From: a virus
IMG/VR virus record: IMGVR_UViG_3300024336_000018
Span: 1-41,110 of that record
Length of the DNA: 41,110 bases
Reading direction: 5' to 3' (one strand)
The position numbers were made by a program, and so were the translations under genes. The notes below the pieces were generated by a model. It worked only from the letters and a program-made list of their open reading frames with translations, had not been told where the DNA came from and searched no databases. Below, piece after piece: positions 1-41,110 of the stretch; the first letter of the stretch is position 1; each line of letters opens with the position of its first letter.

Positions 1-145
1 TTTTGCAAGATTTTCCAAAGTATTTAATAATTTATACACGATAAATCATAATATTCAAACTATTAATACAATTGCTATTATTAATGCTATTTCCATTGTT
101 CTAAATTTTTATACAACTAACAATATTCTTCCCTAGTATATCAGT
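1..145. repeat. left copy of terminal overlap (circular genome junction)
   Basis: Positions 20-145 are identical to 40985-41110 (126 bp), and 1-19 match 40966-40984 with three mismatches. This is the signature of a circular or terminally redundant genome assembled past its own start. The copy holds the first 32 codons of the 98-residue membrane protein (start at 94-96, minus strand) and the last codons of the terminase. The three mismatches fall in that coding frame as two synonymous changes and one Leu/Ile change. Confidence 0.9.
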
Positions 146-1790
146 CTAACAGGTTTTCTGTTTGCTGTTTTTCTTCATTTCATACTTTCAATTGTAATAT
201 ATCTTTATTTCTCAAACTTTCAAGTCTTTCATCTGATAATTCATATTTTTCATCATATTCTAGAAGATTTGGTTCTACTAATATTCAATGATATCATATC
301 ATATCTGCCATTAGTAAATCATCATGATTTGGAGCTATGGCATTAGGTCTATTATTTTTATCATAAACATATGTAAGGATTTCTGAGTATAGGTCTGCAG
401 TTATATTTATGGCTCATTTATATAAAGCTCATCTATATTGTCTTATCAATAAATCTTTACTTTTTTGTGTAGTTCTGAATCAATATTTAAATATTTGATT
501 ATCTTCTCATACCATTTTATCATTTCTTCTTTCTACGAGCATTCTTTCATGGAACCATGAATATTTTTTACATTCGTTTATAAAAGCTAGTCACACATTA
601 TTTTCAGGTAGAACATTTCATACATATTCTCATCCTAAGTCTTTATAGTTAAATAGCCAATCTAATTTTTTAGCTAGCATTTCTTCTCATACTTTTGCTT
701 TATATGTAGCTACGATATTTCATTCGGTATTTCTAACTGATATAGCTGAGAAATCCCCTTTAACTCATCATTCTGCCATATCAACTGCGAATATTAGTTT
801 ATCTTGAGCTCTTTCATATATTTTCCATCATTCTATTTCTTTTATAGGTTTAACTATTCTATATTTTAATGCAGGATCGAATACTGTTACTCATGAAGAC
901 ACGAATGCTCATTCGATTGTAGTAGGATTTTCTTGTTCGAATAATTTATGTCAATTTTCTCATAAAACTTCTGCATCATGGATTTTTGTTCTTCTCCATC
1001 TTAATTGTTCTAGAGTTAGATCATAATTTTCTTTAAGTTGAGCTTCTTCGGTATCTAAAAGCATTTCTTCTCACTCCTTTAACCTTTCTACATTTCTTTC
1101 TTCAATATACCATGGATAAAATAATAGTTTATAAGATCCATTACCATTTTTTGCTTGCATACAGGCATTATAGAATACATTTCATATACCATTTGCTGTA
1201 GTTTCTATTGTTATTCTAGTTTTTCTGAATTGGTCAATAGCCAATTTTAATTTAACTTGTTTTTCTGATTCTATAAATGCAAATTCTGATATATGTAATC
1301 TTGTTGGAGTTTGTCAACGCACATCAAGTCAGATTTTTAGTCTATTGTTTAATATTTTTCAGGATTGAGTTTTTGCGAATGCTAGTTCGTTTGCATTATC
1401 TGTAGATGGGATAGGCAATAATCCTTTAAATTCTGCAGGGATATGTTCATATACGAATCTAGCTTTTTGGAAGAATACATCTAGTAGGTCTTGTCTATGT
1501 GTAATAAATACATTATTAATATTGGTTCATCCGAATAATACTTCATCGAGCATTACTATAATAAATAAAGTCGAAACTCAACCTTGTCTATATTTCAGGA
1601 TTATATCCCTGAAGTTACTTCTACCATTCAATATTGCTCTTTGGATTGTATTTGGTCTAAATAATACAGTTTCTCAGTTTTCATCGACTATATAATACAG
1701 ATTTTCTAATCTCCAAGCGAAATTACTGAATAATTTTCATATAATCTCTTGTTGTTTTGGATCTACTTTATTTATTTCAGAGTTGCTCAT
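117..1790 (-). CDS. terL: terminase large subunit (557 aa)
   Basis: DNA-packaging motor: an N-terminal ATPase plus a C-terminal RNase H-like nuclease that cuts concatemers at the portal. A phage Walker A-like motif 'KYRQGGVST' lies at residues 66-74 and a Walker B-like strand 'LHISEF' at about 165-170. The nuclease part shows 'FAVDMAEGG' near residue 333 and a late acidic 'HDDLLMADMIG' near 490. Length is normal for the family. More than 20 in-frame UGA codons must be read as Gly. The start ATG overlaps the end of the VRR-NUC gene by 23 bp, and in the circular genome it is followed by the small membrane protein and portal. The family call is firm; the packaging strategy (headful or cos) cannot be read from this. 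Confidence 0.93.
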
Positions 1791-2325
1791 GGTGTTTGAT
1801 TATTTTTAAACTATAGTCATATCAGAAAGCAAAAAAAGCCTTATGTCCTGGTCTATTATGTAGGAATTCGATCCATTCTTTTTGTTCATCCGAACATTTG
1901 ATTCAATCACTACTTAATGCTTTAAATTCTCAATCTAATTTTTTAGTTCTTGGTTTTTTGAGTTCTATATGTAAAGTTCTTCAGTTATGCATATATATTG
2001 TAAAATCAGGATATCCTTTTGCTAGTCACATCCTTTTTTTCTTTAATGCCTGGATCATGGCGACTTTTCATCAGATTCATGATTCGTTTGGTGTATGTAC
2101 GAATCTATATTTATTTAATTTGAGCCGACTACATAATCTTTCTGCATCATCATCTTCAAGCGATTTATTTTTTTTCTTAGGTGCATGAATGTCTACTTCA
2201 TTGAAACGAGCTCACATTCTTGCTTTAAGTCCTGTTAATGCTCATTTCACAAGCATTTCTTGTTCAGATACAGCATTTACAGACAATCATAGAGCTTTCG
2301 CTTCTTCTATAGACATTCTAGTCAT
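1768..2325 (-). CDS. VRR-NUC domain nuclease (185 aa)
   Basis: A PD-(D/E)XK nuclease of the VRR-NUC type. The core runs from about residue 72 to 175: 'GYPDFTIY' (catalytic Asp at 107), 'HIELKKPR' (Glu-Lys near 121-123), then 'SDEQKEWI' and a hydrophobic strand before the C-terminus, in the usual VRR-NUC order. Such proteins in phages are thought to process replication or recombination intermediates, sometimes as junction resolvases, which would suit its place directly before terminase. The start ATG overlaps the previous stop as TAATG, indicating translational coupling. The N-terminal 60 residues are lysine-rich and of unknown role. Confidence 0.85.
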
Positions 2326-2486
2326 TATCTATTTCTTTTATTAAATAATATATAATAAATTCAATATTTTTCTTTTGCAAAATATGCATCATTTAAGTCT
2401 GTTGTTTGAGTATATTTAGCTAATCAATATCTACAAAAACATGATGTTATATACATTCATAGTAATATTCATAGTATAAATTCCAT
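2325..2486 (-). CDS. small membrane or lipoprotein-like protein (53 aa)
   Basis: It opens with a hydrophobic segment (residues 3-14, 'FILGILLGMYIT') followed by a cysteine pair 'SCFC', then a polar tail. That fits a single-span membrane peptide or possibly a lipoprotein. No family is recognised. It is packed between an 84-aa gene (1 bp away) and the VRR-NUC gene (TAATG overlap), so it is part of the same leftward transcript. In-frame UGA codons occur in the hydrophobic segment. Confidence 0.6.
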
Positions 2487-2487
2487 T

Positions 2488-2742
2488 TTATTTACTAGTT
2501 ATTAAATAATATAAATATTTTGCAGGATAATCTAGATTGTTTAATATTTCTCACATCCTACTATTATCCCATTTTCAATACACGTCTAAATCTAATTGAT
2601 GAATCCTATATTTATTAAACTTATACATAAATTCTTCTGTGAAAATAATTTCACGAACATTCATCATATCATGATAAATTAATCATTTATCTAAAAATCA
2701 TATTTTATGTGCAACTTTTGTTAATAATTTTTGTTCTGACAT
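2488..2742 (-). CDS. hypothetical protein (84 aa)
   Basis: An intact ORF with four UGA-Gly codons, rich in Tyr, Lys and Asp, with no membrane segment and no motif I recognise. Its ATG follows the stop of the winged-helix gene by 1 bp, and its stop lies 1 bp before the next ATG, so it is a true operon member. Function unknown. Confidence 0.6.
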
Positions 2743-2743
2743 T

Positions 2744-3169
2744 TTATTTCAGGTTAGTAAATATATTAATTAGATCAGGATTTATTTTTTCTCATTTAAT
2801 TGCAATCATAGGACTTATATAAAAATCTCCCTGGTACTTTTTTATAATTTCCGATTCTATAAACTTCTTTTTAACCACACTCAACATTCATGGCTTTATT
2901 CATAATTCAGATAAAGTTTCAAACTTTACTCTATTCTCATAATCCAATGATTGTAATAATATTTCTAAATATCATATATATGTAATTCATAGATTTTTTA
3001 TAATCCATTTCGTATATTCTTTCTCTCTAATCATTTTTTTATAAAATTTATTTAAATTACTTTTAACTTTAATATTTTTTTCCTTTATCTCAAATGCATT
3101 TGGATATATCTCAGATAATTCCTCAATATACTCTTTCTTAATTTCTATTTTTGGAATTTTTTTACTAGA
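2744..3169 (-). CDS. winged-helix DNA-binding protein, possibly RepL-like (141 aa)
   Basis: The C-terminal half reads as a winged helix: a helix-turn-helix 'SELGIKPGMLSVVKKKFIE', then 'IIKKYQGDFYISPMIAIKG' and 'INPDLINIF'. The last part resembles the ending seen in RepL-type plasmid replication proteins and related phage regulators. It is the first gene leftward of the 3.2-4.0 kb control region and sits beside two tandem 22-bp near-palindromes, so it could bind them as repressor or replication initiator (inference). ATG at 3169 is used here; an in-frame TTG at 3238 would add 23 residues. Confidence 0.6.
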
Positions 3170-3260
3170 CATATATTTACATAAATCAGTTATTAATTTG
3201 TATAACAAGTATTCTATTATATTATAATAAAATTGCAAGATATTATAATTAAATCTAACC

Positions 3261-3304
3261 CCATTGTAAAAAAACTACAACCACATTGTAAAAAGTTTAC
3301 AACC
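3261..3304. repeat. two tandem 22-bp near-palindromic repeats (operator or iterons)
   Basis: Copies at 3261-3282 and 3283-3304 share the pattern CATTGTAAAAA-N(2-5)-TACAACC. Each is an imperfect palindrome with TTGTA and TACAA arms; the second contains the perfect TTGTAAA-AAG-TTTACAA at 3286-3302. Such paired sites usually bind a dimeric regulator or initiator. They lie upstream of the leftward winged-helix gene, which is the natural candidate to bind them. Confidence 0.55.
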
Positions 3305-3536
3305 CCATTAGAATCCGAAAATGGACTTTTAAGCTTAAATACCCCCTAAACCCCGAAATCAATCCCTCTTTCTTTTCTATTAGGTATTATTGGTTAGTTC
3401 TTTATCCATATTTTTATACCACCCAAAACAGTCTAAATCTCATTCCTATAAATTAATCTTACATTACGATCTCCTCTCAAAATTTACAGGCGTTTAAATA
3501 ACTGTGTATGTTTCGTATATAGGTGACTTAATTTTT
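3305..3536. other. noncoding, C-rich stretch with no gene seen
   Basis: No ORF of useful length is open on either strand, even in code 25. The plus strand is C/A-rich (runs of ACCCC at 3339-3355), opposite to the G/T-rich plus strand that begins near 3600. This strand-composition switch, with the divergent genes on both sides, would suit an origin or control region, but no further element could be identified. Confidence 0.4.
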
Positions 3537-3569
3537 TTGATATAGTTTTAGTAGGTGGTTGTAGTATCT
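3537..3569 (+). promoter_or_regulatory. candidate rightward promoter
   Basis: TTGATA near 3537 is followed, after about 19 bp, by TG-TAGTAT (extended -10 form) around 3560-3567. It lies at the head of the rightward gene block. The spacing is longer than the ideal 17 bp and host promoter consensus is unknown, so this is tentative. Confidence 0.25.
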
Positions 3570-3586
3570 TTGCAATTTTTTTTTGG

Positions 3587-3632
3587 CGAGAGGTTTGCAG
3601 AATTCAGATATTCATATCCTGGCTCGTTTTTT
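3587..3632 (+). terminator. candidate intrinsic terminator
   Basis: CGAGAGG (3587-3593) can pair with CCT-GG-CTCG (3618-3626), directly followed by six T (3627-3632). It sits only about 60 bp downstream of the candidate promoter, so it would produce a very short RNA or act as an attenuator for the rightward operon. The loop is long (24 nt), which lowers confidence. Confidence 0.35.
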
Positions 3633-3639
3633 CGTGTGT

Positions 3640-4061
3640 TTGCCTGGTCTTGTGCCTGGCCTGTGTGCTTGTTTAGTGTGTAATGGCTTACCTAAGCGAT
3701 AGTAAGGTACACATATGAACCGTTATGTGACCTGTTTGGCTTGTGGCTCAGCTTAGTTACCTTGTGGCCTGTCTTATTTGGCTCTAGCATTGGCTTACTG
3801 CAAGGGTGGTGGCTTACCCTAGCTTGTCACGACTTACCACTGCATTGACAAACTCGAGTCGTTGTTCAAACGATGTGAACAAGGCCTATTCCCAAACTAC
3901 ATTTTTTCTAGAAGTCAAGCTGGGCTTAGCTTACTGTACCATTGACACTGGACAGGTTTATGTTCTTATGTATACTGTTGTCAGTTCTCGAAGTCGTGTG
4001 CTTCGCTCTATTTACACCTTGCTTTGTTGCTTGTGTGTGTTGCTCTTAACATTTTTTGCTT
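3640..4061 (+). other. structured noncoding leader ahead of the small-gene array
   Basis: No convincing ORF; an open frame at 3806-4135 is compositionally poor and overlaps a better gene. The stretch is GC-richer than the genome and G/T-rich on the plus strand. It holds several hairpins: CACATA/TATGTG (3709-3729), TTGTTCA/TGAACAA (about 3863-3883) and CGAAG/CTTCG (about 3989-4005). Words such as GTGGTGGCTTAC resemble the 3' end of the repeated element downstream. It may be a long untranslated leader or an independent RNA. No tRNA fits. Confidence 0.4.
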
Positions 4062-4292
4062 ATGTCTATTGCTGTTGGTTCTTTTGTGGGTCGTGGTCCT
4101 GTTGTAGGTCCTCGTGTGGTACGTGTGGAGGGTGACTTCTCCTTGGATGGTGACGTTGCTGACGTTGAGTTGGTTGGGTTGTTGTTGGTTTCGGTTTCAG
4201 GTCATGTGTTGGGTGTTGCTCCTGCTGTTGGTTGGTCTGATGAGGACGTGTTGTCTTATTGAGAGGAGATGTTGTTGGTTCCTAGTGCTTAG
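4062..4292 (+). CDS. hypothetical small protein (76 aa)
   Basis: First gene of the rightward array. The product is Val/Gly-rich with alternating hydrophobic beta-like strands ('RVVRVEGDFSL', 'VELVGLLLVSVSG') and an acidic loop, which suggests a small beta barrel; no family is recognised. One UGA-Gly codon (residue 69) bridges what would otherwise be a truncated ORF. Glycine is mostly GGT/GGC, unlike the genome's other genes. The ATG is preceded by a U-rich stretch ending TTGCTTATG rather than by a Shine-Dalgarno, like its neighbours. Confidence 0.6.
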
Positions 4293-4298
4293 GTTGGC

Positions 4299-4340
4299 AG
4301 TTTGGGGTGGTCACTTGTGTGGTCATCCTGGTGGTGCTTA
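4299..4340 (+). ncRNA. cassette-junction stem-loop element, copy 1
   Basis: Pattern AG(C/T)TTGG - variable hairpin - CCTG-GTGGTGCTTA. The stem pairs 4305-4314 with 4319-4328 (10 of 10 pairs, including G-U) around a TTGT loop. The conserved GTGGTGCTTA ends 22 nt before the ATG of the next gene, and the element starts 6 nt after the previous stop. The stem sequence differs from the other copies while pairing is kept. Confidence 0.7.
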
Positions 4341-4362
4341 TCTTAGTTCTTTATTATTGCTT

Positions 4363-4578
4363 ATGTGATTTATTGACTTGCGTTCGCCTGCTCGTTTTCG
4401 TGTTGGTGACGAAGTGTTGGTTACTACGGATTCTGTTGTTGGTGGTGCTTATTATTCATATCCTGCTGTTGTTGGTGTTGTTGACTGGGAGGAGACTGAA
4501 GGGGTTTGGATGTATAGGGTGGACCAGGAGCCTGGTGTTACTGATTGGTTTGATGGTTCTTGTTTGGATTTTATTTAG
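4363..4578 (+). CDS. hypothetical small SH3-like protein (71 aa)
   Basis: The sequence 'RFRVGDEVLVTT', then 'YPAVVGVVDW' and 'WMYRVDQE', reads like a small SH3/KOW-type beta barrel, followed by 'DWFDGSCLDFI'. It begins ATG-UGA (Met-Gly). It lies between element copies 1 and 2. No named family and no known partner. The fold suggestion rests on strand pattern alone. Confidence 0.6.
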
Positions 4579-4579
4579 G

Positions 4580-4619
4580 TAGCTTGGGTTACTCAATTTG
4601 GGTGACCTTGTGGTGCTTA
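4580..4619 (+). ncRNA. cassette-junction stem-loop element, copy 2
   Basis: AGCTTGG begins 2 nt after the TAG of the upstream gene. The stem pairs 4587-4594 with 4600-4607 (8 of 8, two G-U) around AATTT. GTGGTGCTTA closes the element, 23 nt before the next ATG. Compared with copies 1, 3 and 4 the stem bases change on both arms, as expected for a selected RNA structure. Confidence 0.72.
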
Positions 4620-4642
4620 TTTTAGTTCCTTATTTATTATTT

Positions 4643-4909
4643 ATGTGAGATTTTACTGTTGAGCTTGACTTAGACTGAGCTCAGTTATCGGTTGTTAGTC
4701 ATTATGGGGGTAGTAGAGCTGTTTACGAAGCTATTTGGGTTATTACTGGGCAGGGTGCTAGGTTGGAGGGTAGTGTTAAGTTTACTCGTGCTGTTGCTGA
4801 TGGTTTTGCTTACATCCTAGAGGTGGACCAGGAGTTGCAAACTCGTGAGGACGTGATTATTATGCGTGATGACGAGATTTCGGATTTACTGGATGAGAAA
4901 TTAAATTAA
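4643..4909 (+). CDS. hypothetical acidic protein (88 aa)
   Basis: Starts Met-Gly (ATG-UGA) and contains a second UGA-Gly. An N-terminal beta-like part ('DFTVELDLDGAQLSVVSHYG') is followed by a helical centre and a very acidic C-terminus ('MRDDEISDLLDEKLN'). No family is recognised. It is flanked by element copies 2 and 3. Acidic small phage proteins often bind and inhibit host proteins or mimic DNA, but nothing here proves that. Confidence 0.6.
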
Positions 4910-4910
4910 T

Positions 4911-4951
4911 TAGCTTGGGTGCATGATTATTCATGCTCCTGGTGGTGCTTA
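4911..4951 (+). ncRNA. cassette-junction stem-loop element, copy 3
   Basis: AGCTTGG starts 2 nt after the TAA of the upstream gene. The stem pairs 4918-4926 with 4931-4939 (8 of 9, one U-U mismatch) around TTAT. It ends GTGGTGCTTA, 24 nt before the ATG at 4976. The stem is unrelated in sequence to copies 1, 2 and 4 but keeps length and position. Confidence 0.7.
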
Positions 4952-4975
4952 ATTTATTATTCTAATATTATTATT

Positions 4976-5191
4976 ATGGGAAATATGTCTTATTGTAGGT
5001 ATGAAAATACGCTTGGTGATTTGGAGGATTGCTATGACGCTTTGTATGATGACCTTATGATGGCTCAGACTTCTAAGGATGCAGGTGATGAGATTGATAT
5101 GAGTCCTGAAGAGCTTTGTGCTATGAAGGAGTTGGTTGCTATGTGTTCAGAGATTGCTCGTCAATTTGATATCCAGGTTGGGAATTTATAG
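4976..5191 (+). CDS. conserved small phage protein of the 'MSYCR(F/Y)ENT' type (71 aa)
   Basis: The N-terminus 'MSYCRYENTLGDLEDCYDAL', then 'MSPEELCAMKELVAMCSEIA', matches a small helical protein pattern I recall from many phages and mobile elements, of unknown function. Conserved Cys, Arg, Glu-Asn-Thr and the Leu-x-x-Cys-Tyr spacing are visible. ATG 4976 gives Met-Gly-Asn before MSYC; ATG 4985 is an alternative start. It has no UGA codon, so it could be read in a standard-code host, which fits recent acquisition. Confidence 0.72.
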   Translation: MGNMSYCRYENTLGDLEDCYDALYDDLMMAQTSKDAGDEIDMSPEELCAMKELVAMCSEIARQFDIQVGNL

Positions 5192-5192
5192 G

Positions 5193-5234
5193 TAGCTTGG
5201 GACGATCAAGATTTGGTCGTTCCTGTGGTGCTTA
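5193..5234 (+). ncRNA. cassette-junction stem-loop element, copy 4
   Basis: AGCTTGG starts 2 nt after the TAG of the upstream gene. The stem pairs 5199-5207 with 5215-5223 (9 of 9, two G-U) around AAGATTT. GTGGTGCTTA ends 17 nt before the ATG at 5252. This is the best-paired copy. Confidence 0.72.
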
Positions 5235-5251
5235 GTTTAGTTCTTTAATAT

Positions 5252-5578
5252 ATGCGTATGCTTAAGAATATGTTGCCTGGTTATAAGGGTGATAATGTTA
5301 TTTATAATGAGTTTGATGGAGATATGTTTTGAACCATTTTACTTGCTTATGAAACGGAGGATGTAGAGCCTGTTGGAGATGAGCCTGGAGTTTATGGTAC
5401 TACTATGTTTATTGTGAAGTTTGATGATGGAATAGAGCTTGTGGATTCTTACTGGTGTAAGGAATTATGAGATTGCTGGTTGCATTCTGATGACCTAGAA
5501 ATGGTTGCTGATATGATTGGTGAAGATATTGATTCTACAGAGGATATGGTTGCTGATATGGGATATCAAATAGTTTAG
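5252..5578 (+). CDS. hypothetical acidic protein (108 aa)
   Basis: The centre reads 'GTTMFIVKFDDGIELVDSYWC', a beta-like strand pair, with an acidic, helical C-terminus ('LEMVADMIGEDIDSTEDMV'). It is rich in Asp, Glu and Met, with a likely small beta domain of unknown family. Two UGA-Gly codons lie at residues 27 and 73. It sits between element copy 4 and the diverged copy 5. Confidence 0.6.
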
Positions 5579-5597
5579 TTGCTAGTGCCTATCATTT

Positions 5598-5664
5598 GCT
5601 TGGTGGGTACGATGGAGCTATACTCCTGGGTATGTTTGGTCGTGGGGTTTGAAAGAAGTGCTTA
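5598..5664 (+). ncRNA. diverged, longer junction element, copy 5
   Basis: Bounded by the same ends, GCTTGG (5598-5603) and GTGCTTA (5658-5664), but the inside is expanded and contains a GGAG-CTATA-CTCC hairpin (about 5614-5626). It lies in the intergenic gap before the zinc-finger gene, 43 nt from its ATG. Membership in the family rests on the ends and position only. Confidence 0.45.
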
Positions 5665-5707
5665 CAATCGATTTAAACGGCCTGTTTAATTTGTTAATTT
5701 GGTTATT

Positions 5708-5908
5708 ATGGTTAATAATGAGTTAGAAGCGAGAGATACTCGTTTATGTTTGAAATGTGGGAGTGCTATGGATGAGGGATTTGTAATTGATAATGAGACT
5801 TATTGCTGTGAGACTTGTTTTCCAATAACTGAGGAAAAATACAATCAGTTGCACGATGAGAATCCTGAAGAATATTATTGGACTCAGTGGGAGGATATTT
5901 ATTATTAA
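5708..5908 (+). CDS. small zinc-finger phage protein (66 aa)
   Basis: Two Cys pairs, 'CLKCG' and 'CCETC', flank 'GFVIDNETY', and the C-terminus is 'EEYYWTQWEDIYY'. This arrangement (CxxC - 'EGYV' - YC-C - YWTEWE) is common in small phage proteins of unknown function, thought to bind one zinc. ATG 5708 is chosen; an upstream TTG would add three residues. No UGA codons. Confidence 0.72.
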   Translation: MVNNELEARDTRLCLKCGSAMDEGFVIDNETYCCETCFPITEEKYNQLHDENPEEYYWTQWEDIYY

Positions 5909-5919
5909 TCTATATTATT

Positions 5920-6045
5920 ATGGAATTTGAGCTTAGTTGTGAAGAAGTTGGTGAGATTCATATCTCGTGTGATGAGGGTGTCCAGGATGCATTGGTTGAG
6001 TTTTTAGAGCAGGAGCAGGATATTGCTGTTGTTGGTAGTTATTAA
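5920..6045 (+). CDS. hypothetical acidic micro-protein (41 aa)
   Basis: A short acidic ORF with Cys at positions 7 and 17 and no UGA codon. Its ATG lies 11 bp after the previous stop, behind a TATTATT stretch like that of its neighbours. Spacing and codon use support translation; function unknown. Confidence 0.5.
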   Translation: MEFELSCEEVGEIHISCDEGVQDALVEFLEQEQDIAVVGSY

Positions 6046-6054
6046 TATATTATT

Positions 6055-6156
6055 ATGAAGATGTATGAGAGAATATTGTTGTGTGCTTGGGTGATTGTTT
6101 TAATTGGAGTGTATATTGGGTTCTTTAGTTTACTTGATAAAATATGGATATGTTAG
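6055..6156 (+). CDS. single-span membrane micro-protein (33 aa)
   Basis: One hydrophobic span (residues 7-26, 'LLCAWVIVLIGVYIGFFSLL') with a charged N-terminus. The ATG is 9 bp after the previous stop, and the gene overlaps the next one by 13 bp. It could be a small membrane modulator; no family. Confidence 0.5.
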   Translation: MKMYERILLCAWVIVLIGVYIGFFSLLDKIWIC

Positions 6157-6230
6157 AGTTTGAAGATTATATAGTTATTGTATGTTCAATATGTGGGATT
6201 ATTAGTTATTTATTTTTTATCTTTATGTAA
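6144..6230 (+). CDS. membrane micro-protein (28 aa)
   Basis: A very short ORF whose second half is hydrophobic ('IVIVCSICGIISYLFFIF'). It overlaps the preceding membrane gene by 13 bp and ends 1 bp before the next ATG. That packing is the main reason to believe it. Confidence 0.4.
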   Translation: MDMLEFEDYIVIVCSICGIISYLFFIFM

Positions 6231-6231
6231 T

Positions 6232-6390
6232 ATGAAAATGACTTTATGAAATGTGGATTTTGATATTGAATATAATAAAGAGTGTAATTGTAATGTTGCA
6301 CGTATAGTGGGTGAGGTTCCAAGTGATGAGAAATTGAGTATGGCATGTGAAGAGATGGAGGAGAAATTTAAGGTTCCTGTGGATATGTAG
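6232..6390 (+). CDS. hypothetical small protein (52 aa)
   Basis: Contains 'NKECNCNVARIVGEVPSDEKL' with a close Cys pair and a helical acidic C-terminus. One UGA-Gly codon lies at residue 6. It abuts the preceding micro-gene. No recognised family. Confidence 0.5.
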
Positions 6391-6402
6391 ATTGCTATTG
6401 CT

Positions 6403-6418
6403 CTCCTAGTTTTAGGAG
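6403..6418 (+). other. intergenic hairpin
   Basis: CTCCTA-GTTT-TAGGAG, a perfect 6-bp stem without a T-run. It lies between the 52-aa gene and the 107-aa gene. It may be a pause or processing site; too weak to call a terminator. Confidence 0.35.
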
Positions 6419-6463
6419 GGTAATATGGAGTTTATACTCTGTTTAATTTTTAACTTATTTATT

Positions 6464-6787
6464 ATGAATAAGATTACAATAGAACTTCTAGATGAGGTTG
6501 AGCCTGGTTTTATATTAGCAGGTGGTTCTTTTAGGGATAATGGTGGTACGAATATTATGAATACAGGTAATAAGTTAAGGTGGGTGGCGATTCGTGGTGG
6601 GATAAATGATTTTGCTATTTACTTTGAGAATATTTGGAGTAATGATGTTGAGTCTATGCTTGTATATCCTAAATTAGGGGACTGGTCTGATGATCAAATT
6701 AAAATGTATGGAGATAAACTTCCTAAATATATGGTGCGTGAGTTGGTTGATATAGACGATAAGGCGTTATCTAGGTATAGAAGCTAG
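6464..6787 (+). CDS. hypothetical protein (107 aa)
   Basis: Last gene of the rightward array. It begins 'MNKITIELLDEVEPGFILAGG' and has beta-like strands ('LRWVAIRGGINDFAIYFEN') and a helical C-terminus. No UGA codons; Gly is GGT/GGG. ATG 6464 is preferred over ATG 6425 because it follows the same T/A-rich leader (TTATTTATTATG) as the other genes here. No family is recognised. Confidence 0.6.
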   Translation: MNKITIELLDEVEPGFILAGGSFRDNGGTNIMNTGNKLRWVAIRGGINDFAIYFENIWSNDVESMLVYPKLGDWSDDQIKMYGDKLPKYMVRELVDIDDKALSRYRS

Positions 6788-6831
6788 GTAGTACGTATCC
6801 AAGAAATGTTTTAAAGCTCTTACAAGCGATG

Positions 6832-6867
6832 AAAAAAGACCAGGTTTAGTTTAACTTGGTCTTTTTT
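6832..6867. terminator. bidirectional intrinsic terminator at a convergent junction
   Basis: AAAAAAGACCAGGTT pairs with AACTTGGTCTTTTTT around a short loop, giving an A-run on one side and a T-run on the other, so it works from both strands. It separates the rightward small-gene array from the leftward 6.85-12.2 kb block. The TAA of the leftward 85-aa gene (6851-6853) lies inside the hairpin. Confidence 0.85.
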
Positions 6868-7108
6868 GGTAGAAAGTTATCAGGATATAGTTTCAATTCT
6901 TTTTTACGTATACAAATATGCATGACTCATATAATAATTTATATACAGGTTCAGGATGGTCAGGGTGGTGAGATTTTTCTTTTCTAGGTCTTATCTTCTT
7001 TTTTTTCACGAGCTTAATAGCTTGTTCAAATGTTTCGATTACTTCTTTTCTATCATTAGCTCTTTCATCTAGTCTTTCGTTAAAGTGTTTTAGGTGGATT
7101 CTTTTCAT
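6851..7108 (-). CDS. small basic protein, DUF4258/BrnT-like (85 aa)
   Basis: An N-terminal basic helix 'HLKHFNERLDERANDRKEV' is followed by 'YKLLYESCIFVYVKKNGNYILITFYQ', two beta strands of the kind seen in DUF4258 and BrnT-like RNase folds. A UGA-Gly codon lies in the C-terminal strand pair. The stop falls within the terminator hairpin. Phages carry such folds outside toxin-antitoxin pairs too, and no antitoxin partner is seen beside it. The family call is by pattern only. Confidence 0.55.
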
Positions 7109-7144
7109 AGGCGTTTTTTTGGGTTAGGACGTTTATAATTTGGT

Positions 7145-7969
7145 TTAGTCTTCTTGGGTGATGATCTTGTCAGGATTTTGATTCACATTTTGTTTATCAG
7201 AGTTAGCAATTATTTTATCATATATATCATGTACTCAGACTGCTACGTTTTCGGTTGATTTTCACTCGATCAATCTATTTTGTTTGAATGCTGTATCTAG
7301 GATATCTGATAATGCTTTCAGGTCACCGAAATGCTTTACGTTTATCTTATCTAGATTTGTTAGTATGATATTTTTTCATGTTGCTAATAGTTTTCAGTTG
7401 ATATTATATAGTTCATTAATTCAATCTACTTTGGGTAGTCATCATTCACTAACTGCTTTATTTACTGCATCTACATGTCTTCTTCATCTTTCAGACAATC
7501 TCCATTTTTCTGATTCAGTTATGTCAGGATTACTTATTTCTGCTAGTATTAAATTAGCTTTTTGCATTTCTTCTTTTAGTTTATCATTCTTTTCTTTTTG
7601 TGTTCATCTTCTTTTTTTACCTGATACTGATTCGAATAAAGCCTGGTTATCTGCTTTTACTTTTTCAGGATCTATTCCAACTGCTACCATAAAATCTCTA
7701 AATAGAGTATTATCTTTTATGATCATGGAAAATTGTTTTTTCCAATTCAATAGGTTTGTTCTAGAGACTGATGCTTTTGGATCGATTTCTAGGATATTAT
7801 TCTTTGCTAATTGTAGTGATTTATAGCTTTTTTTTCTGAATTCTCTTAGTGCTAGGAATAATGCAGAATTCTTTTTATATAGATATATTGCATTTTTATA
7901 TTGTTCTTCCTTTTTTTGGTTTTGCAATAGTTTAGCTTTAGAATTATATGGCTTAGTATTTCATGGCAT
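7145..7969 (-). CDS. possible small terminase or HTH DNA-binding protein (274 aa)
   Basis: The N-terminal half is basic and helical with 'ASVSRTNLLNWKKQF', a recognition-helix-like motif. The C-terminal part has 'FGDLKALSDILDTAFKQN' followed by 'GKSTEN', a pattern recalled from the ends of some phage small-terminase or terminase-associated proteins ('QRL..GQSTEN'). The missing small terminase makes this the best candidate, although it is far from terL. The gene needs many UGA-Gly codons. The ATG (Met-Pro-Gly) lies 22 bp from the tRNA. Confidence 0.5.
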
Positions 7970-7991
7970 AAATTTATAGTTAATTTTAATA

Positions 7992-8067
7992 TGGTCAGAG
8001 AGGCAGGACTCGAACCTGCAACTGCTCGAGTCCAAGACGAGACATCTACCAATTGATTTACTCTCTG
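7992..8067 (-). tRNA. tRNA-Pro (anticodon UGG), CCA encoded
   Basis: On the minus strand the cloverleaf folds as follows: 7-bp acceptor CAGAGAG/CTCTCTG, U8, A14, GG at 18-19, T-arm GCAGG-TTCGAGT-CCTGC, discriminator A73 and an encoded CCA. The anticodon loop CTTGGAC gives UGG. C1-G72, A73 and G35-G36 are proline identity features. The anticodon stem has a T-T mismatch at 31-39. It is the only tRNA found, and it is not the UCA-glycine tRNA needed to read UGA. Confidence 0.88.
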
Positions 8068-8103
8068 ATTAATAGGGACATAAATATCCCTGTTAAATGA
8101 TTT

Positions 8104-8364
8104 TTACTCTACTACTTCCCAATCTCACGCTAACATATCAGTTTGACTTGCTAACCAAGGCACTCTATCATATTCTACATCTCATTTATTACTAACAGCT
8201 CAAAATGGAGATACTGTATTTATGTAAATATAAGGTTTTGTCATTTTAGAATGAGTATCAGGAACTTGTAAAGTTATTTTATGATCTCAATTCCATCATG
8301 TTCTAGTTAGACTTTTTCATTCTTTAAGCATTTGTAATGCCCATCCAAAATTTGTTTCTATCAT
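8104..8364 (-). CDS. tad2: Tad2-like anti-Thoeris protein, DUF2829 (86 aa)
   Basis: The DUF2829 signature is clear: 'GWALQMLKEGKSLTRTGWNG' at residues 7-26, 'KPYIYINT' near 43-50 and 'VPWLASQTDMLAGDWEVVE' at the end. DUF2829 proteins include Tad2, which sequesters the cyclic-ADPR-type signal of Thoeris defence (established for other phages; inferred here). Three conserved glycines ('EGK', 'TGW', 'NGD') are UGA-coded. The start at 8364 fits the family length. A TTG-start extension up to 8535 is rejected because it runs through a structured RNA region. Confidence 0.85.
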
Positions 8365-8457
8365 TTTACTATAGTTAGTAATAAATTTTGCCCGAACGTG
8401 TATCCACATTCCTTTCAGGAGGACTTCCCATATTGCAATATTGGATTTCACATATAT

Positions 8458-8602
8458 AGCCAACAATCCTAGAGTGCTATTTGGCTCTACCGAAGTAGAG
8501 GTGGATCCCGAAGGACTTTGTTGAGTTATACCCAACTTCTAACTATCAATACTTAAAATAACTAAAATTTATGATAGCTAGAAGCTAGGGGCAACCTAGC
8601 TT
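8458..8602 (-). ncRNA. candidate structured RNA with two cUUCGg tetraloops
   Basis: Between the Tad2 gene and the coiled-coil gene lies a GC-richer stretch that folds, on the minus strand, into consecutive hairpins: AAGCTAGG/CCTAGCTT (8582-8602), TAGCTATCA/TGATAGTTA (8540-8548 with 8572-8580), GTTGGGT/ACTCAAC (8520-8536), GTCC-UUCG-GGAT (8505-8516), CTCTAC-UUCG-GTAGAG (8485-8500) and AGCCAA/TTGGCT (8458-8486). Further short stems continue toward 8390. The first hairpin followed by T-runs also looks like a plus-strand terminator, so strand is not certain; the UUCG loops favour minus. Confidence 0.6.
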
Positions 8603-8604
8603 TT

Positions 8605-9171
8605 TTATTTTTTGTTTTTGTTATACGCTTCAATTATTTTCTTCCAATTATGTTTATATTTTTTTATCATATGATTTCATATATTTTCAGATTCAACTAT
8701 ATGCATAAGAGCTTCAAATTTAGCTCTCCATTTTTCTCTAGCTTTTTCTTTATTATTTGAATCTACTTGTTCAGCTTTTAATTTAGCTCTTATACCACCT
8801 ACATATTCTTCATTTTCTTCTATTTGGTCTTCTAATAATCATATTTTTAATTGGGCATTTCTTGTATATTCATCTAATTTATTCTTATATCTTACTTCTT
8901 GATCATCAAATACTACTTGAGTATCTAATCATAATTGTTCTAGTTTTTCGATTTGAGTTCATAGTTTATCTATAGTTTCATTCTTACTCTCTATAAGCTG
9001 TATTTGAGCTTGTAATCTTTTCTTATAGTCATCTCTACTTTCTAGAGCTACTGTTTTTAATCTTTTTTCAGCTACTAATTCTTTTCTGAATCTATTTCAG
9101 TTCTTTTTTCATATAGCTATTACTGTAATCAGGATTGCTATATATAATCCTGAAATTATTATTAAGTTCAT
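8605..9171 (-). CDS. membrane-anchored coiled-coil protein (188 aa)
   Basis: An N-terminal span (residues 3-20, 'LIIISGLYIAILITVIAIG') is followed by about 150 residues of charged heptad-like helix ('LQAQIQLIESKNETIDKL', 'QLKIGLLEDQIEENEEYVGG'). This shape resembles inner-membrane spanins or other phage-encoded membrane coiled coils; the role is uncertain. Its ATG lies inside the 3' end of the YqaJ gene (10-bp overlap). Its stop codon merges with the hairpin that opens the RNA candidate downstream. Confidence 0.6.
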
Positions 9172-9890
9172 ACTTTATTGGTTAGTTCTAAAATATTTTC
9201 TTTCCAAACTTCTGAGAACACATCTAGTTTTACTAGAGTTTCGTTAATTTCTTTTTCATAATCTTCACGTTTAACGTTAATTATATGAATTCTAAGGTGT
9301 GGTAAGTACATATCAGGGTTGTAAGATATGAAATCCATTTCTTCAAGTGTTTCACATACTAAGAAGTTATGTATAAGTTGAGGCTCGTATTCTTCAGGTA
9401 TCTTATTGGAGTTTATGATCTTGATATGGTTTTTAGGTCCTGGGCATTTAATCTCGATAGATTTTCAGTAAATAGGGATTCTAGTTGATTCATCTTTTGG
9501 ATCTTCAAGTGTGAAGTTTGTTTCAATGAATCCATCAGGCGATAATCCTAGATATTTTCTAGTATCATGTATACAGAAGCCTATTTCTACTACTTTTTGT
9601 CAGGTTACTTTTTCATATTCTTCTCTTGCTAGAGGCTCAAATATGTTTCCACGTTCCATTGCATCATTTTTGAATCATTCAGTAAGTGGAGCCAAGTCTT
9701 CTGCCATCATTTCATTCATAAGAGTGACATATCCTGGGGCTCTAGTTTTATTAGATTTCCAATCTATTTTTTTAATTTTAGCATCATCCAATGGCATAGT
9801 TTTTAAAGCCTTTACTCTTGATCAAGTAATAGTTGCCTTTCTAACCTGAAGCCATTCAGGAGAGCCTTGGTTTACGTTATGTATTATCAT
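9162..9890 (-). CDS. YqaJ-family viral exonuclease (242 aa)
   Basis: A PD-(D/E)XK 5'-3' exonuclease of the YqaJ/lambda-exo type that resects double-stranded ends for the annealing protein. Motifs in order: 'GSPEWLQVRKATITGSR' (9-25), 'ERGNIFEPLAREEYE' (79-93), 'LGLSPDGF' (114-121, catalytic Asp) and 'SIEIKCPGP' (144-152, catalytic Glu and Lys). Length is typical. UGA codes the conserved Gly in 'TITGSR'. With the RecT-like gene encoded upstream it forms a Red-type pair. Confidence 0.92.
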
Positions 9891-9901
9891 TTTAGGTTAG
9901 T

Positions 9902-10282
9902 TTATTTTTCTAATAAGTCTTCTACATTTTTACTTTTCAGTATATGTTTTTCAGTTTGGTTTAATAATTGCTCCATCCATTTTTTCAGGACTTCTTTATC
10001 TGATTCATCTCATGCATTTACATGGATTTTTTGTTCCATGATCGGTTTATCTGTTTCTTCAATTATAATATGTTCTATCATATGTGTATAGCTAATTGTT
10101 TTAGCTCATCATGTTGGTAGCATTATGCTTTCATTAACTTGAAGTTGTTGCATTTTCATAAGCTCAAATTCTTCATCTGTTAATTTTATAGTAATATCTA
10201 TTTTCAAGTCTTCTCATACAGTTATTTCTCTAGGATGAGATACAAATATATGATATTGTTTTAATATTTCTTTATTAGTCAT
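9902..10282 (-). CDS. hypothetical protein (126 aa)
   Basis: Lies between the exonuclease and the NUMOD1-like gene, overlapping the latter by 22 bp. Beta-like start ('PREITVGEDLKIDITIKLTDEEFELM'), then a helical C-terminal third ('VLKKWMEQLLNQTEKHILK'). No family is recognised. Its place between the two recombination genes suggests a helper role in recombination or replication (inference only). Confidence 0.6.
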
Positions 10283-10497
10283 CTTCAATGTGGTTTAAAT
10301 ATAAATTGTTTTCTGTAGACCGAGTCTTCTACTTCGGATATTTTTTTAGATATACTTGACATACCCACTCAAAATTTTTCAGCTAATTCTCAAACAGAGT
10401 TGTATGTTTTAATAAACTTTCAGTTCTTATCATAAACATCTATTTTTTTATTATTCTTTCCTTTTAGCGAGGCTATATATTCAGGTCTATCCTTCAT
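10261..10497 (-). CDS. NUMOD1-like DNA-binding protein (78 aa)
   Basis: 'IDVYDKNGKFIKTYNSVGEL', then 'FGVGMSSISKKI' and 'RKQFIFK', is the NUMOD1 layout: a beta hairpin plus helix-turn-helix ending in a short strand. NUMOD1 normally forms the DNA-binding tail of homing endonucleases; here it stands alone. It resembles the C-terminus of the phage's own homing endonuclease at 34379-34912 ('YTKTGKFIKTWESM...'). It could be a remnant or a stand-alone regulator. It overlaps the RecT-like gene by 11 bp. Confidence 0.65.
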
Positions 10498-11224
10498 TTT
10501 TTTCAAATTTATCAGTTATAGTATTTTGTATTTCTACTTCATTTGGAGCTTCTATACTAGGTTGAGTTTCAGTTACAGCTTCTTCGTATGTAGTAAGTCA
10601 ACTCATTACTTCAGGGCATAAGAATTTCATTCATTGTCTTATAGCTTTATATCTAAGCATTAGATGTGGTTGATCTTTCCAAGGTCAGAATGATTTTACC
10701 CATCATGCGTTTTTAGCTTGTTCTATTTTAAATGTTTCAGTTATTTCTCAGTTATCTCATGAAATTTTCACTTCACAAATATTAGCATCAGTTTTTATAA
10801 ATTCTATTTTATATCCTGCTTTAGTAAGTTGTGATATCATTACTTCTCAATATATAATCATTTTACCATTTACATATCAGATTCATTGTAATGCTTCGAA
10901 CATTGACATTCACATTTGTTTTCCCATTTGAACTGTCATCATAGCTTGTGCTTCGGATAATCCTTTTGGTAATGCTCATCCATCTGAATAATACTTGATT
11001 TGAGTTTTCAGGTCTTCAAATGATTTTAGTTCTAATGATAGTATTTTTTCTTTATTAGCTATTGCTATTGCTTTTTCATTTGCTTTTTCTTCAGCCCATT
11101 TTTCAGCTTTTTCTCTAAGTTCAATTTTAGTCTGTTCAATTTTTTCTTCAGCTAACATATCTACCAAGTCATCTTGACTAGGTCCATCTGAAGCTGTTTC
11201 AAGAGTTTCTTTAGTTGGAGTCAT
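10487..11224 (-). CDS. RecT-like single-strand annealing protein (245 aa)
   Basis: An N-terminal acidic, helical region (1-75) is followed by a RecT/Bet-like core: 'KGLSEAQAMMTVQMGKQMGM', 'EALQGIGYVNGKMIIYGEVM', 'AKNAGWVKSF', 'WKDQPHLMLRYKAIRQGMKF' and 'PEVMSGLTTYEEA'. The GI..I-G.....L-M and W....MLR..A...R features match phage recombination proteins of this type. It should bind 3' single strands left by the YqaJ exonuclease. It ends with a polar tail and is translationally coupled to its neighbours. Confidence 0.85.
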
Positions 11225-11388
11225 TATTTTTTACGTTTATTTTTAAAATGTTTTTTTAATATATATAGGAAATAATCTGATTGAGTTTTGAAGTCAGCCA
11301 TTTCTAGTGTCATTTGGTCAGTAATATTACTTTTTTTTAATCTGATCCAAATTCTAATATCAGGTTGCTTCTTGTCTATCGAGTTCAT
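11224..11388 (-). CDS. small basic hypothetical protein (54 aa)
   Basis: Has a helical middle ('ITDQMTLEMADFKTQSDYFLY') and a basic tail ('KKHFKNKRKK'). The stop overlaps the RecT-like ATG as TAATG, so the two are coupled. It lacks UGA codons. It could be a small DNA-binding or regulatory protein; no family. Confidence 0.55.
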   Translation of the reverse strand: MNSIDKKQPDIRIWIRLKKSNITDQMTLEMADFKTQSDYFLYILKKHFKNKRKK

Positions 11389-11545
11389 CACTTTCTTTAT
11401 TTATTAAATATTGTTTTAGTTCATCTATTACACTCGTAGCATAATCATATCATGCATTGAATTCTTTTCACCTATTCCCCTTATTCATTTTAAGGTGTGT
11501 TAGCAGTTCATATTGTATGAATGCGATTTTTTGATTATCACTCAT
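11354..11545 (-). CDS. hypothetical protein (63 aa)
   Basis: A helical, charged ORF ('NQKIAFIQYELLTHLKMNKG', 'SVIDELKQYLINKESDELD') with three UGA-Gly codons. It overlaps the downstream 54-aa gene by 35 bp and couples by TAATG to the lysozyme-like ORF upstream. Unknown function. Confidence 0.5.
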
Positions 11546-11889
11546 TAGTTTTTATTATAATAGGCTAATACGTTATTAAGCCAGGCTTCTGCTCTATCAT
11601 TTCAGCTATATCTTTTTGCCTTTTCTAGATTAGGTAATCATCCATAGTAGCTAGTCCATATTCTTTTGAAGTCCTTATAGGAATCTTCTTTTGTATTATA
11701 ATACTTGAACTCTCTAGGTCAGTTTACCCATGTCATGATTCAGAAGCAATTATTCCTATTTGCTGATCATCATTTAGTACATCACACAGTTTCATGATTT
11801 GCGACTGCTCTTGCTAATTTATCTATATCAATAGTTTCTTCTCTTTTCGGAGGCTCTACTTTACATGTATTGCGAACCTTTCTTCTAGG
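11545..11889 (-). CDS. lysozyme-like peptidoglycan hydrolase ORF lacking a start codon
   Basis: The open frame of 114 codons ends at 11545-11547. It carries 'LARAVANHETVGCTKGG' (probable catalytic Glu), 'NNCFGIMTW', 'EDSYKDFKRIW', 'YYGGLP' and 'YSGNDRAEAWLNNVLAYY', a pattern I associate with lysozyme/transglycosylase-fold hydrolases of CPR bacteria and their phages. There is no ATG, GTG or TTG before the catalytic part; the frame opens directly after a TAA at 11890-11892. The upstream membrane/coiled-coil ORF overlaps it by about 30 bp one frame off, so a -1 frameshift would give an anchored endolysin. It could also be a mutation or an assembly error. Confidence 0.55.
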
Positions 11890-12209
11890 TTAGTTTCACA
11901 TTCTTCTTCTTCTCATATAATCTTCTTTTTTATACATCTTGTCTTCCATATTGCTTGTTCTTTTCTAGCCTTACTTTCTGCTTCTAGTTTTCAGTATGCT
12001 ATTGCATTTACTTCAGCTTTTTTAAGGTCTATCTCATCAAGTTCTATTTGAGATGGTTTCTCTAGTTCATCTATCTGCATTTGATATTGGATAATCTCTT
12101 TGTGAGCATTTTCCAGGTTCATGCTATTAGTGTAACTATTATATCATATTGCTAGTCAGGTGACTAGTAGGATTGATAATACCCCTAGGTTTCTTTTGCT
12201 CATAATCAT
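11856..12209 (-). CDS. signal-anchor plus coiled-coil protein, likely N-terminal part of the endolysin (117 aa)
   Basis: Starts at ATG 12209 (or 12203). It has a hydrophobic segment 'LGVLSILLVTGLAIGYN' and then a charged helix with Lys, Glu and two Cys ('CIKKKIIGEEEEC') running to a TAG at 11856-11858. No catalytic motif is present. Its 3' end overlaps the lysozyme-like ORF in the -1 frame, and the combined product (anchor, stalk, lysozyme) would be a sensible lytic enzyme. It is the first gene leftward of the 12.2 kb divergent promoter region. Confidence 0.55.
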
Positions 12210-12255
12210 TAGGTTAGTAATATAAAGTATATAAGCATTATCATATTATCTAATT

Positions 12256-12270
12256 TTGACAGATAGTCAA
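12256..12270. promoter_or_regulatory. palindromic operator between divergent operons
   Basis: TTGAC-AGATA-GTCAA is a perfect 5-bp inverted repeat in the gap between the leftward (12209) and rightward (12453) genes. Both arms look like -35 boxes: leftward TTGACT is followed by TATGAT about 19 bp on, and rightward TTGACA by an AT-rich stretch. A dimeric regulator here could switch both operons. No adjacent repressor gene was recognised. Confidence 0.45.
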
Positions 12271-12325
12271 CACTTTCTTTTACTTAATTATTTGCGTTCT
12301 TTATTTTTTTAAGTATTCTTTGAAT

Positions 12326-12426
12326 GTCTAAAACTTTTATATATAATTGGTAGTGGAGAAGAAGTTTCAATCAATGAAGTTTTAGACGACTACATACTAC
12401 TAAGTATATATTTGTTTGAAGCTTCT
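12326..12426 (+). promoter_or_regulatory. interleaved inverted repeats (possible pseudoknot leader) before the HNH gene
   Basis: Arm a GTCTAAAACTT (12326-12336) pairs perfectly with a' AAGTTTTAGAC (12377-12387). Arm b AGAAGTTTCAA (12360-12370) pairs with b' TTGAAGCTTCT (12416-12426; 11 pairs, one G-U). The order a-b-a'-b' is that of an H-type pseudoknot. It ends 26 nt before the ATG of the HNH gene. Parts of b and a' are alike, so alternative folds are possible. Confidence 0.5.
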
Positions 12427-12452
12427 TTTCTGTTTATTAACCCTATTTTTAT

Positions 12453-13181
12453 ATGTCTAGAAATATAATAAAACCTAAATTAAGGTTTCAAATACTTAAT
12501 AGAGATAACTTTGAGTGTCAATATTGTTGATTAAAGGCAGGGAATGGAATACATTTACAAATTGACCATAAGATTCCTGTTAAAAAATGATGAGACAATA
12601 GTTTAGATAATTTAATAACTTCTTGTTTTGAATGTAATATATGAAAATGAGCAAACAATATAGAAGATATAAAAGAAGATTTATATAAAACTGTAATAAA
12701 CCAGAATACAAAGCTTCATATTGATTTATTTTTTAAATGGTGGAATGAAAAGCGATTTTCAAAAATAGATAAAAATACAATAGCTTTATTAAGTATACTT
12801 CATACTGAATCATTATGAGGAGATAATTACAGAATATATCTTAGTTACGACCCAATAAATAAATATAACAAATCTTTAATAGAATTAGAAAAAGATTTTA
12901 AGTTATGATGAGAATATTGTCAGGAATTATTAAGTATAATGGAATGACCTTTATGAACTAATCATAATATGACTAATGAAATTGATTTATTTTTTGAAGA
13001 ATCCTTGCTGAATAACAATATACGGAGAGCTGAAGCTATTGAAAATATGTCTTACAGATTAAATTTTGAATTAACAAAAGAATTATATCAACTATATATA
13101 GATTGAGAGATTAAAAACTCATATAGTATTCAGAAATTTTCTTATTTCTTTAATGAAGTTAAACAATGACTCAAAGAGTAA
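12453..13181 (+). CDS. HNH endonuclease-like protein (242 aa)
   Basis: The N-terminal zinc-HNH domain reads 'FECQYCGL' (C22, C25), 'LQIDHKIPVKKGGDNSLDNL' (D38-H39) and 'CFECNIGKG' (C58, C61), a complete HNH with two zinc CxxC pairs. Residues 80-242 are helical and unassigned. UGA encodes both glycines of 'KKGGDNS', strong evidence for the code. It is the first gene of the rightward early block and overlaps the replisome organizer by 16 bp. It could be a homing enzyme or a working part of replication initiation. Confidence 0.88.
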
Positions 13182-14032
13182 TAAATGATTCATTTTGGAC
13201 AGACCCTTATATAGAAGAGTTAACATCAGATGAAAAGTTAATTTTTTTATATCTTATATCTAATCCTTTATGTAATATAGCGTGATTATATGAAATAAGA
13301 AGTAAAAGAATATCATATGAAACTTGAATTTCTATAAGTTTTGTGGATAAAATTTTAGATAAGTTACTATTAGGGGGTAAAATCTTTAGGGTTAAAGATT
13401 GGATTTTGATGGTCAACTTTCTAAAGAATCAAAACATAGATAATCCTAGCGTTCGTACAGGGGTCAATAGAATTATAAAGGCATCTCCAAGCTATTTTTG
13501 GGAGGCTCTAGGGAGGGTGTATGGAGAGTGTGTAGACGCTCCGACATACTTAACTTTACTTAACTTAACTTTACTTAACTTTACTTTACTTAACTCTACC
13601 TCAACTTTACTTTCAGAAAATAAACCTTCAAATTTTTCAAATTTCAAGGAAGAGAGTTTTGAGTATTCTATTTCTAAAATTTTTCTTCAGGATTTAATAA
13701 ACAGACAAGTCGCTTCTGTTCTTTATTCACTTAAGACTAAGTCAGAGGATGATATTATACAGATTTGGGCTTCTGAGGTTAGTAGAATGCTAAGAGTAGA
13801 TAAACTTACTCCTGATCAAGTTAGATATGTGGTTGAATTTACCATACAGGATGATTTTCGGTCTACTGTTATTTTATCTATGATGAAGTTCAGGAAGAAG
13901 AATAGTGACAAGATTCCTTATTTTGTGGTTATTATCTGAAAAATTAAGGATTCATGATGATTTGAAAAGGATATTGATTCTATGACCTGAGAAGAAGCTA
14001 TCGCAGAAGCGAAGAAAAAATGATTACTTTAG
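13166..14032 (+). CDS. replisome organizer / DnaD-like replication initiator (288 aa)
   Basis: The N-terminal part 'SFWTDPYIEELTSDEKLIFLYLISNPLCNIAGLYEI' and 'VDKILDKLLLGGKIFRVKDWILMVNF' matches the winged-helix domain of phage replisome organizers, which bind origin DNA and recruit the helicase loader. Residues 128-148 are an internal TLLN repeat encoded by 15-bp iterons. The C-terminal 'LTPDQVRYVVEFTIQDDFR' region is helical. Early part uses GGT/GGG and TGA mixed. No phage polymerase or helicase gene was seen, so it would load host machinery (inference). Confidence 0.82.
13550..13594 (+). repeat. three 15-bp direct repeats inside the replisome organizer gene (candidate ori)
   Basis: TTAACTTTACTTAAC occurs at 13550-13564 and 13565-13579, and with one change at 13580-13594; partial copies extend to about 13614. 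They keep the reading frame (TLLN repeats). Iterons inside the initiator gene mark the replication origin in lambda O and lactococcal replisome organizers (known), so the same is inferred here. Confidence 0.6.
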
Positions 14033-14049
14033 TTTTATAAATATAAATT

Positions 14050-14502
14050 ATGTGAGTTTGATTAAAAATAGCCAAATATAAGGCTATTGTGAAAGATTTA
14101 GATTGAAAGAGCTACTCTCCATACCCAATAACTGAGGAAGAGTATGCTAAATTAAAACTTGCTAGAGCTTGAAATAAGCCATTTGTATGGATCCATGACA
14201 TTGAGGATAATAAGGTTCGTGAGATTAATCCACGTGAAATTAAGCAATTTATTCCTATTACCAATGCATCTGAGAGTTCATATTCTGTTTCTAGACGTTG
14301 GATATGTAATTTCTGAAGACGTCATCCATTACATATGCAATGAGCTTGTGAATGTGCGAAAGAGCAGTTCATTAGTTCTTATACATACTGGGATAGGCTG
14401 AGAGATATGGGATTTAAAATAAATTATGCGAGTGATATTACTCAGGAAATGATTGATAGATATGATTCGGAGTTTTGAAAAAGGGATTTAAATGAAACCT
14501 AA
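14050..14502 (+). CDS. hypothetical zinc-binding protein (150 aa)
   Basis: Begins Met-Gly-Val-Gly (two UGA). It contains 'WICNFGRRHPLHMQGACECAKEQF', a Cys/His cluster (C-x-H-x-H-C-x-C) that could bind zinc, then 'SYTYWDRLRDMGFKINYAS'. It lies 17 bp after the replisome organizer, where phages often place helicase loaders or ssDNA-binding proteins, but no P-loop or OB fold is visible. Function unknown. Confidence 0.6.
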
Positions 14503-14602
14503 GGCTTAGAAAATTCACACAGGTATATTCTATCCATTTTAGACTTAATGTTCCAAAAAACAGCCAAAGAGTTCCATATTTTTATATTTTAATCTTAGTT
14601 CG

Positions 14603-15019
14603 ATGAACAATAAAATACTTAATCTTAGAAAATTACTAAATAAGAGAAAATTACCATGTTGAAATTGTTGGGAATGTTGTTGAGTGATTATTTTTAGTAA
14701 AGATGAACTCAAAGAAATGACAAAATCTTTGAAAAAACAATGATTACATTCTCCTCCTAACTGAAAGTGAAACAAATATTGTGAATACTTGACTTCGGAG
14801 TGAAAATGTAGTGTTTATAATTCTAGACCAATAATTTGTCGTTGATTTTGACAAATAGATTTAGATTCATTAAAATGTCCTAAGAAAGTATTTAGTAATT
14901 TAATTGTTCAGCCTAATGAGATGAAGCAATATCGTACTCAAGTCATGAAAGACTGAATAATGAATAAAAATGCAGATTCTATTTTATGATCCATAGATTG
15001 AATATTTAATAATATATAA
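14603..15019 (+). CDS. YkgJ-family CxxCxxCC protein (138 aa)
   Basis: Cysteines at residues 19, 22, 25 and 26 ('CGNCWECCG'), then C60, C69 and C79 in 'KYCEYLTSEGKCSVYNSRPIICRGFG', form the PF03692 pattern, a zinc/iron-chelating domain of unclear biochemical role. The 'SVYxxRPxxCR' ending is very characteristic. Over ten UGA codons are read as Gly. It stands in the early block, about 100 bp after the previous gene. Confidence 0.82.
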
Positions 15020-15021
15020 TT

Positions 15022-15231
15022 ATGAAACAAACAGCAGTCCAACTAATAGTAAATTCTACTCACGATACAGAAGAATTTAACGAAGCTATGCACCCTGTTC
15101 ATTTAAAAGTTGCCGAGATTAGAAAGTTCGTGAGTGTGAATTTAAGTATGGAAGAATATGATGAGTATATGGCTTGCGAGATATGAAGTGAAAGAGAAGA
15201 ATATATTGATAAGATTTTAAAATTAATTTAA
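15022..15231 (+). CDS. hypothetical protein (69 aa)
   Basis: An acidic helical ORF ('DTEEFNEAMHPVHLKVAEIR', 'MEEYDEYMACEIG') with one UGA-Gly codon. Its ATG is 2 bp after the YkgJ stop. No family is recognised. Confidence 0.55.
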
Positions 15232-15237
15232 GGACAA

Positions 15238-15444
15238 ATGGAAAAAATAAATTTATGTCAAATAACTTTGTGAAGAAGTACATTTTGAGCTTTTGATGAA
15301 AAAACAGATGCAAAAACTATGGTTAGGTTATTATGAGATTTATTTGATAGAATATCAGTTTTAGAAAAAGAGAATAAAGAATTAACTATAAAAGTAGAAA
15401 ATTTATCTTTCTTTGATAAGAATACAGGGAAAGAAACTAAATAA
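15238..15444 (+). CDS. hypothetical protein with C-terminal coiled coil (68 aa)
   Basis: 'FDRISVLEKENKELTIKVENL' is a short coiled-coil stretch. The N-terminal 'GRSTFGAFDEKTDAKTM' has two UGA-Gly codons. It lies 6 bp after the previous stop. Unknown function. Confidence 0.55.
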
Positions 15445-15471
15445 TTAATATTTACTAAAAGAAAATCTATT

Positions 15472-15630
15472 ATGAAAATCCTAATAATACTAACACTCCT
15501 ACTCCTACCACTAAATACTTATGCTAGTTATGAAATGCTAGAGCTAACTTTTATGTTAGAAGATTTAGGTGTGCTTACAGAAGTTGAAGTGTTTGATTTA
15601 ATATTTAATGAATTGTTATGAGTAAATTAA
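15472..15630 (+). CDS. small secreted protein (52 aa)
   Basis: A clear signal peptide: 'MKILIILTLLLLPLNTYA', with likely cleavage after residue 18. The mature peptide is acidic ('YEMLELTFMLEDLGVLTEV'). Export by a phage early gene suggests an envelope or superinfection role (inference). Overlaps the next gene by 13 bp. Confidence 0.6.
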
Positions 15631-15776
15631 AATGATGAATTGTATTTATATTTATATGTATTGCTTCTCCATTTGCTATTATATGAGATATAATATTAAT
15701 TATACCAACATTAATACTACATTCAGATAATTGGGAACAAGAATATTTCCCATTAATTAAACAGATATGGAAATAG
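15618..15776 (+). CDS. small membrane protein (52 aa)
   Basis: Two UGA-Gly codons follow 'MSKLK', then a long hydrophobic stretch ('IVFIFICIASPFAIIGDIIL') that could cross the membrane once or twice, and a polar tail. Overlaps the secreted-peptide gene. A superinfection-exclusion-type role is possible but unsupported. Confidence 0.55.
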
Positions 15777-15811
15777 CTAGTGAACTGTGATTATTTAATA
15801 AATAGAATAGA

Positions 15812-16015
15812 ATGGAGAAATTAGAATTTATATCTTTATGTAAACAAGAGCCTTTTCAAAATACACCATTAACAGTAGAACAAGCATATTGAAGAGTATA
15901 TAATGAAGAAGAAAATTTACAAAGACAATGCTGAGAAGTTAGATGGAGAGAAAATAATAGAAATATTAATCTTCGCAATTATGAAGAAAGACCAGAAGAT
16001 TATAGAGATAGATAA
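15812..16015 (+). CDS. hypothetical protein (67 aa)
   Basis: A charged, Arg/Asn/Glu-rich ORF ('QAYGRVYNEEENLQRQCGEV', 'NYEERPEDYRDR') with two UGA-Gly codons. No recognised family; supported by code-25 openness and operon packing. Confidence 0.5.
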
Positions 16016-16044
16016 AGATTAATTTAACACCTAAGTAAGATACT

Positions 16045-16191
16045 ATGACAACAGAAGCAAAACATCATAAATATTATAAATGTGCTTATTGTTGATGAAA
16101 AGAAAGTTATAGTATAAGAATTTGTACAAATCATTATGTTTCATATTGTAATGATTGTAATCATAAATTAATAATTGATAACAAGAAATAA
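16045..16191 (+). CDS. zinc-ribbon micro-protein (48 aa)
   Basis: 'YKCAYCGGKESYSIRICTNHYVSYCNDCNH' (cysteines at 13, 16, 27, 35 and 38) forms a treble-clef or ribbon-like zinc site. The double Gly after the first CxxC is UGA-UGA, a textbook position for glycine. One of three adjacent Cys-rich micro-genes. Confidence 0.62.
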
Positions 16192-16262
16192 TGACAAAAC
16201 TCTTAGATAATATCAATAGAGAGTGTAGAAAAATATCTTAATAATTTAATAACTAAATAACT

Positions 16263-16400
16263 ATGAGAGATACTAAAGAAATGATAAATAAACAATGCAC
16301 TAGGTGTTATAAAAAATATACACTAAAAACAAATGATGAGTGTTATATTCATACTTGTATTCCTTGAATGAGAAACAAAGATTGAAGTTGGAAAGAATAA
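16263..16400 (+). CDS. Cys-rich micro-protein (45 aa)
   Basis: 'QCTRCYKKY' and 'CYIHTC' give a four-Cys (plus His) possible zinc site. Two UGA-Gly codons. Unknown function; sits in the micro-gene run. Confidence 0.5.
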
Positions 16401-16461
16401 CAGATACATTACACTATCCAATTTATTGAATAATAAGTACATTATAATTAACTAATGAATA

Positions 16462-16620
16462 ATGAAAAGAGAAACCTGTAAAAAATGTGAGCAAGCATTC
16501 CTAGACTTAGTAGCTACTCAATGTTGAACTGAAAATGCTTTAGAATGCTTTACTAATGATATAGAAACAGATATGTGTATTAAGTGCTTAGTTAGAATAT
16601 GTAATAGATATATTAAATAA
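16462..16620 (+). CDS. Cys-rich micro-protein (52 aa)
   Basis: 'ETCKKCEQAF', 'QCGTENALEC' and 'MCIKCLVRIC' supply seven or eight cysteines in pairs, probably binding one or two zinc ions. One UGA-Gly codon. Unknown function. Confidence 0.5.
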
Positions 16621-16633
16621 TAAAATAGAAAAA

Positions 16634-16843
16634 ATGAAACATTTAATAAATTTTAGCAATAAAACATTTGCTATAAAATTTCTTGAAACAATAGAAATAA
16701 ATAAGCATTGAGAAAAATATGAAGTAGAAATAAATACTTCAAATGATTATATGAATGAATACTACGATACAGAGAAACAAGCTGAAACTAGAAAAGCTCA
16801 AATAGTAGCTGATTGGTTAATTTATTTAAGTAATGAGAAATAA
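16634..16843 (+). CDS. hypothetical protein (69 aa)
   Basis: Lys/Glu/Asn-rich helical ORF ('NFSNKTFAIKFLETIEINKH', 'QAETRKAQIVADWLIYL') with one UGA-Gly codon. Its stop overlaps the next ATG as TAATG. No family. Confidence 0.5.
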
Positions 16844-17040
16844 TGAATGAAATACTAATAGTAGATAAAAATTCAAAACTACTACTATCTTATAAAGAAT
16901 GAGAAGATGTTATAGTAAATGAAAGACTAAAAATAGAAACAAATTGAAATAAATTAGTAATAATAATTGATGCTGATATTGCTGAATGAAACATTAAAAC
17001 TGACTGAATTAAATACTATGAGGAGTGAAATGAAAAATAA
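16843..17040 (+). CDS. hypothetical protein (65 aa)
   Basis: A beta-like beginning ('MNEILIVDKNSKLLLSYKEG'), later 'KLVIIIDADIAEG'. Five UGA-Gly codons, several at beta-turn positions, support the reading. Coupled to both neighbours by overlap. No family. Confidence 0.55.
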
Positions 17041-17107
17041 AAAAGAACACATTAAAAGACTAGCTAAGAAAGAAAGGCAAGATTTACTTTGAATAACTAA
17101 TGAATAA
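17030..17107 (+). CDS. basic micro-protein (25 aa)
   Basis: 'MKNKKEHIKRLAKKERQDLL' is strongly basic and helical. It overlaps the 65-aa gene by 11 bp and precedes the 80-aa gene directly. Its existence rests on packing only. Confidence 0.35.
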
Positions 17108-17350
17108 ATGAATACGAACCAAAAAATGCGTCTGTTAATAAATAGATATGGAGACATGATCTGAATTGATGATTTATACAATAAGTATAAAGTAGTTCTT
17201 AATATTAAGAATGCTAGAGAGATGTCTGATTCTAATAAGAATAAAGAGATTGAAAAGTTTAAAACTTGAATTGAGACTCTTGAATTAAGTCCTGAGTTTA
17301 TAGATATATATAGAACAGCTATGTATGAGTTACTAAAAAAGAGAGATTAA
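17108..17350 (+). CDS. hypothetical protein (80 aa)
   Basis: A helical, charged ORF ('MRLLINRYGDMIGIDDLYNK', 'FIDIYRTAMYELLKKRD') with two UGA-Gly codons. Last gene of the rightward early block; its TAA is within the bidirectional terminator. No family. Confidence 0.55.
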
Positions 17351-17366
17351 TTAATCTCTCTTTTTT
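17335..17366. terminator. perfect bidirectional terminator at a convergent junction
   Basis: A 32-bp perfect palindrome: AAAAAAGAGAGATTAA followed by its complement, with A-run and T-run on opposite sides. It ends both the rightward early block and the leftward 24-kb late operon, and holds the stop codons of both converging genes (17348-17350 and 17351-17353). Confidence 0.9.
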
Positions 17367-20300
17367 CTTGTTGTAGTTCATCTGCTTAAGCTTTTCACAG
17401 GAGGAGCTTTTTTCTTATCTTCTCTTATATATCATTTATAGATTCTATCGAATTCTGCAGTTCATCATACTCACATAACTACTCATAATCATTTTATGAT
17501 CCTAGTCCAATCTTGTCTTTCAATTCAATCACTTATATCTTTCCATCATGTAAGTACATTTATACTAGAATATCTAGCTCATCAGTAAAGTATTCATGCG
17601 TATGGGACAAATCATATTAACTGTCATATAGCTTTTCATGTTGGAGAACTATAGTCTTGTTGATTATGAACAAGTCTTCATCCTTTTCTCAGTAGTTCTT
17701 CGTATAATGCAAATAGTAATCATGCGAACATATAGGCCATCATATGTCATCATACTTTACCATATTTCTTTTGGGCTTTTCTTCATCATCCATATCTAAG
17801 CATAGCAGAATGATTCAATACAAAGTTTTGAAATACAGTTGCAACTGATGAAGATTTTCTTTCATTTTTAAGTACGAACATAGCTTTTCATTCAAAATGA
17901 GTATGTCACATAGCTTTTTTAATAATAGTATCTGCATTATATACTGCGTCAGATTCATTTAAACCTTGTTTTAAGCTTCTTTTATATTCTGAGTACCATA
18001 GAACTCTTGAAAGTACAGCATCTGCTTTTTGGATACCATAGAATCAATATTTGTTCCATTTCTCCATTATTCATTTATCGAATTTATCAGTTGTATTTCA
18101 GAATAGATTTCTATATTCTCTATTTCTTACAGTTCATGATTTTTCTGAAACCATATCCCATATTTCCTTTTTCCCTACAACTGCTTTTACTATATCTTTA
18201 TATGCTCCTAAATCTACATTTCCTCATATTGCTACTCATTCAAGGATAGCTGAAGTTTGAAGAGCCATAGTCGTTGGATTAAACCCTAATACAGCTGATT
18301 GGAAGTTTCTTACTCATTGTGACACTATTCTGTCAAATCACGTTTGAACTCATAAAACTCATTGTCTTGCAATTACGTCAAGATAGTCTTTCATGAATTT
18401 ATATCATAAATCTCATAACTTATCTTTTCACCAGGTATTAACTATTTGATTCAATTGTTTAATAGGTTTCTGCATATTAGTATAATAACTAACATTAGAT
18501 ACATGAGTTTTGAATATTTTATCTGACATAAGTTCAGGAACTACTTCAAGTCCTGTAGCTTCTTTTGTAAATCATTGTTCTGTTTTAGTCTTTCTGAATA
18601 AATTACTTCAGTTATCTATGGTATTTGGATCTATTGTACTAGCAAATTTATCTTGATTACTAGCCCAATCCATTTGTATAGGGAAATATTCATCCATAAG
18701 AGTAATCATTTCATTATCTACAAGTATTTTAGTTTCTTGCATTTGTTTACCTAAGTCTTTGAAAACTGATTGCATATAATCATACATTTCCTTTTCTTCT
18801 TTTGTAAGATATGTATCACTTGCTTGTTCTGTTAAAGTATCTGAAAATGTAGTAGGATCTTCTCAGGCTTTTTTCATCCTAGCTATTAATTTAATCTTAC
18901 CTTTTCAATCACTTCTTCTAGATAATCAATGGAATGTTATTTTTTTCCATCATTCTTTTGTTATTTTTAATTCTTTAGATAATTTATCGAATTCTAATGC
19001 AATAGCTTCCATATAATCCCTATGTTTATTTATAGGAGTTTCTATGAAATTATAAGCCATTCTAGATAAGTTTAATTCTTCATCTAATAACCATTCCATA
19101 GGTGTAGCATCTAGTAAAGCGTCTTTAGTTCTAATCTTAGCTTTTATACCTAATTCTGCTATTCTACTCTCTTTTTTAATAGTTTCAGAAGCTTTTAATG
19201 GTTTAGTTGATTCTATTTTAGTTAATCCTGGTTCTGCTTTTACTCTTTCTTGTTCTATTTTTTGATTAAATTCTTGATCCTTAAATTCTCTATATTGCTT
19301 ACCTACTTTTTTATAATATTTAACTGTATCTAATAATGTATTTAACTCATCTATTGTTAGATTATAAATACTTTGTTTTCTAGCTTCTTCTATTTGATTA
19401 TAAAATTTTTCATCCTTTAGATATTTTTCAAATATTTCTAGTTCTTTAGCTGTAAACTCTTGTCATGTCATCACATTATCTACTGCTTGAACTTCTTTAC
19501 TTCTTTTTTCAGGAACTTTTTTAAGTGTATACTCTTTATTAAACCAATCAAAGAATGCTTTTTTACTCTCTACGTCTATTGTAGATTGTTTTCTAAGCTT
19601 ATCTACTTCGTTTCTTACTTCTTTAGCTTTAGCTTGTTTATTTACCCATAATCTATTGATTTTATCTATAAGCTTTATAACATCAGAACCTCTAACTTTA
19701 TTTTCTTTAAGCCATTTTTTAGCTTCTCTTATTATAGCTTGTTTATCTTTTCATGAAACAACTGTATCTAAACTTGATTCTAGATTATCAAAGGCTTCTT
19801 TACCTTTAAATATTTCATCTTGGATTTTAGTTAAATCTCAAAACTTCTTTGTCATTAAATCCATGAAGTGTTGTTCAAATTTAGCTATATGTTTAGATAG
19901 TTGTTTAGATATTTTTGGAAGTAATCATTCTTGTAATGATTTCATAATATCTTTTGTAAAACTATCTTTTAATATTTTATAATAACTTAATCCTACATCT
20001 TTTGGTTTAACAGCAATTTCATTTGTAGTCACAAGACTTGTTGGAGTAGTTCATTCTTTATAACCTATAATATCTTTACTCATTCTTCATTCTAACATAG
20101 TGTTTAATGTTTCGAAGTATGGTCAGTTTATATCATTAGTAAACATCATTATAGAGTCTTTCATAGGCTCAAATAATTGATTTATTTTACCTGGATCTGC
20201 ATATTCAGCTAGAGCTCATTTTATTTCTGCAGGTTGATTCTTTATATATACTCCTGTAGTTCTGATATATGGAGGATCCAAATATGATATAGTTTCTTTA

Positions 20301-23300
20301 TTATTCAAAGTCTGTCACATATCTGTGATAAATTCTTTACCATCCTGGTTATATATATTGATTTTATCTCAATATTCTTCAAATACTTTTTGATATTTAG
20401 TTAATCAATCTATCATTTTATTTCTTACATTCACTACATTTTGGAATCATGAACTTGCTGATACTACTTTTTGTCAACTATCTCATCTTTGTCTAAAATG
20501 CCTAGACATACTAACTAGCATTGCACTTTCTACATCCCCTGGTTTAATATTTATATCATCATATTTATCAAGTACAGTTGATATTTTTTTACTAATTTCA
20601 GGATATCTATTTTCAAAGACTGTTCTATCATTTAGAACAAGCTCGGTTGCTGTATCTAGCTCATTTCATTCTAAAACTTTTCAATTCTTTTTAGCTTCTT
20701 CTGATAAATGTTCTTTTAACCACTCTCTGAATGTTGTAGTAGTTTCTCATTTTATGGCAAGCTTAGTATCAGGTCTTTCTTCAAAGAATTGTTTAGCATA
20801 TTGTGGGTAGAATGATAATTCAGCTAACTCTTTAAATTCTTTAGATCATACTTCTACTCCATACTCATCCATTATTTCTTTAATTTCAGGTATATGTGCT
20901 AATTCAACTCATATTTCTCATATGATTTTATCGTATGCTGAATCTACTAATCCTATAACATTTACTTTTCATTCTTTAATAGCTTTTACAACTTCATATT
21001 TTTCCTTATCAAAATGATTTATGTGTAATTGTTCAATACCTGATTCTATCATTTCTTTTGCGAAATAATAAACTGTACCAGCTCATCAAAAAGGCTCTAC
21101 ATATGTTTTAGCTCCTTGATTGGTAGCTTTCTTTATCATAGGAAGTAATATATTTTTGAATGTCATAGATTTATTACCCATAAGAGAAAATGGAAGCTTT
21201 ACTCTAGCTCATTCAGGAGCATTAACTATATGCATTCTAGCTCATATTTCTTTTAAACTCTTACTTAATTGTCATATATTAATTTTGAATTCTTCAGCTT
21301 TTTTAAATAACTTATCATACCCTAACATATCTAGAATATTTAATCTTTGTTGATTATTAATTCTACCTGTAGGAGCTTTAGCAACTTCTTTTGTTTTTCA
21401 TTTTATTGAGTCATAAAAGAATTTAGATTCTTCTTTATTGATCATATTTTTTTGAACTGCTAAATCGGTTGCTTGTTTAACTATATCAATTCAATGTTTA
21501 TTCAATAATTTAGTTATATCATTTACATTTGGCTGTTTAGATATTTTAGCAATTTCAGTAGCTAATTTATTGTCTGCTCTTTCTTTTTTTATCTTTTCAG
21601 AAATCGGTGTTTTTTTCTCATTTTTTTTCGTGTCTATTTTTTGACCCTTTTCTTGGCTTAAATTAGCCTTTATTTTTTCTGAAGTTTTTCCGTAAACTTT
21701 TACGGGATTTTTAGTTGACTTTCTTGATCTAGTTTTTTCTATTTTTGGGAAATGAGTTCATACTCATAAATTTGGAAAACTTTCTTTAAAATTCTTAAAT
21801 GTATTCAATAATTTTTCTGAAAATAAAGTTCATTTCATAGCTCACATTTCATTAAGCTCTTTCATTATTTCAGTTTTTCTTTGATTTTGTTCTGTATCTT
21901 TGAAATCTTTAGGATCTAATCCTAGTTCTTCCATGTCAGCTTTCGTTTGAGTATCTGCAAACTTACCTGTTTCATCTTTAGCAACTTGTATGGTTTCTAA
22001 TTCTGTAAGCAATTTAAATGCTTTTGATTTTTCTTTATTAGCAAATATTTCCCCTTTTCTAATTTTTCATATATCATCTATCCTACTTTCTCTCTCCATA
22101 TGATCTTTAGCAAGATTCATTAATTCATCAGGTTCTACTTGTGAAGTAATATTATTATCTGACAATATTTTATCTTTATTTATAGATGCATATTTTGCTA
22201 CTGCTTCATTTATAAACACACTATAAACTTCTTTATAATCTCCTGACTTAAATCTTTCTACTGTTTTTCTAGCTTCAGCTTCTCATTTACTTTTTAGGTA
22301 TTTTTCAAGAGATATTCAAGAAAATCACATATTTTCTCCTCATTGTCTTCATTCTTTATTTTGCAAGGCGTGTTGTATTTCATGTATCAATGTTTCATGC
22401 TGTTGTTCATCAGTTTCATTCTTATTTAATTCTATTTCTATTTTATGAATATTTCATGTTTCTTTATGTACAGTAGCTATAAATCTTCATCTACTTCTCA
22501 TATCTCCTCTATATGCTACCTCAACATTTTTTAGTCATGGATAAATTTTATATAATTCATCATGTTTTAATATATGTCAAAGTTTAGAAGTTAAATCATT
22601 ATCGAATTCGTCAACTTCAGGTGGTTTTGTATATAAAGATTTATCATCCTGGATTTCAAATAACACTTCTCAATCCTCATCTTTAAAACTTTTAGATCAA
22701 TTTTTTGGATCTTTTATTGTTATTAAATTTATTTTTCATCATGAAAACTCTGCAAATTTCTCTACATAAGGCTCTGCTTTTTCTAGAAAATAATCCTTTA
22801 ATCTAACATAAGATTTTTTTAATTGTTGTCAGTATTCTTGTGATATATCTCCATTAATAATTGAAGCATCAATATCTGTTATATAATTATCATCTCCTTT
22901 TTTAGCTCTTTCTATTAATTGTTTTTTCTGTTCTTTTAATACATCTTTAATCATTTCTGATCATCAAAAATAATCCGAAACAACTCAGGCTGTTCAGAAT
23001 ACTCATCAAGTTACTCATCATAAAGCAAACGCTTCTGCTGTAGTAGGTTTATTTAAATATTCATCTATATTTACCTCTCATTTTCAACTAGCTATACTTA
23101 ATGCATTTTCAGAAGCATATCATTGATAAACTTCTTCTAATCATTCAACTACAACATTCCCTGGGATTTTAGCTGTATTTAATAAATGTTTATAAATTCA
23201 TTGAGTTTTTATAGGAGCAAATGTTGATATAAATTGTCATGCATCAGTTACTGCTAACTTCATATTATCTTGGAATACATCCATTCAAGCTTCAGAAGCC

Positions 23301-24163
23301 TTTTCTTCAGATAATCATTGTTTTAATGCATCGTTATAAGTTGATCAAGCTTCTACATAACTTTCAAATGTTCTAGATGATAATCATGCAAAAACTCATG
23401 ATGTAACAATAGTAGCTGTAGTTCATAATCACACAACTCATGCTCATATAGTTCATACTCAGGCTCATATTCAAGCAGTTTCAGCTCCTGCTATCATGAA
23501 AGGTAATGATTGTGGGAATTTTTGAGTCCAAAACCTAGGATCTCACATTTGTTCTATATCGAATTCTTGTGTTATTGGATGTTGAAAATCAACTTCCCTC
23601 ATCCTTTTCTCTCCTGTTTCAGTAAAACTTTTTCAAATTTCTTCAGCTCATCCAAATCTTAAAGCTCATCATACTCATGACATAACTTGTCATACTCATA
23701 AATCTAATGCTTGTCATATTTCTCAAAGAGCTCATTCTCATCATCTCGCTTCTAATTGCATTTTTCTTTGCAAATCTACATCGAATTCTTCAGGTTTATA
23801 TTCTCTTAATTGTGGTCACTCTTTTTCTTGAGTATCTATATATTGATTTCTTTTTTCAATCATTGTATTTAATAATGATTGATCCTTTTTTCATAATCAT
23901 TCCATATAATTAACTCAATCCTCACTATAACTATATTCAGCCATTAATGTATTGGATCTCTTTCTATCTCTTGTAGCTTGGGCTTGTTGCATTTCTTCAG
24001 GAGTAGCTCACATTAAGTCTGTCGCTCTACTTATTAATGTTTTAGTTCACATAGGAGCTATTGTACTTAATACTGCTGAGCCTAAAGAAGCCCCAGGATT
24101 ATTAATATCACTAGGACTTTGTTGTTCTTCAATTACTCTTTTTTGTCTTACTTGTATTGCCAT
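17351..24163 (-). CDS. giant polyvalent protein with metallopeptidase, DNA methylase and LPD-type domains (2,270 aa)
   Basis: One code-25 frame spans 6,813 bp. In order: coiled and Gly-rich N-terminus with a hydrophobic stretch near 250-300; a zinc peptidase-like motif 'LIHEIQHALQ' near 592-601; a basic linker near 815-860; an adenine-methylase core with 'YVEPFGGAGTVYYFAKEM' near 1020 and 'SYLDPPYIRTTG' near 1292; long helical region; a C-terminal module with 'EYFPIQMDW' and hydrophobic Gly-rich segments near 2100-2240. This matches phage 'polyvalent' proteins, thought to enter the cell with the DNA and protect it (known for the class; inferred here). UGA is the usual Gly codon throughout. 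It is the last gene of the late operon. Confidence 0.88.
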
Positions 24164-24172
24164 AATTTACTG

Positions 24173-25885
24173 TTATAAAGAAGGTAAAAGTTCTTGTAGT
24201 TTATCATATCATGCATCATCATTAAAGAAACCTTTTTTAAGTCATTCTTTATCAAATATTCAAGCTTCTTTTAATATTTCAAGCATTTCGTCTTCAGAAT
24301 AACTTTCTAAAGAGTCTTTAACTGTTTTTACTATAACATCAGCATTAGTTTCATTAGTTAAATTATTTACTAATTCTGCTTTTATATATGTATTATAAAT
24401 ATCATCTGAAGATTTTTTCAATAAGTCATCCACATCTCAGCTAGATATATCCCATTTTCAGATATTATCTTCTAATGTTTTATCTACAAATTCAGGTGTC
24501 ATCTTAGTCACTGCATTACTTGAAGAAGTTTTTTGTAATTTATTAAAGTCTTCAGCAGTTGTTATATTATATTGTTCAGATTCTTTTAATTTATCTGCTT
24601 CTTTTTGTTCTGATTCTGTAAGCCCTGTCTTTTTATATTGTCATTCTACAACTAATCTAGTTGGATCTATCCCACTTGATATTAATTCCTGATACATAGC
24701 TTGGTCTTCTCACTTTAATTGTCACATTATTAGCTTAGTTTGTTCTGCTGATGTTAAGTCTTTCATTAACTTATTTCAATTAACTGATGGAACAATTTCA
24801 GCTCAATACCCATTATTTGAATATCTTTTCATTGCATTATCTACAGTCATATTTGGATATGTAGAAGTTTGGAATAATAATATATCTCTACCAACTATTG
24901 CATCTTCTACTGAGTTATATCTAGCAAAATTTCATCCATCTAAAGCTTCAGATCCTTTTTGTATTTCAATACCATATTGTTTAAGAGTATTGGCCCATTG
25001 TTCATTATATTTAATGTTTCCTGGATTATTATTCTTAAATGAAGCGTTATTTGGATATTTATCTTTTAGACTCGTAAAATCTGTACTTCAATATTGAGTT
25101 TTACCTGGAATAAATTCTAGTCAGTATTTAGATTCTAGTCATTTTAATTCTAATCTTTTCTTTTGTATATCTAATGCTGTTTTTTCTATTTCACTTTGGA
25201 CCTTATCTCATTTTTCTATATCTCATAAAACACTTGTATACAAATCGAATTGTGCTTCAAGTCCTTTTAGTTTTTGTTCTCATCTAGCTATTTCAGCATC
25301 TGTCATATCTTTTATAGTACCTAATCTATATTTTCTTACTGCTGATAATTCATTTATTTGCTTTGATATGTTAGATTCTTCTTTAGCTATTAATTGTTCT
25401 CTTTTTGCAGGATCTATTACATTAGCGTATCTTTGCATTAACTCAGGTCTTGATTTATTTAGATCTACTTCTAAGTTACTTATCGCACTATCTAAATCAG
25501 CAACTCATCATGTTTTTAATCTCATTTTATCTACTATATCTCATTTACTAAATGAACCTACAGCATCAGCATATTTTTGTCATAATGCATATTTTTTGTT
25601 TAATATGTCATTTCTATCTAAATCATATGGATTTGTAAGATTATCTTTTTGTGTTTCTGTAGAATAACTAAAACTATCTGAATTGTCAGTTGTTGGAGTA
25701 GTTTCTGTAAAAGTAGTAGTTTCTGCAGGTGGAGTTGTTCCTGTAGGTGCAGGAGTAGTTTCTTCTACTGCTCCTGCATATGTTGAAAGATTAGTGGTAT
25801 CTATTGTTCAAGTATTAAGTTCTTGAGCAGGAGTAGGAACATCTAACGAACCTTTTCAGCTTAATAATTCTTCTTTAGTTGCCAT
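24173..25885 (-). CDS. virion protein with NNPGN peptidoglycan-hydrolase-like domain (570 aa)
   Basis: A Thr/Pro-rich N-terminus (residues 20-75) and a coiled-coil region (about 150-260) lead to 'SFKNNNPGNIKYNEQW' (from 281), 'FARYNSVEDAIVGRDILLFQ' and 'TVDNAMKRYSNNGYG'. That order (NNPGN, F..Y.S.E.A, YSNNGY) is typical of phage virion-associated lytic domains. It likely helps the genome cross the envelope at entry. The C-terminal 200 residues are helical. Encoded just before the giant polyvalent protein, also suited to ejection. Confidence 0.75.
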
Positions 25886-25894
25886 AATTTTTAA

Positions 25895-26920
25895 TTAAAA
25901 AAGTAAGTTTTGTTTATTTTTCAAATCCTGGTTAGAGTATGTTTTATTCTTAGATTCAGTTGGAGTTGTTAAACTAAAATCTGTATTTTCTTGTCCTTGT
26001 TGAAATTGTCTTGTATATTCTGATTGTCTGTTTTCTATTTCTTTTAATGTATCAAAGTATGTTTGTGCATCTTGATTTTCATTAATATCTGTTAATCATC
26101 TATTGAATGTAGTTTTGATATTATCTTTTCTATCTTCAAGTCATTCTCTTTTTCTTCTTCAATATTCTTCTCTATTGTATTCATCTTTTCCTAATTGGTC
26201 AACTGTTTCTCAAGCTTCTTGTGTTTGAATTCAACTTCATATAATATTTCTTCTTCAGTAAGCATTTTGAGCTTTACTCATAGACTTAGCAAAAGTAGTA
26301 TTGATTTTAGCTAAATCTCTAGCTGTATCTGTTCTAGAATAATCAATTAATCTATTTAATATATTTTTATCAACATTATAGTCTGAAGTTTTTCTTTCTC
26401 TTTGTCTATTAAAATATGGTTCATAATATGATTTTTGAACTTCTTCTATGTTCTTTCTTTCTTCATCAGATATATTTTTTTGTTCATATTGTGGAAATAT
26501 TGTAGATTCAGGTCCATTTTTATCAACTAAATTTTGAGTATTAGACGCACTATTTTCACTTGCATTTGTTAGTTTTACTAATCATCCTGCAGTTTCATCA
26601 TATTTATATCCTTTTTCAGCAATTTGAGAGTTTACCCAATCTTGTCCTTTTAATTTTACAGCATTTTTAAGTCCTGCTAAATTATTAGGATTTGTTAAAT
26701 CAATATCAGCTGAATTTGATGATCAAGAATTTGTAGATTCTTCTTTTTGTCCAAGGTCTATATTCTTTATTTTTTCATCTTTTAAAGATTTTAAAACTTC
26801 ATCATATAATCATTGTTCTTTCAATGCAGAAACAACTTTATCTTTTCAATGTTTTTTATAAGCATCCCTTAATCATTGATAATTATTATCGGTTAATGCT
26901 GTTATATCTATTTTAGCCAT
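25895..26920 (-). CDS. internal or tail virion protein (341 aa)
   Basis: Polar, Asn/Lys/Glu-rich, largely helical; no membrane segment. 'KINTTFAKSMSKAQNAYGRRNIIGSG' looks like the helical assembly segments of internal head or tail proteins. Its place between fibre-like and lytic virion genes supports a structural or ejected role. No named family. Confidence 0.55.
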
Positions 26921-26932
26921 AGTTATTTTATA

Positions 26933-27454
26933 TTAAATATTAGAAAAACAAGTAGCGTACAAGCCTGCTGTTAGATTATCAACAACATCCCAGGTTACAA
27001 TAAATCAATCAGTAGTAAATTCTTTTAAATGTCAGCTAATTACAAGTCATCCACTTTCTAAATGAATAAGTAATGCATTGCTTCAGGTAGGAGTAGTTGT
27101 AACATTAGTCTTATTTCAATCATCATCATAATATCATAATCAAACTGTATTAGTTCAAAATATCATAACTTTTTTAGGCTCAAATCAAAATCAAGAAAAT
27201 GTAGTATCTCATCAAACTGTGACACTTCTCCAATCTATAAGAGAATATTTCGTATCTGCTATTCATCATCATGATGATCATCCTATTGGTTTAAAGACTT
27301 GTCAATCCCATACTTCCATTACTTCATCCACCTTATTATACCAAGTCTGTCATTCGTATCTTCAGTATACTGGTTCTTCAGCTTGTTCAAATTTTTCAAG
27401 TCTTTTACTTAGAGCTTGTATTTGGAGTGATAAATCTTGGTTTGTAATTCACAT
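26933..27454 (-). CDS. putative tail spike or fibre-type protein (173 aa)
   Basis: Short N-terminal coiled coil ('LSLQIQALSKRLEKFEQAEE'), then a 'GRYEGQTWYNKVDEVMEVWDG' segment of the kind that precedes receptor domains, a glycine run ('GGSSGGG', mostly UGA), and beta-rich 'VTVGGDTTFSGFGFEPKKVM'. That C-terminal pattern resembles small beta-sandwich receptor-binding domains. Inferred host-contact role. Confidence 0.6.
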
Positions 27455-27457
27455 ATT

Positions 27458-29116
27458 CTAATAGTTATAAATAGGAGTAAAATATATTTCTGATCATAAG
27501 AATTCATAAAATCAAGCTCATGCTCCTGATTGAGTAATTTCTAGCTTAAGTTGTATATCTCTTCAAATATTAGACAAAAATGCTTCAAATTCAAATTCTG
27601 TTGTTGTTTTTACTAATGAATAAGCTCATCATTCTATACTTACGTATAACTTAAATGTAGTGTCTTTAGCACATGGCACAAATGACATTTTTACTCTTTG
27701 ATGGATTTTCTTAACTTTTTCATCTCCTAAATTTAATCTTCAGGTTTCAATAGTTACTGTTATATCATCATCTTCAACTCAATCCATAATTTGATACACA
27801 TTTCATCCTTGTCAGAATGTAGCTATTCATCCACAATCTTTAGCACAAGTCCATTCTCATGCAACAGGAGAGCCTGTTTGACTTGCTTCAGTATATTTAG
27901 CTGTAGCAAATACTGAATTTCCCATTTGGAAGCTTTTTTCTATATCATATATATATACAACACTCGTTATTCCTAGATAATATTTATCATTTGATACGAC
28001 TCCATGAGCTCTTGTTATAGTATTTGTATGAAACTCTAATCCATCTGATAGACTTAGTCATTCTTTAACACTACTATTATCTATAGCATTTAGCATTTCA
28101 ATTCATTCGTTTGATAAAAAGAATTGCATATTATTACCATTTGCAACACTTCATCATGAAACAGCTCCTTTGTGTGTAAATACATAATTTACAGAGAAGT
28201 TATCAGGACTATCTCAGGTAATATCAACTCTAGCAGTAGCAAAATATATTACAATTTTTCATTGTATATTTTTAATACAAGTTGGAGTACCTAGATTTTG
28301 TAATTTAATAAAATTATTCTTTGGGAAATAATCTCATATACCTAAATCAGAAAAGTAGACATAAGGGGTATCTCATTGAAGTCATACGTACCATAATCTA
28401 TTATGTTCTACTACTCATCTTAAAGGTAGTATTGATGTAGATGTTAGGTCTATAAATCAATTAACAGCATCATATTTATATAAATCTTGTTCTCATATAA
28501 TATACATAGCATTTGTAGATTCATATATCACATATGCTTCTGTAGTTGGTATTTTATCAAATTCTCAATATATATATATTCTATCTTCAGTATTTGAAGT
28601 AATTAATTTTGTTTCTCAATTTATAATGATATATTTTCAAATAAAATCATTAATTGTCATTCATCATATATTTGTAATATATCTTTTATCTCATGCACTT
28701 GCATTTCATGATGATCAAGTTCATGATTCAGCACTTCAGATAGACCTGAAAGGAATAATATCCCAATAGCTTCATACATTAGATATATTAGCAATTGTTC
28801 ACGTATTAGTCCATGTACTTCATACTAATCTTTGAAAATCAGCATTTTTACATCTAAAATAGTTAGCACTTGATATTGAAATAGGATTAAATCAAATTCA
28901 ACTAACTAATCATGTAGTCTGATTTGTTCATAGTAGTTCTATTGTAGGTCTTTTTTTAAACCCCATTTTATCTGTATAATCTATATTCTCTGCTGTATAT
29001 AGACTATTTTTATTATTTCATATAAATGATTCATTTGAAATTAAACCAAGTTTGTAATTATCAACTAAAATTTTATTTCTTTTAACTCATTTAAAGTTTA
29101 TCTTTGCTTTAAACAT
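27458..29116 (-). CDS. tail hub/nozzle-like beta-propeller protein (552 aa)
   Basis: Beta-rich throughout, with repeated blade-like strings: 'HNRLWYVGLQGDTPYVYFSD', 'GKIVIYFATARVDITGD', 'GNNMQFFLSNEGIEML', 'NDKYYLGITSVVYIYDIEK'. This arrangement resembles propeller proteins of podovirus tail tubes or stoppers (P22 gp10/T7 gp12 type); the match is by pattern. It lies directly after the head-tail adaptor gene, consistent with a short-tailed virion. Confidence 0.6.
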
Positions 29117-29140
29117 TGTTCTAATTATTTATACAATAAA

Positions 29141-29698
29141 TTACTCTAACCAAAAGTTGTCAATAGTTTCTTGCATTTTTCATTCTGCATATTGTAATTC
29201 ATTTGAAACTTCTCCCCAATCTCTTTGATTTCTATGATATTCTACAAGAGAATAGTTTATAATATTTCTATCAAACTCTGCAGGTAAAACTGGTTCATCT
29301 AAGTCATCTACCATATCTGTTAATTTTTGAATATATTCTATATAAACAGGAAAGTTTGGTGTTTCTTCAAATATAATTTTATTAGCTCATGATACTCTTT
29401 GGAATCTATATTCATCTTCTATTGGATCTATTTCTGAATATCTTCATGCAGACTTAAGATAAACTTTTACAGGTTGTAAATAATCTACTGGTAAAGTTCA
29501 TACTGAATCTATTAATGTTACTAATGTTTTTACTGTTTTTATAGATTGTTGCACACTTCTATCTTGTATAGCTTTTAAATATACTTCATTATATCCATCA
29601 TTTAATGCTTCTTTATTATCATCTCATCAAGCTATCCATTCTGGTCTTGTATCAAGATGTTTTTTCGCAAATTTAGTTTGTAGTTCTAAAAAATTCAT
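29141..29698 (-). CDS. head-tail adaptor protein (185 aa)
   Basis: A helical protein with 'NDGYNEVYLKAIQDRSVQQS', a beta part 'LPVDYLQPVKVYLKSAGRYS' and a C-terminal 'LPAEFDRNIINYSLVEYHRN', then 'ELQYAEGKMQETIDNF'. This order (LP.DF......L..Y) is typical of adaptor or connector proteins of podoviruses. It is probably transcribed from a promoter in the preceding 190-bp gap as well as by readthrough. Confidence 0.65.
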
Positions 29699-29755
29699 AA
29701 GATTTTAATTAAATATTATTTATATTAATATAATATAATTATAGTTTTTTGCAAT

Positions 29756-29779
29756 AAAAAAGCCACTTACAGAAGTGGC
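29756..29779 (-). terminator. intrinsic terminator inside the late operon (attenuator candidate)
   Basis: On the minus strand GCCACTT-CTGT-AAGTGGC (29762-29779) is followed by six T (29756-29761). It separates the cysteine-peptidase gene from the tail genes, so it would damp or regulate expression downstream. A 15-codon ORF ends inside its stem-loop. Confidence 0.85.
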
Positions 29780-29814
29780 AAAGGGGAATTAGCCCTAAGG
29801 TAGCTATTATTCAT
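29767..29814 (-). CDS. 15-residue leader peptide overlapping the terminator
   Basis: ATG at 29812-29814 gives MNNSYLRANSPLPLL, with its UAA in the loop and 3' arm of the terminator. A ribosome reaching the stop would cover the 5' arm and prevent termination. Just upstream are a start-stop AUG-UAA (29814-29819) and, at 29849-29857, a perfect Shine-Dalgarno AAGGAGGTG, the only strong one noticed in the genome. Translation is not proven. Confidence 0.3.
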   Translation of the reverse strand: MNNSYLRANSPLPLL

Positions 29815-29889
29815 TACATATAATCTCTATGGATTACACGAGATATAACACCTCCTTACTCGTTAAAGTAATTATAGTATACTATTTTT

Positions 29890-30570
29890 TTATGTTTTGA
29901 AAACTCTTAATTTACTTGCTCTTGATAATGCAATCTGATCTTCTTTTGGTAAATTTTCAATTACATCAATTTTTCATCCTGTTTGATACATTTTTAGGTA
30001 CTTCTCTAGTAGTTTATCTTTCATTACAAGCGTTCTAGCTGTTGGATAGTATAAACCCTTATCAACTGCTTTTCTAAGGTTCTCTAGGCTCATTTTAATA
30101 GGCTTTCAGGATACAGTTCATAGGCTATCAACTATTAAACCTTTAAAATAAGTATGATTATGTCAGTATTCTGCTCATTTTTGAAATTCATTTATTTCTT
30201 TTTCTGTGATAATTCCATCTTCTCTAGCTTTTCTATACCATAATCACGCATATAGTAATCATAATCAAAAGGCATTTCATTGATTATATAGGTCTTCAAA
30301 TTCTTTGCTATATATATTAACAGCTTTTACTGTAACAATTACTTTGGTTCTATTATATATAGCTTGTGAAAACCATTTATAAATTTTATTAAAATATGCT
30401 CCCCATGATTCATACCAAACTTTTTGTTCTTCTGCTTTTCTTAGAGTTGACTTTATAAATTCATTGTCAACTATGATCCCCCATTGTATTTGAATAATCA
30501 TATATAGAGTATATATACTACATCCATTTCTTGTAAATCTTTCTAGGCTTTGATTATAGAATTTTAACAT
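29890..30570 (-). CDS. putative papain-like cysteine peptidase (226 aa)
   Basis: 'FTRNGCSIYTLYMIIQIQWG' places a Cys after an Asn-Gly near residue 17; 'YGHNHTYFKGLIVDSLG' near 138-155 supplies a His and Asp. This Cys...His...Asp order with a following helical domain fits papain-like or C39-like folds, though the family is not certain. It lies between lysis-type membrane genes and tail genes, so it may be a tail-associated or lysis-related enzyme. Confidence 0.45.
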
Positions 30571-30581
30571 AATTATTTAGG

Positions 30582-30884
30582 TTACTTTTCCTCTACTAAA
30601 TGAGGATAAAATATAAATATACAAGCTAGGTTATATAGCATGTGTTCCCAAAAAGCATATTGCATTTCTCACGAAGCTAACATATCAAAGAACATTAATA
30701 AACTTAATGCTATCATAACTCATGTTATTCATAAGTGTTTATGTGAGTGTAGTTTATCATCATATATATAAATACCATTGTGCATTTCATGTACAAGTTT
30801 GTTTATATATCTACATCAAATAAAAACATTAGCGAATGTAATCATTCAAGTAAGAATTACTACTATTAATTCACAATCTTGCAT
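30582..30884 (-). CDS. membrane protein next to holin (100 aa)
   Basis: Three hydrophobic segments: 'LIVVILTGMITFANVFIG', 'ITGVMIALSLLMFFDML' and 'HMLYNLACIFIFY'. Many His residues occur in the middle loop. The ATG overlaps the holin stop as TAATG. A second holin, antiholin or membrane partner in lysis is plausible. Confidence 0.6.
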
Positions 30885-31189
30885 TATTTGGTATATTTAG
30901 AAAATAATTTAGGTCAGGCTTTTTCTATTAAAGGTAGTATTCAATGAGCTGAAAAACTACATATTCAGATTACTCAATCTCTAAAGGCTAATGTTTCAGG
31001 TAAGAAGTTTCATATTATTAGTGCTACCCAAAAAGCTAAAAACATAGTGATTCATAATTTAGCTGTTTTAAATTGTTCTCATTTATTGACTCAGTAAAAG
31101 TAATATGCCATTCAAGAAGCGAGTCAAATAAGTCAAGTGCTTATACTATTTTTTCATTCTATTACTAATTCTTTAATTACTTCTTTCAT
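30884..31189 (-). CDS. holin-like protein (101 aa)
   Basis: Three to four hydrophobic segments ('STGLIGLASGMAYYFYG', 'LGITMFLAFWVALIIGNF', 'VIGICSFSAHGILPLI') and a basic tail. Size and topology are those of a phage holin, and 'FSAHGILPLIEKAGPK' resembles the end of known holin families. Located in a small cassette of DUF1353, holin and membrane genes. The lysozyme-like ORF is elsewhere (11.5 kb). Confidence 0.65.
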
Positions 31190-31200
31190 TAAGAGTTTTG

Positions 31201-31584
31201 TTAAGTTTTATTCCGAATAACCCATCATCATATCCTAACTCATAAATAATATACAGTTCTTTTTAATATAAATACTTTACACAGTTTCATGATATTGTAA
31301 AACAAATCATCACAATCAACTCTTTCTTTTGTCTTAGTTTTGTATAGGTAATCATGGACTACAGCTCCTATAAGAGTGTCTGTAGACATTGGAGTACCTA
31401 TGATATAAAAACATCTAGGAACAGAAGCTCAGTCAAATATAAATCATTTAGGAATGTTTATAGTAGGTCATTCTCATTTGGTATATATATAATATGTAAA
31501 ATCTTCCCATAATACCCATTTGTTTTTTCAAATAGGCGATATTTTTAATCTTTCATATATTGATATTATTGCTTCTCTTTCCAT
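31201..31584 (-). CDS. DUF1353 protein (127 aa)
   Basis: 'INIPKGFIFDGASVPRCFYII' (about 42-62) and 'AVVHDYLYKTKTKERVDCDDLFYNIM' (about 75-100) are the two DUF1353 signatures: D.ASVPR and HDYLY...R..aD..F. The family occurs in phage tail/lysis regions; function unknown. UGA codes the conserved Gly of 'DGASVP'. It precedes the holin gene, as in many phages. Confidence 0.82.
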
Positions 31585-31590
31585 GATATT

Positions 31591-33030
31591 TTATAAATTA
31601 GCTTCTTCTATTTGAGGCTGTATAAGTATTTTATTTGTATCATTAGCTATTCATACTTTATTTTTGATAGTTCAAGCTGTTAGAGAAAGTAATCAAGCAG
31701 TATCTGATAAATAGTATACAGATCAAGGAGTTAATCATGTGACATTACCAGACAATCAACCAAATGCTACTCATACATTTGCTCACGCTAATACTGAAGC
31801 TTGTGCAAGTCCTACAAACCTAGCTGTTGCAGGCAATGTAGCAGAGGCTTTATATACCTTTGTTTTATCTTCGCTACCATCTATTAATTCAATAATAACA
31901 TTTTTATCATTTGTAGTAGTAATCCCCCAAACATTAGGATCTGTTCAAACATATCAATTTCATCCAGCATATAAACTTGTAGCTGTATTTGACCATATAC
32001 TATGATGAGTTCAATCTCTAGTTCAATTATTTGTAATTTTAATATAATAGGTTCAAGCAGTTAATAACTCATTACTAAAATTAAATGTTTGAAAAGTTCC
32101 CCAATTTACAGTTGATAATGAAGATGCAACTATTGTATTAGAAGCAGTAGCTACTAAAGTAATTCATAAATCACTATAAATTTCACAATTTAAGTTTCAA
32201 ACTGGACTGTTAACTTTTTTTAATCTAGCTTGTATACTTGCAATATTAGAATTATTTGTAACTGTAAAAGATTGGCATTGAAAAGCACCACCAGCAAGAG
32301 TCCATCATATTCTTTGAGTTTGACCTCAATCTTCATTAATTGAAATAATATCTTCTATCAAAGCTCAAAACCTTAAAACATCTCAAGCAGTTACATCTAC
32401 TCAAGCTACTAGGTCTGTATTTGTACTTGCAACATCTACTATTACTGCTCATGTTTGTCAATTTACACTTAATACTTGATCTGTATAATCTGATTTTATC
32501 CAATTTGAAGCATAAATAGTTGTTGATGCATTATCTAGAATAGCAATTATTCTATCATTAACATTAAAATCTATTCAGTCTACAGTTCATGCTACAGATA
32601 CAATATAACTATATCAAGCTTGTGCAGTTCATCATCCTGGGAATGTTCATACTGAGGCATCCCAAACTCCTTTTAAAACTACAGCACTATCTAGATTATT
32701 TACTTTAGTTTCTATATCATCTAGGTCTACTGCCTGAGTAACTGAGATAAATCATACTTTTGTTTTTTCTGCATCAACAAAAGCATTTGTATCTGCATTA
32801 GATTCGTATGATGTTTTAATGGCTCAAGCTGTAAAAGCTGAACTATTTAGTTTTAGATTTAATGCATCTTGTAAATCTGTTTGATTTGATAATGTTCATG
32901 TAAGACTACCCCAAGGTAATTGTACCAATGAGGCTAGTAGTCTTATAGCTATATCTCAGTTTGAATCTAGAACAAATTTTAACTTTTCTAAATCATCTCT
33001 ACTTAGATTTTCAAATTCTTCTTGTGTCAT
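31591..33030 (-). CDS. tail fibre-like structural protein (479 aa)
   Basis: Short N-terminal helix ('FENLSRDDLEKLKFVLDSNG') followed by long beta-rich, Thr/Asn/Gly-rich sequence, including repeats of 'T-D-L-x-D' type and 'NNLDSAVVLKGVWDASVGTF'. The region 'AGYSYIVSVAGTVDGIDFNV' resembles fibre repeats. A likely receptor-binding or baseplate-associated fibre. No catalytic motif is seen. Encoded upstream of DUF1353. Confidence 0.65.
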
Positions 33031-33041
33031 GATATTTTATA

Positions 33042-33218
33042 TTAATAAGTAGTAATTATTCTTACACTTCAAGAAGCTGTAAATTTTTTTGCTTCTAATT
33101 CATCTATATTTCATACTAAAACAGCAGAAGCAGGTCATACCCCCTCTGCTGTTTTTAATGCAACACTTCAACTTTCAAATTGAAATTTATTATATTCTTT
33201 ATCATCTCTAGTTGTCAT
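33042..33218 (-). CDS. hypothetical small protein (58 aa)
   Basis: 'DDKEYNKFQFESGSVALKTA' and 'VGPASAVLVGNIDELEAKKF' suggest a small beta structure. Several UGA-Gly codons. It lies 11 bp upstream of the fibre gene and could be a fibre partner or small virion component. Confidence 0.5.
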
Positions 33219-33224
33219 AATCTA

Positions 33225-34187
33225 TTATTTAGATAATAAATCTATAAGAGTTTCTTTTTTAGCATTTTGAGGAAGTTTTATATCTCTTGATTTAACTTCT
33301 TTAACTAAATCATTATAACTCATTTCAGAAAGTTCAACTGTATCTTTAGTTTCTTCAGGAGTATCCATTTCTTCAATTATTTCATCCAAAGCTTCTATTC
33401 ATACTGCAGGTTCTTCTTGTGCTTCTGTATCTGATATAAATGCTTCTAATTGTTCAATTGTAACATTAGAGTTTTCAGTAACATATCATTTAAACTCATT
33501 AAATAATGCATTTAATTTTTCTAATCTTTCAGTTGCTACTGCATTTGTAGTTTTTAGGCTATTCATTTCTGCAACTAAAGTTTGGTTAGTTTGAATTGAT
33601 TCTAATAGTTCTAATTCTTTATTTGAAACAGCTATTTTTTTATCATTGATTTCTTTTTCTATTTCTTTTAATGCTTCTGTTTTTTCAGCAACTTGAGTTT
33701 TTAATAGTTCTGCTTTATCGTTTTCAGCTTTAATTCTAGATTCTTGGAAGATTCATCTTTTAGTTTCTAGTTTAGCTTCATTTTGCATATTTTTAGCTTC
33801 ATCCAAAATAGCTGTATTTGAATTTTCTTTATTCATTAACTTAGATTCTCTTTTTTCAATTTCGATTAATCTAAGAGCATTTTGTTGAGTTTCATTTGCA
33901 ACTTTTTCTTCTTTTTTTCTTAATTCTTTATAATTTTTTTCATTATCTTCAGCAAATTGAGATAAAATACCTTCTTTTTCTTTTCTCAGTTCTTCGTTAT
34001 CAATTTTAGCTTGATCTAGTCTATCTACTTGGACAGTAATATCATTTTCAAGTCTTTTATTTGTAGAAACGAAATTCTTATTTAAAGCTTCTAATTCTTT
34101 ATTTTTCTTTTCGTTTTCTTTTAAAATAGCTTCAGTTTTCTTTAGAGCTATTCTCATTTCAACTAATTGTTCTATTTCAACACTCAT
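33225..34187 (-). CDS. coiled-coil protein with C-terminal SAP/HeH-like motif (320 aa)
   Basis: Almost the whole chain up to about residue 230 is continuous coiled coil (Glu/Lys/Leu heptads). The C-terminus 'MSYNDLVKEVKSRDIKLPQNAKKETLIDLLSK' (written here as three parts: SYNDLVKEVKS, RDIKLPQNAK, KETLIDLL) matches the HeH/SAP helix-extension-helix nucleic-acid-binding motif, often at the end of phage structural proteins. It may bind DNA or act as a tail or head filament. Only one UGA-Gly codon lies in the coil. Confidence 0.7.
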
Positions 34188-34194
34188 AATAATA

Positions 34195-34377
34195 TTATTT
34201 AGTAATTAAAGTATTTGTTTTAGTATAATCTTTATTAATCTTTTTACAATATTTTATATACGTCTTTGTAATTTCTATTAATTCTTTTTCGTGCTGTTTG
34301 CTTATCTTAATCTCATTTTTTCTATTATGTTCTTCTATTCTCTTAATACGCTCTTTGTTAGATATTCTTTTAGGCAT
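34195..34377 (-). CDS. small basic protein (60 aa)
   Basis: Lys/Arg/Ile-rich helical ORF ('MPKRISNKERIKRIEEHNRK', 'YIKYCKKINKDYTKTN'). It has no glycine at all, and starts 1 bp after the homing-endonuclease stop. It could bind nucleic acid. No family. Confidence 0.5.
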   Translation of the reverse strand: MPKRISNKERIKRIEEHNRKNEIKISKQHEKELIEITKTYIKYCKKINKDYTKTNTLITK

Positions 34378-34378
34378 T

Positions 34379-34912
34379 TTAGGTTTGGTTATATTTCCAT
34401 ATAAATCATCAAGTTGTTTTTCTTTTTCATCTACATACTTTAGATATTTCAGATGAATATATATTTAAATCCCTATAAACATTTGACATACTTTCCCAAG
34501 TCTTTATGAATTTTCAAGTTTTAGTATATTGGTCTACCTTTATACTACAATTACTTAATTTTCAAGTTTTTCATTTATTAGGTCATTTATATCATAAAAC
34601 ATCATATTTATGTCTTTCATTTTCACTTCTTGTTACCCATTCTAAGTTTTTTATCCTGTTATCTCATCTTACTCAGTTTTTATGATTACACTCTAATTTA
34701 GGAGTTTTTGCAAAATATTGTAAAACTAATCTATGTACTTTAAATTGTTTTATTTTATCTCATTTAGATAAGTTAACCTTAAGATATCATCATCTTTCTT
34801 CGCTAGCCACTAATATTTTAACCTTAGTATCTTTAAAACTTTTTACTTTTCCTAAATTACTTATTTGATACTTTCATTCGTATCAATCTATATCTTTCCA
34901 TATTTCTTGCAT
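34379..34912 (-). CDS. NUMOD4-HNH-NUMOD1 homing endonuclease (177 aa)
   Basis: The N-terminal NUMOD4 reads 'EIWKDIDGYEGKYQISNLGK'. The HNH_3 core has 'HRLVLQYFAKTP', 'CNHKNGVRGDNRIKNLEWVT'. NUMOD1 follows: 'VDQYTKTGKFIKTWESM' and 'SEISKVCRGKRKTTGGFIWK'. This is a full-length free-standing homing endonuclease of the kind phages carry between structural genes. UGA gives Gly at 'IDGYEGKY' and 'NGVRGDN'. It sits just after the major capsid gene, behind a structured leader. Confidence 0.9.
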
Positions 34913-34923
34913 AGTATTTCTAC

Positions 34924-34989
34924 TTAAACTAACACTTGAATAGGCTGTTCGCTAGTACCGAGTCAAATGTTAGTTAAAATAGGCGAACA
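34924..34989 (-). promoter_or_regulatory. interleaved inverted repeats (possible pseudoknot leader) before the homing endonuclease
   Basis: On the minus strand TGTTCGC (34989-34983) pairs with GCGAACA (34952-34946). TTAACTAACATTTGA (34977-34963) pairs with TCAAGTGTTAGTTTAA (34939-34924; 15 pairs, one bulge, one G-U). The order is a-b-a'-b', as before the other HNH gene at 12.45 kb. It ends 12 nt before the ATG, so it could occlude initiation. Confidence 0.5.
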
Positions 34990-35047
34990 TTTAAACTAAG
35001 CAATTTGATTATATTTATATATAATTTAATAGCAACTATTTATTTTG

Positions 35048-35076
35048 AAAACTGCCTAGGGCTAGCTAGCTGTTTT
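35048..35076 (-). terminator. hairpin at the end of the major capsid gene
   Basis: On the minus strand AAAAC-A-GC-TAG pairs with CTA-G-GC-A-GTTTT, giving an imperfect stem that contains the capsid stop codon and ends in four T. It is probably a partial terminator or 3'-stabilising hairpin that would lower expression of the downstream homing endonuclease. Confidence 0.45.
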
Positions 35077-36279
35077 ATTGGTAAGCTTACCATTAGCTCT
35101 CGGATTTGTGCAGACCAAATTACCATAGAATTTCATTGTAGTTTGAAATGCAGGAATTCTAGCACCATTTGTATCATAAACGTTAGTCATGATAGAACCT
35201 GAACCATCAGCTAAATATTGAAGTTTATTCAATTCAGCTAGTGAGAATGTACTTGTATCTAATACAAATAATGTTCCAGCAGGACAGTCGTAATCAGAAA
35301 CCATAGGAATTGGTTGTGATCCAACTGAAACTTCTAGACCTTTAAATCATCCTTTTAGATCCACAGTATTCATGAATCTTTTTTGAGAAGCTAATAGGCT
35401 TGAGTATTTGTTTTGTAGAGTTACAGTAGTCATGATTAAATCAGGATCACCGAATTCTGCAACATCAGCAACTAAGTCTATGATTTGAGCTTCAGTTAAT
35501 ACTGCAGAAGTAGCATCAACGTAAGAATTTGTCCAATCATTAGTAGCTCTAACTATCCCTTGAAAACTTGAACCTGCGTCCACTGTTTCATTTGATACAA
35601 GATTACTAAGACCATCTAATTCTTCATATTGAGAATCTGTAGTATTGTAAGCACCTTTTGTGATAATTACATCGTTATCTGCAGTAGTAACAGCTCCTGT
35701 AAATGTAACAGAAGTAGCAGAGTTTATAGTAGCAACAGTAACTTCATCAGCAGTACCAGCTTCAATTTCAGCTGTAGTACCAACTTCAAGAACTTGTCCA
35801 ACTCTTAAGAATCTAGTAGAATCAACAGTTTGAGTAGCAGTAGCAACACCAGCTCCATCTATAAGAGTTAGAGTACCTTTACCATCTCAAAATAATTGTC
35901 TGTTTAAAGATTTTTTGAATTCCATCTCTAAATCTCTACCTAATTTTTTAACTAAACTTACTAACGAACCTGGTTTACCTTTTGCAGTTTGGATAGCAGA
36001 ATCCCATATAATATGAGAACCATAACCATACTTAGCAGAAACTACCATTTGTTGATCAGTAGATTTACCTGTAGTAATAGCACCTGTAGCACCTGTAAAA
36101 CCTACTCATGAGTGACCTGAAGTCAATGCAGTGATATAGATTTTATCGTTGTTAAATGTGACACCATCCATATTCTTTTTAAAGTATTTTAATAATACAG
36201 TTTTATTGAATAGTTGGTCTTGAATTGTTGGCAATATTAATTTTTCTAACAAAGCCGATATTTGAGCAATTGTGATCAT
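35062..36279 (-). CDS. major capsid protein (405 aa)
   Basis: Probably HK97-fold. 'GYGSHIIWDSAIQTAKGKPG' and 'LVKKLGRDLEMEFKKSLNRQLFGDGKG' are the expected N-terminal-arm and spine-helix elements; the C-terminal part is beta-rich. Codon choice is unlike the rest of the late operon: Gly is mainly GGT, only three UGA-Gly codons occur, and Ala/Thr are GCT/ACT, as expected for a very highly expressed gene. It follows the scaffold gene by 24 bp. Confidence 0.9.
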
Positions 36280-36303
36280 AATAAGATTATTATAAATATA
36301 AGA

Positions 36304-37122
36304 TTATGTTGTTTGCCCAATTGAATCTAAAATTTCTTTAGCAGATGCTTCAAAATCTTCATCCCCATTAGCGAAAGTCGGATTTCTTTTAGTAGGCTCA
36401 AAGTTGCCTTTGTTTCCTTTATCTACTTCAGTACCAGCTTTTTCATACTTTTTAGCATAAATTTCAGCTTGATACTTAAAATTATATAATTCAATTGGAT
36501 CTTTTGGTAGGAAGTTTTTTTCTTTTGAAAATTCTAACAATTCTTTAATATCGAATTTTGGTAATCAATCTTTTCAATCCATTTCAGCAGTTAATTCAGC
36601 AATTCTTTTAGAAAGACTTCATGTTTCTGCTTTATTAATAGTTTCTTGAAGTTCTTTTATCTGACTGTCTTTATCAGACATATCATCTTCCATATCTTCA
36701 AGTTTATCTTGTAATTTAGATAACTTAGTATCCATTCAAAGCTTTTGAAGGTTAGATTGTTCTTCTTTCTCATCATCTGACAAAGAGTTCACTCTATCTT
36801 CTTCAGTCTTAATTTTCTCTAATAATTTATCATATTTACTTTGGACTGCATTCTTTTTCTCAATTTCTTTATTAAGTCTAGAACGTGGAATTTTTAATTC
36901 ATCTTCCTTTGGAGTGTCTAGTTCTTTTCATGCTTCTTTTTTTACATCTTCTTTTGATGGTTCCTTAGCATTCGCACCTTTTACAGGTTCCTTAGTAGGT
37001 TCCTTTTCAGGATCTACGTTTGGCTCTTTTCACTCCAATTCGTTTAATATGTCTAATCATTTCTGATCCATATCAATAACTTCAGGTTCTGCTCCTGACT
37101 TTTCAGTATTTTCTTTTCCCAT
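36304..37122 (-). CDS. scaffolding protein (272 aa)
   Basis: Highly charged with a disordered Glu/Lys/Pro N-terminus (1-80), a central coiled coil (about 85-190) and a C-terminal part ending 'DFEASAKEILDSIGQTT'. Composition, size and position directly before the capsid gene are those of a capsid scaffold, which fills the procapsid and is then lost. No protease is encoded next to it. Confidence 0.82.
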
Positions 37123-37253
37123 TTGTTAGTAATGGTTAATGTTAAAACACTTTTTAATGAGGTTTAGCCCTCTATAATCTTATAGACTACTACTTAGGCA
37201 AGTTCTAACCAACCTGCCTAAACAGCAACCGACAAAATTGTTGCTATGCTATA
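37123..37253 (-). promoter_or_regulatory. multi-hairpin leader of the scaffold-capsid genes
   Basis: On the minus strand the 131-nt gap forms successive hairpins: AGCAAC/GTTGCT, TTAGGCA/TGCCTAA, CTATAA-GA-TTATAG and GAGG/CCTC, then an A/T-rich run to the scaffold ATG. It could hold the promoter plus a 5' stabilising or regulatory structure for the most abundant transcript. No promoter boxes stand out. Confidence 0.45.
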
Positions 37254-37454
37254 TTATTTATTTTTATTTTCAGGAACTTTTAATTCCTCTTTAGTATCTT
37301 TTGGTTTTTCTTCAGAAACTTTTCAAGGAAGCACATCTATACTTCACAAAATTTCTGTTACTAATGGATATGCTTTAGTTCATTGAGCCCTTAAAGCGAC
37401 ATCAGCTAATATTGACACTTTTTCTAGTCACTCTTTATCTACTACAATTTTCAT
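37254..37454 (-). CDS. hypothetical small protein (66 aa)
   Basis: 'MKIVVDKEGLEKVSILADVA', 'ALRAQGTKAYPLVTEILGSI', with a charged Lys/Glu tail. It lies between the 422-aa structural gene and the capsid leader. UGA-Gly is used four times. The helical N-terminal part resembles small phage chaperone or decoration proteins only vaguely. Confidence 0.5.
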
Positions 37455-37495
37455 AATTATATGGTTAGAAATATAAGTTGTATAAACATTGTATA

Positions 37496-37527
37496 CAATA
37501 GTTAATCTATTAAAAATTTAACTATTG
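37496..37527. repeat. 10-bp inverted repeat between structural genes
   Basis: CAATAGTTAA (37496-37505) and TTAACTATTG (37518-37527) form a perfect stem with a 12-nt loop, just downstream of the 422-aa gene's stop (minus strand). There is no T-run. It may be a processing or 3'-end stabilising hairpin, or a protein-binding site; the adjacent ATTGTATACAAT is also palindromic. Confidence 0.45.
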
Positions 37528-37535
37528 TCAAATTC

Positions 37536-38804
37536 TTAAATAGATTCTCAAAATTCTAAAGTAGCACTCATTAATGCATTTATAGCTTTTTTTTCTCCCA
37601 TTATTATAAGATAATCTCACGGATTAATAATAAAGTCTATTTTATCACTTGGGTTTCATAATACAAAAGGCATTAAATTCGATACAGGTCATCTTGTTAT
37701 AGTATCACATTTATTTATATCAACAACTACTGCTCATGACAAAGATACATCATGATACTGTAGAACACTATCATCATATCTATCAATTAAAGACAATCAC
37801 GTAAATGCTGAAGCATCTTCGGTTCTTAGAAATTGAAATCTAGAAGCATTATCTGTTCATAATATCATTCTTAATAGTCTTACATCTCTCCTATTTATAC
37901 CTGTTTTATGTATTAATTTATTATAAACTACTAATAATGCTACAGGAGGAGATTTACTTGAGACCGAAACATCATCAGCATTAACTATTCATGTATATGT
38001 TAATCACTCATTTTGTCATCATTCTGAATCTATATTAACACATCATACCCTTATTTCAACTTCTGTTCAATCAACATTCTCTGAAAGATACATAGATGGG
38101 AGAGCAGGATTTGCAATACTTACATAATCCAAAGTTCATAGATTTTTAATAGTATGAACAAGTCTTAAATTTATAAAAAAGAAGAAATCTCATACTCATC
38201 TCCATTGAAATTGAATATCAAACAATTCTCATTTTTCTAAATCTATATCCTGCATATCATCAGGTAGAGTTATTTCTTCTGTCTTAAATTCAACTCATAA
38301 ATTATATAATGAAGCATAAAGTTTTCATCATGATAATTTAAAGAATATTCACATATAAGGAGCTGATCATCAATTCATTACTCATAAACCCCACCATCTA
38401 ACTCCATTTTGTTTATCAGGCAACATTAATGCTGTTGAATATAAATGTCATCTATTAGGTTGATATCTAGGAGAATTTCTAGATTGCATAACTGAATAAT
38501 TTCAGGCAGTTGCACCAGATTTAATTACAGCAGTTCAATTTAAACTAATTATATTTACAGAACTATATGCTATTATTTCTACTCAATTTTCATATGTTCT
38601 CCATATTCTAAATGGAATTTCAGTAGTCCACATTCAATGAAATAGAGAATAGTCAAATGTCATTTTAGCTCATCCCCAAGCATTTGCTCATAAATCTGTT
38701 CTAACTAGATTTCAAGCATAAGGAACAACCCTAACTGCAGATATTCAGGTAGACAATCTTTTCAGTCTATCATATTCTAATTGATCTCTTATTTCAAGTG
38801 TCAT
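37536..38804 (-). CDS. virion structural protein, beta-rich (422 aa)
   Basis: Mostly beta strands with aromatic-rich blocks ('WTTEIPFRIWRTYENGVEII', 'NGVRWWGLGVMNGGSAPYMG', 'LFDIQFQWRGVGDFFFFINL'). Placed immediately after portal in the transcript. Could be a head fibre, decoration or tail protein with a jelly-roll or lectin-like fold. No named family. Over 20 UGA-Gly codons. Confidence 0.55.
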
Positions 38805-38806
38805 AA

Positions 38807-40753
38807 TTAAGCATTAGCAGGTAAAGATGGTATTAATTCTTCTTGTGGTGTTACTTGATTTTCAGGAGCAAACATTGCTTCATGTTGTTGCATATGTTGG
38901 ATAAGCAATTGACTTTGTGGTCATTCTCATATTTCTCATAACATAGCTCCATGTATAGCTAAATGTATCTCATGATTTTCAGCTTGTTGAGCTACTATAT
39001 TTGCTCATTCAAGTAATTTTTGATTTTCTAATTCTGCATGTTTAGCTTCAAGTCCTTCTTCTCAATCTTCTTGAGCTTCTTTCTCAGCTTGTTCAGCTTC
39101 ATATTGATTCATTATAACTTCAGTATTTCCAAGTTTATACGAGTCTATAATTAATTTATCAGGTATTGCTACTCATAGTCATCTTAATTCTACTAGGTCT
39201 GCTCTAGCTTGTAGGTCACTAAATGCAGAACCTGGGACAATTTCAACTTCTATATTTTTGATAGGTTTTATTTCTATGATATCATTTCATAGTTTTTGTC
39301 CTGAAGCTTCTTCTACTATTTTTTTAACTTCTGATCATACTATTCTTTCAGTTCATTCATCAGTATCTAGTTCTCTTAAATTATAAAATTTACTTCATAG
39401 GACTAATATTCTATAAGCCATTTCTTCCATGAAAGTTTTAAGATTATCTACTGGTTCAGATACATTGTTATTATCTGAAGCTTGTAGTTGTGCAATTGCA
39501 ACTCATGAAAGAGCTGAACCTGATAGCCTACCTGTTGATTCTGAGTGGATACCTCATAAATCTTCCATTAGTCTTTCAGTTTCATTCATATGGATATTAA
39601 CTTCTTGTGGAAGATTACCTGAATCCATTAATGTTGGTTTACTACCTGTATATTCTACAACTTGTCCATTTCTTCATTTAATAACAGAGAATTTTGAACC
39701 TTTAGATACCATATATCTACCTTTCGCAAATTTTTCTAACCAATCTGCTCTATTAGAATATCATTCATCCAAAGCTTTATTTAATTGGATTAGTGGATCA
39801 ATCCATGCAGGAGAATATAAAAGTCCTTTATTTCTTTCAGGTTGGTATGCTAATAATGGGAATTGGTCATCATCAGTCATTTCATCTCTTATAATTATTT
39901 GTCCTACTTTAGTGATAATTCTAACTTTTACTTTTTGATCAGGATTATTGATTTGGTCTTCTTCAGGAGAAATATTGTCTTCAATTTTTTTACTTCATTT
40001 GTCCTTTACGTTTTGCATAATATATAGTTCTTGTACTATTGCAGAACCATTTTCATCGATAGGTATTTTATAATCTTGTTTAAGTAATGAGTCTTTATAT
40101 TCGCTTTCAGCCATTCTAGTGTCAGCTTCAATATTTTTCACATCATCTTTAAAATCTCATTGATTATACAATGAGCTATTTTTAATATCATCGAGAGATT
40201 TTCTTATTGTTCTAATTATATATTTTCATACAAAAACAGGTCATTCTAATCTACCATCAGGAGAAGTATAAATATTGAAAGGATCTTCTATAAATATATC
40301 TATATCCTTTTTTCTATTATCATAACCAACAAAAGTCCATGCTAACGTTTTAGTTAATGAATGGGTTAATAAGTCTTTTAGTTTATCTTTCAGGTGGTCT
40401 TCTTTATATACTGCTTGCAATAATGCTCATGAAACCTTTTTTTCTTCAGGAGTTATTCTTTGAGTTCTTGAACTAGTTGGATGCCATCTTGGATCATTTT
40501 TCAGGATCATATTTCTAACTCATCTAACTATCTTTCTAACTTTTCAAATAGTATATTCACTATCTGATGTTTTAGGTAAAGTAGTTAATTGTTTAGTAGT
40601 TGTATCATAAACAACTCTATGATTTCATTCATAAAAGTTTTCATTCACGAAACTTCTAATTTCCCATGTGCTTTTATAATCTTTTGATTCTAATAAAAAG
40701 TCATCAAACTTACTTATTATATCTTTATATGAGTCCTGTTTTGTGCTATTCAT
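38807..40753 (-). CDS. portal protein (648 aa)
   Basis: An N-terminal helical region with 'WEIRSFVNENFYEGNH' and 'VRKIVRGVRNMILKNDPRWH', a central 'ALAWTFVGYDNRKKDIDIFI' and 'DPFNIYTSPDG', a clip/stem-like 'GIHSESTGRLSGSALSGVAI' and a glutamate/glutamine-rich helical C-terminus. These match podovirus-type portals (12-mer ring through which DNA passes). Gene order terminase, small membrane protein, portal, then scaffold and capsid supports it. Confidence 0.85.
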
Positions 40754-40764
40754 AGTATCCTATT

Positions 40765-41061
40765 TTATCAATTAAAGTTTTCAGTAGTTGGTTTACCTCA
40801 TAACGCTCAATTATATAGATGGTTAGGATCTATTTTTACATTTCTTAAATCATCATCTGTCATTGTTCAGATGTCTTGGAATCTTTCATTTTGTCATACT
40901 TGAATTTTATTTTCAGTTTCTGAATCTTCCATTATATACTCTTGAAGATTATCTGCTTTAAGTAGTTTTGCAATATTTTCTAATGTATTTAATAATTTAT
41001 ACACGATAAATCATAATATTCAAACTATTAATACAATTGCTATTATTAATGCTATTTCCAT
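40765..41061 (-). CDS. small membrane protein between terminase and portal (98 aa)
   Basis: N-terminal membrane span 'IALIIAIVLIVGILGFIVYK' followed by a polar, acidic cytoplasmic or luminal part. In the circular genome it lies between terL and portal; its first 32 codons are duplicated at 1-96. Stop UAA follows UGA-Gly directly. No family; a role in packaging or entry is possible. Confidence 0.65.
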
Positions 41062-41110
41062 TGTTCTAAATTTTTATACAACTAACAATATTCTTCCCTA
41101 GTATATCAGT
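40966..41110. repeat. right copy of terminal overlap (circular genome junction)
   Basis: Matches 1-145 over 145 bp with three mismatches, all in the outer 20 bp. It closes the circle: terL (start of window) continues into the small membrane protein and portal (end of window) with no gap. Confidence 0.9.

Follow-up and report, generated by a model that had tools for sequence, protein, structure and literature searches.

The window analysed here, 41,110 bases of viral DNA with 28.9% G+C, is the complete IMG/VR record IMGVR_UViG_3300024336_000018 (the record may be a fragment of the virus), and it raises a question about a single gene: why is the major capsid protein (MCP) encoded almost without UGA, a codon that the neighbouring genes use freely for glycine? 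The long genes of the window could be read as open frames only with TGA as a sense codon. UGA was masked during the alignment of the MCP, portal and terminase large subunit (TerL) proteins of the window and its relatives, and where a masked TGA faced a non-TGA codon, this codon specified glycine in 176 of 348 cases, with serine next at 38. The glycine positions of its relatives place the phage under genetic code 25, in which UGA specifies glycine. We found no tRNA with the anticodon UCA in the phage record, where the sole tRNA gene found was a tRNA-Pro(UGG) (7992..8067, minus strand), and UGA is therefore presumably decoded by the tRNA-Gly(UCA) of the host. ARAGORN placed tRNAs with anticodon tca (labelled SeC under the bacterial code) in three host loci (G117, G030 and G125). 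Termination at UGA is unlikely, since release factor 2 is absent in code-25 bacteria according to the available text of PMC6851277.

The MCP gene lies on the minus strand at 35062..36279, an interval whose plus strand is full of stops, and follows the portal, structural and scaffold-like genes in the head-gene order. Its product matched PHROG 14242 (major head protein) with an E value of 6.3e-40 over residues 3-401 (profile positions 4-387 of 396), and was 28-29% identical to proteins annotated as major capsid in phages of Arthrobacter and Microbacterium. The initial annotation had described a capsid gene written mostly with GGT, with UGA only three times in 405 codons, and our recount agreed: the 36 glycines were encoded by 26 GGT, six GGA, one GGG, no GGC and three UGA. 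The UGA codons were those of Gly58 (36106..36108), Gly131 (35887..35889) and Gly311 (35347..35349), all on the minus strand, with coordinates computed from the codon numbers.

The free use of UGA that the initial annotation had ascribed to the neighbours was equally evident, all of the following genes being on the minus strand. UGA encoded 23 of 41 glycines in the portal protein (PHROG 156; 38807..40753), 33 of 39 in a virion structural protein (PHROG 1645; 37536..38804) and 135 of 182 in a giant protein of 2270 codons (17351..24163), and the fractions were 29/38 in TerL (PHROG 2; 117..1790) and 33/46 in a tail-fibre-like protein (PHROG 32345; 31591..33030). The gene between the structural gene and the MCP (36304..37122; UGA 7/15) had no PHROG match, and we call it scaffold-like from its position and conservation. 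Across 40 other ORFs of the window, after four of the 45 had been excluded by hand as doubtful (2744-3238, 3806-4285, 7145-8035 and 34195-34377), UGA accounted for 545 of 744 glycines, against 3 of 36 in the MCP (Fisher p = 2.2e-15); all 45 ORFs, the MCP included, gave 569/819. None of the 15 other ORFs with at least 200 amino acids and at least 10 glycines had a lower UGA fraction than the MCP.

A megablast search with 20 kb of the window against named phages gave no match. Three other lineages (L023, L062 and L199) shared the MCP of the window together with the portal, terminase and scaffold-like genes; two more sequences (L001 and L002) differ so little from the window that they do not count as independent. 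The MCP identity to the window was 86% for L023, 73% and 78% for the two pieces of L062, and 60% for L199. We observed that the UGA fraction of the MCP, compared with other ORFs of at least 200 amino acids, was 3/36 (0.08) against 0.70 in the window, 10/36 (0.28) against 0.61 in L023, 10/33 (0.30) against 0.87 in L062 and 27/43 (0.63) against 0.89 in L199. The MCP had the lowest UGA fraction in all four lineages of this family (CMH OR 0.12, p 1e-27).

The L062 gene (L062:14871-16009) is split into two ORFs of 281 and 80 codons by a frameshift, a sequencing error or an inserted element. L199 (G001:C107:1-15473) is a contig in a Gracilibacteria MAG, carrying the MCP, portal, terminase and scaffold-like genes, and this binning is a weak hint that the phage group of the window has a Gracilibacteria host. 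Members of a single HNH endonuclease family, 42% identical, were seen at 34379-34912 in the window and at L199:6663-7268(-); they follow the MCP in the former and lie between terminase and portal in the latter, a variable placement within the head module as in mobile homing-type genes, and both were UGA-rich (0.94). Near the tRNA-Pro gene, about 3.4 kb of the window (3600-7100) had a mostly higher G+C (0.29-0.47), a strong excess of G on the plus strand, internal near-repeats and no convincing ORF. Short pieces of it matched L023, L062 and L199 at 66-74%, and a comparison of the region with Rfam gave no match even at E 1. The plus strand of 6401-6800 folded better than its shuffles (z -5.2, pair-shuffle control), most other stretches of the region did not, and it is possibly a long noncoding RNA.

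The avoidance could also be followed in more distant capsid genes. A PF05065 search of 353 genomes of the bacterial class sampled below led to six code-25 prophage regions (L193 to L198), and the portal family PF04860 led to five more stretches, three of which had a recognisable capsid gene (L375, L377 and L378). The capsid assignment was firm for L193-L197 (PHROG 10) and near the cut-off for L375 and L198, and for L377 and L378 it came from PHROG 1623 ('virion structural protein') and the gene order. The other two stretches do not enter the count: L376 (G059), in which no capsid gene was recognised and one large ORF was an ATP-dependent protease, and L379 (G154), which does not resemble code 25. 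Set against the other ORFs, some of which may be host genes or spurious in prophage regions, the MCP was depleted in UGA in L198 (9/34, 0.26, against 0.88; p 2.5e-14), L193 (13/33, 0.39, against 0.73; p 2e-4) and all three portal-derived additions, that is L375 (6/29, 0.21, against 0.72; p 2e-6), L377 (2/31, 0.06, against 0.63; p 6e-9) and L378 (17/31, 0.55, against 0.84; p 4e-4). A predicted major tail protein of L377 (G173:C7:557001-574000; UGA 7/19) and an unnamed terminal ORF of L375 (G184:C76; 3/15) were UGA-poor as well, as expected for other high-copy virion proteins.

The expectation that every code-25 prophage MCP would be UGA-poor failed in four of the nine. We observed no significant depletion in L197 (10/28 against 0.47, p 0.39), L194 (19/28 against 0.72), L195 (21/29 against 0.71) or L196 (25/34 against 0.67). 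The last three MCPs were 85-92% identical to one another and 66-69% identical to that of L193, which is depleted. The EF-Tu of their hosts does avoid UGA (3/35 in G117, 2/35 in G030 and 2/35 in G118), and L194, L195 and L196 are perhaps weakly expressed or defective elements. With the window family counted, the MCP was significantly UGA-poor relative to its neighbours in nine of 13 code-25 phage and prophage capsid genes, so that the pattern described for the window extends to most, and not to all, of the phages in which the initial annotation had proposed to look for it. The capsids of L198 and L375 were 26% identical and those of L377 and L378 34%, each pair being a further group; UGA depletion is present in four MCP families. 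A scan of viral contigs with a terminase-like pattern containing TGA gave no convincing code-25 contig among the matches listed, of which L064 was borderline (0.021 TGA per codon), and wider scans with MCP and terminase alignments gained few new relatives.

We also evaluated the bacterial side. Eight contigs encoded the motif GHVDHGKT with both of its glycines written as UGA, by their titles five from Gracilibacteria, two from Patescibacteria and one from an uncultured bacterium. From the class reached through these contigs, 38 code-25 genomes were picked by hand, and 37 remained after one without a background was dropped; as the genomes are related, the counts below are not independent events. 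Genes of the ribosomal operon were identified with Pfam in G008 and with phmmer in the other genomes. Ribosomal proteins had a smaller share of UGA than the background in 30 of the 37 genomes, in 22 of them at p<0.01, and the Mantel-Haenszel OR was 0.49. The initial annotation had suggested host ribosomal proteins as a check, and they bear it out in most genomes; the relation was significantly reversed in G020 and G073 (the latter with four ribosomal proteins recovered), and nominally in G104 (p 0.018).

Avoidance was more uniform in EF-Tu, which had less UGA than the background in 30 of the 30 genomes first retrieved, a retrieval that favoured strong matches, and in 35 of 36 (one marginally) after the six missing genomes were added, with G194 outside the count. 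Nine of the first 30 had no UGA at all in the EF-Tu ORF (that of G018 being partial). Among the six added, G008, G093, G004 (partial) and G184 (a 68-codon piece) lay below the background, G005 equalled it within error (24/39 against 0.63), and G020 was higher (35/38 against 0.83, p 0.18). The ribosomal proteins of G020 reached 0.93 against the same background of 0.83. This genome (L368, L219 and L273), of about 0.7 Mb and code 25, thus has UGA as the dominant glycine codon even in EF-Tu, and the usual pattern is reversed in it.

Since EF-Tu is very conserved, we compared it with RuvB and GyrA, which we presume to be less expressed, at conserved glycines. The mean UGA fraction was 0.13 in EF-Tu and 0.41 in RuvB and GyrA, and EF-Tu was the lower in 28 of 29 genomes (Wilcoxon 3e-6), the sole exception being G073.

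Expression was approached through codon adaptation at amino acids other than glycine. The codon shift of the MCP tracked that of host EF-Tu (rho 0.63, p 7e-7) and of pooled host ribosomal proteins (rho 0.43); for 14 other window genes, the correlation with host EF-Tu was 0.49 in one and at most 0.28 in the others. The MCP ranked first of 23 window genes by non-glycine adaptation to host EF-Tu and ribosomal proteins. Over these 23 genes the UGA fraction fell as adaptation rose (rho -0.59, p 0.003; -0.53 without the MCP), which is the ranking against expected expression that the initial annotation had called for, with adaptation as the proxy; the lack of any such relation, which would have spoken against it, was not seen. 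With weights taken singly from four genomes of similar codon usage, rho was -0.57, -0.56, -0.42 and -0.25. The window was nearest in codon usage to G074, G042 and G059 among the 30 genomes compared, a proximity that does not identify the host.

Relative to other ORFs, the MCP shifted at isoleucine (ATC up, ATA down, p 1e-4), alanine (GCT up, p 0.02) and tyrosine (TAC up, p 0.02), and valine and asparagine leaned likewise without significance. With glycine removed, its overall codon usage was not an outlier by likelihood (z -0.8), so the non-glycine signal is directional but modest. The nine depleted MCPs ranked first or second in adaptation with pooled weights, although that of L198, first of 13 on these weights, was 8 of 13 on the weights of its own host. 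Of the non-depleted MCPs, L195 ranked 5 of 8 and L196 4 of 10, and L194 and L197 were first. The gene-by-gene relation expected in the background genes of the hosts was weak instead: 18 of the 28 genomes had a negative relation (p 0.18 by a sign test), and in G001 and G073 it was significantly positive.

Could the scarcity of UGA have arisen without a cost in translation? If glycines gained in AT-rich genomes tend to be encoded by UGA, proteins that evolve slowly, like the MCP and EF-Tu, would be UGA-poor simply by conservation, and the conserved glycines of GyrA and RuvB were indeed somewhat UGA-poorer than the variable ones. We therefore counted UGA at invariant columns, that is at glycines unchanged across the window, L023, L062 and L199. 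For MCP, portal and TerL respectively, the values were 3/31, 15/31 and 16/21 in the window, 8/31, 17/31 and 11/21 in L023, 3/21 (first MCP piece), 28/31 and 19/21 in L062, and 20/31, 30/31 and 20/21 in L199. The MCP had the smallest share of UGA in each lineage, by a wide margin in the window, L062 and L199 and by less in L023; its depletion is independent of site conservation. This comparison largely refutes conservation as the cause, the lower UGA of EF-Tu at conserved glycines also speaks against it, and we consider it very improbable. It is also highly improbable that the MCP was acquired only recently from a phage with the standard code and has yet to accumulate UGA. The nearest named relatives found outside the group are phages of actinobacteria, which we take to use the standard code, but their MCPs are only 25-29% identical, and the MCP has diverged jointly with its neighbours across the four code-25 lineages (identities of 60-86% for MCP, 63-77% for portal and 62-76% for TerL). 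Moreover, identical non-glycine residues of the MCP had identical codons at 0.52-0.65, against a saturation expectation of about 0.54 from phage-wide usage. A frozen ancestral bias would have decayed at this level, which indicates that the bias is maintained and not inherited unchanged; joint divergence and saturation together contradict the acquisition. Local base composition is scarcely credible as a cause: the G+C of the MCP gene is above the window mean (0.342 against 0.289), which might favour GGN codons, but its four-fold third positions are as AT-rich as elsewhere (G+C 0.05 against 0.08 in the rest), so that the required rise in G or C is absent. From four-fold-site composition, a UGA fraction of 0.89 was predicted for the MCP and one of 0.86 for the other phage genes, roughly since bases are assumed independent, and the observed fractions were 0.08 and 0.72, respectively. 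ORF 14050-14502, with a GC of 0.333, had UGA at 7 of 8 glycines. Finally, the MCP might avoid UGA in order to be made in a standard-code host too, and code-11-compatible phages of these bacteria are reported in the available text of PMC10746230. Three in-frame UGA codons nevertheless remain in the MCP, and the portal, structural, scaffold-like, terminase and tail-fibre-like genes hold 7 to 33 each, so that no virion would be made under the standard code; this contradicts a dual-code reading, to which we give hardly any credence.

A cost in accuracy, and not in speed or supply, is a serious alternative to a slow or scarce tRNA, and one that we hold possible at distinctly less than even odds. 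At low frequency UGA would be misread, for instance by tRNA-Trp or tRNA-Cys, and the errors would be costliest in abundant proteins that assemble. Conserved glycines had less UGA than variable ones in GyrA (CMH OR 0.67, p 6e-4) and RuvB (OR 0.68, p 0.04), both presumably moderately expressed host proteins, but this effect could stem from new glycines arising as UGA, and EF-Tu showed no such difference (OR 1.31, p 0.30). Among the capsid genes, the first piece of the L062 MCP had UGA at 3/21 invariant and 6/6 variable glycines; there was no effect in the window (3/31 and 0/5) or in L199 (20/31 and 7/12). Proteomics of a BD1-5 bacterium, as given in the available text of PMC4032931, yielded 40 peptides with glycine at UGA and single peptides with Trp, Ala, Lys and Asp, but single misincorporation peptides are near the noise level.

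The reading that we favour, with a probability of about 85%, is that UGA accumulates in ordinary genes through AT-biased mutation and is cleared from the most expressed ones by translational selection. Mutation towards AT would push the glycine codons of ordinary genes to UGA and would mainly set the background level, and genes with very abundant products would be selected for the GGN codons that are decoded better, which in the phage means mainly GGU. Capsid protein is needed in hundreds of copies per particle, and nearly all UGA would in this way have been removed from its gene. In most of the code-25 hosts sampled, EF-Tu would be under the same kind of selection, and ribosomal proteins to a lesser degree. 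The initial annotation had held that the most expressed gene avoids UGA, and the direction stands, with expression here taken from protein identity and codon adaptation. It had further attributed the avoidance to slow decoding of UGA or a scarce UCA tRNA. The link to expression, by proxy, agrees with this; the specific cause is not singled out, as misreading fits equally. The avoidance would act through translation, most likely because tRNA-Gly(UCA) is less efficient or in shorter supply, so that UGA is read more slowly than GGU; misreading of UGA may be a second cost.

Ordinary translational selection shapes the codon usage of phages and hosts, and a capsid gene is adapted to the codons that the host prefers; codon deoptimisation of the capsid gene has reportedly been studied in T7. 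What differs here is the codon that is chiefly avoided, a reassigned stop codon. For this there are counterparts in eukaryotes, cited from the available text of each paper. In Blastocrithidia (UAR = Glu, UGA = Trp), highly expressed genes avoid in-frame reassigned stop codons (PMC12153298). As in our data, these codons are rarer in abundant and cytosolic ribosomal proteins and fall with codon adaptation, from which the authors infer a translational burden. That system is a eukaryotic nuclear code with three reassigned codons, altered release factors and a tRNA-Trp with a 4-bp stem (PMC12153298), whereas ours is a bacterial code (UGA = Gly) together with its phages. In a rhizarian, the reassigned codon is likewise depleted in highly expressed genes and scarce in ribosomal protein genes, which was taken as less efficient decoding; this too is a eukaryote, and the available text of PMC5304391 holds no viral counterpart. 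The code-25 phages of Gracilibacteria and Absconditabacteria have dense in-frame TGA and share the code of their hosts, as here, but the idea put forward for them in the available text of PMC10746230 is the opposite one, an abundant alternative tRNA with dense TGA as codon optimisation; neither 'capsid' nor 'highly expressed' appears in the main text of that paper. Our literature searches gave no report of reassigned-codon avoidance for code-25 bacteria or their phages, an SR1 UGA paper and a 2022 phage recoding paper, both possibly relevant, lying outside their scope. The effect is of a known kind, from protists, and apparently new for bacterial code 25 and its phages.

These results are sequence evidence that a bacterial stop-codon reassignment can stay a translational handicap, and they point against dense TGA in code-25 phages as codon optimisation, as proposed in the available text of PMC10746230. 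It also tends to be the highly expressed code-25 genes that can best be read with the standard code, a point that bears on annotation and gene transfer. A broader reading, whose odds we put just short of even, is that code 25 is costly and incompletely optimised in most Gracilibacteria: AT mutation would maintain UGA, selection would keep the top-expressed genes of host and phage near the standard code, and lineages like G020 would have lost the cost, with UGA preferred even in EF-Tu. With lineages whose EF-Tu shuns UGA set beside one that prefers it, the path of a reassigned codon from tolerated to optimal becomes testable and, if the broader reading is true, the UGA level of a capsid gene would report how well the host of a phage decodes UGA.
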